A stretch of DNA of 64,000 nucleotides from Hydractinia symbiolongicarpus (lineage: Eukaryota > Cnidaria > Hydrozoa > Anthoathecata > Hydractiniidae), in the NCBI RefSeq assembly GCF_029227915.1, contig NC_079887.1, positions 21,573,650 to 21,637,649 on the forward strand, written 5' to 3'. A model generated the notes under the pieces. It saw only the letters and a list, made by a program, of their open reading frames with translations. It was not told where the DNA came from and ran no database searches. The translations under genes were made by a program, and so were the position numbers. This document shows positions 1 to 64,000 of the stretch, in pieces. How positions within the stretch are numbered: position 1 is the first letter of the stretch; each line of letters begins with the position of its first letter.

Positions 1-40
1 AAAAGAAGAGAAAAAGAAGGAAAAAGAGGAAAAGGAAGAA

Positions 41-789
41 TTGCAGAAAGAAAAAGGAGAGGAAAAAAAGATAGCTGACATTAAAAAGCAAGAGAAAAAT
101 CAACGGCAAGAGCAGAAAAAAATGTCGCAGCCAAAAGAAAAGCAAACAAGGACTTTGGAGGAACCACACACAGCTTTAATGATGTACAACAGTGGCTCGT
201 TAGAGATAGTTAAGAACTTCTGTTACTTAGGTGATATGTTGGGCAGTGAAGGGGGTGTTGGGCAGTGAAGGGGGTGTTGGGCAGTGAAGGGGGTGTTGGA
301 AGAAGTGTTACTTGCAGGATAGGTTCTGCTTGGAAAAAGTTTAGAGAGTTACTTCCTTTATTGACTAGCAGAGTCCTGTCAATTGAGGTAAAAGGTAGGT
401 TGTATGAGGCCTGTGTAAGAAGTGTTATGTTGTACGGTAGTGAGACATGGACAGTGAAGCAGGAAGATCTTGACCGTTTAGAAAGAAATGATATGAGAAT
501 GGTTAGGTGGATGTGTAATGCCAGTCTGAGAGACAGAAAGAGTTCAGATGAGCTAAGAAGCAGGCTAAGTCTCCGTAGAATTAAAGATGTTATCCAGATA
601 AGAAGATTGAATTGGCTGGGGCACTTGGAAAGAATGGAGGAGGATAATTGGGTAAGAAAGTGTAGAGACTTGATAGTTTCTGGGGCAAAGCCCAGAGGCA
701 GACCGACAAAGACTTGGCAGGAGGTTATAAGGGCAGACTTGATAGAGAGGAAGTTGAGTTTAGATCTAACACAGTCTAGATCAGACTGA
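41..789 (+). pseudogene. C-terminal part of a LINE reverse-transcriptase protein, frameshifted
   Basis: Two reading frames (41-268 and 265-789) give the tail of a non-LTR retrotransposon polyprotein. Recognisable family signatures are NFCYLGDML, YGSETWTVK, RMVRWMC, RLNWLGHLERM and KPRGRPTKTW, which in related animal elements follow the RT domain. The first 120 bases are purine-rich and encode a charged Lys/Glu stretch. The frame is broken exactly at a 19-bp tandem triplication (239-295): one copy would be enough, and the extra 38 nt change frame. The RT core is outside the window or lost. The clade is not assigned. Confidence 0.82.
239..295 (+). repeat. 19-bp tandem repeat, three copies
   Basis: Three perfect 19-bp copies (239-257, 258-276, 277-295) beginning TTGGGCAGTG. 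They lie in the LINE coding sequence and account for its frameshift. Confidence 0.95.
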
Positions 790-868
790 AAGAGGGTCAT
801 TAATATACCCCGTCCAACCCATGCTAGCATGGAAAACGGACGTTAAGCCGAGAATGATGATGAATGAT
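790..868 (+). repeat. LINE 3' UTR and ATG-rich simple tail
   Basis: Short 3' UTR after the LINE stop, with the palindrome CATGCTAGCATG and then repeated GATGATG/AATGATGATG. A short microsatellite-like tail instead of poly(A) is common for some non-LTR clades. The next retroelement starts directly after it. Confidence 0.6.
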
Positions 869-1930
869 GATGACACAGAAGTTCCTCATTAATCACGATA
901 GAGCAAGCATTCTCACGACCACTGCTTCTCTAGTCTCAGACTCTCCTCCAGACTTAAAGGCTGGATACTGGAAGGTAGATCAGACAGTAAAGTCAGCAGA
1001 GAGGCAACTCAGGTGCAAGAAAATACTTGGTTTCTACCAGTTTGGTAGAGCAGGTTTGGGACTGGTAAGCCACGTGAGTGTCCCACCAATTGGTACCAAT
1101 TCTTACCGCAAACTTGTATCAGATGTTGTGCAGGACAATGAGGAAGACATCTATTATTCTCGAGCTGTTCAGCTTCATGTCCAAGGTAACTGGACTAAGT
1201 GGTGCTCGTTTATTAAATACGATCTTTCTTGGAAGAACCTACTGTCTCTGATGCAAAGTTTATCTTCGTTTTGAATCGGTGCAACCTATGACACGCTTCC
1301 TTCTCTTACAAACTTTGTCAAGTGGGGAAATCAAAATGAAAAAAGTTGCACCCTATGTAATAAACCCTCTTATAACGTGTCCCACATTTTAGGCGCTTGT
1401 TAATTAGCCCTTTCACAAAGTAGAATCACGTACCGCCACGATACTGTTTATGTGTGTTAGTGACAGCCATTCAGAAGTTCTTATCCGATTATAAGCCAGC
1501 AAAACCATCTAGATGTCATAAAATATCCTTTGTTCCAACTGGTAAACGTCTTGCTACCAAAAAGCGCATAAAAATTCAAGGAATCCTTCACCTGGCCTCT
1601 GATTGGAGGTTATTGTCAGACTTAGATTCAACCTTAATATTACCACCTTATCTTGCTGTAACGCAGCTTCGTCCGGACATACTTTTAACTTCTGCCATGA
1701 CCAAAACTGTAATTATCCTTGAATTATCATGCCCATGCGAAGAAAACATGGACACTTGTCATGGAGTTAAGGTTGATAAATACTCGTCACTTTGTTCCGT
1801 TATGAGATTAAAGAATTGGTCTGTGCAGTTCTTTGATGTTGAAGTAGGAGCTAGGAGTTTTGTTTCGAAACAGTTACAATCTGCCTCCATCGCCTCAGCT
1901 TTTCTAACATATCTGTGCGTTACACTCTGA
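864..1930 (+). pseudogene. Copy A: RT thumb, CCHC knuckle and restriction-like endonuclease
   Basis: The 864-1274 frame contains the GLG and W-T-K-W...LSWKNLL pattern found after the RT domain in RLE-type elements. The next frame reads TYDTLPSLTNFVKWG followed by a CCHC finger, C-X2-C-X8-H-X4-C (CTLCNKP...SHILGAC). The 1454-1930 frame contains LRPDILL...VIILELSCPCEEN, matching the PD-(D/E)XK-like endonuclease at the C-terminus of R2/NeSL-like non-LTR retrotransposons. The role would be target cleavage for target-primed reverse transcription. Frame changes near 1270 and stops near 1400 and 1440 make this copy dead. Family assignment is from remembered motifs. Confidence 0.75.
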
Positions 1931-2106
1931 AATCCTTTGCTGAGTCATCCATGCGATCATCGTTTCGCATCTGGCTATCTGGTAGGGACCCACAGCATAT
2001 CGCTCAATTGATACCAACTGTTTCAAAGAAATAGTTCGTCACAAGCAACTTCGACCACTAGCTTAAGGACACGAATCCCCAGGGCGTAACAAAGAGCTCC
2101 ACTACC

Positions 2107-2690
2107 TTGCCTGCGCAACAATCACTAGGCAGCAACAGCGGCTTGCTAAATTTCGGCAACAAATGTTACATCAATTCCATCTTGCAATGTTTTTATGTGT
2201 TACCCGCAGTCGCCACAGCCATCTCTCCAAATAAAAGTTTTGTAATTATTCTACGCAAACTATCCTCCTCCAACGTTCCAGTGAACACTTTTTCATTCCA
2301 AATGCATTAAAAGGCCATGTTTCTAATACAACAGGTGCTACTTTTAATCCGTTCTCTCAGCAAGGAGCCCTAGAGATTCTTGAGGATCTCATACCAGAGT
2401 TGTCCTTAGCCTTTCCTTTCTTTGGTGGATTATTTAACACTTTGTGAAAATCTGCACTACTTGCAACGCTTGCAATAACATTAGCACCGCTGAGCAAGTA
2501 GGTCCATTTCTTCAACTGCCCTTGACATCGACTGTAAAATATGATAACTTTTTGGAGAGCGTAGAATTTTCAGGTGTCAACTCGTTCTTTTGTCAATACT
2601 GCAATATTTACCAAAATGCAACTGTTGAAAAAGAGGTCGCAGAGTGCGGTTCAATTTTGGTTCTGCAATTAAAGGGCTCTGCCTATCAAA
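2107..2690 (+). pseudogene. Copy A: N-terminal half of the USP deubiquitinase domain
   Basis: The Cys box GLLNFGNKCYINSILQCF (USP consensus GL-N-GN-C-NS-LQ) lies at 2140-2200. A shifted frame (2309-2440) carries FSQQGALEILEDL, equivalent to the QQD box with Asp changed to Gly. The third piece (2444-2690) has the zinc-ribbon cysteines CTTCNAC and CQYC and the LVLQLK strand. Two frameshifts separate these blocks. The copy is cut at 2690 by the 3' end of copy B, which lies on the opposite strand. Confidence 0.85.
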
Positions 2691-3825
2691 AGAAAATAAT
2701 TTACAAAGAGGTGGCAAGCCACCGCTATGATGAACTCAACCTGTTAGGTCTTTGGAAACAAGCTAGAGGTTGTACTCCTCTAGAGAATATGCCTCTAAAA
2801 GCACAATTCTCCCTTTTTGCAAGGAATTAAAAAAAAAAAAAAATAAAATAAAATAAAAAGGACACAACACATTTGAAAAGATGAACAGAACTTTAACCAA
2901 GGGCAGGTAGGTTTCGACCCATATTTCTGAAACTAAGTACCCTGGATGTCTAGCTGGGTCACCTCGAAAAGGTCCGCGGACGGTCATCAGCAGAAACTAG
3001 ACATCCCTATTTTCCTAAAATTAACTTTGACCACTTTCTGTTCAACTGTGCTATTCTGTGTTTTTAACTCATGTAATAAGTGGAGTCGTTACTCTCCAAA
3101 GACAAGATCATGTGTGATCAAACCCCCCGGCTAATATTTTTTTTTATTTTTTATTTATTTATTTTTCTAACTGGGGTAATAAGTGGAGTCGTCACTCTCC
3201 AAAGACAAGACCTAGTATGATCAAACCCCCTTGCTAACTTAATTTTTATTTGATTTGTTTTATTTTTGACTGGGGTAATAAGTGGAGTCGTCACTCTCCA
3301 CAGACAAGACTGAGTGTAGTCAAGCCCCCCCTTGCTCACTCATTCCAGTTAAAATATTCTTATCTCAGCTCTTCTAAAAAGAAAACATATGACTCGTGAC
3401 TGTTAATAAGGCAGTCATCACAGAAAATTACTGCTCTATCGTTGCAATGTATCCACCTGTGTACCATTTGGTCGAAGGTTATGGTTGTGTAGTGACCATT
3501 ATTTAAGTTGCCGCAATGGTTGATAATAGCCCTTAATTGAAAATTTTTAAGAAATTTCACTTCTCCATCTACGGTTAAAGGTATGGAAAGGGTACCAGGG
3601 TAAGCAGTAATACGAGAGGCAATTTTTGACACAAGGCCGTTGGCACTGGCAAAACGTTTTAGCTGTAAAATGAGATGGGAACCGCACAACACTACCTCTT
3701 TTTCAACTAGAGCAGTTTGATGGGTCTTGTGTCTAATGTTTGTTCTCCTGTCACATCTTCCCCGGCCAACGTTTCTATACCTATCCCTGTAGACAGTGAA
3801 GTCTCTTGTCGCAAGCACTAAAACT
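2691..3825 (-). mobile_element. RLE-USP retrotransposon copy B, 5'-truncated, inserted in copy A
   Basis: On the minus strand this copy holds the USP C-terminal third, about 3722 down to 3360: KEVVLCGSHLILQLKRF, then NHCGNLNNGHYTTITFDQ with the catalytic His in GHY, then WIHCNDR. It continues with three tandem hairpin modules (3335-3060), a long 3' UTR and the 3'-terminal hairpins ending near 2691. It is a close relative of copy D at 25040-26475. Coding homology stops at about 3722, as expected of a 5'-truncated retroinsertion. The bases 3723-3825 are not assigned. It interrupts copy A between its zinc ribbon and His box. Confidence 0.78.
3060..3345 (-). repeat. Three tandem 3'-UTR hairpin modules (copy B)
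   Basis: Read on the minus strand, three modules of about 60 nt recur with a period near 95 bp. Each starts with a G-run (GGGGG-TTGA), then CTTGTCTT, a hairpin (GGAG/CTCC with an ACGA-containing loop), then CTTATTACCCCAG. The G-run and the ACCCC can pair as an outer stem. The short open frames here (for example 3151-3339) are repeat artefacts. Confidence 0.8.
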
Positions 3826-3849
3826 TAAGGGCTGTAATTAACCACTCTG

Positions 3850-4663
3850 GATGATGATTTATGATGAGGTGACAAAACAGCTAGCTGTAATGATATTTCT
3901 TGTCTAATGACAGCTGGTTCTACTATAGTTAGAGGTTGCAACCCTCTAGAGATTTTTCAAAAAAGCAAAATCCCCCTTTTTGCAAGGATTTCCTAAAAAC
4001 ATTGACCGTAAAAGGCGTAAAAATACAACAGCGACAGAACACAACACTAAAAAATAAATATTAAAGCAATTCAAAATGAATTGAATAGGTACAAATGAGA
4101 TAAATAAAACTTATCATAACGTGAATATCCTTAAACGGATAAATTTAAAATTATTCTTTAGAGAATGTGTTTAAGAAGCAAACAACTATCTGCGCGCCAG
4201 GACTTGTGACCCTGGCTGTAGCTTTCCACATGTGTTATGGAGCTCCAACACTCAGCCTTACACAGATAATTGTTGCTGTGGACCTGCCTAATGACAGTAC
4301 CAGCCTGTCATAACTGGGGTAATATGCGTGGGCGTAACACCACGAAGACCAGATAAGAAAATGTAACCCCCTTGCAAAGCTTCTTCTAAAATGACTAAGG
4401 GCAGCAGGATTGTCAAGCCTGAAAGCAAAGTGAACAAACTCTGCCTCCCTACTGGACTGGGGTAATAAGTGGGATCGTTAAACCCAAAGACAAGATATGA
4501 TATCAAGCCCCCTTGCTGTGCTTCTTACATTGTCTCTATACAAAGAGAGGAGTGAGCAAACTCCGGTTTCACGGTGCACTGACCAACCTAAATCAGCTGG
4601 GGTAAATAAAACCGCTAGGGTCATGGATTCCCTCCCCCATTTGTTGTGTGACATACAAATAAG
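3850..4663 (-). repeat. 3' UTR of copy C with divergent hairpin modules
   Basis: Non-coding DNA downstream of the copy C stop. On the minus strand it holds diverged modules ending in TTACCCCAG (near 4615-4570, 4515-4455 and 4375-4310). Their inner stems differ in sequence but still pair (TGGG/CCCA, CGTGG/CCACG). The 3'-terminal block at 3990-3855 contains the TAGAGG...CCTCTA hairpin and CAGCTAGCTG (3878-3887), followed by a TCATCAT-like tail. Confidence 0.7.
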
Positions 4664-6270
4664 CTAACTTCTGGAAAAGAAAAGTATGTATGACGAAGAA
4701 TTATTCAAGTGGAATGTGTCTACTTGAGAAATACAGCGATCGTTGCATTTGAACCAGGTGTTTTGTTGGTCCTTAATGAAGGCCCAGTAATGACCTGCTT
4801 TTAATGTACCTGAGTGGTTAATGGTAGCAACCAAGTTATACTTGTTGTTGAAAGACACATCGTCAGTTGGGTGAGATGCTACCTTTAAGACATGATGTTT
4901 TTTAGGCAAGCAATTGACTAACTTGTTGTCTTTAAAAGAAGACCCATTTACTGATGTGTATCTTAACAATTGTACAACAAGGAAGTCGCCGCAATTAGAA
5001 ATCTGAGTTTCAATTGTGGCCTCTTGATGCGATGAACACTGGGGGCAGAACCACTTGTTGTCACCTAGAAGTTCTTGAGGTTGTAAAAATTTGTTAAAAG
5101 AGTCTGCTATTGACTTACACGTTGGTAAAATTAAAATTGAATCCTTTTGCTCCCTGGAAGTGGAGAAACAACAGGAGTTGCATGACGTTGTTGTGGTCAC
5201 AGTTACAGACAGTAGATTGTCAACCAAAGGGGAAGATCCAATAATTTCGTCAAAAACAACTTGAAGGATCTCGGGCACATCTTGTTGGTGATTGTGATAA
5301 AACGCGTTATTGTTAAGAGCATGCATTCTGTTTTGCAGTGCTCGTAAGAAATTGGAAGGATCAATTGGTGAACGAGAACGATTCAGTAGTGACATATTTA
5401 GGACTATAGACTTTACTAGAGGAGATGACAAAGAGGACTCTGTTGGTAATTGAGACCAAAGTCTTGGAAGAACCGTTAATGCTTGCAAAATGGAGTTTGC
5501 GTAGCATGTGTTCCCCTTGTTTATCAAACCAGCGTGAACGATGCTCACCTTTTGTTTAAGTTCCTGGCTAAGGTTATGGTGTTCCGTGGGTTTTGGCATG
5601 TCAGAGATGGCTGAAGATGGACTTTTATTGGATTTGGTAACAGACGAGGATTTTTCATGAGGTATACTATCCTTTGGTCGTGGCAATGTTGGCGGACTGC
5701 AGTGCGTAAGATCTTGTGACCAATGTGGTGAGTCTCGTGCAATCCAAATGCAAAAGGATGCTTTCATGCTTATATCGCCAAGCTTGCGGGCGGTTAAAAA
5801 CGCAGATTTGCTAGCGAAACCGAGGCTTTTTAGACAGCAAGTTAGAGACCTTGAAGAGTAGCCCCTAGCACCCACTTCTACTGCAAAAAGATGCAGAAAC
5901 CACCCGTTGCTACGTATTACCTCGACCAAAGGGAAGTATTTGGAAAGCTTGGTGGAATGCCAGGATCCCATGTTTTCCTCACAAGGACAAGTAAGTTCAA
6001 TAATGATGATGCGCTTAGAACAATTTGAGTATATTACAATGTCTGGCCTGAGGGATGTGATCGCAATATGGCCAGGAAACACAAATCCTTCATTCAGATC
6101 TGCTAACATCACCCAGTCACTAGCATGGTGGAATAGACCAGTTGGTTTTGATCTTTTAGCGGAGGAATAGCTACCTGCTTTTACAAATGACACTTTAAGG
6201 TGCTTTTTCGTTTCAGGAGCCCGCGAAGCACAGCATCGTGTCGGAAAGTGAACCTTCCTTGTGATAGAGC
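4664..6270 (-). CDS. Restriction-like endonuclease fused to USP deubiquitinase (retrotransposon copy C)
   Basis: A single open frame links two enzymes. Numbering from the first Met of the open frame (6427), the endonuclease core has PD at D129 and ELTCPCEEN at E144, followed by KLSKYFPL and VEVGARGY. A Ser/Pro/Lys linker (about 215-290) leads to a full USP domain: Cys box GLINKGNTCYANSILQAL (C308), HQQDVPEIL, zinc ribbon (CNSCC, CPQC), His box GHYWAFIKD (H546) and CNDR (N562/D563), ending in SSSYILFF. The family hydrolyses ubiquitin isopeptide bonds. Homology starts near 6270. The N-terminal 50 or so codons (6427-6271) merely read antisense through copy A, so the RT is missing and no genuine start is visible: a 5'-truncated insertion. 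The catalytic residues look intact, but expression is doubtful. Confidence 0.85.
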
Positions 6271-6275
6271 AACCT

Positions 6276-6430
6276 TGCATTTGAACAATGGCCATTACAC
6301 TACTGTTGCTTATAACCAAGTGCATGGTAAGTGGTTTCATTGCAACGACAGAGAGGTGGTCCCTTGCAAACAAAGCTTGCTTAATGGTGTACAACCTTAC
6401 ATCCTTTTCCGAGAAGAGCTTAGGCAAATT
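6276..6430 (+). pseudogene. Copy A: USP C-terminus
   Basis: LNNGHYTTVAYNQ, KWFHCNDREVV and YILFREELR are the USP His box, the CND motif and the final strands, ending at LR as in copies B and D. It begins at the 5' junction of copy C and continues the USP remnant at about 3827-3850, so it is the displaced end of copy A. Confidence 0.8.
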
Positions 6431-6454
6431 GCAGCCAGCACCACAACTTCCGGC

Positions 6455-6875
6455 TTATGTAAGCAAGGGGGGTTTGACTATTCTTTTCTTTTTTTTATTT
6501 TCGTTTTTTTCTTCTTTTTTTTGTAGTCTTGTCTTTGGAGAGTGACGACTTCACTTATTACCCCAGTCAAAATAAAAGCAAAAAACAAAAAAAAAATTAC
6601 GCCAGCAAGAGGGTTTGACTGCACCAGGTCCTATCTTTGGAGAGTGACGACTCCACTTATTACCACAGGCACACAAGATTGTACAGAGTAGGACAGATGA
6701 AAAGTTACGGATATAAGAAATGTCTAGTTCCTGCTGAAGACTGTTCGAAGACCTCTTTTGAGGTGACTCAGCTAGATATTTTGGGTACCTTAGTTCAGGA
6801 ATATAAGTCGAAACCCTTGTACCCTTTACAGAAGTCATGTCCTAATCCCTCTGTCTGCTTGTTTGTTCAATTTTT
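6455..6875 (+). repeat. Copy A 3' UTR: two hairpin modules, then the conserved UTR block
   Basis: Two modules (about 6462-6566 and 6605-6670) with GGGGTTTGA...CTTTGGAGAGTGACGAC and TTATTACC. Then comes a block from GGCACACAAGATTG to CAATTTTTG (6665-6875) that is about 90% like 22795-23000. It stops abruptly where another repeat (CGGAG...) begins, so the terminal hairpins of A are missing. Confidence 0.78.
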
Positions 6876-7480
6876 GCGGAGTGTAGCGGAGCCTATTTCC
6901 TCATTATATAAGCCAAATATAAGGGAAAAGAAGTACGATGGAGAGTATATAGCATTTCTATGCGATTTCGTCCCTATACATCCGAATTATAAAAATTCAA
7001 ACAAAATATCACAGTAATCCAGCAATTTAATGTGGTCATTCTTTAGTACAGTTTATAGTAAGCGAGACAACGTGTTTATCAAGGAGCAAAGCGATGGATT
7101 GTTTGTTGTTTTTTAAAGATGGTGCCAAGCGGAAAATGGGGACGAACTGATATTTTCAAGAAAACGAAAGAGGGAAGTATGAATAGCTAGCTATTATATC
7201 ACTATTTTTTACATGTAATGAACCTCTTCTCACCCACACCTAACTAGCAAATAACTACCAATATATGTGGCAAAATAAGCTGGTATAACACTACCAAATT
7301 GGCTAGCTAGCAGCATAAACTAGGTAGTTAAGCAGCACAAAACTGTTTTTCTCACTAGCTACTTATCTGACATAAAACTGGCTACTTGGCCGGCATAAAA
7401 TTAGCTATGTAGCTAGATTTAAATGATCCTTAAGACATATTTTCTAGTCATACACATACTGCACAATGAGTTAATTATGC
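6876..7480 (+). repeat. Dispersed non-coding repeat, relative at 16470-17240
   Basis: Matches 16480-17240 in blocks: CGGAG-GTAGC-GAGCC, TTTCCTCATTA-ATAAGCCAAATAT, AGCGAGACAAC, TTGTTGTTTTTTAAA. It then becomes rich in GCTAGCTA. No coding capacity is seen. It could be a non-autonomous element, but I did not find terminal repeats. Confidence 0.6.
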
Positions 7481-7696
7481 TAGATAGATAGATAGATAGA
7501 TGTGCATATTTTACATGGCTAGCCTCACAAATATCGAGGGATATACCCTGTCTATTATTTCCAGGAGGGGCCATGGCTTAGATGGAGAGTCCTAGAGTAT
7601 TTAATGCTCATTTTGAGCGACGCAGACCCAATTAGGGCCTGCGCTCTACTAGACAACTCCCGGCAACATCCAACGGCCCACACAGTGTGCCATCTT
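7481..7696 (-). mobile_element. SINE copy, 3' part, interrupted by the integrase-HECT transposon
   Basis: In reverse complement this matches 19440-19650 at roughly 97%, including the (TCTA)n tail, here (TAGA)n at 7481-7500. It ends with CATCTT (7691-7696), the left copy of the target duplication. The rest of the same SINE resumes at 14083. Confidence 0.9.
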
Positions 7697-8233
7697 TATG
7701 GAACGCCAAGGCTGCCTTATTCGATGATTTCATTCGGTCATAAAACACTATTTGTCGCTAATTGTATTCGATTTTGTTAAAATTCATTCGATTTTGTAAA
7801 AATTCATTCGATTATGCGCTAAATTCATTCGATTATGCGCTAAGTTCATTCGATTATGCGCTGAATTCATTCGATTATGCGATGAATTCATTCGATTATG
7901 CGATGAATTCATTCGATTATGCGATGAATTCATTCGATTATGCGCTGTTTGCATGTGATAAATTATTCGATGCGCTGAATTCATGCGCTAAATTATTCGA
8001 TGCGCTGTTTGCATGCGCTAAATTATTCGATGCGCTGTTTGCATGCGCTAAATTATTCGATGCGCTGTTTGCATGCGCTAAATTATTCGATGCGCTGAAT
8101 TCATGCGCTAAATTATTCGATGCGCTGTTTGCATGCGATAAATTATTCGATGCGCTGTTTGCATGCGCTAAATTATTCGATGCGCTGTTTGCATGCGATA
8201 AATTATTCGATAGTTTTGGCGCCTCAATCAAAA
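7697..8233 (+). repeat. Left terminal inverted repeat (537 bp) made of tandem arrays
   Basis: An 80-bp unique tip is followed by an array of 21-bp units (about 7780-7950, ATTCATTCGATTATGCGCT type) and nine 30-bp units (starting 7952, 7982, ... 8192; CATGCGCTAAATTATTCGAT type). Open frames over it on either strand are repeat artefacts. It ends 22 bp before the integrase ATG, so it probably holds the promoter and 5' UTR. Confidence 0.95.
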
Positions 8234-8254
8234 CTCAAGGATTACAAAATTAAT

Positions 8255-9622
8255 ATGGCTGACGAAAGAACACGAGCTATATTAAAGAAACTTGGATTGA
8301 AACACCTTATTTTGAAGTTTAGTGAAGAAAATATAACCGCTGATTTGATACCAAAGCTTTCTCTAAAGCATTTCGAAAGCTTAGGTGTAACAGATAATGG
8401 AGTTATAATGAACTTGAGGGTAAAATTTTGCAGCTTTGGTGGAATTAAACCACAAAAGTTAAAGTGGGAAAATGGAGGAGCTCCAAAATTCCTAATACCT
8501 GAAGAAGTCCTACAAAACCTACTCAATGACGGCTGTCTTATTTCGGAGATCAGCAATATCTTATGCGTTTCAGAAAGAACAATTTATAGAAGAATGGAAG
8601 AGTATGGGCTTAAAAAGCATAACTTTACAGAAATGTCTAATGAAGAGTGTGATTCAATTCTGAGCACTGTGACTCAAGAGTTTCCTAATTGTGGCGAAGT
8701 TATGTTACGAGAACTGTTAAGGGAACGTGGGATACGAATTCAAAGGCAAGTGCTAAGAGAAAGTTTGCAGAGAATTGATAAAGATGGTATTCAGTTTAGA
8801 AGCAAAAGGAGGCTGCACCGTCGAATCTATAACGTGCAAGGGCCAAACCACTTGTGGCATATAGACACAAACCACAAATTGGTGCGCTGGTATTTTATAA
8901 CTACTGGGATCGTTGATGGGTTTAGCCGGTTACCTGTCGGTTTATTTTGCACCGATAACAATAAATCGGACACTATTCTTCAATGTTTTCAATTCGCAGT
9001 CGGCGAATATGGTCTTCCAAGCAGATTGAGGTGTGACAAAGGGAAGGAAAATGTTCTCGTAGCAGATTACATGCTAGAAAAGCGTGGAACTGACAGGCGA
9101 AGTGTGATAGCAGGTAAAAGTACACACAACCAAAGAGTGGAAAGACTTTGGAGAGACATTTTTAGTGGAGTGTTGTCTTATTTCTATAACCTGTTTTACT
9201 TTATGGAAGACAAAGGTATTTTAGATGCGACAAATGGATTGCATTTGTCTGCATTGCATTATATATATATGCCCCTAATTGTTGCTAAGCTTGAATGGTG
9301 GAGACAAGCATGGTCTACTCACCGATTGAGAACAGTCAACTCTTCTCCCATCAGATTGTGGGTTTCTGGACAGATGACCAATCCTGTGGGTATTGCCCCT
9401 CATGAGGTTGATCAACTTTATGGAGTAGAAGGCTATTTATCCACTGAAGAGGAAGAACCTGAGGAGAATGAGAGACCAATCTTTGTTTTTCATCAGCAGA
9501 TAAGTCAAAATTGTTTTCAAGAGCTTTCAGAAACTATAACGGATGATTCTAAACATGAGAACAGTGGAATTAACAGCTATTTACGGGCTCTGGATATAAT
9601 AGAAAAATATATCCAAGAATAA
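8255..9622 (+). CDS. DDE integrase/transposase with N-terminal SAM-like domain
   Basis: 455 aa, intronless. The ATG at 8255 is chosen because upstream codons lie in the tandem-repeat TIR. Residues 1-62 form a SAM-like helical domain ([15 protein letters not shown]...LGV). At 85-115 there is a helix-turn-helix ([19 protein letters not shown]), then an IS3-like spacer with RESLQRID. The core (about 195-310) shows WHIDTNHK (D204), RCDKGKEN (D261) and HNQRVERLW (E296), a DDE triad with 34 residues between the last two. An acidic tail follows. It would cut and join the element ends in the nucleus. No lesion is visible. The protein family has many members in cnidarians and fish. Partner: the HECT gene downstream on the same strand. 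Confidence 0.95.
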
Positions 9623-10162
9623 TAATCTGACATTGAAAGTTGTGAATTTTGGTGTATTTTGATTGATTTATTTTTTATGAGTAATTTTTTGGATACATTC
9701 TCACTTCGCTTAATGTGAACTGGAAAATTAACTCATCAAAATTAAGTTATGAACTGAGAACCAAGTTCAGAATTTGTTTTGTTTTGAGGGCTCAGAAAGT
9801 TGTCTATGTTACATATATATAATCCATGTAAATAGTATATATATATATTATTTTCTTCTTTACTTTTCTTCTTGTTGAAGAACTATATTAACTGGATTTG
9901 AATTGTTTTTTTGTTATTAACATGGTGTATATATATAAGAGCCTTTATATATGTTGTAAGTTTTATGTTCAAACAAATTCTTCCTGTGGCACCCTGTATC
10001 TTAAAGTAATTTGATTGCATCTTAAATGATTGAAAAGTTCTTTTTAAAATGCATAAAGCTATATTTCTTTAACAAAAAATATTATTATTTAAATTACAGA
10101 TTTCTATGGGGATACTATCATATAATACTGTCTTTCTTCTTTAGCAACAACTAATAGTATAC
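9623..10162 (+). other. Spacer between integrase and HECT genes; possible 5'-UTR 3' splice site
   Basis: AT-rich, non-coding. A pyrimidine tract ending in TTTAG at 10144 lies just upstream of the HECT ATG (10163) and looks like a 3' splice site, so the HECT mRNA may start further upstream, perhaps in the left TIR, and be spliced here. No clear AATAAA was found for the integrase mRNA. Confidence 0.45.
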
Positions 10163-12839
10163 ATGGCTTCTATCGAAAATATTCTTACTGACATAGGTTT
10201 ATTAAACCTTCTCCCCCGATTTAATGAAGAAAAGGTGGATATCAATATTGTTATGGCTGCTACGGATGAGGATCTGAAACGTCTGGGAGTGCAAAGGTTG
10301 GGTGACAGGATCCGTCTTAAGGACATGTGTCGTCAAAAAAATTCTAATAGTAGGGAAGGCCCGTCCAGTAGAATCAGAGAAGAGAGAAGAACACTATTCG
10401 CGCCATATGCAAGACAGACAAATGGAAACTGCAGCAGAAGCAGCAGCAGTAGTAAACCAAATGGTAGATCAAAAAAAGCAAAGAAAAGAACTTGGACAGG
10501 CCAGTTTGTCTGCTTAGCTGACAGAACAAGAACAAAATTACCAACACCTTCAGAAAAGCAAGTGCTACATAATGCTGGCCTTGGTTTAAAAAAGATTTCT
10601 TTTGATATTGATGATGATGAGACTGACGTTTACACCAAATTAATGGCAGATGCACAAAACAAAGAGAATGGAGAAACTGAAGGTTTTCCAACTTTAAAAC
10701 ATTGTGGCGGGTTTGAGTTATTAAAATGTATCCCAAATTGCAGGATCCTTGAACCTTTGAATTGCAAACTAAATTCCATATCTTTGAAAGCTACCATAGG
10801 ACAAGGAAAGATTTATATACGTCCAATTCAAAAGTCGTTGTCGGTAATACCTCTGCAAAAGGCAAGTACAGTAACAACTTCTATCAAAGAAAAATGTTTA
10901 AATTGTTTTGAGGAGTTTTGTCTCGAAGAACTGAGACAACATACTGAGTTATGCATGCCATACTATGAATCTAGTGATGATTCAGAAGTTGCATTACCCC
11001 CTGTGTTATCAAATGAGGTGACCCATGAAGAGGAAAACAATGAAATAACTGAAACTGAATCTGCTTTTCGAATAAGCTATGAGTACATTCCAGAAACAAG
11101 AGATCAAAAGCAGGATAATGCTAATAACAACGAAGAATTTGATCTCAATGCAAACATTAACAACATCATCAGTTATTGCATTGATAATCAAGTGAATTCA
11201 CCAGTCGAGATATTACGGTATATGCAGCAGAAGTTAGTTCAAGGTCGAAGTTTAGAAATAACTGATATTGCGGTTCATGATGACAGACCAACAAATTTTA
11301 TCATGGTTGATCGGGCCAATCTTATTGAAACTGGTTTAGAAGAGATACGGGAACTGCAAAATAAGTTGATTTGTTTATCTGTGCAGTTTTATGGTGAGGT
11401 AGGAAAGAGTATTATTTTTATCTTCATGTTTAATATTAAGATTGTTTTTTTGTTCATCAGTTAATTTGTTTATTTTACCAGACATGTTTGTGTAATCATT
11501 ATATTATATTATTTATCATTTATATTATTATATTTTTAGTTGGCAGAAGATTATGGAGGGCCAAGAAAAGAGTTTTTTCAACAGATAATAAGAGAAATCA
11601 AAGAAAAATACTTTGATTGTGAAATAAACTTGTTTCCTTTAAGTGATTATTATGATATTGGAATAGTTTTTGGTACGTAATTACACTCAGCGTTATACCA
11701 CTGTGAGAAATTGAAAAAAGGAACACAAAAACATTTCTTGTTGTTGTGAGCTTCTTAAAAACTAAAAAAAAATCTAAAAAGATAAATATTCTATGAAAAT
11801 GAGTGTTTATTCTTATTTTTTTAGGCTTGAGTTTGCTTCAGAATGGTCCATTTCCACAGTTTTTGGAAGAAGATGACCTGCAAAAAATATTTTTTAACGA
11901 AGAACCTGGCAAATTCAATGAACTCCGAAGAGCTTTCAAGGATCTTGGAATTTTCCAAGTTTGTATTATATATTTTTGGATGTTTCTCTAAAAGAAGCTT
12001 TTTCTCATAAAGCTTTCTCTTAACATACCGTATTTCCTCTTATCCGTCTGTTTTCTAATACCTAAATTCAGCATTTTAAGGTTTATTAGAGGGGGCGTTA
12101 ATAGAGGAAATACGGTAAGTAAATACATAAGGAAAAGATCTGTTGAGCATTGTATTTACATCTACACTCAATGAGTTTATTTATCATTATAATTAGTTAT
12201 CATTGCTTTCAGATTGTGGAAGCCTTTCCTATCATGCTACACCTTTTCCGACCCAATCCTAATGCTACTTTCACTTTTAAAAAACTGGTCAACTTGCTTC
12301 AGCCAAAATGGGCAGCTGAAGGGTCAAACGAACATTACAGGCAGAAAAAGCTTTATCCGTCATTAATGAAATATTTGAGGCAAGCACATGGTAAGTGTCA
12401 AATTTAAATTTCCACGCGCTCGCTCCGCTTTTCTATAAACTAAATAGCCAAACATTTTTTATTTTGTATGAGCAGAGTTTCACAAAGGAAGCTGGCTTCT
12501 GCTACCTTAAGGGAAGAAATTATGTGCGGAAGAAATATCTATATATAAACTTTCTATTTTTGTTACTGTTTAGGTGGAAAACGTTCGGGTGTTTCGCTTC
12601 CCGATGTACTAAGGTTTGTCACTGGAAGTGAAGAAGAGCCTTTGTTAGGATTTGCACTGGCCCCTTCGATAAAATTTGTTCCGGTGATGGAAGAAGGTCG
12701 ATTTCTTCCGACAAGTAACACTTGCATTAATCAATTGCAATTACCAATGGAAAGTAATGCTATTTCCCTTCCAGACGAAAACGCTCTGTTCGGTTTATAT
12801 GACTTAGCCTTTTCTAGTCGATTTTTTGGACAAATTTAA
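10163..12839 (+). CDS. SAM-UBZ-HECT E3 ubiquitin ligase (five exons)
   Basis: Exons 10163-11398, 11540-11672, 11825-11958, 12213-12390 and 12574-12839. All introns are GT-AG with compatible phases, giving 648 aa. Residues 1-60 are a SAM-like domain (LGV at the end). A Ser/Lys-rich region follows, then C245-X2-C248-X11-H260-X3-C264, the spacing of a Rad18-type UBZ4 ubiquitin-binding finger. An acidic stretch follows, then the HECT domain from about residue 412: YGGPRKEFF, FRPNPNATFTFKKLV, and LPTSNTCINQLQLP with the thioester Cys at C611, 37 residues from the end. HECT enzymes take ubiquitin from an E2 and pass it to substrate. It resembles G2E3-like genes multiplied in fish and cnidarians. 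Its place inside the transposon suggests a role in transposition or in escape from host control; that is inference. Confidence 0.92.
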
Positions 12840-13095
12840 AAGTCGTCGACAGTTTTATTATTTATGCCTATTAGGAACTTAACTCTTGTGATTAAATGCA
12901 AACATTTATGCTTTCTTTCGTTACCTTTTCACTGATTCAAAACTTATTTTATAATTGGTAGTTGTTTACTTGTAAACTTCGTTTTGTTTACGGTGTCCCT
13001 TTCCAAAGGGACACTTAATTTTTGTTTTATTCAGAGAGAATATTTTTTATATTTTAGCTCTTATCGTTTGTATTCATTTTCTTATATTATAGGAG

Positions 13096-13101
13096 AATAA
13101 A
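13096..13101 (+). terminator. Candidate poly(A) signal of the HECT gene
   Basis: AATAAA about 255 bp after the HECT stop codon and before the right TIR. The intervening 12840-13095 is AT-rich with no coding capacity. Confidence 0.5.
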
Positions 13102-13239
13102 TGTTCCGTAGTTTCTTCAGAAATTTTCGATGTACTTTGCAAGATTAGACTGACGCTTAATCGTAACACTATGGTAAAGTGTTCCCGCGAAATTGTTAAT
13201 TTTCTAAGAAATTCAGAGGTTACCATTTTTTAATTTTAA

Positions 13240-13836
13240 TTTTGATTGAGGCGCCAAAACTATCGAATAATTTATCGCATGCAAACAGCGCATCGAATAA
13301 TTTAGCGCATGAATTCAGCGCATCGAATAATTTATCGCATGCAAACAGCGCATCGAATAATTTAGCGCATGAATTCAGCGCATCGAATAATTTAGCGCAT
13401 GCAAACAGCGCATCGAATAATTTAGCGCATGAATTCAGCGCATCGAATAATTTAGCGCATGCAAACAGCGCATCGAATAATTTAGCGCATGCAAACAGCG
13501 CATCGAATAATTTAGCGCATGCAAACAGCGCATCGAATAATTTAGCGCATGAATTCAGCGCATCGAATAATTTATCACATGCAAACAGCGCATAATCGAA
13601 TGAATTCATCGCATAATCGAATGAATTCATCGCATAATCGAATGAATTCATCGCATAATCGAATGAATTCAGCGCATAATCGAATGAACTTAGCGCATAA
13701 TCGAATGAATTTAGCGCATAATCGAATGAATTTTTACAAAATCGAATGAATTTTAACAAAATCGAATACAATTAGCGACAAATAGTGTTTTATGACCGAA
13801 TGAAATCATCGAATAAGGCAGCCTTGGCGTTCCATA
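13240..13836 (-). repeat. Right terminal inverted repeat (597 bp), inner end
   Basis: Reverse complement of the left TIR, essentially identical unit by unit, but with eleven instead of nine 30-bp units; the 60-bp difference accounts exactly for 597 versus 537 bp. It ends at 13836 with ...GCGTTCCATA. Confidence 0.95.
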
Positions 13837-14082
13837 CATAATCGAATGAATTCATCGCATAATCGAATGAATTCATCGCATAATCGAATGAATTCATCGC
13901 ATAATCGAATGAATTCAGCGCATAATCGAATGAACTTAGCGCATAATCGAATGAATTTAGCGCATAATCGAATGAATTTTTACAAAATCGAATGAATTTT
14001 AACAAAATCGAATACAATTAGCGACAAATAGTGTTTTATGACCGAATGAAATCATCGAATAAGGCAGCCTTGGCGTTCCATA
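13837..14082 (-). repeat. 246-bp tandem duplication of the transposon's right end
   Basis: 13591-13836 is repeated directly as 13837-14082, including the 21-bp array and the terminal CCATA. The outer copy abuts the target duplication. Confidence 0.93.
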
Positions 14083-14176
14083 CATCTTCCCAATTTCCCT
14101 CACATGGCTTGGGTTAACCCGGGGCTATGGTAACATTCACTCGCCCATGTTGAATCGCCGTCAAGAGAAATCGAAC
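14083..14176 (-). mobile_element. SINE copy, 5' part (resumes after the transposon)
   Basis: Starts with the second CATCTT (14083-14088) and matches the reverse complement of about 19350-19445, including part of the tRNA-like B-box region (TCGAACT). The tRNA-like head is lost beyond 14176. Confidence 0.85.
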
Positions 14177-14189
14177 TATCCTCTAACTA

Positions 14190-16345
14190 GCTAGCTAGCT
14201 ATTATACATATATACTACGCAGTAGGTGAGATAATTCTACTCTGTAGGAATGTCCCATCATACAGCTTTTTCTAGCTACAATCGTCACAAAATGTGTTGT
14301 CTCTGGCAATTTTATACCAAAAACTAGGAACAATAAAGTTTAGCAAAGTCAGCAAAAGAACATAGCCAGCTAGATATTTTTCAGATAGTACGTTCTGTTC
14401 TCACTCATGATCAATGTTTATATACATGTATGTCACGTGTAATTGTTTACATTGCTTAGCAACAAAAGAGCAGTTCTTAACATTAAGGGGGAATAGAGAG
14501 CCATATTTTCATGGACGATTGTAGCTAGCTATATATATTGTACACACGTCAGGAAATAAACTTTTTTAACCCTGCCGCTGAGCATACACCAGTGCGGCTG
14601 AAGTTACAGATGGGAAAATTATTTCAATACTCGTTCAATCGTCAACATGTAGTGAAAATCTCCAAGTGTATTCATTATTTCTTACCTGATTTCACGATAT
14701 GTATACAAATAATGTCCCAATAATTTCTGTTTTTGTAACTTGACCCGATCTTTACACATGTGGCTCTAATGATGTTTTTGTTCAGTCTGGAATAAGATAT
14801 TTTTATCCTACTGTCATGAAAACATGTTTGCAAACAAAACATATACTGCTATTTGATTTTTAGCTGCACAGGCTAACAACAGGCTGTTTCCGCTGTGTTT
14901 TTTTAAACCGAAGTTGCAGTAAAGGTTTTTTTAAAAATGTATTACGGCTGACCGATTTTATGATTAATTTTTGATCTAGCACAGAAACTTTTCCCATAAA
15001 ATATTGCAGGATTCTTTAGGAGCGTAAAAACAGGTTTTGAACAGTGTTTTTATTTTTAAATGTTACAAAAACTTTTCCGCAAAATAAAATTGCTGAACGA
15101 TTGTTTTAGCTGTGTAGGATAACAACAGGGTGTTTACTGTCTGTTTATGTGAACCAAAGTTTTTTCGGATGTGCGCCACAGTATATTTGTACTAATCACT
15201 CAGCCTAGTGTTAACGACAAGCTATTACCTGTGTTTCTATTTAACAGAAGTTGTGCTAAAGTTATTTTCAAAGGGTTTGTTTACCTATACTAATGGCGCA
15301 CCACAGATTAAAGTACATATATATTTTAAGTTTTACCGGGAACATTTTGTGAAACAGTTTTCGCTATGACATGGCACAATATGTAAATTGTGTTTCTATT
15401 CAAGCTAAAGTTGAAGGAAGTATATATTTTGTGAATCTGAAAAATATAATTACACACCCGACACACCTTTAATGTTGTGTGTTTCACTCGATTTATGATA
15501 TACTGCACACCTGTACTAAAGCGAGCCACCTGAATGTGTGGTACAGTTTAAAATTTGTATTAATTGTTCCATCAAGCGTTTAACGCCAGGTAACACAGTT
15601 ACTTGTGGCTTAACCAGCGTAAATTCCTAAGTGTATATAATACTCACCTGTAAAGTTTTGTATATATATTTATGTTTATGCCCTGCTGGTCTAATGGCTA
15701 TGACACTCATGCTAATGAGAGGTCCAGGTTCAAATCCTGGACAGGGCTAGGAAAAACATAATTATCTTGCACCTACAACAACCAGGTTTTCATATAATAG
15801 GTAATCTTTGAGTAAAACTTCTCTGATTATTTCTATATCTTGACTTTTTAATGTTGTTGTCATTGGAACCAAGTTAATCTCAGATTTATCAAAAAATGAT
15901 ATGTCGTTATGACCGATTGTTTAAATACTTGTAATGGCACATAATTCTGCTATGATTCACTGTGTATTGATCTGAGATAAATTTGAGACTTTTTTTTGAG
16001 ATATTGAATTTGAAACTTTTGCACCTTAATATTTTCTATACTCCTGGACTAATATGATACTTAACTTAGACATATTGAGTATACGCAATCTTTGAGTTGT
16101 AAGGTGGAGATTTTCTACTAAAGTCATGCACCCCTGCCTTGCCGTTCCATTGCCTTGCCAGCACTGACCGTGCCTTTCTTTACCTACCCACTATGTCCTT
16201 GCCTGTGGCTCCCATGCCTTGCCTACCCCTGCCTTCCTGATTCCTCTTCCTATTTCCTTGCCTGCCTTTGCCCTGTCCTTGCCGTGCTTAATGCCTTTGC
16301 CTTGGCAACCTCTCCGCACCACTTTCTATATTGATTACACAAATA
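14190..16345. repeat. Non-coding repeat block, diverged duplicate at about 17000-18680
   Basis: Shares order and sequence with 17000-18680: the CTAGCTAGCTA region, CAGGTTGTT/CAGGGTGTTTACTGTCTG-type stretches, the tRNA-like sequence, AACATAATTATCTTGCACC, and at the end a C-rich strip of CTTGCCTGCC-like units. Open frames in the C-rich strip (16219-16587) are low-complexity artefacts. No gene is recognised. Confidence 0.7.
15680..15748 (+). ncRNA. tRNA-like sequence with shortened anticodon arm
   Basis: Acceptor GCCCTGC/ACAGGGC (one mismatch), A box TGGTCTAATGG, T arm CCAGG-TTCAAAT-CCTGG with a good B box. Between the D and T arms there are only 19 nt instead of about 22, and the anticodon arm pairs as CTCAT/ATGAG with a 4-nt loop. 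It is therefore not a normal tRNA: a pseudogene, or the Pol III head of a repeat. Confidence 0.7.
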
Positions 16346-16372
16346 CCTCTTTCCCTTGTTTTAAAAGTTTCA

Positions 16373-16444
16373 GGTTCCATGGTGTTATGGTTAGCACTCA
16401 GGACTCTGAATCCTGCGATCCGAGTTCAAGTCTCGGTGGAACCT
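16373..16444 (+). tRNA. tRNA-Gln (CTG)
   Basis: 72 nt folding as a full cloverleaf: acceptor GGTTCCA/TGGAACC, anticodon loop ACTCTGAA giving CTG, T arm CGAG-TTCAAGT-CTCG. From memory it is very close to vertebrate tRNA-Gln-CTG. No CCA is encoded, as expected in a eukaryote. It directly follows the C-rich strip. Confidence 0.93.
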
Positions 16445-16469
16445 CTATTGTTTGTGTTTTATTTCGAAA

Positions 16470-16999
16470 TGCTGTTTTTGCGGAGAGAAGCGGAGGGCGC
16501 GTCAGCGCCCGGAGCGTAGCAGAGCCCATTTCCTCATTAAATAAGCCAAATATAAAAGAAAAAGTAAGAACGGTGGTGAGTATATAGGATTTCTATACGA
16601 TTTCCGCGCCCCGTCCCCCTATACATCAAAAATATCAAAAATCTGTCGTTTTGGGGCCCAGTCTCCCAGCGATTTCATATGGTCATTTTTAAGTACATTT
16701 TTCTAGTGAGCGAGACAACATGTTTTTAGCATGGCGATGGAGTTTTTGTTGTTTTTTAAATATGGTACCAAGCGTAAATGGTGCCGTTTCCAGTTTAGGT
16801 TAAATCTGCCTACACTTTTTAGGCACGTGTAACATAAATCACTTTTACTAACATCACATGACATTTTCTCGGACACATAGCGCCTCAAACTCAATCTAAG
16901 CCATATCGCAACTGACGGAAGGGCTTGTTATGTTCAAGAAAGCGAAGAAAGAAAGTGTATGTAATGAACCCTTTCTTATTCTCACTCACACCTAAGGCT
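16470..16999. repeat. Copy of the dispersed repeat seen at 6876-7480
   Basis: Blocks GCGGAG...GTAGCAGAGCC, TTTCCTCATTAAATAAGCC, GTGAGCGAGACAAC and GTTGTTTTTTAAATATGGTACC match 6876-7150. Non-coding. Confidence 0.6.
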
Positions 17000-18680
17000 A
17001 GCTAGCATAAAACTACTGACTGAGCTGGAATAATAATAGAACTTAAATAGCTAGCTAGAGCTACTTGAATTGAAGAGCTAGCTAGCTAATAGCATTAAAA
17101 TAGATCAAACAATATCATAATGGCTAGTATAAAACTAGCTAGCTACAAATAAATAGCTTTTCTGGCTATAGCTAGCTATAGCTCTACATATACTACACAG
17201 TGAGTGAGATAATACACTCAATCATAGTGCCGTGTTTAATTTTTAATCTTTAACAGAAACTTTTTCCATTAAATATTGTGGGGGTTTTTTGCTTAGAGAA
17301 GGTAAAAACAGGTTATAAACTGTATTTTTATTTTTAAATGTTACAAAATTTTCCACAAAGTATATAAAATTGTTTTAGCTGTGTAGGATAAGAACAGGTT
17401 GTTAACTGTCTGTTTGAACTGAAGTTAGGATAGTTTTTTAGAAATGGGTATTGTGCCGAAACGTATGTGCGAAACAGTATACCTGTACAAATCACTCAGC
17501 CCTGTGTTAACAACAAGCTGTTACCTGTGTTTCTATTTAACAGAAGTTTAAGCTAATCTTTTGTTTGAAATGGTATTTAACCTATATGGATGTGCAACAT
17601 ACCTGTACTAAGCACTCACCCTGGATTGAAATTCACTTTTTAAGTTTTGCCAGAAACATTTTGAAAAAATTCGCTAAGATGGGCACAACATATAAACTGT
17701 ATTTTTGCAAAAAAGTTATTATTTAAAAAATATATTACACCTGAGACATCTTACTGTTATGTGTGCTTCACATAATTTATCATATATATACTGCATGTAC
17801 TAAAGCGCTCCACATGAATGTGTGGCACAGTTTACAAAACGTATAAATCGCGCCAGGTGTTATAGTTACTTGTGACTAAACCAGACATAATCAACGCCAG
17901 GTCCCCCTGCCTAGTAAGAAAAAAGGCTATGTGAGCATATATAAGATACACATGTAAAGTTTTTCATATATATACATATATATATATATTCATGCCCTGT
18001 TGGTCTAATGGCTATGACACTCATGCAAATGAGAGATCCAGGTTCAAATCCTGGACAGGGCTAGGAAAAACATAATTATCTTGCACCTACAACAATCAGG
18101 TAAAAGTATTGCCTTTTTTGTGGACTTCTCTGATTATTTCTATATCTTGACTTTTTAATGTTGTTGTCATTGGAACCAAGTTAATCTCAGATTTATCAAA
18201 AAATGATATGTCGTTATGACCGATTGTTAAAATACTTGTAATGGCACACAATTCTGCTAACACGATTCACTGTGTATTGACTTGATATAAATTTGAGACT
18301 TTTTTTGAGATATTGAATTTGAAATATTTGCACCTCAATATTTTCTATACTCCTGGACTAATATGATACTTAACTTAGATATATTGAGTATACACAATCT
18401 TTGAGTTGTAAGGTGGAGATTTTCTATTAAAGTCATGCACCCATGCCTTGCCGTTCCATTGACTTGCCAGCACTGACCGTGCCTTTCTTTGCGTACCCTT
18501 CCTATCCCTTTTCTGGTGCCTGCCTACTATGTCCTTGGCTGTGCCTCCCATGCCTTGCCTACCCCTGCCTTCCTGATTCCTCTTCCTATTTCCTTGCCTG
18601 CCTTTGCCCTTTTCTTGCTGTGCTTAATGCCTTTGCCTTGGCAACCTCTCCGCAACACTTTCTATATTGATTGTGCCAAT
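17000..18680. repeat. Second copy of the 14.2-16.3 kb repeat block
   Basis: Diverged duplicate of 14190-16345 with indels; it ends with the same C-rich strip (18430-18670). No gene is recognised. Confidence 0.68.
17994..18062 (+). ncRNA. Second tRNA-like sequence with 4-nt anticodon loop
   Basis: The acceptor GCCCTGT/ACAGGGC is fully paired here, with the same A box, B box (GGTTCAAATCC) and CTCAT/ATGAG arm; the loop is GCAA instead of GCTA. It has the same 68-nt paired length as the 15680 copy, so the short arm was present before the duplication. Confidence 0.7.
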
Positions 18681-18800
18681 TATCTCTTTGGGAAAAGGAA
18701 GAATTGTGATCCTTTATATGAGCATATTCTTTAGAGGAGTAAAACCTCTAGAATTTAAATTTTAAGACTTAACTGGTCGAGTTTATCATTGTGCGTGCCT
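18680..18800 (+). repeat. 3'-end fragment of the RLE-USP retrotransposon family
   Basis: Matches 23000-23140: the AGGAAGAATTGTG segment, the TAGAGG-AGTAAAA-CCTCTA hairpin, GACTTAACTGGTCGAGTTTATCATT, and an alternative terminal hairpin region. Relation to the main family is by position and motif order. Confidence 0.6.
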
Positions 18801-19301
18801 TGTAATTTTCATTCTTTTCGGTGAAGTAGAGCGAAGCTAAAGGTTTATGATTTGATCAATAAATTTAGGCAAAATCGTGTAGCAAAACTATGACAGAGTA
18901 TTTCGTGCGAGGCGGGAAAGGACGATGCACAATGTACTCATCGTGTCACTTGAGGTATAATGACTTTACGAAGTCCTTATGCACTCGTAGAAATGCCCCC
19001 CTTTTAGGACTTAACTATACAGGTGTCTTAATGCGTTACTATATAAAGTATAAGTCAATATGGAGATGCCAACGCAAAGGCTTTAACGAGCAAGTACCTT
19101 AATATTCCGTGTGTTTTGATTTTGCAAACTAATTCCGCTGTGCGAGGTGCTTCCAGTCACAACAAACTCTCTCCACTGCGCTTTTATTTATTTATTTGTA
19201 AATCCGAGCGGTTTTATATTACCCCAGCTAGTTCATTCGAACCAGTTTGCCGTCAATACCCAGAGGGTACTCATGCTTGTTCTAGAGTTCTAGAGGTTGT
19301 G
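18801..19301. other. Unassigned non-coding DNA
   Basis: Several short open frames (18890-19102, 19116-19310) without recognisable domains. Nothing else is seen. Confidence 0.4.
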
Positions 19302-19650
19302 GCGCCGTAGATTAGTGGTTATAGCTCTCGTACTCTGTGCGGGAGACCGGGGTTCGATTCCTCTTGACGGCGATTCAACATGGGCGAGTGAATGTTACCA
19401 TAGCCCCGGGTTAACCCAAGCCATGTGAGGGAAATTGGGAAGATGGCACACTGTGTGGGCCGTTGGATGTTGCCGGGAGTTGTCTAGTAGAGCGCGGGCT
19501 CTAATTGGGTCTGCGTAGCTCAAAATGAGCATTAAATACTCTAGGACTCTCCATCTACGCCATGGCCCCTCCTGGAAATAATAGACAGGGTATATCCCTC
19601 GATATTTGTGAGGCTAGCCATGTAAAATATGCACATCTATCTATCTATCT
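19302..19650 (+). mobile_element. tRNA-headed SINE with (ATCT)n tail
   Basis: The head (19302-19372) resembles a degenerate tRNA: CGCCGT pairs with ACGGCG, and GCGGGAGACC-GGGGTTCGATTCC matches tRNA-Asp, as I remember it, with a perfect B box. A body of about 260 bp and a CTAT-repeat tail follow. The second copy, on the other strand, is split at CATCTT by the integrase-HECT transposon (7481-7696 and 14083-14176). The corresponding intact site here is 19440-19445. Confidence 0.85.
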
Positions 19651-19659
19651 GTAATAAGG

Positions 19660-20420
19660 AAGAAAGTGTATTCAGCACCTTCTGGGAGCCTAATCCCAAT
19701 TTTATTTACATCCACCGTCCCTGTAGACAAGATACTTCAGTGCAGCTTGCTGTATTGTAAACCTTTCTCAATATTTATACAGGATATTTACATATTAACA
19801 TATAATGCTATTTTCCATATGTGTCCTGTGTAATATAAAAAGAAAAGCAAATATAAATATCTGTATATGGGGTATGATAATCACGAATAATACGAGACAG
19901 AGAAAACACGTCTGTTTGTTGTAGAGTGAGACCTCCAAAAATAACTCGGATATTTCATCATTGCGGTGGCTTGCTACCTCTTTGTAAATTATTTTCTTCT
20001 TAAGGTTCAAAGCACCACAAGTATCTGTGACATATACATTTTTCTTTTTGTGTTCGATCTGTAACCAGTCCGTTTATGTTGTTAGCTCTGTCTTGTGTTG
20101 TGTTGTTTGTGATAAATTTCAATTTCAATTTCAGCCAGTAAAAAAAGGCTACAAAACATGGCAGTGATTCAGACTCCAGCTGAGAAAGTTGTTATGAGGA
20201 TGACGAAGAAAGTGGAAGTAATGGCATGGCGAACCGTGTTAGGTTGAGTTCATCATTGTGGTGGCTTGCCACCTCTTTGTAAATTATTTTCTTTCTTTTC
20301 CCGACTTGTATCGCTCACAGATGGCACCTTCTTCTGGGAGCCTAACCCCAATTTTTGACAACCACCCTCCCTGTAGGCAAGATACTTCAGTGCAGCTTGC
20401 TGTATTGTAAACCTCACAAT
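19660..20420 (+). repeat. Cluster of three 3'-end fragments of the RLE-USP family
   Basis: GGAGCCTAA...CCCTGTAGACAAG...CAGCTTGCTG-TATTGTAAACCT at 19687-19765 and again at 20338-20415. TCATCATTG-GGTGGCTTGCCACC-TCTTTGTAAATTATT at 19952-19995 and 20247-20290. TTCGATCTGTAACCAGTCCG at about 20053 also occurs at 26484. These are truncated or recombined ends without coding sequence. Confidence 0.7.
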
Positions 20421-20939
20421 ATGAGGAACGCATAAAGACTGAAACTAAAACTGTCACAATAGCTAAAAACAGGCAGAACCAAAATGTAGAAAAAAATAAA
20501 GTAAAAATCCTTAGAATAAGAATCATCGACTAAATTACAGGGAAGAACTATAGTAATAAACTTGAAAATATAATTAATTAATATACAATATAAAAAGGCA
20601 TACCAAAAACATAGAAAATTAATGTATTCTTCTTGCATCATATAGCATTATGTAAAAATATATATTTTATAGAAATGCGTAGCTAAAATGTTAAAATGGT
20701 AAAGAATATAGGATGAGAAAATAGAAAGTTCGAATTATGGCAAAACAAAATAACCCCAACAAAAAACGAGGACATGAAAGGATGAAATCATGGATAAGAA
20801 TCATGGATAAACATCAAAACTAATCTAAAATAAAATATAGCATTATATATAGTAGAATGGTAACATTAGATTTTAGCTATATGAGGTGCTCTTTTAATAA
20901 TAATGAAAATTTAGTAAATGACATTTCACTTCTGATATT
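20421..20939. other. AT-rich DNA without recognisable feature
   Basis: Short open frames on the minus strand encode only hydrophobic low-complexity peptides; no domain is seen. Confidence 0.4.
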
Positions 20940-23340
20940 TATAGGAAGTTCATTGTAAAATTTTGCAGCCATAAACCAACTGGACCGTTTTCCATACTCC
21001 GTTCTCAGGCGGGAGGACGTAAAGATACATTGTTGTTTCTCGTCGCGAAGGAATGATTAACTTTCTCGAAGTAGTTATGAAAGTTTTTACATATTATATC
21101 ATTAAGGCACTTTCCAATGAATTCGCAGGCCGTTCTTTTCCGGAAGCCTTAAATTGTTGCTAGTTTTGAATCGTCAGTGTTTCAAAGTATACGTGCAGCT
21201 CTCCTTTCAAACGTAGTATACTTTTTCAGTTGCGTTGGTGTTTGTTTCAATTGTACAAAACTACAGTGTCTGAACATCGGGAGGACTGTGTCAATGTCCA
21301 TGCAATTTCATAATCTTGCCAAAAAGGTTAAGACGTTCACTTGCTTTCTTATAACTAGTATCAAACGGGCTGTTTAAGTTCAAGGTACTGTCAATTTTGA
21401 TACCCAGGTATTTATATGAGGTAGTAACGTTGCTGTATTGTAAACCCTTTTCACGATACCATACTGATATTTCAATTCGATTATTCTTGGCAGCTTAGAT
21501 AATCTTTGAGTTGTACAGAACATCACAATTTCAGTTTTGTTCTTTTTCATGTTGATTAAAAGCTCGTTATCTGCACAACAGTTAGATAATGCTGAGAAAT
21601 CTGTAGACAGCTTTGACTCAATTTCATGTAAGTCTTTTACAGCATAGTAAGGGACGATGTCCTCTGCGTAGTGTATTATATTACTATGTAATATATTATC
21701 ACCGTCATTCAAGTACAGTAAAAATAGAAGTGGTCCAAGAAGTAATCCTTGAGGAACACCGGATGTAACTGATTGTGAATTGGAATTTTGACCACCCATA
21801 CCACTGACTGCTTTTGGTTAAAAAGGTAGTCCGAAAACCAAGATAGTTCATTATCCTGTACACCGTAAGCAGCTAATGTTGATTGGAATTTGGCATGACT
21901 TGAAGTGTCAAATGCCTTTGTGAACTCTACCAAAAACTGCTCCAACAACATGGCCACTATCAACAGAGTTTCTTATATCGTCCAGAAGAAGAGTGGTAGC
22001 TAGTTCAGTTGATCTTTTTGATTGAAAACCGAATTGATTTTTCGATATAATAACTTATTTTCCTCCAGAAATGCTGTAAGTTGCTTTTGTACCGCTTTTT
22101 CGATGATTTTCGATACAATTGGCAAGATCGAAATTGGCCGATAGTTTCCGAAATCATTCTTGGATCCTGATTTAAAAACTGGGTTCACTTTGGCACCTTT
22201 CCATAATGTTGGTACTAGTCCTGAAACTAACGACATGTTGATCAAATGTGATAGTGGTGATGATATAATTTTGGCAGTATCCTTAAGAAATCCAGCTGGC
22301 AAGTCGTCCAATCCAATTGCTTTGTTTCGCTTGATTGAATTCAGGTAAAACTCTACTTGAACTTTGGAGACGTATTTGAAGATTTACTAATGGGAAAGAA
22401 ATATTTTTGAGGAGACCAACGATTTTGAAAAAGAATGTACAAAATCCATTTGCATTTGAGCGTTTGTAGATGTTTCCACTCCGTCGGCAGTAAAAGTCCG
22501 GTCAAAAATTTCAAATTTCCCTTTCACATCATAAATAGACTTTATAACCGACCAAAATTTACTAGGGTCATTTTTATTTTCGGCTAATATGTTTTTGTTG
22601 TATGTTGATATAGCCTTGCGAACAAGAATGTTGACACGATTTCTCAAGTTCTCAAGACGACTCCACTTATTACCCCAGTCAAAAGGGAAAAAACAAAAAA
22701 ACAAAAAAAACAAAATAAAAATTATGTCAGCAAGGCGGTTTGACTGCACTGGTCTTATCTTTGGAGAGTGACGACTCCACTTATTACGCTAGGCACACAA
22801 GATTGTACAGAGTAGGACAGATGAAAAGTTACGGATGAAGGAAATGTCTAGTTCCTGCTGAAGACTGTTCGCGGACCTCTTTTGAGGTGACTCAGCTACA
22901 CATTTCGGGTACCTTGGTTCAGGAATATGAGTCGAAACCATTGTACCCTTTACAGGAATCTTGTCCCAATCACTCTGTCTGTTTGTTTGTTCAATTTTTG
23001 TGCCAATTACCTCCTTGGAAAAGGAAGAATTGTGTTCCTTTATATGAGCATATTCTTTAGAGAAGCAAAACGTCTAGAATTTAAATTTTAAGACTTAAGT
23101 GGTCGAGTTTATCATTGTGCGTGCACTTTGTAATTTTCATTCTTTCCATGCTGAGTTTACGTCTTTCGAATAGAAGAGAATAGAAGTACTTCCAGTCCTT
23201 TAAGTTTAGATCGTTAAATGCAGAATCCGGATCGTAATTTCTGTAATCACGGACTGTGATTGTTTTATCTAACCATGTCATGATTACCTATACCGAACGG
23301 AATAGTGCACGAACATTTGACGTTTTGATAATTGTGGTGT
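20940..23340 (-). pseudogene. CR1-like LINE, reverse transcriptase, broken and interrupted
   Basis: In minus-strand order: linker after the endonuclease (23340-23155: RDYRNYDPDSAFNDL); FWSVIKSIYDVKG region (22640-22390); RT blocks DDLPAGFLK, PTLWKGAKVNPVFKSGS and NYRPISILP (22311-22000); FTKAFDT (about 21930); TSGVPQGLLLGPLLFLLYLND and YAED in place of YADD (21799-21380); C-terminal FYNELPINIRSEM (about 20950). Several frameshifts and the Asp-to-Glu change in the catalytic motif make it inactive. A 3' UTR of the USP retrotransposon (about 22660-23150) is inserted in it on the opposite strand. The clade name is tentative. Confidence 0.85.
22660..23150 (+). repeat. RLE-USP 3' UTR inserted in the LINE
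   Basis: Contains a partial module (22658-22680), a full module (about 22735-22795: CTTTGGAGAGTGACGACTCC, TTATTACGC), the GGCACACAAGATTG block shared with 6665-6875, and the terminal hairpin region with TAGAGAAGCAAAACGTCTA. It splits the LINE protein between its linker and RT segments. Confidence 0.75.
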
Positions 23341-23690
23341 TATGTCCATGCATATTAACCCAGTTACGACAGGCTAGAACTGCCAATAGGCAGGTCCAAA
23401 GCAATGGAGTGCCTGTCTGCTCTTATTTATAATTTTACATTCATTTAGTTGTTGTAATGTTGTAATGTCGTTCTTCTGTTTTTGTGTAACGACCGTTAGT
23501 TGTACACATTGTATTGTGTAGAGAGGGTTGTTTTGTTCAATTACCTTGAATCTACAGACTATCCTTGCAAAAAGAGAGATTTTGCACTGCGTTTTGATCT
23601 TTAGAAGGTGTAACCTCTACAATTTTAACTTCAAGGGTCGTTAGACCAGTCCCATCATCGCAGCTTGCTGTCTTGTGATCTCATAATCAA
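23341..23690 (+). repeat. 3' UTR of another RLE-USP copy
   Basis: CCCAGTTACGACAGGCTAGAACTGCC matches the copy C 3' UTR (minus strand, about 4320-4275). It ends with CCTTGCAAAAAGAGAG, AGAAGGTGTAACCTCT, TCATCATCG-CAGCTTGCTG-TCTTGTGA (hairpin at 23661-23670). No coding sequence remains. Confidence 0.7.
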
Positions 23691-24395
23691 CGTGTCCCTG
23701 AAATTTTACAAGTTGTTGTTGATGAGTTGGTCGAATCTTCATCATTGGTGGACAACATTCTCTCTGTAACATTGATCACAACAACGTTCTGATTTTTTTT
23801 TTTTTTGTTCTTCCGAAGCCCAAAAGCTTTTAGGCGACAACAAGTGTTACTGTCCGCAGTGCTCGTCTTTTCGGGAAGCAACAGTTGAGAACAAAAATAT
23901 CAAATTGTGGCAGTGTTCTAGTTGTCCAATTGCTTAGGTATACATCTCTAAACAGGTCATCGTTTAAAGACAACAGGTTGGTTTCGTGCTTTCCTATGTG
24001 TGGGCCTAATAACACGTGTAAAGAGTCACAAGTTCTGGCACACAGATCGCTGCCTATTTTTTGTGTAAGAATTTGTTATGAATTCCTTTAGACTTATTCC
24101 GATTAAGGATATTCACTTGATGTATTCCTTGATTCAGTTTGAATCGCTTGTTTTATTGTTTTGTGGACAAGTATTTGTTTTCAAAGTTTGTTCTTCTTTG
24201 TTCTTGTGTACTGTATTACTTTTATGTTATTCAAAGTGGTCAGTGTATATTTTGCAAAGTCCTTGCAACAAGGTAGGTTTTGGATTAATTTGGAATCTTT
24301 AGAGGGTACAAACTCTACATAGCCATAACCACCTGTCTTTAGACAAGTATGATTATTACAGCTTGCTGTTTTGTAACCTTATCATTAATGCTTTG
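23690..24395 (+). pseudogene. Degenerate USP fragment with its 3' end
   Basis: Scattered frames match copy C: LVDNILSVTLITTT, a zinc-ribbon remnant around TACTGTCCGCAGTGC (YCPQC), and CLG-IHL/SFKDNR near 23940-23980. The His box is gone. The end (24263-24395) carries CCTTG-CAA-CAAGG, AGAGGGTACAAACTCT and CAGCTTGCTG (24359-24368). Many stops; non-functional. Confidence 0.7.
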
Positions 24396-24408
24396 GATTT
24401 CTGACAAA

Positions 24409-24894
24409 TCATTTATGGTCTAATATAAATTCGGTGAAAAACTTGCTGACATCGACAGGCTTATGCTCTTGTTCAATGATCCAGGAAAGTATTGTTCTGG
24501 CTGTAATGGATACGTTTTCATACTGAGCTTTGTCAATTCTATCATCTTTCCATACGAAGGGTACATCAGAAGCAACTAAAACATTTGTTTCCACTTCTGC
24601 CAGAAAATAACGCATTCTAGGATTGACAATACTAACAAGTATTGTTCCAATAATTTAATCAGAGTTATGTTGATTATTAAGGCCAGTATACCCATGTTCA
24701 ATGATTACATCAGTAAAATTTGTTGGATCAGTTTTCAAAGATGACAACATCTCTTTTTCTGCATCAGTTAAATGATGTTCTATTAACAGATTTTTCCTTT
24801 TTAAGTTAAGATCTAATATCAATGAAAAAACATTAAAGTGAAGAAAACATGGTGGTGATGCACCATGAGCTGAACTATATGCTACCAGCTGCAA
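24409..24894 (-). pseudogene. Unknown open frame with one in-frame stop
   Basis: 24894-24655 and 24615-24409 lie in the same frame, separated by a stop near 24655. Together they give about 160 codons with protein-like composition (LTDAEKEMLSSLK, VASDVPFVWKDD, ARTILSWIIEQEHKP). I do not recognise it. Its position between retroelement fragments suggests a piece of a transposon protein, but nothing in the sequence proves this. Confidence 0.35.
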
Positions 24895-25039
24895 GCTACA
24901 AAATTGCCAATCTGAACCTGCAACATGGAATCGACTGGAGCTCCATTAGGGAAAATGGATGTTAATTGAAATTCCATACATGGCACTAGTAAGAAACACA
25001 TTTGTTAAAGCTAAGTTAAAGAAGCCATTTCTGTCAGCA

Positions 25040-25806
25040 AAACAACCTCAAAGTTAGGCGAAGCATTTGTAGGTGTTCTTCAAAGTTTGGCTGTTTCTAG
25101 AAGTCCAATTGATCCCTCCCATTGTTTGCGTGCTATGAAACATCATATCTCAGCTGCGAAGGGAAGTGCATTTAATATATTTGCTCAACACGACGTCCCC
25201 GAGGTTCTTGAATATCTCCTACCTGGTCTGTCATTAGACTTCCCATTTCTTGGAAGTCTTTTTAGTATTGGCATCAAGACATCAACCACTTGCAATTCAT
25301 GTCATATTACCAGCTCCTCAGAAGTTATAGCACCATGCATCCAACTTTCTCTGCACCCTACGTTACAATCTTCCTTAGATAATTTCTTTGAAAGCGAGGA
25401 GTTGTCAGACAGCAATGCCTATTTCTGCCATGTTTGTAACGCTCATCAAACTGCTGTAGTTGAAAAAGAGGTAGTGTCGTGCGGTTCCCATCTCATTTTA
25501 CAGCTAAAACGTCTTGCCAGTGCCAACGGCCTTGTGTCAGAAATTGCCTCTCGTATTACTGCTTACCCTGGTACCCTTTCCATACCTTTTACCGTAGTTT
25601 GAGAAGTGAAATTTCGTAAAAAAATTCAATTAAGGGCTATTATTAACCATTGCGGAAACTTAAATAATGGTCACTACACAACCATAGCCTTCGACCAAAT
25701 GGTACACAAGTGGATACATTGCAACGATAGAGCAGTAATTTTCTGTGATGACCGCCTTATTAACAGTCACGAGTCATATGTTTTCTTTTTAGAAGAGCTG
25801 AGATAA
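25040..25806 (+). pseudogene. USP domain of retrotransposon copy D, one in-frame stop
   Basis: SRSPIDPSHCLRAM and FAQHDVPEVLEYL (QQD box, here AQHD), zinc ribbon CNSC...CHVC, LILQLKRLAS, then after an in-frame TGA (25600-25602) NHCGNLNNGHYTTIAFDQ and WIHCNDR, ending at EELR. Copy B reads VDGEVK where D has a 3-nt deletion creating the stop. The Cys box and endonuclease are missing, so the copy is 5'-truncated near 25040. Copies B and D are near-identical inverted relatives. Confidence 0.85.
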
Positions 25807-25825
25807 GAATATTTTAACTGGAATG

Positions 25826-26475
25826 AGTGAGCAAGGGGGGTCTTGACTACACTCAGTCTTGTCTTTGGAGAGTGACGACTCCACTTATTACCCCAGTCAA
25901 AAATAAAACAAAATCAAATAAAAATTAAGTTAGTAAGGGGGTTTGATCATACTAGGTCTTGTCTTTGGAGAGTGACGACTCCACTTAATACCCCAGTTAA
26001 AAAAAAATAAAAAATAAAAAAAAATATTAGCAGGGGGGGTTGATCACACATGATCTTGTCTTTGGAGAGTAACGACTCCACTTATTACCTGAGTTAAAAA
26101 CAACGAATAGCACAGTTGAACAGAGAATGGTCAAAGTTTACTTTAGGAAGATAGGGATGTCTAGTTTCTGCTGATGACCGTCCGCGGACCTCTTCGAGGT
26201 GACCCAGCTAGACATCCAGGGTACTTAGGTTCAGAAATATGGGTCGAAACCTACCTGCCCTTGGTTAAAGTTCTGTTCATCTTTTCAAATGTGTTGTGTC
26301 CTTTTTATTTTTTTATATATTTTTTAATTAATTCCTTGTAAAAAGGGAGAATTGTGCTTTTCGAGGCATTTTCTCTTGAGGAGTACAACCTCTAGCTTTT
26401 TTCCAAGGACCTAACAGGTTGAGTTCATCATTGCGGTGGCTTGCCACCTCTTTGTAAATTATTTTCTTTTCTATT
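25826..26475 (+). repeat. Copy D 3' UTR: three hairpin modules and terminal hairpins
   Basis: Modules at 25833-25897, 25936-25997 and 26033-26095 (G-run, CTTGTCTTTGGAGAGTRACGACTCC, TTATTACC). Then a UTR with ACCTCTTCGAGGT (about 26189-26201), and the terminal block 26333-26462 with CCTTG...AAGG, GAGG-AGTACAA-CCTC and GGTGGCTTGCCACC (26435-26448), followed by TCTTTGTAAATTATT. It is the inverted counterpart of 2691-3345. Confidence 0.82.
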
Positions 26476-26614
26476 TGTGTTTGATCTGTAACCAGTCCGT
26501 TTATGTTGTTACCTCTGTCTTGTGTCGTATTGTTTGTAATAGAAGGATTGTTTTTTCTCTTTACGATTTTCTTAAAGGGAAAAAAAGTGTATACGTAAAC
26601 TAAAATTACAGATT

Positions 26615-27417
26615 TTACAAATCTGCAAAAGCTTTGAATCCTGTATATTTTCCATCATTTTCTGGGAAACTTTCACGAATTTTTTTCACAACGCATGCCG
26701 GTATAACAACTCTACATCCTTTTCCCAGTGTTTCATAGTAATGCACCCAAGCCGTATATTGTCTGTATGCTGAAAAGCGTAGTTGTCTAAAAAGAATATA
26801 ATATGTTTTGTTGTTGTGGAACCTAGGCCTTACAAAATGTTGTATATATAATTTTAAATATTCTTTGACTCACATTCAGTAAACGAACTTTTATGTAGAT
26901 AAAGAACGCATTTTTTTTTTCGCATATGAAGTAATATTTTATATTTTTTTTGAAAGGTAGAATAATAAGCTTACTTGTTTTGAAAAGATTTTATATCCTT
27001 GAAATTATTTTGATATCTGCGATGTCTAATGCTTGCTGTCTCTAATACGGTGCGATTTAAACAAAGAATATTAAAATCTTTATGCAAGGTAATACATGTA
27101 TTCTCTTCCAGCTTTTATCCCAGTAAAATTGTAAACTCCAAACAACACTTGCATTCTTCAACAGTCATTAACTCGTCTATATCACATTTTTTACACTTAC
27201 ACCAATGTAAGTTTTCTAACCTGCTTGAGTCTAAATCCTCATCTTCGTCGTCGTCTGAAATATCATTCGCAGTTTTTGATGAACAAATGTTTTTCAACTG
27301 ACTTTCAGTATATTCAGGTTCGTTATCATAACACCCTTTGCAAATACTTTCATCTGTTTCAGAACTATATACTTCGCTATGTTCACTAGCACAACTACTT
27401 TCTTCGCTTCTATCCAT
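26615..27417 (-). pseudogene. P2X7 C-terminal-type cysteine-rich domain protein (two exons, one stop)
   Basis: Exon 1 27417-26975, exon 2 26786-26615, with GT-AG borders and matching phase (AA|A). The acidic Ser/Glu-rich N-terminus is followed by WCKCKKC...ECKCCLEF, then NRTVLETASIRHRRYQNN and, in exon 2, QLRFSAYRQYTAWV, CRVVIPACVVKKIRESFP and GKYTGFKAF. This is the zinc-binding domain known from the cytoplasmic tail of P2X7 receptors and found in many stand-alone invertebrate proteins and transposon-linked ones. An in-frame TAA after FTILLG (near 27115) interrupts exon 1. About 204 codons; no membrane segment, so not a receptor. It may be a decayed transposon gene. Confidence 0.75.
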
Positions 27418-27524
27418 GACTAAGTGATTTTGAGTCTCGCGGCTTATATACTTCGCTATGTTCACTAGCACAACTACTTTCTTCGCTGCTATCCATGACT
27501 AAGTGATTTTGAGTCTCGCGGCTC
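27369..27524 (-). repeat. 78-bp tandem duplication over the start of the P2X7-like gene
   Basis: 27369-27446 is repeated as 27447-27524 with few changes. It duplicates the start codon and the first codons (MDRSEESSCASEHSEVY versus MDSSEESSCASEHSEVY). Confidence 0.85.
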
Positions 27525-28404
27525 ATACGTCATAATTCTGTATGGTTCACGAGGAACCGTGAATGGAGTACACGGTTAATTTCAGAAAACCTTAGAACTT
27601 TAATGGGCTAAAACAGCCTAAATAATGAAAATTAAGAGTTAATTTTTTTTCAATAGTTTATTTAGATGTTATACAACGTTCTTAATTTTTTTTTAACAAC
27701 ATTTTTTTTTGAATTAGTTTCCCTTTAAAGAATAGTTTTAGGAGCCTAACCCCAGTTTTGACAACCACCGTCCCTGTAGACAAGATACTTCAGTGCAGAT
27801 TGCTGTATTGTAAACCTTTTTCATTAGTAAAACATACAAAGATAAACAAAATTAATGTAAAAATATTAACATTACAGTGCGCAGTACGTTCAACAAACCT
27901 AAGTTTTCCGTTTGTTAGTCAGCTGATACCTTTAGTTAGCTTTTTGAATTTTAGGACAAACACATTAGTTACGCCCCAGGGTAAACATTAATTATTCAAC
28001 AAAATATAAGCAAATATGGTGGCTAGGTTTTGTTTTAAAAAAGCAGTAAAATTTAGAACTTAGGGAATTTGAGATTTTTCTTGGAAATTACGAGTCTGCT
28101 TGGAACACTGGAGAGTGACATAAAAACTAAACGTCTGAAAAAATCAAAGTTCTTACTATTTGTGATTTCAAATCCACTTCAAACATTGTCCTTTATTTTA
28201 TACTTTCAACTTTACTAATTTACTTCTAGCTCTAGTTACCACTTCTTGCTTCACTTCTTGGACTTTTCTTTCTCTGAATTACATTTTGCACTTTTTTAAG
28301 GACGCAAGGACCGTTCTTTTGTTGTTGTTGTCTTCGCTGTCGAGGGATAGCATTTTTGCCAAAACTTTTTTAATCAACTTCTTTTTAAAGTTTTCCTAAC
28401 AATC

Positions 28405-29114
28405 TAGGTCAAGTATTCATATTCAACAAACCGGTTATTGGGCTTGGAGTTAGCGACTCGACAAAGCGGAATTTTTTCGCCTTCCTCGTCCTTTGTGCAC
28501 TTCCATAATAGAGTTATAAATAAAATCATTAATTAGCAAATATAAGGATAAAATAAAAAAACTTTTTTAAAATACTGACATCGCTTATTTTTGGGAAATC
28601 TGAGTATTCTTGCCTGTTCAACGTTGATGTTATGGTCCAATATTGCTAGTTGAGTCCCAGCAATCATCTTCTCTATTCTAAAGTAGGCGGCTTTGGGGAG
28701 GTAACGAATCTTCAGGGCATGAAAAACCTCCAGTAGGGTGGTGTGGATTTGCGCCGTCATTTGCCGTAGATCTTTTACCAACACTGTTTGGTTAATGATT
28801 TTCACCAATTTCTCGTGCACTGCCGAATCCATTACGAGCCACTCTTTGCGAAGTGCTTCTTCTTCTGATAATGTAGAGTGATCGCATTTTTTGTAATATT
28901 TATTTTGTACGCGCACATGCCCGTTGACTGTATGGTGGACTGCTAAAGTAAATGGCTCTGCCAGGTTTTTCGTTAACGATAAAGTTGCGATCGACCGATA
29001 TAAATGGTTCATGATGCACGATGCCCCTCTGGCAAGTGTCTTTAGATCTATAGTGATATACTGGCTTAAGACAGTGCCATTGCCTGTCCATTTCATGTGC
29101 AGAGCTTGAAACAC
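28405..29114 (-). pseudogene. C-terminal part of a transposase-like protein
   Basis: The 193-codon frame (29114-28533) contains DLRQMTAQIHTTLLEVFHAL, YLPKAAYFRIEKMIAGTQLAILDHN, a signature I recall from large multicopy cnidarian and fish proteins that look like transposases (possibly Kolobok-type; uncertain). A downstream frame (about 28500-28405) with SKPNNRFVEYEY resembles the terminal SKPT-RFV-KP motif of the same family and would be a second exon. The N-terminal catalytic part is absent. Confidence 0.55.
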
Positions 29115-31772
29115 TGATTAAAGTAATGTATTGGAGATATAAGGGTTAAAGGGCAGGCAGCGAGGCGGTTTAAGGACAACCATGGATAATAATTATATTG
29201 CTGCGATTTTAAAAAAATAATAATAAAAACTCACTGAAAAGGTAAGCAAAAGCACTCTGCAATAGTAAAACCACAGATTAGCACATGTGATTGTCATTTA
29301 GGACACATAATTGCACTATAAATTTTCTTTCCTCCAGGGAAGATTAGTTACTAAATGGTATTTTGGTAAAAATGCCACATCCATGCCTTTTTTGTTTGTA
29401 TTTTTAACTTGTGTTGATCAAAGAACTTCAAACTTGGGACTGTCCAGTTCATAATAGTTTAAGTTAAGGGGAAAAAATAATGCCGCCGGAGCAGCAGGTT
29501 GTCAACTAAGCCATTTTCTGTTAGGGCGTGAAAACTAAAAATTTGGTTAATATTTTTCTTTCCTATAGAACATCACACCCACGTTCGCAGAAATTTGTGC
29601 TTTTTGATACAAGAAATGGCAAAAAATATTTAAAATAAAATCAAATGGGGCAAATTCTCTAGGTAAAAAGGGGTATAACTGTTATCACTTTAGGCGTTTT
29701 TAATCCTGTTTTTGCAAATTCATATGTAACTGACGATAATAATTGTCTCAACATGGATTAAAATGTCACACTAAATATCGTAGAATTTAGGGCGAATCAA
29801 GTATGCTTCTCCATAGTTTTGATAAAAATCTTGTTTAAAATTGATTTTTCTAAGATTTGTAGAATCCGTCCAGCTTTTAGCGGCAAACTTTGGCAGGCTA
29901 AAAAAGCAAAATCAAGGATTACACGGAATCGCATGTGCCAGCTATACTTATAGACTCACTCTTTTTGCCATATTTCAGTTTTAATAGATGGTGTAACTAC
30001 CGTAAATCAAACTACTGAATAACCTTATATCCGGTGACTTAATTCTTAAGAGATACCCTTTAACCTTAACCTTCACTAATGTTTTTTTTTTTTTTTTTTT
30101 AGAAATTATAGCTAGAACCCTGGGAACTCCACGTTTTACCAACTACGTTACATTGCGCCCACGTTACAAGAAGCTGAAATTCGTAGCTAAAGGAGAAAAG
30201 AACTTTCAAGTGTGATTGGAGTCATGACAGGAAGAACTTCATCTGACTATTATCATCACCAACTTAATTTTTCCTAATAATGTTCGCAATCTCGGCTCGC
30301 TAAATTGCACCGACTAAAATAAATCAGGAAATAAGATCCTGTAATTTTTAAAATAATTCAGGAATCGTAGGAACACGCCCCTAACACTATACAGATAAAT
30401 TCAGTCAAAAAAGGAGCCACAAAAATGTTTCTACTTAACGTTCTGATCAATTTGTTTTGCCCGTATATATAATGATTTTTTTTAATAATCCCACCTTTTA
30501 TTTCAAATACCTTTTACAAAATTTCTACGAGATCAAAGTTTTCACGAAGATTTACATGCGTGTCTTAAATTGTTTTTTAAATTATAGGAACGATCGGACG
30601 TTTTTTTTAACGTTATCTCTAACAATAGGTCTCTCGGTCAAACCGCATCATGCTAAACTCCAAACAGTAAATGCTAAATATGTTTTCAGGTTTCGCTGTG
30701 GTGTGATTCTTTACAGGTCATTGACTATTTAAAAATGTTTCTTTTCTGATTTTACCGTTTTTACATGATGTTTTTACATGCATTAGAGCGAGCGCATTAC
30801 GGCAAGTTAAAAGACACAGGTTGCGTCTGCAAACAATTATTAACATTTTTAAGGCTTAAACTAATTTGGTGGATATGTTAAGGGGTATACAGCAAAAAGT
30901 CAACTAAATTGGTTTAGTATGCTATCACGAAAATATATAGAGAAAAGTACCAGGGTTAAGTAAACAAACAATCACAAATATCAACAAAAATTTGTTTCAC
31001 TTTTTTGTTAGATAAATTATATGAATTAGTATATCGAAGGTTTGTACGATGTTTAAACGAAAGACTAGAAAACGGTGTAACGTAAGATAAATTACTCGGC
31101 ATCGCCCTTTGCAAGTATCAAGAATCAATGTTTTTTAATCAACGATAACATCGTTCATATTTAAGTCTGGTCTGAACTTGTTGAATTGTGTATTTCTCCC
31201 AAATGTTATTATTAATATCGGTTTGCGATAGGCTCTCAATTACTCGTTTGGCTGATATCGCGCCAGCCTTGATTATGTGCGCACATCTTTTTTATTTCTG
31301 GGCTGTATAAGGTATTAAAAACTTTCTGTTTGCCACTTAGGCCGGAGAACATTGTGTATGACATGAGTGAAAATAGAATTTCTGTCATCATCTTTTTGGC
31401 TGGATCCTTTTTCTACATATATCGCGTTTCCTTCTTCGCGATCGCCTTGTCCTAGTAATTCATGGGGAGATTTCTCAGCTTCATTGCTTGAAGCGGCAAC
31501 GTCTCCGTGAACGTCTTCAGAAGTAAAGTATTAGCGACTTTTGCCACACACCTGTTTTTGTGACTTTTGAAAATTTAGTGAAAGTTCGGTACACAGGATT
31601 GATTCCGTAGACGCTATTGTTCCTTTAAAGGCAGCGGTAATTATTTCCACAGCACTTTTTACGCTGCAGAATTCTGTAAGTTTTTTTGGCTGTCACTAGC
31701 AAATGAGCTAGAAGGTCAGCAACGAACATTATCATGCATGTGGCAATTGACTTTATCATGATTCCCTTTGGC
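29115..31772. other. Non-coding DNA within duplication copy 1
   Basis: AT-rich, with a T-run at about 30080-30101 and scattered short open frames (for example 30457-30732) of low-complexity composition. No RNA gene or domain is recognised. 42635-45292 is the same. Confidence 0.45.
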
Positions 31773-31920
31773 GTAGTTTATACGGCCGATTTTATGCCGC
31801 GTCTAACTCAAATATTTAAGTTCGGCACAAGTGCGACACTTAATATATTTTTGGTTTATACACAAAGTAAGTCAAACTAATTGAAGAGATTTTTTTTCTT
31901 TTTCGCAACTAGCAGCAGAG

Positions 31921-33216
31921 ATGCCAGCTCTAAACAGAAGACAACTTCTCAGTATTTGTTTACTTTACTTAAAAAATAGAAGAAAAAAGGTCAGTTTGAT
32001 GAAAGAGGCAATAACTATGTTATTGCATTACGAAGAAAAAAGAAGCATAATTGTTCGTCAATATTTGCTTCATATAGAAGCAATATTATTAATGTTACAA
32101 GAACATGAAGAAATTAAACGCCGAGAAGAAAGGAAAGCACGATCATGTCGAAGATTCTTGCGTAATACTGGATGGTGGGATCCGGTACGAGATACTTATA
32201 GCTCAGAAAGGTTTTACGAAACATTAAGGATGTCTCGCACGACATTCAACTACATTTTAGAACGCATACATGACAAGTTATTGAAAAAAACAGTCACAGA
32301 AGAATTTATAAATTGGCACGTGGTAATTACATTTTCACCATTGGAGAAATGTCTGGATTAGCAAAATCTACTGTTTGTGTAATTGTAAAAGAAACTTGCA
32401 GTGCAATAATAAATACATTGTGGGATGATACAGTTACAAAATACTTCCCAACCTCGAGTGATGACTTTGAAGAAAGCATGGCAAAATTTGGTGAAGAGTG
32501 GCAATTTCCATACGCTTTCGCTGCAGTAGATGGTTCTCATTTACCGATTAAATGTCCAAACGGTGGAGCTCAAGCTATGAAGCAATATTTCAACTTCAAA
32601 GGTTTTTACTCAATTGTGTTAATGGCACTTGTCGATGCTGAATACAGATTTATTTGGGCCTCAGTTGGTGCTCCCGGAAATACCCATGATTCCACATTAA
32701 TGCAATCAACAGAACTTTGGGATCGAATAGTTGCAGGAAAAGTTATTCCCAATATTGTTCAACAAGTTGAAAACGGCCCTTATCTTAGGAGACGGTGCCT
32801 TTCCATTGAGAACGTGGATAATGAAACCACACGGAGATGCAGTACTTCCGCATGACAAGAGGTATTTCAACTATAGACACAGTCGTGCTAGGCTTGTTAC
32901 AGAGGGTGCTTTTGGTAGACTTAAAAGCAGATTTAGAGTTCTCTTCAGAAAATGCGAAAGTAACAAAGAAACAGTGAAACTATGCGGATTAGCTTCTGTT
33001 GTATTACATAACCTATGTATTGAACTTGGAGACCTAGTCCCTAGAAAGTTCGATTTAACTCTAGACCACGCCTCAAACAAACGTTTGAGTCCTGAGGAAG
33101 TTAGAGATGTTCTTGCACTCAGAAACACGAAACAAAAGAATTTCGAAATCAGTAAAAAGTCTGCTTCCGCCGCTCTTACCAAAAGCTTTTGGAAAGAAAA
33201 AGAAGATTCTCAATAA
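31921..33216 (+). pseudogene. Harbinger transposase (HARBI1-like), frameshifted
   Basis: Three frames follow one another: 31921-32340 (N-terminus, GWWDPVRDTYSSERFYETLRMSR), about 32313-32800 (ARGNYIFTIGEMSGLAKSTV, AFAAVDGSHLPIKCP with the first catalytic Asp, GAPGNTHDSTL with the second) and about 32780-33216 (LGDGAFPLRTWIMKP, RARLVTEGAFGRLKSRFRVL with the Glu, VVLHNLCIE). Between the first two, roughly ten codons expected by family alignment are missing (after TVTEE). The second junction at GPYL is a one-base shift. Catalytic residues remain but the protein cannot be made. The same lesions occur in duplication copy 2. Confidence 0.88.
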
Positions 33217-33392
33217 CGCTACATGTAGTTTTCCTTTTTTTTTTTGTTTTTAATTTGTGAAGAAAGTAACAATGAAAACAAACATTTTGTCAAAAAAATT
33301 TTCGTCTTCATGTTCTTAGAAATAAAATATATTATAAAATATAAAATATAAAATCATTATTGTCCACGAGCATTTACCTCACAATCAATTAA

Positions 33393-34534
33393 TCAAGGAT
33401 AATTTGGATCCATCATCTGTGATGTATATGATTCCTGTTGTGTGTTGTCGTGTTGAGCATAACTTAAGGTTGCACTTGTAGGTCGCATGTTTGTCATGCC
33501 ATAGCGATACCCATATTCAGCAGGCGGTTGATTGTTGTTAACATGGGGATATGGTTGATACATAGGCTGAGCGGGAGGCTGTGGTTGTAAAAAATTTGTC
33601 ATTAACTGAAAGAAGGCGTTGTCTCTATCTGACTGTCTCTTGCTCTCTTCTTTTAAAAACTCCAAGATTTCTGTTGATGAATTTTCAGAAGATAGAGTTT
33701 TCAACGATTCAACTGTTTCTTTAATCTCTCCAAGAATATTTTCCGTTTTCATGGACTTTTTACGTACCGTTGGAGTTGGAACATATGATCTCCTCTTTTT
33801 CAAAGAAGAACCCCCAGATGATTCTGATGAATCGGGAGTGGATGAAGTCTCTCCACTGTCTGACTTCTCTGGGTCATCATCAATCTCTGCATCATTTTCG
33901 GTAGAAGAATCGATCTGTGAATGGCCTGGCTCAATGGATTGTTGTGGCTGACAATTATCCATTGAGCTTATCAAAGGGAGCAACTTGCCAAACCAATTTC
34001 CAAGTTCTTTATCTTCTTGGAATCTTTTAATTCCAGAAGCAGTTTTCACTTTCATGACTGCATTTCGGCAAATAGTAACACATCGTTTAAACTTCTGTCG
34101 TGTTTGTTTTACATCAAAAAGAAATTCTTCATTTCGTTCCTCACAGCGTTGTTTGATTTCCTGGATAACTTGGTCGTAGTATTGACTATTTTTCACATTT
34201 TTTACGTTGGTCATTAAAAGTTTCTCTTTGAATTTATCATTCTCGATGATAATGTCGATCAGATCGTCAACTTGGGCCTCAGGCTCTTTTTCAGTTGTTT
34301 TTTATCAAAAATATTCTCGTTGTTATCCTCATCTTCACTTGTATTATGCTCTTCTTCGTACTCATAGTCCTACAAAAAGCAAACGTTGATCGTGCATCAA
34401 AAAACATATATACAAACAAGTAAATAAATTCAATGTTTTCATCTTACATATTTTTCAATTTTATTTAAAGAAACTTGAAAAAAACTTAAAAAAATACTCA
34501 CAAGCTTCTCGTGGTCACCGACGTAGTCAGCCAT
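33393..34534 (-). pseudogene. Harbinger Myb/MADF-like DNA-binding protein, one frameshift
   Basis: Exon 1 34534-34502 (MADYVGDHEKL), intron with GTGAGT/AG, exon 2 from 34369 (acidic DYEYEEEHNTSEDEDNNEN). An A-run near 34303 shifts frame. Beyond it the main frame reads DDLIDIIIENDKFKEKLL, then MTNVKNVKN...FDVKQTRQKFKRCV and TASGIKRFQEDKELGNWFGKLLP, the trihelix/MADF-like domain of Harbinger partners, followed by a Ser/Pro/Gln-rich tail. The partner normally helps import or target the transposase. The A-run could also be a sequencing error. Confidence 0.8.
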
Positions 34535-34835
34535 TTTGAACGAGTGATTTGTTATGCTGAGGTAGCACTTTTTGATCAGATAACAATGGGATTTGGTGTT
34601 TTTTTTACACGACAAAAACAATGCCTTGCATAAAACAGGCCGAAGATCGACTGTATAAACCGATGCCGAACTTTTGCCTAACCTAAGTGGAAAGTTTGGC
34701 AAAATTTGATAGACTTAAATATTGAGGTCGACCTTAATAAAATGTTCAGTTTATACAGCCGCACTTTTGCCGAACTTAAATCATTTTTAAATTTTTTTGA
34801 GTTAGACGCGGCATAAAATCGGCCGTATAAACTAC

Positions 34836-36457
34836 GTCTTTGGGGAATTCGTGGTCATTATAAACGCCGAGCGGGTCCAGATCAAGTTGGTCTGCTTACT
34901 AACAGCGTCAAACTCAGTAGCTTTCCCTGCCCATGACACAAAGACTTCGGGAGATACAACAAACTCATTTTTTGTTATGGGAGGCAAACAACTGCAGGAT
35001 CTTGATGTACCTTCGATTTATGGTCTGTAAATTTTATCAGGATGTTTTCTTTTTTATCGTCCTTCTTTCTATTTTTATATTCCCAAAGGGTTAAATTCTA
35101 TGCGCGTTCTGTAAAAAGATGCAAATGCAGGTTATTAAATAATCTCGTACACAGGTATACTCTGACATTGATGCAATGTGACCGTCTAAAACCCAATAGC
35201 TTAACAACATTTCTGAGATCCTCGAACTCGAACATTACCCATATATGGGGGAAATGGGGAGATCCATTTGCTTTTCCTCCCTTTCCCCTGTCTTTAAAGA
35301 CTAGTTATATCTGCGATGTAGTTACTCCTATTCTCTTTTCCTGTTTCTTACACAGATCCAGATGACTGCTAGGAAAGACTGTTTGACATTGGGCTAGACT
35401 AGTGACTGTGGGAAAGACCACTGACGGTGGGAAAGACCATAGATTGTGAAGGCTTTTTGTTTTTGGTGACTGAAGAGTGTGTGTTCTTCATTGGTTAGGA
35501 TGGGTCTTCAATTGCAATCTCGAACGATTGATAACTCCTTCCAAAGAATGGAGCGTGGCAGATTTCGAACGATAAAAGTTGACTGGGTGGTGAAGTGAAT
35601 TACTTGTTTAAGTTCGAGACGGTACGCAATGGTTTTCTGGGTTGCCGCCGCTGGGTTCCAAGTCTACCTTTCTAAGCGGCGGTTTCTTGGTCAGCCCAAG
35701 CATTACGATACGATTTCTCAAGTGTTCATTCATGTCTAAGGTCAGAAACCTTTTTTGTTTCCAGGTTTGCTGCTTTTCATTCTTTGCCACAACCTTTCTA
35801 AGGGCTGGGTTCCAAGTCTATCTTTCTTAGCCCTGGGCTCTCTGTCAGTAGGTAAAATCAACAACGATACGAATTGTAGTTGTCGACTCTTTTTTTCCAA
35901 CGTTTAACAGTTATTGGTTTTGGCGGATGGTGTCAATGAATGTGCCTGGTGTCTTGCAGGAGGCAGGGGATGCTTACTCAAGGGCCCGCACCAGATCCCA
36001 AGCATGATTGAATTTCCCAATCTTCATGTTTATTTCAGTACATCCGAAATCCATTAGCTTTTCGATCATCCCTGTAAAGGGGAGAATAGAGAAGTTTTCC
36101 AGTGGTTTCTTATTCTTTGGAGAGAAACCTCCTTTTTTTTCATTAACATCTCTATCTTAAAAGGCTAGTTATATCTGCATTGCGATGTAGTTACTCCTAT
36201 TCTATTTATTGCATGCTTTTCTATTTGTGCAAGAGAAGTGTGGTTGTGATGATATCATCCATGGTCAATCCTGAAAAACATAACCCATCAGATGTTGCAA
36301 ATTCCACAAATGAAATAAGTGAAGACATATATAGTGCTTTGAACTAGCAGTTCTTCGAACTTTGCAATGCACAAAGAATTCGTCTCGGACTTGGTTTTTA
36401 TTGAGAAGATTAACAAAATTATTGAAGATATTATTTGGGTTTGTCTGTTCAGTATTC
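34836..36457. other. Non-coding DNA with internal repeats
   Basis: GACTAGTTATATCTGCGATG with GTAGTTACTCCTATTC (about 35296-35330) recurs near 36160-36205. GGGTTCCAAGTCTACCTTTCT (35652) recurs at 35811. No protein domain is seen. Confidence 0.5.
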
Positions 36458-36504
36458 ATATTACTGTGGAAAGTTTATCATTTCTTGAACATGATAGTTT
36501 AGTA

Positions 36505-36541
36505 GGCGACGTTTCAGGAGATCCTTCTCCCATCATCGGGC
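36505..36541 (-). ncRNA. Hammerhead-like ribozyme core (left arm)
   Basis: Minus strand: CCGATGA, helix II GGAGA-AGGA-TCTCC, then TGAAACGTC. The core matches C-U-G-A-N-G-A ... G-A-A-A except that U4 is C. Helix III could only be AC/GT. The same strand as the retroelement. Activity is doubtful. Confidence 0.45.
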
Positions 36542-36646
36542 AAAGTAAAATGATGTTGAGCATGTATTTATATAATTGCAGAGGATCGAAATTCATAAAA
36601 ATTAACCAATCAGAAACGAGCTAATAATTACAGTTAATTACGGTAT

Positions 36647-38030
36647 TTAATTTCTTTTTGTTTCGCCTATATACACTGAATCACAATCTTTACACGGGAT
36701 TTCGTAAACAACATTGCTTTGTTCTTTCAGGTTTATTTTGTCTTTTGGTTTAGACAACGTGCTTCTTAGGGTGCCTTTAAGGTTAAGAATGCATTTGATC
36801 TTGTGTTGCATTAAAATTTGACGAAGGATCTCGCTGGTACCTGTTACGAAGGGTAGGAATGCTGATGCGAGAATTTCTTCTGATGTTTCCTTGTTGTCTC
36901 CGTTGCATGTTCTCTTCATTTTATTTTCTACTTGCGTGATTACTTTATGACTATCCATTTGCGATTAATGCATTTCTTACACGTCGAATTTCTTCTTTCC
37001 TCTCCTGTTTGTCACTGACTACGCTGTTGGCACGATTTAGTAATAAAAATATGACACTTTCCTTGCAAAATTTCTGATGGTTTGATTCGAAGTTAAGGTA
37101 CTGGTCAGTGTGTGTTTGTTTACGATACACTGAAACTGAAATGAAAACATTCTTGCGTTTGACAAAAGTGTCCAGGAAAGCGATACTTCCATCGTGTTCA
37201 AGCTCAACAGTCTATTTGATTTGTCGATTTAGGCCGTTGATGTGTTCATGACACTCTTCTAGATGACATCTTTTGATTACGGCGAATACGTCGTCAACAA
37301 ACCTTTTCCAAACCTTTGGACGACTATATTTCTGCGACTACTAATGATACAGGGCCTCCCATGGCAACTCCGTCTGTTTGAGTGTAGAAGTTCTTATTAA
37401 ACAGATACCATGTTTTGGTTAGAACAAATTCGACCAAACGCAGAAAATCCCGTACTGGACTCTTCGTCTTTTCACCGAATGCAGCGTCGTTTTTAATAAG
37501 GTCTTTAATAATGTTTAAGGTGTCTTTTATGGGAACATTTGTGTAGAGTGATGTGACATCAAATGATACCATGCATTCGTCGTCTGCTATCTTTATTTAT
37601 CTGATGTATTCCGAAAATTCTTTTGATTTTTTTTGTGGTCACTTGTTGTAAATTTGCTGAGGATGGAAGCAACAAATTTTGATAGGTTGTATAACGGTGT
37701 TCCAGTGCAGGAGGCTATTGGTCGAATTGAATTTTTTTGTTTATGAATTTTTGGTAGTCCGTAAAATCGCGGTGGTGGTCCGTCACAAGGTTTCTGTCGG
37801 TAATACTGCTTATCGTCGATGTATTCTTTTCTCTTCAACTCCATTAAGATGTTCCTCGCTTCTCGTTTGATGACTTTTGTAGGATTTTTCTTGAGAAGTT
37901 TGTAAGGCTCGTTGTTGATGTGTTCGTTGCACTTGTTGATGTATTCAGGTGTATTCATGATAACCGATGTTCTCCCTTTGTCTGCCGGTCGGATTATGAT
38001 GTCTTTGTCCTTCCTTAGACCAACACACAC
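36647..38030 (-). pseudogene. Penelope-like RT with truncated GIY-YIG endonuclease
   Basis: Minus-strand order: IIIRPADKG, YGLPKIHK, SIRPIASCTGTPLYNLSKF (38030-37593); SFDVTSLYTNVP, FYTQTDGVAMGGPVS (37572-37324); KRFVDDVFAVIKRCH with the catalytic VDD, AFLDTFVKRK, YRKQTHTDQYLNF (about 37320-37000); VVYEIPCKDCDSVYIGETKRN, the start of a GIY-YIG domain (36958-36647), cut off before its Arg/Glu residues. At least one frameshift and several stops occur. The RT would copy RNA from a DNA nick made by the endonuclease. Confidence 0.88.
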
Positions 38031-38137
38031 TGCAGTACCTTAACTTCGAATCAAACAGCTCGTTTCTGATTGATTAATTTTTATGAATTTTGATCCTCTG
38101 CAATTATATAAATACATTCTCAACATCATTTTACTTT

Positions 38138-38174
38138 GCCCGATGATGGGAGAAGGATCTCTCGAAACGTCGCC
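38138..38174 (+). ncRNA. Hammerhead-like ribozyme core (right arm)
   Basis: Plus strand: CCGATGA, GGGAGA-AGGA-TCTC, then CGAAACGTC. Same U4-to-C change as in the left arm, with the opposite orientation. Confidence 0.45.
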
Positions 38175-38221
38175 TGCTAAACTATCATGTTCAAGAAATG
38201 ATAAACTTTCCACAGTAATAT

Positions 38222-39659
38222 TCACAACATGGCCGCTAAGAAAAGGTACAATTGTTCTAACTTCAGTGACTACTTGCAGAGAACTTTTTTGCTTGTGCTT
38301 ACCAGCATCTGGTGACATTATGTTGACAAGGATACGTTGCATAATGGCGTTAGTTTGGTTGTCATACGTTTCATTCTCAACAGCTTTTTAAGTCAAGTCG
38401 AGGCAGAATCGACTGTGATTCATCTTTTTCAAAATCCATTGATTCTATTTTATTATTATTATATATTGATTCTATATTAATATTATTATTCATATTTACA
38501 CAGGTTGACTACGTTAGAATATATACATATCTGTTATCATTGCAGGACCTGTATAAAAATAAATAAAAAGCTAAAAAAGATCATAAATAATTTTGTTTCG
38601 AAGAGGCATAGTTGTTAAGTGCAGCACTCTTGACTGATTACCATTTATGCTTAGAAATATACCGTTTAAAATTGACAAAAGATTTTTCATTTCGTACATC
38701 CAAGTTCAGTGTATTGAACAATTGTGCACCATAGTAGCTCGTAGTCGTAGTCTGGATATGTTTTCATTGTGTCATCTGTTTTACATTGTACGGGCTTGTC
38801 TTAAATCCAAGAATATGGTTTTCGTAACTTATGAGTAACGGTTACATTTTATTTGCCATCTTCTTGATCCACTTGTGTGTGTCTCCCAAGTGACGATGTA
38901 AGTTAAACTTTTCTTCGTTGTACTTTGGGCATATTTTCTTTTCTTTCTGATGTATAGTAGAACAACAACAAAACAAAGAATACAATAAATAAAACAAACT
39001 TCGCACAGTGTTTCCTTACTCAATAAAAAGGTAAGCGTGTAGGTAATACCTTATAGGGCTGCTTTCATTTAACAGCTTGTCACCCAGTTCACCAGTCGTT
39101 TCTTAACTAAAATATTATACGTTGAGATATATGTAAATGTTGAACTGAAATCACATAATTGACATCGTTGATGTTTTTTCTAGGTGATAGCAATCGTCAC
39201 GATTTTTTCGGAGGACATAATTTGGAAATAAAAATTACTACCAACAAAGTGATTATCAAACTCATAAAAAATGGGTAGTTTCTATTTTAGTTTAAGGTAT
39301 TAGTCACAACAGGGTACTAGTGGGACTTACTGAAACTAACCGGTTTACTTACCGTTTCGTTGGAGCTTGCCACAAATTTCTTAATTTTTACCTCCGTCAG
39401 CCAGGTAAAAACGTGCCATTGGAGGACTAACTTCGCAAAAACCAATATTGGTCCACAACACCACTATGTACTGCAAAACATCCATAACAAGTCTCTCTTG
39501 GTTATCACAGTTCAAAAATTAGTTCAGGACCACCTTCATCGAATCTAATTGGATGTCTTTAAAATTACCATAAGCATACTCAATTATGCTACATCGAAGG
39601 GTGTGGCATCAAAATTAATTTCAGTCCATTAATTTTAACTACTTTGTGTTTGAAGACTT
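38222..39659. other. Non-coding DNA within duplication copy 1
   Basis: AT-rich with TTATTATTATA-type simple sequence near 38450. Short open frames show no domain. Same content at 51739-53176. Confidence 0.4.
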
Positions 39660-40200
39660 TTAGGGGCGAAATACACATTGCCGTTTTCTTCTTTGTCTAG
39701 TACTCGCTTTACCAGCTGCACGCACGACAATCTTCTGGATAATATAGTCGAGATACCCAAACGAATTTTTCTCCTTCACAGGCTTCGCAACAAATCGTTT
39801 TGTAGGCTTAGAATAGAAAACTTTAAATAACGGCTTCATTGTGCCTTCCTGGTGTATTTGAACTTTCTACAAAGCAATGCGTAAACTTATCACTGCATTA
39901 TTACATGTAACAAATATTATTCTAAAGTGTTCCACTCACCTGTGCCCTGTTACAGTTATAATTGTGGTCAAGAATTGCAAGTTGCGCTCCAGCCACCATT
40001 TTTCCATGCCAAAAAACGAGCTTTGAAGTACCTAATCTTTAGAAGCATGGAAAACTTCCAAAATGGTTCTATGAATTTGCTCATTCATTTGTTCTAGGTC
40101 CTTTACTAACGTTGTTGCGTTAGAATTTTAATTAATGACGTGTGAGGAGGTGATCCCATTTTCAGTTACTCCGCCTCTCTTCGCCTGTCAGTTGGTCGTG
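39660..40200 (-). pseudogene. Second, degenerate fragment of the 28.4-29.1 kb transposase-like family
   Basis: Minus strand: VKDLEQMNEQIHRTILEVFHA and, after a frame change, QLAILDHNYNCNRAQ, then a GTGAGT donor; after an intron the frame resumes at about 39870 with VQIHQEGTMKPLFKVFYSKP, RFVAKPVKEKNSFGYL to a stop near 39665. Order and motifs parallel 29114-28405. Several stops make it dead. Confidence 0.6.
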
Positions 40201-41262
40201 GTCACACTTGGTGTAGAAAGTGTTATGTACAAACACGTGTCTATTTGCAGTGATATGTAAAACTGAAATGAATGTGGCATGAATCGAACTGGTGTATTAC
40301 TTTCTTGAATCTCTGATCAGTGCGCATTAACGTTTTGATTGACGCATGACGATCTGTTGACACGACACGAATATTAAGATTCAAATTATTATATGAAAGA
40401 ACATACAAAATTTACAATAAAATACACGAAGCTTTTCGTAAATAAAACTTTGCATCGTCAGGTAAGTAGTACAATAAAGCCACTATATATATAATATTTT
40501 TTTTGCTGAAACTCTCAAAGGACTGTGAATAATGAGATGAGGAGAATAGAAAATAAAAATACAATTACGTCGTAATAAGAAATTAAGAAAAGAGGTTACT
40601 TCCTGTAAAAAGATTGCTTTTTTTAAGTAACTGGTTTCATTAAAAGTTAAAAAATATAGAAATAATGTTATGGCACTAACTTTTAAATGAACTATGTTAA
40701 ATAGAAGTACATTGTTTGTGGAAGTATCAATTGCTGACACAGTACTGTAGGGTGGCCAAGTGTATTGCACTGGCCGTCAACAGCAAGTGTTCCTTACGCC
40801 AAACAAGGTCAATCTCAGGAAAGATATAATTACCATGATGCTCAAAATATATCTGATTGGATAAGAACCGTAATTTTAGCAATTCTGTGAATTTGTGTAA
40901 TTTCGAGAAGCTAGCTTCGCTGCAACAGCTATCAACAAATTCCCTGCTCCCTTTGTTCCGTTTAACTCTTTGTAATTATAACCTGAATTATTAAACTAAG
41001 TGTTAGTGATTTGATTTTAAAGTTGTCGATATTTAATATACTTTTACGTACCTTTTGAACAAGTGAAGTTCAAAGCCAACTGAGTTCCAGTGTTTTTTAC
41101 TTCGGTGGTCTGTGACGATTCAATAAACGCTTCTCAATTTGTACATTTAATTTATTAATTTTAACAACTGCGATTCATATGCTAGGAAAACCGATTGTTT
41201 TTGTAACGGTTCTTTGCAGTTAAAGGGGGACTGTCTTCCAATGTGCAGCAGTCACTAACCCC
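40201..41262. other. Non-coding DNA and the duplication junction
   Basis: No gene seen. 41258-41262 (ACCCC) is the extra sequence between the two duplication copies; CTAACCCCAG occurs twice across the junction. Confidence 0.5.
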
Positions 41263-41924
41263 AGCCTAACCCCAGTTTTGACAACCACCGTCCCTGTAGA
41301 CAAGATACTTCAGTGCAGATTGCTGTATTGTAAACCTTTTTCATTAGTAAAACATACAAAGATAAACAAAATTAATGTAAAAATATTAACATTACAGTGC
41401 GCAGTACGTTCAACAAACCTAAGTTTTCCGTTTGTTAGTCAGCTGATACCTTTAGTTAGCTTTTTGAATTTTAGGACAAACACATTAGTTACGCCCCAGG
41501 GTAAACATTAATTATTCAACAAAATATAAGCAAATATGGTGGCTAGGTTTTGTTTTAAAAAAGCAGTAAAATTTAGAACTTAGGGAATTTGAGATTTTTC
41601 TTGGAAATTACGAGTCTGCTTGGAACACTGGAGAGTGACATAAAAACTAAACGTCTGAAAAAATCAAAGTTCTTACTATTTGTGATTTCAAATCCACTTC
41701 AAACATTGTCCTTTATTTTATACTTTCAACTTTACTAATTTACTTCTAGCTCTAGTTACCACTTCTTGCTTCACTTCTTGGACTTTTCTTTCTCTGAATT
41801 ACATTTTGCACTTTTTTAAGGACGCAAGGACCGTTCTTTTGTTGTTGTTGTCTTCGCTGTCGAGGGATAGCATTTTTGCCAAAACTTTTTTAATCAACTT
41901 CTTTTTAAAGTTTTCCTAACAATC

Positions 41925-42634
41925 TAGGTCAAGTATTCATATTCAACAAACCGGTTATTGGGCTTGGAGTTAGCGACTCGACAAAGCGGAATTTTTTCGC
42001 CTTCCTCGTCCTTTGTGCACTTCCATAATAGAGTTATAAATAAAATCATTAATTAGCAAATATAAGGATAAAATAAAAAAACTTTTTTAAAATACTGACA
42101 TCGCTTATTTTTGGGAAATCTGAGTATTCTTGCCTGTTCAACGTTGATGTTATGGTCCAATATTGCTAGTTGAGTCCCAGCAATCATCTTCTCTATTCTA
42201 AAGTAGGCGGCTTTGGGGAGGTAACGAATCTTCAGGGCATGAAAAACCTCCAGTAGGGTGGTGTGGATTTGCGCCGTCATTTGCCGTAGATCTTTTACCA
42301 ACACTGTTTGGTTAATGATTTTCACCAATTTCTCGTGCACTGCCGAATCCATTACGAGCCACTCTTTGCGAAGTGCTTCTTCTTCTGATAATGTAGAGTG
42401 ATCGCATTTTTTGTAATATTTATTTTGTACGCGCACATGCCCGTTGACTGTATGGTGGACTGCTAAAGTAAATGGCTCTGCCAGGTTTTTCGTTAACGAT
42501 AAAGTTGCGATCGACCGATATAAATGGTTCATGATGCACGATGCCCCTCTGGCAAGTGTCTTTAGATCTATAGTGATATACTGGCTTAAGACAGTGCCAT
42601 TGCCTGTCCATTTCATGTGCAGAGCTTGAAACAC
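41925..42634 (-). pseudogene. Transposase-like C-terminal fragment (duplication copy 2)
   Basis: Identical in protein to 28405-29114, with the same IAGTQLAILDHN motif and the same missing N-terminus. Confidence 0.55.
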
Positions 42635-45292
42635 TGATTAAAGTAATGTATTGGAGATATAAGGGTTAAAGGGCAGGCAGCGAGGCGGTTTAAGGACAAC
42701 CATGGATAATAATTATATTGCTGCGATTTTAAAAAAATAATAATAAAAACTCACTGAAAAGGTAAGCAAAAGCACTCTGCAATAGTAAAACCACAGATTA
42801 GCACATGTGATTGTCATTTAGGACACATAATTGCACTATAAATTTTCTTTCCTCCAGGGAAGATTAGTTACTAAATGGTATTTTGGTAAAAATGCCACAT
42901 CCATGCCTTTTTTGTTTGTATTTTTAACTTGTGTTGATCAAAGAACTTCAAACTTGGGACTGTCCAGTTCATAATAGTTTAAGTTAAGGGGAAAAAATAA
43001 TGCCGCCGGAGCAGCAGGTTGTCAACTAAGCCATTTTCTGTTAGGGCGTGAAAACTAAAAATTTGGTTAATATTTTTCTTTCCTATAGAACATCACACCC
43101 ACGTTCGCAGAAATTTGTGCTTTTTGATACAAGAAATGGCAAAAAATATTTAAAATAAAATCAAATGGGGCAAATTCTCTAGGTAAAAAGGGGTATAACT
43201 GTTATCACTTTAGGCGTTTTTAATCCTGTTTTTGCAAATTCATATGTAACTGACGATAATAATTGTCTCAACATGGATTAAAATGTCACACTAAATATCG
43301 TAGAATTTAGGGCGAATCAAGTATGCTTCTCCATAGTTTTGATAAAAATCTTGTTTAAAATTGATTTTTCTAAGATTTGTAGAATCCGTCCAGCTTTTAG
43401 CGGCAAACTTTGGCAGGCTAAAAAAGCAAAATCAAGGATTACACGGAATCGCATGTGCCAGCTATACTTATAGACTCACTCTTTTTGCCATATTTCAGTT
43501 TTAATAGATGGTGTAACTACCGTAAATCAAACTACTGAATAACCTTATATCCGGTGACTTAATTCTTAAGAGATACCCTTTAACCTTAACCTTCACTAAT
43601 GTTTTTTTTTTTTTTTTTTTAGAAATTATAGCTAGAACCCTGGGAACTCCACGTTTTACCAACTACGTTACATTGCGCCCACGTTACAAGAAGCTGAAAT
43701 TCGTAGCTAAAGGAGAAAAGAACTTTCAAGTGTGATTGGAGTCATGACAGGAAGAACTTCATCTGACTATTATCATCACCAACTTAATTTTTCCTAATAA
43801 TGTTCGCAATCTCGGCTCGCTAAATTGCACCGACTAAAATAAATCAGGAAATAAGATCCTGTAATTTTTAAAATAATTCAGGAATCGTAGGAACACGCCC
43901 CTAACACTATACAGATAAATTCAGTCAAAAAAGGAGCCACAAAAATGTTTCTACTTAACGTTCTGATCAATTTGTTTTGCCCGTATATATAATGATTTTT
44001 TTTAATAATCCCACCTTTTATTTCAAATACCTTTTACAAAATTTCTACGAGATCAAAGTTTTCACGAAGATTTACATGCGTGTCTTAAATTGTTTTTTAA
44101 ATTATAGGAACGATCGGACGTTTTTTTTAACGTTATCTCTAACAATAGGTCTCTCGGTCAAACCGCATCATGCTAAACTCCAAACAGTAAATGCTAAATA
44201 TGTTTTCAGGTTTCGCTGTGGTGTGATTCTTTACAGGTCATTGACTATTTAAAAATGTTTCTTTTCTGATTTTACCGTTTTTACATGATGTTTTTACATG
44301 CATTAGAGCGAGCGCATTACGGCAAGTTAAAAGACACAGGTTGCGTCTGCAAACAATTATTAACATTTTTAAGGCTTAAACTAATTTGGTGGATATGTTA
44401 AGGGGTATACAGCAAAAAGTCAACTAAATTGGTTTAGTATGCTATCACGAAAATATATAGAGAAAAGTACCAGGGTTAAGTAAACAAACAATCACAAATA
44501 TCAACAAAAATTTGTTTCACTTTTTTGTTAGATAAATTATATGAATTAGTATATCGAAGGTTTGTACGATGTTTAAACGAAAGACTAGAAAACGGTGTAA
44601 CGTAAGATAAATTACTCGGCATCGCCCTTTGCAAGTATCAAGAATCAATGTTTTTTAATCAACGATAACATCGTTCATATTTAAGTCTGGTCTGAACTTG
44701 TTGAATTGTGTATTTCTCCCAAATGTTATTATTAATATCGGTTTGCGATAGGCTCTCAATTACTCGTTTGGCTGATATCGCGCCAGCCTTGATTATGTGC
44801 GCACATCTTTTTTATTTCTGGGCTGTATAAGGTATTAAAAACTTTCTGTTTGCCACTTAGGCCGGAGAACATTGTGTATGACATGAGTGAAAATAGAATT
44901 TCTGTCATCATCTTTTTGGCTGGATCCTTTTTCTACATATATCGCGTTTCCTTCTTCGCGATCGCCTTGTCCTAGTAATTCATGGGGAGATTTCTCAGCT
45001 TCATTGCTTGAAGCGGCAACGTCTCCGTGAACGTCTTCAGAAGTAAAGTATTAGCGACTTTTGCCACACACCTGTTTTTGTGACTTTTGAAAATTTAGTG
45101 AAAGTTCGGTACACAGGATTGATTCCGTAGACGCTATTGTTCCTTTAAAGGCAGCGGTAATTATTTCCACAGCACTTTTTACGCTGCAGAATTCTGTAAG
45201 TTTTTTTGGCTGTCACTAGCAAATGAGCTAGAAGGTCAGCAACGAACATTATCATGCATGTGGCAATTGACTTTATCATGATTCCCTTTGGC

Positions 45293-48200
45293 GTAGTTTA
45301 TACGGCCGATTTTATGCCGCGTCTAACTCAAATATTTAAGTTCGGCACAAGTGCGACACTTAATATATTTTTGGTTTATACACAAAGTAAGTCAAACTAA
45401 TTGAAGAGATTTTTTTTCTTTTTCGCAACTAGCAGCAGAGATGCCAGCTCTAAACAGAAGACAACTTCTCAGTATTTGTTTACTTTACTTAAAAAATAGA
45501 AGAAAAAAGGTCAGTTTGATGAAAGAGGCAATAACTATGTTATTGCATTACGAAGAAAAAAGAAGCATAATTGTTCGTCAATATTTGCTTCATATAGAAG
45601 CAATATTATTAATGTTACAAGAACATGAAGAAATTAAACGCCGAGAAGAAAGGAAAGCACGATCATGTCGAAGATTCTTGCGTAATACTGGATGGTGGGA
45701 TCCGGTACGAGATACTTATAGCTCAGAAAGGTTTTACGAAACATTAAGGATGTCTCGCACGACATTCAACTACATTTTAGAACGCATACATGACAAGTTA
45801 TTGAAAAAAACAGTCACAGAAGAATTTATAAATTGGCACGTGGTAATTACATTTTCACCATTGGAGAAATGTCTGGATTAGCAAAATCTACTGTTTGTGT
45901 AATTGTAAAAGAAACTTGCAGTGCAATGATAAATACATTGTGGGATGATACAGTTACAAAATACTTCCCAACCTCGAGTGATGACTTTGAAGAAAGCATG
46001 GCAAAATTTGGTGAAGAGTGGCAATTTCCATACGCTTTCGCTGCAGTAGATGGTTCTCATTTACCGATTAAATGTCCAAACGGTGGAGCTCAAGCTATGA
46101 AGCAATATTTCAACTTCAAAGGTTTTTACTCAATTGTGTTAATGGCACTTGTCGATGCTGAATACAGATTTATTTGGGCCTCAGTTGGTGCTCCCGGAAA
46201 TACCCATGATTCCACATTAATGCAATCAACAGAACTTTGGGATCGAATAGTTGCAGGAAAAGTTATTCCCAATATTGTTCAACAAGTTGAAAACGGCCCT
46301 TATCTTAGGAGACGGTGCCTTTCCATTGAGAACGTGGATAATGAAACCACACGGAGATGCAGTACTTCCGCATGACAAGAGGTATTTCAACTATAGACAC
46401 AGTCGTGCTAGGCTTGTTACAGAGGGTGCTTTTGGTAGACTTAAAAGCAGATTTAGAGTTCTCTTCAGAAAATGCGAAAGTAACAAAGAAACAGTGAAAC
46501 TATGCGGATTAGCTTCTGTTGTATTACATAACCTATGTATTGAACTTGGAGACCTAGTCCCTAGAAAGTTCGATTTAACTCTAGACCACGCCTCAAACAA
46601 ACGTTTGAGTCCTGAGGAAGTTAGAGATGTTCTTGCACTCAGAAACACGAAACAAAAGAATTTCGAAATCAGTAAAAAGTCTGCTTCCGCCGCTCTTACC
46701 AAAAGCTTTTGGAAAGAAAAAGAAGATTCTCAATAACGCTACATGTAGTTTTCCTTTTTTTTTTTGTTTTTAATTTGTGAAGAAAGTAACAATGAAAACA
46801 AACATTTTGTCAAAAAAATTTTCGTCTTCATGTTCTTAGAAATAAAATATATTATAAAATATAAAATATAAAATCATTATTGTCCACGAGCATTTACCTC
46901 ACAATCAATTAATCAAGGATAATTTGGATCCATCATCTGTGATGTATATGATTCCTGTTGTGTGTTGTCGTGTTGAGCATAACTTAAGGTTGCACTTGTA
47001 GGTCGCATGTTTGTCATGCCATAGCGATACCCATATTCAGCAGGCGGTTGATTGTTGTTAACATGGGGATATGGTTGATACATAGGCTGAGCGGGAGGCT
47101 GTGGTTGTAAAAAATTTGTCATTAACTGAAAGAAGGCGTTGTCTCTATCTGACTGTCTCTTGCTCTCTTCTTTTAAAAACTCCAAGATTTCTGTTGATGA
47201 ATTTTCAGAAGATAGAGTTTTCAACGATTCAACTGTTTCTTTAATCTCTCCAAGAATATTTTCCGTTTTCATGGACTTTTTACGTACCGTTGGAGTTGGA
47301 ACATATGATCTCCTCTTTTTCAAAGAAGAACCCCCAGATGATTCTGATGAATCGGGAGTGGATGAAGTCTCTCCACTGTCTGACTTCTCTGGGTCATCAT
47401 CAATCTCTGCATCATTTTCGGTAGAAGAATCGATCTGTGAATGGCCTGGCTCAATGGATTGTTGTGGCTGACAATTATCCATTGAGCTTATCAAAGGGAG
47501 CAACTTGCCAAACCAATTTCCAAGTTCTTTATCTTCTTGGAATCTTTTAATTCCAGAAGCAGTTTTCACTTTCATGACTGCATTTCGGCAAATAGTAACA
47601 CATCGTTTAAACTTCTGTCGTGTTTGTTTTACATCAAAAAGAAATTCTTCATTTCGTTCCTCACAGCGTTGTTTGATTTCCTGGATAACTTGGTCGTAGT
47701 ATTGACTATTTTTCACATTTTTTACGTTGGTCATTAAAAGTTTCTCTTTGAATTTATCATTCTCGATGATAATGTCGATCAGATCGTCAACTTGGGCCTC
47801 AGGCTCTTTTTCAGTTGTTTTTTATCAAAAATATTCTCGTTGTTATCCTCATCTTCACTTGTATTATGCTCTTCTTCGTACTCATAGTCCTACAAAAAGC
47901 AAACGTTGATCGTGCATCAAAAAACATATATACAAACAAGTAAATAAATTCAATGTTTTCATCTTACATATTTTTCAATTTTATTTAAAGAAACTTGAAA
48001 AAAACTTAAAAAAATACTCACAAGCTTCTCGTGGTCACCGACGTAGTCAGCCATTTTGAACGAGTGATTTGTTATGCTGAGGTAGCACTTTTTGATCAGA
48101 TAACAATGGGATTTGGTGTTTTTTTTACACGACAAAAACAATGCCTTGCATAAAACAGGCCGAAGATCGACTGTATAAACCGATGCCGAACTTTTGCCTA

Positions 48201-48355
48201 ACCTAAGTGGAAAGTTTGGCAAAATTTGATAGACTTAAATATTGAGGTCGACCTTAATAAAATGTTCAGTTTATACAGCCGCACTTTTGCCGAACTTAAA
48301 TCATTTTTAAATTTTTTTGAGTTAGACGCGGCATAAAATCGGCCGTATAAACTAC
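45293..48355 (+). mobile_element. Harbinger-type transposon (duplication copy 2)
   Basis: Same terminal inverted repeats, transposase lesions (45441-46736) and Myb/MADF-like partner (48054-46913, with the same A-run frameshift) as at 31773-34835. The shared lesions show that inactivation came before duplication. Confidence 0.88.
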
Positions 48356-49977
48356 GTCTTTGGGGAATTCGTGGTCATTATAAACGCCGAGCGGGTCCAG
48401 ATCAAGTTGGTCTGCTTACTAACAGCGTCAAACTCAGTAGCTTTCCCTGCCCATGACACAAAGACTTCGGGAGATACAACAAACTCATTTTTTGTTATGG
48501 GAGGCAAACAACTGCAGGATCTTGATGTACCTTCGATTTATGGTCTGTAAATTTTATCAGGATGTTTTCTTTTTTATCGTCCTTCTTTCTATTTTTATAT
48601 TCCCAAAGGGTTAAATTCTATGCGCGTTCTGTAAAAAGATGCAAATGCAGGTTATTAAATAATCTCGTACACAGGTATACTCTGACATTGATGCAATGTG
48701 ACCGTCTAAAACCCAATAGCTTAACAACATTTCTGAGATCCTCGAACTCGAACATTACCCATATATGGGGGAAATGGGGAGATCCATTTGCTTTTCCTCC
48801 CTTTCCCCTGTCTTTAAAGACTAGTTATATCTGCGATGTAGTTACTCCTATTCTCTTTTCCTGTTTCTTACACAGATCCAGATGACTGCTAGGAAAGACT
48901 GTTTGACATTGGGCTAGACTAGTGACTGTGGGAAAGACCACTGACGGTGGGAAAGACCATAGATTGTGAAGGCTTTTTGTTTTTGGTGACTGAAGAGTGT
49001 GTGTTCTTCATTGGTTAGGATGGGTCTTCAATTGCAATCTCGAACGATTGATAACTCCTTCCAAAGAATGGAGCGTGGCAGATTTCGAACGATAAAAGTT
49101 GACTGGGTGGTGAAGTGAATTACTTGTTTAAGTTCGAGACGGTACGCAATGGTTTTCTGGGTTGCCGCCGCTGGGTTCCAAGTCTACCTTTCTAAGCGGC
49201 GGTTTCTTGGTCAGCCCAAGCATTACGATACGATTTCTCAAGTGTTCATTCATGTCTAAGGTCAGAAACCTTTTTTGTTTCCAGGTTTGCTGCTTTTCAT
49301 TCTTTGCCACAACCTTTCTAAGGGCTGGGTTCCAAGTCTATCTTTCTTAGCCCTGGGCTCTCTGTCAGTAGGTAAAATCAACAACGATACGAATTGTAGT
49401 TGTCGACTCTTTTTTTCCAACGTTTAACAGTTATTGGTTTTGGCGGATGGTGTCAATGAATGTGCCTGGTGTCTTGCAGGAGGCAGGGGATGCTTACTCA
49501 AGGGCCCGCACCAGATCCCAAGCATGATTGAATTTCCCAATCTTCATGTTTATTTCAGTACATCCGAAATCCATTAGCTTTTCGATCATCCCTGTAAAGG
49601 GGAGAATAGAGAAGTTTTCCAGTGGTTTCTTATTCTTTGGAGAGAAACCTCCTTTTTTTTCATTAACATCTCTATCTTAAAAGGCTAGTTATATCTGCAT
49701 TGCGATGTAGTTACTCCTATTCTATTTATTGCATGCTTTTCTATTTGTGCAAGAGAAGTGTGGTTGTGATGATATCATCCATGGTCAATCCTGAAAAACA
49801 TAACCCATCAGATGTTGCAAATTCCACAAATGAAATAAGTGAAGACATATATAGTGCTTTGAACTAGCAGTTCTTCGAACTTTGCAATGCACAAAGAATT
49901 CGTCTCGGACTTGGTTTTTATTGAGAAGATTAACAAAATTATTGAAGATATTATTTGGGTTTGTCTGTTCAGTATTC

Positions 49978-51738
49978 ATATTACTGTGGAAAGTTTATCA
50001 TTTCTTGAACATGATAGTTTAGTAGGCGACGTTTCAGGAGATCCTTCTCCCATCATCGGGCAAAGTAAAATGATGTTGAGCATGTATTTATATAATTGCA
50101 GAGGATCGAAATTCATAAAAATTAACCAATCAGAAACGAGCTAATAATTACAGTTAATTACGGTATTTAATTTCTTTTTGTTTCGCCTATATACACTGAA
50201 TCACAATCTTTACACGGGATTTCGTAAACAACATTGCTTTGTTCTTTCAGGTTTATTTTGTCTTTTGGTTTAGACAACGTGCTTCTTAGGGTGCCTTTAA
50301 GGTTAAGAATGCATTTGATCTTGTGTTGCATTAAAATTTGACGAAGGATCTCGCTGGTACCTGTTACGAAGGGTAGGAATGCTGATGCGAGAATTTCTTC
50401 TGATGTTTCCTTGTTGTCTCCGTTGCATGTTCTCTTCATTTTATTTTCTACTTGCGTGATTACTTTATGACTATCCATTTGCGATTAATGCATTTCTTAC
50501 ACGTCGAATTTCTTCTTTCCTCTCCTGTTTGTCACTGACTACGCTGTTGGCACGATTTAGTAATAAAAATATGACACTTTCCTTGCAAAATTTCTGATGG
50601 TTTGATTCGAAGTTAAGGTACTGGTCAGTGTGTGTTTGTTTACGATACACTGAAACTGAAATGAAAACATTCTTGCGTTTGACAAAAGTGTCCAGGAAAG
50701 CGATACTTCCATCGTGTTCAAGCTCAACAGTCTATTTGATTTGTCGATTTAGGCCGTTGATGTGTTCATGACACTCTTCTAGATGACATCTTTTGATTAC
50801 GGCGAATACGTCGTCAACAAACCTTTTCCAAACCTTTGGACGACTATATTTCTGCGACTACTAATGATACAGGGCCTCCCATGGCAACTCCGTCTGTTTG
50901 AGTGTAGAAGTTCTTATTAAACAGATACCATGTTTTGGTTAGAACAAATTCGACCAAACGCAGAAAATCCCGTACTGGACTCTTCGTCTTTTCACCGAAT
51001 GCAGCGTCGTTTTTAATAAGGTCTTTAATAATGTTTAAGTGTCTTTTATGGGAACATTTGTGTAGAGTGATGTGACATCAAATGATACCATGCATTCGTC
51101 GTCTGCTATCTTTATTTATCTGATGTATTCCGAAAATTCTTTTGATTTTTTTTGTGGTCACTTGTTGTAATTTGCTTGAGGATGAAGCAACAAATTTTGA
51201 TAGGTTGTATAACGGTGTTCCAGTGCAGGAGGCTATTGTCGAATTGAATTTTTTTGTTATGAATTTTTGGTAGTCCGTAAAATCGCGGTGGTGGTCCGTC
51301 CAAAGGTTTCTGTCGGTAATACTGCTTATCGTCGATGTATTCTTTTCTCTTCAACTCCATTAAGATGTTCCTACGCTTCTCGTTTGATGACTTTTGTAGG
51401 ATTTTTCTTGAGAAGTTTGTAAGGCTCGTTGTTGATGTGTTCGTTGCACTTGTTGATGTATTCAGGTGTATTCATGATAACCGATGTTCTCCCTTTGTCT
51501 GCCGGTCGGATTATGATGTCTTTGTCCTTCCTTAGACCAACACACACTGCAGTACCTTAACTTCGAATCAAACAGCTCGTTTCTGATTGATTAATTTTTA
51601 TGAATTTTGATCCTCTGCAATTATATAAATACATTCTCAACATCATTTTACTTTGCCCGATGATGGGAGAAGGATCTCTCGAAACGTCGCCTGCTAAACT
51701 ATCATGTTCAAGAAATGATAAACTTTCCACAGTAATAT
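49978..51738 (-). mobile_element. Penelope-like element (duplication copy 2)
   Basis: Arms at 49978-50142 and 51574-51738, with hammerhead-like cores at 50025-50061 and 51655-51691. The RT finger region (about 51039-51374) carries clustered one-base indels relative to copy 1, breaking the frame that is open at 37593-38030. Confidence 0.78.
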
Positions 51739-53176
51739 TCACAACATGGCCGCTAAGAAAAGGTACAATTGTTCTAACTTCAGTGACTACTTGCAGAGAA
51801 CTTTTTTGCTTGTGCTTACCAGCATCTGGTGACATTATGTTGACAAGGATACGTTGCATAATGGCGTTAGTTTGGTTGTCATACGTTTCATTCTCAACAG
51901 CTTTTTAAGTCAAGTCGAGGCAGAATCGACTGTGATTCATCTTTTTCAAAATCCATTGATTCTATTTTATTATTATTATATATTGATTCTATATTAATAT
52001 TATTATTCATATTTACACAGGTTGACTACGTTAGAATATATACATATCTGTTATCATTGCAGGACCTGTATAAAAATAAATAAAAAGCTAAAAAAGATCA
52101 TAAATAATTTTGTTTCGAAGAGGCATAGTTGTTAAGTGCAGCACTCTTGACTGATTACCATTTATGCTTAGAAATATACCGTTTAAAATTGACAAAAGAT
52201 TTTTCATTTCGTACATCCAAGTTCAGTGTATTGAACAATTGTGCACCATAGTAGCTCGTAGTCGTAGTCTGGATATGTTTTCATTGTGTCATCTGTTTTA
52301 CATTGTACGGGCTTGTCTTAAATCCAAGAATATGGTTTTCGTAACTTATGAGTAACGGTTACATTTTATTTGCCATCTTCTTGATCCACTTGTGTGTGTC
52401 TCCCAAGTGACGATGTAAGTTAAACTTTTCTTCGTTGTACTTTGGGCATATTTTCTTTTCTTTCTGATGTATAGTAGAACAACAACAAAACAAAGAATAC
52501 AATAAATAAAACAAACTTCGCACAGTGTTTCCTTACTCAATAAAAAGGTAAGCGTGTAGGTAATACCTTATAGGGCTGCTTTCATTTAACAGCTTGTCAC
52601 CCAGTTCACCAGTCGTTTCTTAACTAAAATATTATACGTTGAGATATATGTAAATGTTGAACTGAAATCACATAATTGACATCGTTGATGTTTTTTCTAG
52701 GTGATAGCAATCGTCACGATTTTTTCGGAGGACATAATTTGGAAATAAAAATTACTACCAACAAAGTGATTATCAAACTCATAAAAAATGGGTAGTTTCT
52801 ATTTTAGTTTAAGGTATTAGTCACAACAGGGTACTAGTGGGACTTACTGAAACTAACCGGTTTACTTACCGTTTCGTTGGAGCTTGCCACAAATTTCTTA
52901 ATTTTTACCTCCGTCAGCCAGGTAAAAACGTGCCATTGGAGGACTAACTTCGCAAAAACCAATATTGGTCCACAACACCACTATGTACTGCAAAACATCC
53001 ATAACAAGTCTCTCTTGGTTATCACAGTTCAAAAATTAGTTCAGGACCACCTTCATCGAATCTAATTGGATGTCTTTAAAATTACCATAAGCATACTCAA
53101 TTATGCTACATCGAAGGGTGTGGCATCAAAATTAATTTCAGTCCATTAATTTTAACTACTTTGTGTTTGAAGACTT

Positions 53177-53717
53177 TTAGGGGCGAAATACACATTGCCG
53201 TTTTCTTCTTTGTCTAGTACTCGCTTTACCAGCTGCACGCACGACAATCTTCTGGATAATATAGTCGAGATACCCAAACGAATTTTTCTCCTTCACAGGC
53301 TTCGCAACAAATCGTTTTGTAGGCTTAGAATAGAAAACTTTAAATAACGGCTTCATTGTGCCTTCCTGGTGTATTTGAACTTTCTACAAAGCAATGCGTA
53401 AACTTATCACTGCATTATTACATGTAACAAATATTATTCTAAAGTGTTCCACTCACCTGTGCCCTGTTACAGTTATAATTGTGGTCAAGAATTGCAAGTT
53501 GCGCTCCAGCCACCATTTTTCCATGCCAAAAAACGAGCTTTGAAGTACCTAATCTTTAGAAGCATGGAAAACTTCCAAAATGGTTCTATGAATTTGCTCA
53601 TTCATTTGTTCTAGGTCCTTTACTAACGTTGTTGCGTTAGAATTTTAATTAATGACGTGTGAGGAGGTGATCCCATTTTCAGTTACTCCGCCTCTCTTCG
53701 CCTGTCAGTTGGTCGTG
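53177..53717 (-). pseudogene. Second transposase-like fragment (duplication copy 2)
   Basis: Same sequence and lesions as 39660-40200. Confidence 0.58.
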
Positions 53718-54774
53718 GTCACACTTGGTGTAGAAAGTGTTATGTACAAACACGTGTCTATTTGCAGTGATATGTAAAACTGAAATGAATGTGGCATGAA
53801 TCGAACTGGTGTATTACTTTCTTGAATCTCTGATCAGTGCGCATTAACGTTTTGATTGACGCATGACGATCTGTTGACACGACACGAATATTAAGATTCA
53901 AATTATTATATGAAAGAACATACAAAATTTACAATAAAATACACGAAGCTTTTCGTAAATAAAACTTTGCATCGTCAGGTAAGTAGTACAATAAAGCCAC
54001 TATATATATAATATTTTTTTTGCTGAAACTCTCAAAGGACTGTGAATAATGAGATGAGGAGAATAGAAAATAAAAATACAATTACGTCGTAATAAGAAAT
54101 TAAGAAAAGAGGTTACTTCCTGTAAAAAGATTGCTTTTTTTAAGTAACTGGTTTCATTAAAAGTTAAAAAATATAGAAATAATGTTATGGCACTAACTTT
54201 TAAATGAACTATGTTAAATAGAAGTACATTGTTTGTGGAAGTATCAATTGCTGACACAGTACTGTAGGGTGGCCAAGTGTATTGCACTGGCCGTCAACAG
54301 CAAGTGTTCCTTACGCCAAACAAGGTCAATCTCAGGAAAGATATAATTACCATGATGCTCAAAATATATCTGATTGGATAAGAACCGTAATTTTAGCAAT
54401 TCTGTGAATTTGTGTAATTTCGAGAAGCTAGCTTCGCTGCAACAGCTATCAACAAATTCCCTGCTCCCTTTGTTCCGTTTAACTCTTTGTAATTATAACC
54501 TGAATTATTAAACTAAGTGTTAGTGATTTGATTTTAAAGTTGTCGATATTTAATATACTTTTACGTACCTTTTGAACAAGTGAAGTTCAAAGCCAACTGA
54601 GTTCCAGTGTTTTTTACTTCGGTGGTCTGTGACGATTCAATAAACGCTTCTCAATTTGTACATTTAATTTATTAATTTTAACAACTGCGATTCATATGCT
54701 AGGAAAACCGATTGTTTTTGTAACGGTTCTTTGCAGTTAAAGGGGGACTGTCTTCCAATGTGCAGCAGTCACTA

Positions 54775-57090
54775 TCAGGATCAAAATCAGGATCTTGTGT
54801 ATCCACTCTTAAAATATACAAAGTTTAAAAAATATTTATTCTTAGAAATTAAACCAAGTATGCATTCTATGGCGTAAGTACTTACCTCTCAAGAGACTTT
54901 GTAAGCCAATCAGGTTCCACTTACGATGTCCTGTCCTCGCCAAATAATTTGAAGTGGTGGCGTTTGTGCACTAAATCTTTCTTTAACTTATGCGGTAAGC
55001 AGGTATGCACCACAGCTTACGTCTTAGGTACCTTCAAAACTGCTCCTACAGGGTCGGTTTACATTTCGCCGTGATTCTGTTTTGCGTCCACTTTTAGAGC
55101 TTCTTACTAAGTTTACTACTTCAATATCTTTCCCAGTAAAGCAACTAAATAAATTTTTTTATTAGCAAATAATCTTATAAAAGTATAGACGATATGCCCA
55201 TCTACCGTTGTTTCTTTGGTGGTTGTAATTATGTAGTGCTTCGTGGTTGCGGACTTGTTTTTCTTGTCTAAGTAATTGAAAAAAATCGTCTCGGGTCTTC
55301 TTTTTACTAAATAGATTGATAAGCGCCCCCCTTAAAACGCTGACAGCTTGCAAGGAACTTTTTCTTTTACGTTTCCCACCATCTGTTGTTCGACATGCTC
55401 TGACAGTTTTTTACCACTTTCAAACAAGATGGCAACGGACATAAGCGAGAAAGAACTTTTTAAACTTTTTGAAATATTTGTTTTATTTTCATCTAAAAAG
55501 ACAGAATTCCTTTAGTGTTTTAAATGGATTGTTTAAGCCACATTGCGCTGTTATAGACTCGCGATACCATTCGCAAAGTTTGATTTCTACATACGTCGGA
55601 TTAATCCAATAAGTGTCTTTTACGCCGTTAAAGGATATTTTAAAAAAAGTGTTTTTTCATTATTGTGGAGTTGACACAGTTGGCACTATCACATTGTGAT
55701 TGTTCTACCTGAGGCATCAGCGCCAGTAAAAATGGCTCTATGAATCGTTAATGATTGTTTCCATAAAATTAATCGCATTTGATTGTAACACGAGTTTTTT
55801 AAAACAACCAATATGTAACTTTGCTTCATCAAATTTAGAGTTGTCAACTAAAGTTAACAATTCTTTAACATGTCGAGGATGCATTGTGTTGTCAAACTTT
55901 ATGAGGCCTTTAAGAAGTCATACTTCCAGTACCGCTAATCATGTATCGACGGGACAGGACATCAGTATGTTTTAAAAAACATACTGATGTCCTTCACTTC
56001 CCATTCAACAACCAAACATTGGAAAAATTGGCGATGACGCATTTTTAGTTGTGTGAGATAAGTGGGGGGTGGCGCTTTACTGATTGGATTATTTGGCAAA
56101 ATTTCAATATTTTTGCATTTACTTCCCTTACCATGAAGCTGCGCGAAGAACACTTAGGTTTGGATGTGAAAAATTTACATTGTTCACTTGCGATTTTACA
56201 ATGGCAATATAAAACTGCTATTTTTTGTTATCTTTCTGATGGATGGATTTATTACAGACGTCGTGTACCTTTTTTGGATGGTTCCCTCTTGACACACTAA
56301 TATGTAGGTTGGTTGATTCCCAGCAGATTTTCCTATGACAACACACGGAAGTCGTAAGTCTGAAGCATGACGATTTTCGGTATTGTCAACGTAACATTGT
56401 CCCCTTCAATTGTTTGTAGCAACCTTAACTCTTTTCCCATACATGTACTTTTTTCATGATTTCCGCATTCTTTACAATTTTTCAGTTACCTTTTCTCATA
56501 AATTTTTTTCCACAGGTTATTTCAAATGCTTTTTCTGAACCAGATTCGTTGATTAGGGGTTGATGCAAACAAAAGTGCGCAGAATTTACATGCGAATTAT
56601 TCACCTCGGATGGTAGCAATCCTGCATTTTCATATTTTTTTATGCATTTGGCATTCAGAACAAGTTCATCCAGGCCATTTGGTTTTTACCTGAAAACGAC
56701 CTCAAATTGTTAAATTCATAGTAAGTAAATAAGTAAACGTTATTGGTCTGACTGTAAACTGAGACATGATACGGAAGAAGAAAACCCATTGTGGTAGCTG
56801 TGAAATTAATTGTTGACAGCAGAAAATCCATCATAATTTTGAAGGGATACAATGTCAGGTGTTGTGTTGAGTGTGGCAAGACATCCTCCATTCCATGCCG
56901 AGGATGATCTGCTAGAAACTGAATAATTTCCATAAGTAATAGTATTGGTTCTTTCATTTACAAGATAATATTTTAATTGTTTTTTGCCGTGTGTATGTAC
57001 ATGTTGTACTGGTTTAACGAAAGTATCAAACGGTCGGAAGCAGATTGTTGTAATGTTTAAATGCTAAAATACAGTTAACGAGTTTGACGG
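54775..57090. other. Unassigned DNA after the duplication
   Basis: Short open frames (for example 55162-55353 -, 56049-56300 +, 56655-56957 -) have no recognisable domain. A weak candidate start in a good context (ACAAGATGG near 55427) opens a frame of fewer than 30 codons. A short perfect palindrome lies at 55956-55993. Confidence 0.4.
55956..55993. repeat. Perfect palindrome, 18-bp arms with 2-bp loop
   Basis: AGGACATCAGTATGTTTT, AA, then its exact reverse complement. It can extrude as a hairpin. No neighbouring gene suggests a terminator. Confidence 0.9.
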
Positions 57091-57099
57091 AGTCATTAA

Positions 57100-58790
57100 A
57101 TTTCAAAATGTTTGATTCTTTTTAGAGCTCTTTAATAGATTCACCATCATGTTTAAAATTTATTATTCTCAGAGATTTATTTTGAATTTTCTCAATTCTT
57201 TGATGGAGTTGAGAATGACCTGGACGCCAAACTTTGCACCATAACTTAAATGTGAATTAAAAAGTGCTTAATATATATTAAGCAGATTATTTCTACAAAC
57301 AAAGTATTAATCTTCGCTAGGATTCCGTTAGCCCCATAAGTTTTGGAATGACATTTTTTATATATTTCCAAATGTAAGATGTTCGTCAAGTGTAACTCCA
57401 AAGTATTTAATACTAGTGGTTGTGTTAATTTTTTGGCCACTTAATATAAAATTGAGGTATTTTGTTATTTCTTAATTATATTTTGTCCTAAACAGTTTAC
57501 CGTCAGTTTTTTTTTGCATTTAGGCTTATTTTATTTGCCCTTGACATCTCCCTTTTTTTTCTCCGCTGGAACCCTATGACTGTCTGGTTTATTCCTTTTG
57601 GTCTTCCTTTAATCACGAATATTGGTGGGATTTTTATGTTTAACTTTAATTTGTTATATGAAAGATGAAAGTAATTAGGATAAACATACTTCAAGGTCCC
57701 TAAACATTTTTTGCTGTTGTTGTTTTACCTAACGCCTAATTTCCTAAGACAGTAAATTCACCTGTGACTGTAGTAGTAGCAGATATTGACCCAGTTGACA
57801 AAACAGACGACGATAGCTTGTTTTTGTTTGATGAATAATACCTGAAGAACGAAAGTTCTTATAATTTATGCTGATAAACATTTCCTGAAAGAGCACACTA
57901 TCCTGTATCTGAATCCTGATAGACATTGAATCAGTTTTCGGCTCATCAGGAAAAATACACTTTTCAAACAAAAGTTGTAATAAAAGCGAGATAGGGCGTT
58001 ATTATATCAATGCATAATTTAAATAAATAAGCAGAAAATCACTAACAGGAGAACACTTGTTGAGTCCATATAACTTATTATTTCATTTTAAAAAACAGGC
58101 TTGAATTGAAAGATTTCTGTAACTTCTACACGTTTCCAAATTTTGATTACGCTCAGGTGAAATTCGTGTGCTTCTATCGCACCTTCTCCAGAGTTGATAT
58201 TCGCTTTGTTTACATTTGCTTTAGTGGGTGGTGAGGATCTAATATGTGCAAAATAGTCATTGAATACTTCACAGACATCTTCTTTTTTTGACAACTTTTT
58301 TTCATTTTTAATGAGAGTTACTTTATTTAAGTGATAAGATACATTTAAAAAATGAGGGTTTCGTTGGATTCCAGAATTTTTTGCTACCAGCTATGTTAGA
58401 CGTATCTAAATTTTTATAATTTTTGCGTTTTATAGAACGTAGCAGATTTACACAATAGTTCCTTTGTCTTGTTAATTTTAACCAACTATCGGGAGTTGGG
58501 TTTTATTGTATTTGTGACGTAATTTTGATCTTTGCATAATCGCATTTCGTAATGCTTGGCTATAAACGGTGCATGGTTAAATCGCAAATCCTTTTTCTTC
58601 AGTGGAGCAAGGGAGTCTAATGTGTTTATCAGGCATAAATGTAATGAATTGTAATCATGGTTTTCGGAACAATAAATACGCAAGTTAGATTCCAAAGTCT
58701 TTTTAATCCGTGACCTAAAAGGGACATTCAATTTTCATTTTAAAATGAAAACAAATTTCATTTTTTTTTATCAATTTTTCTTTTTTAATT
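57100..58790 (-). pseudogene. LINE fragments (CR1-like RT protein)
   Basis: 58731-58486: NTLDSLAPLKKKDLRFNHAPFI, and LTRQRNYCVNLLRSIKRKNY, the linker before the RT. 58294-58088: KKEDVCEVFNDYFAHI. 57440-57100: YFGVTLDEHLTF and a shifted GANGILAKI / YKKCH region from the RT C-terminus. The RT core between them is largely missing. Many frameshifts and stops. Confidence 0.72.
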
Positions 58791-59560
58791 CAATACAAAA
58801 GGAAAATTTCAACTCAATTTTCGTTTTTCGTTTGCAAATCAAAAAACAAAAAAGGGACTTCATATTTTGGCAAAAAAGTACCCTCTCCTTCGCAGACGTT
58901 TTTCATCTACAAACCCAAGGATTACTTTGGGTCATTTGGTGCTAAAAATCCCAAAATGTAATATCAATTTCCAAATTTTTGATTTTTAATAAAATTTCAA
59001 ATTTGAAAATTAAATCAAATTTCGTTTAAATCAAGAATTGGAATTCAAGTTCAATTTTTGATTTTGGTTTAAATAGAAATTTAAAAATCAAATTAAATTT
59101 TTGAGTTAAATCAAAATCAAAAATTGAAAATCAACTTTGATTTTTAAATTAAATTAAAAAAGGAAATTCGATTTTATTTTTTTTCTGAAGAATAATCAAT
59201 CCGTGACCTAAAAGGGACATTCAATTTTCATTTTAAAATGAAAACAAATTTCAATTTTACTTATCAATTTTTCTTTTTTAATTCAATACAAAAAGAAAAT
59301 TTTAACTCAATTTTCGTTTTTCGTTTGCAAATCAAAAAACAAAAAAGGGACTTCATATTTTTGCAAAAAAGTACCACCCTCTCCTTCGCAGACGTTTTTC
59401 ATCTACAAACCCAAGGATTACTTTGGGAATCCGTGACCTAAAAGGGACATTCAATTTTCATTTTAAAATGAAAACAAATTTCATTTTTTTTATCAATTTT
59501 TCTTTTTTAATTCAATACAAAAAACAATACAAAAAGGAAATTCGATTTTATTTTTTTTCT
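58705..59560. repeat. Three direct repeats starting AATCCGTGACC
   Basis: Units begin at 58705, 59198 and 59428 and share about 230 bp (AATCCGTGACC, GGGACATTCAATTTTC, AAATGAAAAC, CTTCGCAGACGTTTTTCATC, CAAGGATTACTTTGGG), with an AAATCAAATT-rich spacer between the first two. The first unit overlaps the LINE coding remnant. Open frames over them are repeat artefacts. Confidence 0.85.
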
Positions 59561-59573
59561 GAAGAAAAATCAC

Positions 59574-59579
<6 letters not shown>

Positions 59580-59606
<27 letters not shown>
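59580..59606. repeat. (TTA)n microsatellite
   Basis: About nine TTA units directly after a T-run. Confidence 0.95.
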
Positions 59607-59609
59607 GCG

Positions 59610-60968
59610 GACAAGGATTTACGCAACATATTACGTCTACTTACAATGGGGAGAAGGGTCCTTAAACCTAGCTTAAACCGTGGGCCAGTTTTTAAACTTT
59701 TTCCGAGAAGATTTTGAAATACTGCATAATAATTTATCAACTGTGCGAGAAAATCTTCAAACATTTCAAAAATTTCGGAATCAAGCTACAGATTTATATG
59801 TCATCGATTTGGACTTAGGAAGATTCCTTAAAACAATCTTATGAAAATATTGCGCTTGAAACGCCGCATTGTTTAGGTTGGATCGAAACGAAAAGGCATA
59901 TTTAGTGAATTGATTAAGTAGTCGATGTTTTGACAATATGTTTAAAAGAGAATCTTACAGCAGATTCCCGGTCAGTGAAAAGAAAAGTTTTGTATAGCGA
60001 ACTTAAAGCGTCACAGTACTTCTCGCAATGGATACATAACACAAATTATGTTAAGAACAATTTATGTTTTAGGAATGATGATTTTTATTTTTAAAAACGT
60101 TTTTGAGAATCGATTCAATACGTGCTTCTATTTATTTTATGTGAGGTAGAATGTAAAGTAGAAAAAAAACTTTGCACGCTTTGAATATTATGCCGAAAGC
60201 TGTTCCGAAATTTAATATATTGAAAATTTTTCAATACGTCAGACTTGTGATTGAAAGAATAAATTAGGCTACGTTTTCAGTGAAGAAGGTCATAAAAAAT
60301 TTTGTTGCTCTCTGAATAGCTCTACTTCTAACTCCTATAAAATACTAACATCGCTTAGCGTGGAACGGATACTCCATAAAATTGTAGATAGGTTTTCACA
60401 ACTCATTTTTACAACTTACAGAGAACTTATGCCGCAAAGTTTTAATTTTTAGCTAAAACAAATATTTGTTTTTCCTAATTGTTACGATAATTTAAGTCAT
60501 TTTAGGTAAACCTTTTTTGTCACGGAAGGTAAACTTTAAGGTTTGAATTTAGAAATCAGGAAATCTAAATATGATCAGAACATCAGAAAATCAGAACAAA
60601 TGAATGTAGACGGAAATAGTGTTAAATTATTAATGTTTCTTTTTTCTTCAGTTCAAAGAAAAAATAACTAAAAAAGGAAAATCTAGAATAAATAACAATG
60701 TTTTACTTTTAATAAAAAATATCTTTCTTCTCTCTAAAAACAATTATGTTCGAGCTTCCTTTATAATTCATGAAAAAAAATGTGAAGCAGAAAACAATTT
60801 ATTTCCAAAGTTATAGATGTGACATAGACATTTGACAATAAACGAACACTTGTATAAGAATAGCTTCTATTCACCAGTTTCAAGAACTTAAATAATTTTA
60901 CTAGTAAGGATAGTAAGGATAAGAAACATTTTTTTTAGAAAAAAAAGTTTAATGCACATATAAAAAAA
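59610..60968. other. AT-rich DNA without recognisable gene
   Basis: No domain-bearing frame or RNA gene. AGTAAGGATAGTAAGGATA repeats once at about 60903-60921, just downstream of the RING gene. Confidence 0.4.
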
Positions 60969-62509
60969 TTACAAATTGTTTAAAATTGCTAAGATATTTT
61001 CAAAAACATTGACCGTAACGGTCTCGTAAAACTCGTTACGGCAATGGGGGCATCGTAATTCCGTCCATTGATCCACACACGTGAAGCATCCAAGTACTTG
61101 TTTGCAACACATTGAAATTGCTATTGGTGAAGCACTTATGTCTTGACACACAACACACTTGAATGTTTCTTTTAAAGGTTCAATGAGTAGCGTTGATTTC
61201 AGCAATGCTCCGACATCTCTTGGAAGCAATATATTTTCTTGCAACATGGTCTTTATTTCGTCAATACTTTCTCTCACATGATTATCCCCATCAGTAAATC
61301 GGTCTGAAGTTCCGACGAATTCTTCACGTTTAACGGCAAAAATCTTTCTCGCACTGCATCGCCAAAATGTATTGTCTAAAAAAGTAAACATTTTCAGCAA
61401 TTTTAGCCTAGCTGTTTTTAAAATCCTTTCCATATACAAAAATTCGTAAACTTAAAATATAAATTTTCTTGCTTTTAAATATTACTTAAAGAACGCACCA
61501 CGAGTAGCAGCAGTGTCTTCCATTTGAAGACCATTTGCGTGTACAAGTATTAATGGTTGTACACCGAATCCCTCTTCTGCAAAGCTAATGATCGCTGGGA
61601 CATTTGCATTGGTTGGCGACAGTGTAAAGTTTTGCATTCTTGAAATTTCACCTAAATTTTAAATTTTTTTTTAAACAAAACATAAAGAAGAATCATTTAT
61701 TAAGAATAATTTGTGTATGATTTTTAAACTACGCACTTTTGTTATAAGAAATGTGAAAGTAAATAAATAAATAATATAAATTAAAAAGAAAAATTCCACA
61801 AAAGAAATAAAAGTAATGCTTACCAACTTTTTTCCCTATCATGTTTGCCAGTTAGACTTTTATGATACATCCATCTGATTTTCGTTTTCTCGGCGTTGGC
61901 AACGGAGACGAAAAAGAAGATGACGGTAGTGGCGACGACGAATGTGGTAGTGGTTGAGAAGGACTAAATTGACAAAATGTACTTATCACTAATACTTCAT
62001 CAAAACAACCCTAAATATTATGCAAAGATAAGCAAAAAGCTAATAAGTAAGACCTCCTTAGCTAGTTTTCAGTAAATTCAAATAGTCCGCACCTTGAAGA
62101 TATTCGCCGGAACGCCCCAAATGGCACAGGCGATAGCGCAGGGGCTGATACTGCATTGTCACCGAAAACCTCGAATCGATCGTGCTCCATAGCTCGCTCT
62201 ACGGCGGAAAACGTGCCATCTTCGTTCTGGAAGTCTATAGCCCCAAATTCTTTACTTATGTAAACGGATTCTGGGATTAACTACGAATAAAAACGTAACA
62301 TATCAGAGCTGAGTGATTTCATCAAATTTAAAAATATTTTGTCAATAAGGATTAAAAATCAAGAAATTCTTGAGTTTAAAAATACAAATTAGGTAAAAAA
62401 AATTGCGTACCTTAAAAACAATGGCTAGCCTAGAAGCATTAGCCTGGCATTTTCGAATTGTGAATGTTAAATTTTCTTCACCATTTTTAAAAAATGTGAT
62501 GCTCTCCAT
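60969..62509 (-). pseudogene. RING-like zinc-finger protein beside the second integrase (five exons, one stop)
   Basis: Exons 62509-62411, 62280-62093, 61963-61824, 61651-61499 and 61375-60969, all GT-AG with matching phases. The ATG lies in GCCATGG. N-terminal part: MESITFFKNGEENLTF, KEFGAIDFQNEDGTFSAVER, a Ser/Pro stretch ending TPRKRK (possible nuclear signal); middle: VPAIISFAEEGFGVQPLILVH and ATRGDNTFWRCSARKIFAV; C-terminus: FKCVVCQDISA, SMCCKQVLGCFTCVDQW, RCPHCR, a RING-like cysteine pattern lacking the usual His. About 328 codons; a TAA at 61854-61852 interrupts exon 3. RING proteins recruit E2 enzymes as E3 ligases. The stop means decay, or an error; otherwise the structure is complete. 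Confidence 0.72.
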
Positions 62510-63052
62510 GGCGACTATCTGTGTTTTCCGGGCAAAATTTTGCAATAAATGAAAAAATTAAGAGCTCTGTAGTTATGGCATGCCATGGCTTCATTCATTA
62601 TTTTTTAGCCATAAGATCAAACGATTCCGCTTGTCTGTCTTTTTTTATAAATTCAGCCGATTGCGGATACTTAACTGTAATATCACGAATAAGCAGATAT
62701 GCGTTTCAAATATGTTTAAAACTAATTTACCCAAAAGTTAGCAAAATCTAGATTAAATTAAATCTTTTTTTTCATATTAGGCATTATTTATCTAAAAGAT
62801 GGTTATTTTCCTTCTTACTGCAGTAATTTCGTGCAAGTCATGTTTCTTTCATAAGAAACTTCCTTCTTCCTGTCTTGTCGCATTCAAGATGTTTGAAATG
62901 AATGAGAAGAAGAAAAAACGTTTTTTCTCTGTTCTTCTATTTGGGTTTTCTATGTTGTAAATAGCCAGACTGTTATCTTAAAAAAAATATTTCCGTTCAT
63001 TTTCGTTAGTTTTAATATTTGTTAGTTATTACATACAACGTCATGAGTATGG
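62510..63052. other. Spacer between RING gene and integrase fragment
   Basis: AT-rich, no coding sequence recognised. It probably holds the RING gene promoter and integrase 3' UTR, since both genes run on the minus strand with the integrase upstream. Confidence 0.45.
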
Positions 63053-64000
63053 TTACAATTGGGCTAAGGTTACAGTTTTATTTATGTAAAAAAGGATAGC
63101 TTCTCTCAACATTTGTGGTCGTTCGTTAACACATTCGGAAAATATTTCTTCAACAGAAAAATGTTGGAAAAAGCTCTGATCTCTTTCTTCCAATTTTTGC
63201 TGTCTTCCTGCAAGCGGATCCTGGCCGAAGGTGTGCTCTTTCGACAATGTACCGCGGTACACTTGTTCATACAGCTGAACAGCTTCGTGTTTTGGGGGCA
63301 ATTCTTCAACGGATAACGGTGTCAATCTGTTAGTATTTTCTTTTATTACTGACGGAACACCTCTACCTAAATAATATATATAACATTAATAACCCATAAA
63401 TTTGTGAGAATAGATATTGAAAAACGTACTAAATTGACCTGGTATTGAGTGTTCATTCCACGCTGAAACAACTCGATTGACACCAAAACCAGTCACCAGA
63501 CATACAATGGATGACACACAAAATTTTTGAACTTCATCTTCCATATTGATAGTATTGCTGTTGTCCATTTCTACCAGTATTTTTTTTACCGGATAATTTA
63601 CCCGCGAATTTATAAAATTTTGTTTTTAAACAAAATATCCCTCAGTGGTGAGAAAATGTTTTTTGAACAACAAAACCTTTTTATGCTTTTTTCCTTTACA
63701 AAATTTATGTCTTTCAAACTATATGTTTCAAACTATATGTCTTTCAGTGAAAGCAACGAGAATTTAATTAACCTGTATATTTCATCGTAAATAAGAGCGT
63801 TGTTTTTTATTGGCATGGTGGAGTAGCCGACAATGAAGCGAGAATGACCATCAATGGCAATGACATGTGTAGCCCCATACTTAACAAGCTTTTCATTTTG
63901 ATCATAGTGAATTTTATGACCAAAGTAATCGGCCCGGAAAGGTATTGGGTTAACCATTAGTGCGGTGTCAGTGCGTCTTCTCTGGTGGTTTTGGGGTGCA
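63053..64000 (-). pseudogene. Second integrase-type transposase, internally deleted, runs off the window
   Basis: Segments: 64000-63773 (NPIPFRADYFGHKIHYDQNEKL, THVIAIDGHSRFIVGY, first catalytic Asp), about 63575-63439 (FCVSSIVCLVTGFG, VVSAWNEHSIPG), 63366-63053 (RGVPSVIKEN, LTPLSVEELPPKHEAV, EFGQDPL-like TFGQDPLAG, AILFYINKT). Splice borders at 63773, 63439 and 63366 are GT/AG and in phase at IPG|RGVP. The part that should carry the second Asp and the Glu is missing from the roughly 200 bp between the first two segments, so this copy cannot be an active enzyme. Upstream coding sequence lies beyond 64000. Confidence 0.8.

Follow-up and report, generated by a model that had tools for sequence, protein, structure and literature searches.

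A probable IS3EU-type transposon of Hydractinia symbiolongicarpus with a transposase gene and a HECT gene between its terminal inverted repeats

In a stretch of 64,000 nucleotides of the Hydractinia symbiolongicarpus genome (hereafter, the window), a gene for a DDE integrase and a gene for a protein with a HECT domain lie close together between long inverted repeats, which raises the question of whether the HECT gene belongs to a mobile element and, if so, what it could do there. An element of 6,386 bp that looks complete can be delimited exactly, at 7697-14082 of the window, from the following features:

7691..7696, no strand: left target-site duplication (TSD), CATCTT
7697..8238, no strand: left terminal inverted repeat (TIR), with terminal TATGGAACGCC and inner edge TTTTGGCGCC
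7766-7944: 21-bp repeats in the left TIR
7940-8211: 30-bp repeat array in the left TIR, nine full repeats
8255..9622, + strand: DDE integrase/transposase gene, 455 aa, one exon
13235..13836, no strand: inner complete copy of the right TIR, eleven full 30-bp repeats
13837..14082, no strand: perfect tandem copy of the 246 bp that form the outer part of the right TIR, with CCATA at its end
14083..14088, no strand: right TSD, CATCTT

The element terminates in TATGGAACGCC..GGCGTTCCATA, i.e., TATGG..CCATA, and a perfect 6-bp duplication, CATCTT, lies directly outside both ends of this one copy. The left TIR (7697-8211) and the inner copy of the right TIR (13322-13836) are identical at 511 of 515 positions, and the four mismatches fall at 8138-8161, all within the inner 30-bp repeat array. 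Because the right end is tandemly duplicated, the left TIR (7697-7942) also matches the outermost 246 bp on the right, here at every one of the 246 positions. At the junction of this duplicate stands CAT, identical to the first three bases of the TSD. Read inward, the heptamer ATTCGAT has 19 occurrences within the left 558 bp and 31 within the 1,243 bp that precede the right end; the remaining 57,600 bases of the window have three and four (in the two orientations).

There is no second copy of the element in the window, since the best other tblastn matches have E-values of 0.13 (integrase) and 5.0 (HECT protein), and the DNA of the element matches the remainder of the 64 kb at just two stretches of 24 bp. 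Among viral contigs, protein-guided scans with the HECT protein, the integrase and the first HECT exon gave 2, 18 and 1 pattern matches, respectively, and no relative by tblastn, while four DNA patterns found 0 stretches. Among genome contigs, a back-translated motif gave two matches, in contigs of bacterial metagenome-assembled genomes (MAGs), and the best tblastn hits at these loci had E 0.026 over 10 residues for the integrase and E 1.4 for the HECT protein, which we take as chance. Phage records held no match to the integrase.

The integrase gene is a single open frame with 0 in-frame stops, whereas the other two forward frames have 34 and 39; a stop-free frame of this length is expected by chance with a probability of about 3e-16 at this composition. 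Its product has a SAM-like domain (approximately residues 8-48), a helix-turn-helix (HTH)-like region and an rva_4 core (residues 191-376), in that order. The core is matched by the Pfam rva_4 integrase core family (PF24764) with 243.5 bits and E 1.9e-72, and by rve (PF00665) with E 6.2e-7 and 30 bits, below the cut-off of 32.6. Motifs point to D204 (WHID), D261 (CDKG) and E296 (QRVERLW) as the catalytic residues, with 56 residues between D204 and D261 and 34 between D261 and E296. Upstream of the core, a Pfam scan found no zinc-finger or HHCC match and only HTH-like matches below threshold, among them HTH_29 (E 0.00085 in a fragment scan, below cut-off). The initial annotation, which had described TIRs with a 6-bp target duplication, an intact 455-aa integrase with a full DDE triad and two genes on one strand between the TIRs, is thus borne out on all these points by the paired CATCTT, the near-identical TIRs, the open frame with its rva_4 core and catalytic residues, and the coordinates of the genes.

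To which group does the carrier belong? IS3EU families are described, in the excerpted account, as always having TA..TA termini, usually having a 6-bp TSD and being without the HHCC motif (PMC10045372). In extracts of a second study, TET-bearing IS3EU members of rusts end in TAYGG..CCRTA, and fungal members bear TET dioxygenase and alpha-kinase genes (PMC12730594); a third, likewise in extract, derives the Zymoseptoria element Styx as likely from an IS3EU element that coded for two proteins (PMC10853768). The element of Hydractinia has TA..TA termini, a 6-bp TSD and an IS3/IS481-type DDD/E transposase in which no HHCC motif is found, and IS3EU transposases, we infer, match rva_4. From these sequence features, the carrier is very probably an IS3EU element. 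This assignment is an addition to the initial annotation. Identity with Ginger1 was rejected, as Ginger1 has a 4-bp TSD and a zinc finger, neither of which matches here.

The second gene of the element, also on the + strand, is predicted to be spliced from five exons into an uninterrupted product of 648 aa (10163-12839). Its features are as follows:

9956..10144, + strand: candidate 5'-UTR intron, from a simple pattern scan, with a GTAAGT donor and the acceptor TCTTTCTTCTTTAG
10163..11398, + strand: exon 1, with a SAM-like domain (residues 4-53), a possible C2HC zinc finger (below cut-off) and the start of the N-lobe
11540..11672, + strand: exon 2, with LAEDYGGPRKEFF and the N-lobe entry
11825..11958, + strand: exon 3, which probably covers the site of about 90 absent N-lobe residues, as placed by eye
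12027..12116, no strand: MITE-like insert of 90 bp, palindromic and TA-flanked, inside intron 3
12213..12390, + strand: exon 4
12574..12839, + strand: exon 5, with the C-lobe, LPTSNTCINQLQLP with C611, the C-terminus FGQI and the stop
13096..13101, + strand: AATAAA, 3' of the gene, from a pattern scan

The four predicted introns (11399-11539, 11673-11824, 11959-12212 and 12391-12573) are all GT-AG and 141-254 bp long. Between the two genes, the sole donor of the GTAAGT type is that at 9956, and a short distance ahead of the HECT ATG a pyrimidine-rich acceptor ends at 10144. The pattern scan found no forward AATAAA or ATTAAA from the integrase stop to this ATG; 3' of the HECT gene, it found ATTAAA at 12891 in addition to the AATAAA listed. 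These predicted signals would fit an intron in the 5'-UTR of the HECT gene, whether this gene has a separate transcript or is transcribed together with the integrase gene.

Pfam HECT (PF00632) matches the protein with 35.9 bits against a cut-off of 23.9 (E 8.7e-9), the aligned stretch covering residues 571-619 only, and the catalytic Cys, C611, lies in NTC within LPTSNTCINQLQLP, which has the C-lobe pattern LPxxxTCxNxLxLP. The protein ends in FGQI, with Phe fourth from the C-terminus; a Phe at position -4 is required in HECT ligases and is found in active ones. In phmmer searches against the PDB, the HECT protein aligns to AREL1 (PDB identifier 6jx5) with a whole-sequence E-value of 1e-7 and to E6AP (PDB identifier 1c4z) with E 7.4e-5, in both cases over two separate stretches, one surrounding GELAEDYGGPRKEFF where the N-lobe begins to match and the other in the C-lobe with LPTSNTCINQLQLP and C611. 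The N-lobe stretch is weak by itself (E 0.81 for AREL1 and 0.43 for E6AP), and a separate scan of the 234 aa ahead of the C-lobe, with E-values of up to 10 admitted, finds no Pfam family. Counted from the ends of the phmmer alignments, 136 residues separate the matched stretches here as against 229 in AREL1 (93 fewer), and 128 as against 215 in E6AP (87 fewer).

A usual HECT domain has about 350 residues in all and an N-lobe with an E2-binding subdomain, and the E2-binding subdomain of E6AP falls in the interval that is about 90 residues short here. The absent residues may thus be those of the E2-binding subdomain, and the protein may not bind an E2, given an N-lobe 87-93 residues short, its weakly aligned stretches and the lack of a Pfam match ahead of the C-lobe. 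As the domain is short at about the place where E6AP binds its E2, ligase activity is not assured; judged from sequence, we regard real ubiquitin-ligase activity as a nearly even prospect. The description of an intact five-exon, 648-aa HECT protein in the initial annotation therefore holds for the open frame and for C611 but not for a full-length HECT fold, and its label of ligase is weakened by the shortening, a feature that it had not noted. A less probable reading, to which we nevertheless give appreciable weight, is that the protein is a gene product of the element but an inactive ligase, a shortened HECT whose task would be to bind ubiquitin or partners that bear it, or to block a ligase of the host. 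The residues missing relative to AREL1 and E6AP, which agree roughly with the E2-binding subdomain in number and position, and an N-lobe part that has no Pfam match by itself are in keeping with such a protein, whereas the -4 Phe and C611 with the motif around it are all retained, unexpectedly for a long-dead enzyme.

A further clue to the function of the second gene is provided by the N-termini of the two proteins. The Pfam gathering cut-off of SAM_1 is 23 bits. For the HECT protein, the first 75 aa reach 27.3 bits (residues 4-53), exon 1 gives 23.0 bits and the whole protein 22.3 bits, below the cut-off; for the integrase, the first 72 aa give 22.3 bits (residues 8-48) and the whole protein 18, both below the cut-off. 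Both SAM assignments are hence assignments of fragments, as the whole-protein scores fall under the cut-off. The relatives of the HECT N-terminus in the PDB are the SAM domains of ANKS3 (E 3.2e-5), ANKS6 and BICC1, with E-values from 3e-5 to 5e-4, and the ANKS3 match has E 9.4e-4 with the whole protein as query. The integrase N-terminus finds the SAM domain of tankyrase, weakly (E 0.05; E 0.71 with the whole protein). In a two-sequence comparison, the N-termini of the integrase and the HECT protein align with each other at E 0.009. Single-sequence AlphaFold runs on the N-terminal fragments gave poor models, with mean pLDDT of 42.3 (integrase) and 53.6 (HECT protein). The SAM domains of tankyrase, ANKS3, ANKS6 and BICC1 form polymers or heteromers. 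The similarities suggest that the same kind of docking domain opens both proteins, and that the two may therefore act jointly. Given a SAM-like domain, close to the cut-off, at both N-termini, a tether from the HECT protein to the integrase would be an economical mechanism, and we advance such a SAM tether tentatively, as somewhat short of an even prospect.

Taken together, the locus is reasonably explained as an autonomous cut-and-paste transposon of the IS3EU type with two genes of its own, one for a SAM-HTH-DDE transposase and the other for a SAM-HECT protein with a presumed role in transposition, and this is the reading that we prefer. The initial annotation had proposed that the HECT gene is a transposition gene of the element; what is favoured of this proposal is the membership in the element, by the matching TIRs and TSD, the intact frame, the common strand and the shared SAM-like N-termini. 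From the architecture of one copy, it is likely that the HECT gene is inherited within the transposon family rather than captured once. In such a transposon, the transposase would bind the subterminal 21- and 30-bp repeats and cut and paste the element, leaving a 6-bp TSD, while the HECT protein would dock on the transposase or on itself by SAM-SAM contacts and, once docked, act by ubiquitin transfer on proteins at the transposon ends. Candidate targets would be host repressors or silencing proteins, chromatin proteins and transposase left on the DNA after strand transfer, of which the last, or host silencing proteins, would be the likeliest. In its most specific form, the proposal would be that the transposon family brings its own ligase to the transpososome, with matched SAM domains co-assembling on the repeat arrays, a miniature HECT domain without the usual E2-binding part, and ubiquitylation (of the transposase, of a host repressor or of chromatin at the ends) as a built-in step of transposition; in this entirety, we consider it unlikely.

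The HECT gene could instead serve against silencing, away from the transpososome, as accessory genes of other eukaryotic transposons do. Some fungal IS3EU elements carry a TET dioxygenase that has been proposed, in extracts of the study concerned, to aid escape from silencing (PMC12730594), but here the sequence names no substrate and the shared SAM-like domain points to a partner inside the element, and we regard this role as unlikely. It is compatible with the inactive-HECT reading, the two not being exclusive. A one-off capture, in which an IS3EU copy took up a host SAM-HECT gene that has since been a passenger without a role in transposition, appears still less probable. The four predicted introns of the HECT gene, as opposed to none in the coding frame of the transposase, are as expected of a genomic capture, a single copy is known, and fungal TET genes seem, in extracts of the same study, to be passed passively between transposon families (PMC12730594); yet the HECT frame is intact, both proteins have SAM-like N-termini, no edge of a captured segment can be discerned, and the HECT gene occupies most of the interior. 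That a host HECT gene lies by chance between unrelated repeats, a reading for which we found no supporting point, is refuted for this copy by the 6-bp TSD directly outside 99-100% matching TIRs that enclose both genes.

Transpososomes of this integrase type are very stable and are disassembled by host machinery. If the preferred reading of an autonomous two-gene transposon with a role for the HECT protein in transposition is correct, a self-supplied ligase with a docking domain matched to the transposase would make the step of transpososome disassembly directly testable; the element would also offer a conjugating counterpart to the deconjugating OTU and Ulp1 domains of Ginger elements, and multicopy HECT genes of animals might derive from such elements. 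Were the HECT gene a passenger only, it would still be a gene content of IS3EU not found described in our literature search, and would caution that there may be transposon genes among the annotated HECT ligases.

Among known systems, the element resembles IS3EU, and with it GingerRoot, in its termini, the length of its TSD and an IS3/IS481-like DDE core without an HHCC match, and it resembles some IS3EU members in having an extra gene aboard, theirs being the fungal TET dioxygenase and alpha-kinase genes. It is unlike known IS3EU elements in its SAM-HECT second gene, its TIRs of more than 500 bp built of 21- and 30-bp repeats and the SAM-like domain on its transposase, none of which we found described for IS3EU in the available extracts of that literature. 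Our literature search, which covered sources other than Repbase reports, found no IS3EU element together with HECT, a combination possibly recorded in Repbase, and, within the extracts retrieved, no description of a HECT gene on a DNA transposon alongside a transposase. In Ginger1, an OTU or Ulp1 domain forms part of the transposase, and participation of the ubiquitin pathway in transposition has been proposed for these elements in the excerpted source (PMC2836005). As far as that excerpt goes, the present element is like Ginger1 of Hydra and other animals in joining an integrase-type DNA transposon to a domain of the ubiquitin/SUMO pathway, whereas Ginger1 has a deconjugating OTU or Ulp1 domain at the C-terminus of its transposase and a 4-bp TSD, in place of the conjugating-type HECT in a separate gene and the 6-bp TSD seen here.

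The HECT protein itself shares with AREL1 and E6AP the N-lobe entry GGPRxE(F/W)F and the C-lobe pattern LPTxxTCxNxLxLP, and differs from both in having about 90 fewer residues between these matched ends and a SAM-like domain at its N-terminus. G2E3 is a HECT-type ligase, and we take G2E3 and the 'G2E3-like' HECT genes of fish to have short, diverged HECT domains with a C-lobe similar to that of the present protein, in which, in contrast to G2E3, Pfam finds no PHD/RING-type finger. For Cottus fish, the extract of a published report lists blastx matches of candidate repeats that were left unclassified, one of them to the ubiquitin ligase G2E3 (PMC5638112); such a match among candidate repeats fits the notion of HECT genes riding on repeats.

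The terminal inverted repeats (TIRs) of the IS3EU-type element, its HECT gene and the surrounding DNA carry the following features.

8214-8223 (+) and 13250-13259 (-): TTTTGGCGCC, once in each TIR, on its inner edge
13591-14085: right TIR, its outermost 246 bp present twice in tandem
12027-12116: 90-bp palindromic MITE-like insert with TA on both sides, in the third HECT intron
4664-6427 (-): repeated gene encoding a USP-type domain (ubiquitin C-terminal hydrolase)
3360-3818 (-), 6200-6526 (+) and 25087-25602 (+; by eye only): pieces of this gene
27743-41257 and 41263-54774: head-to-tail duplication, ~13.5 kb per copy
32313-32855: DDE_Tnp_4 ORF, first 13.5-kb copy
45833-46375: near-identical ORF, second copy

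The 246-bp copies of the right TIR meet at CAT, the same triplet that begins the target-site duplication, and this junction hints that a template switch may have followed insertion. The two TIR inner edges hold the only occurrences of TTTTGGCGCC in the 64-kb window. The E2F consensus is TTTSSCGC, and TTTTGGCGCC includes an E2F-like site, present five times in the whole window, that might tie expression to S phase. For the intronic MITE-like insert, blastn identified no clear further copy in the window (best other match E 0.63).

The USP-type repeated gene likely belongs to another mobile element. In its longest copy the domain is recognized with an E-value of 9.8e-34 and is preceded by an LRPDI..IELTCPCEEN stretch, which, as judged by eye only, recurs at 1454-1930 (+). 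The 13.5-kb copies share 99.93% identity; either the duplication happened very recently or it is an artefact of the assembly. The DDE_Tnp_4 ORF of the first copy is Harbinger-like.
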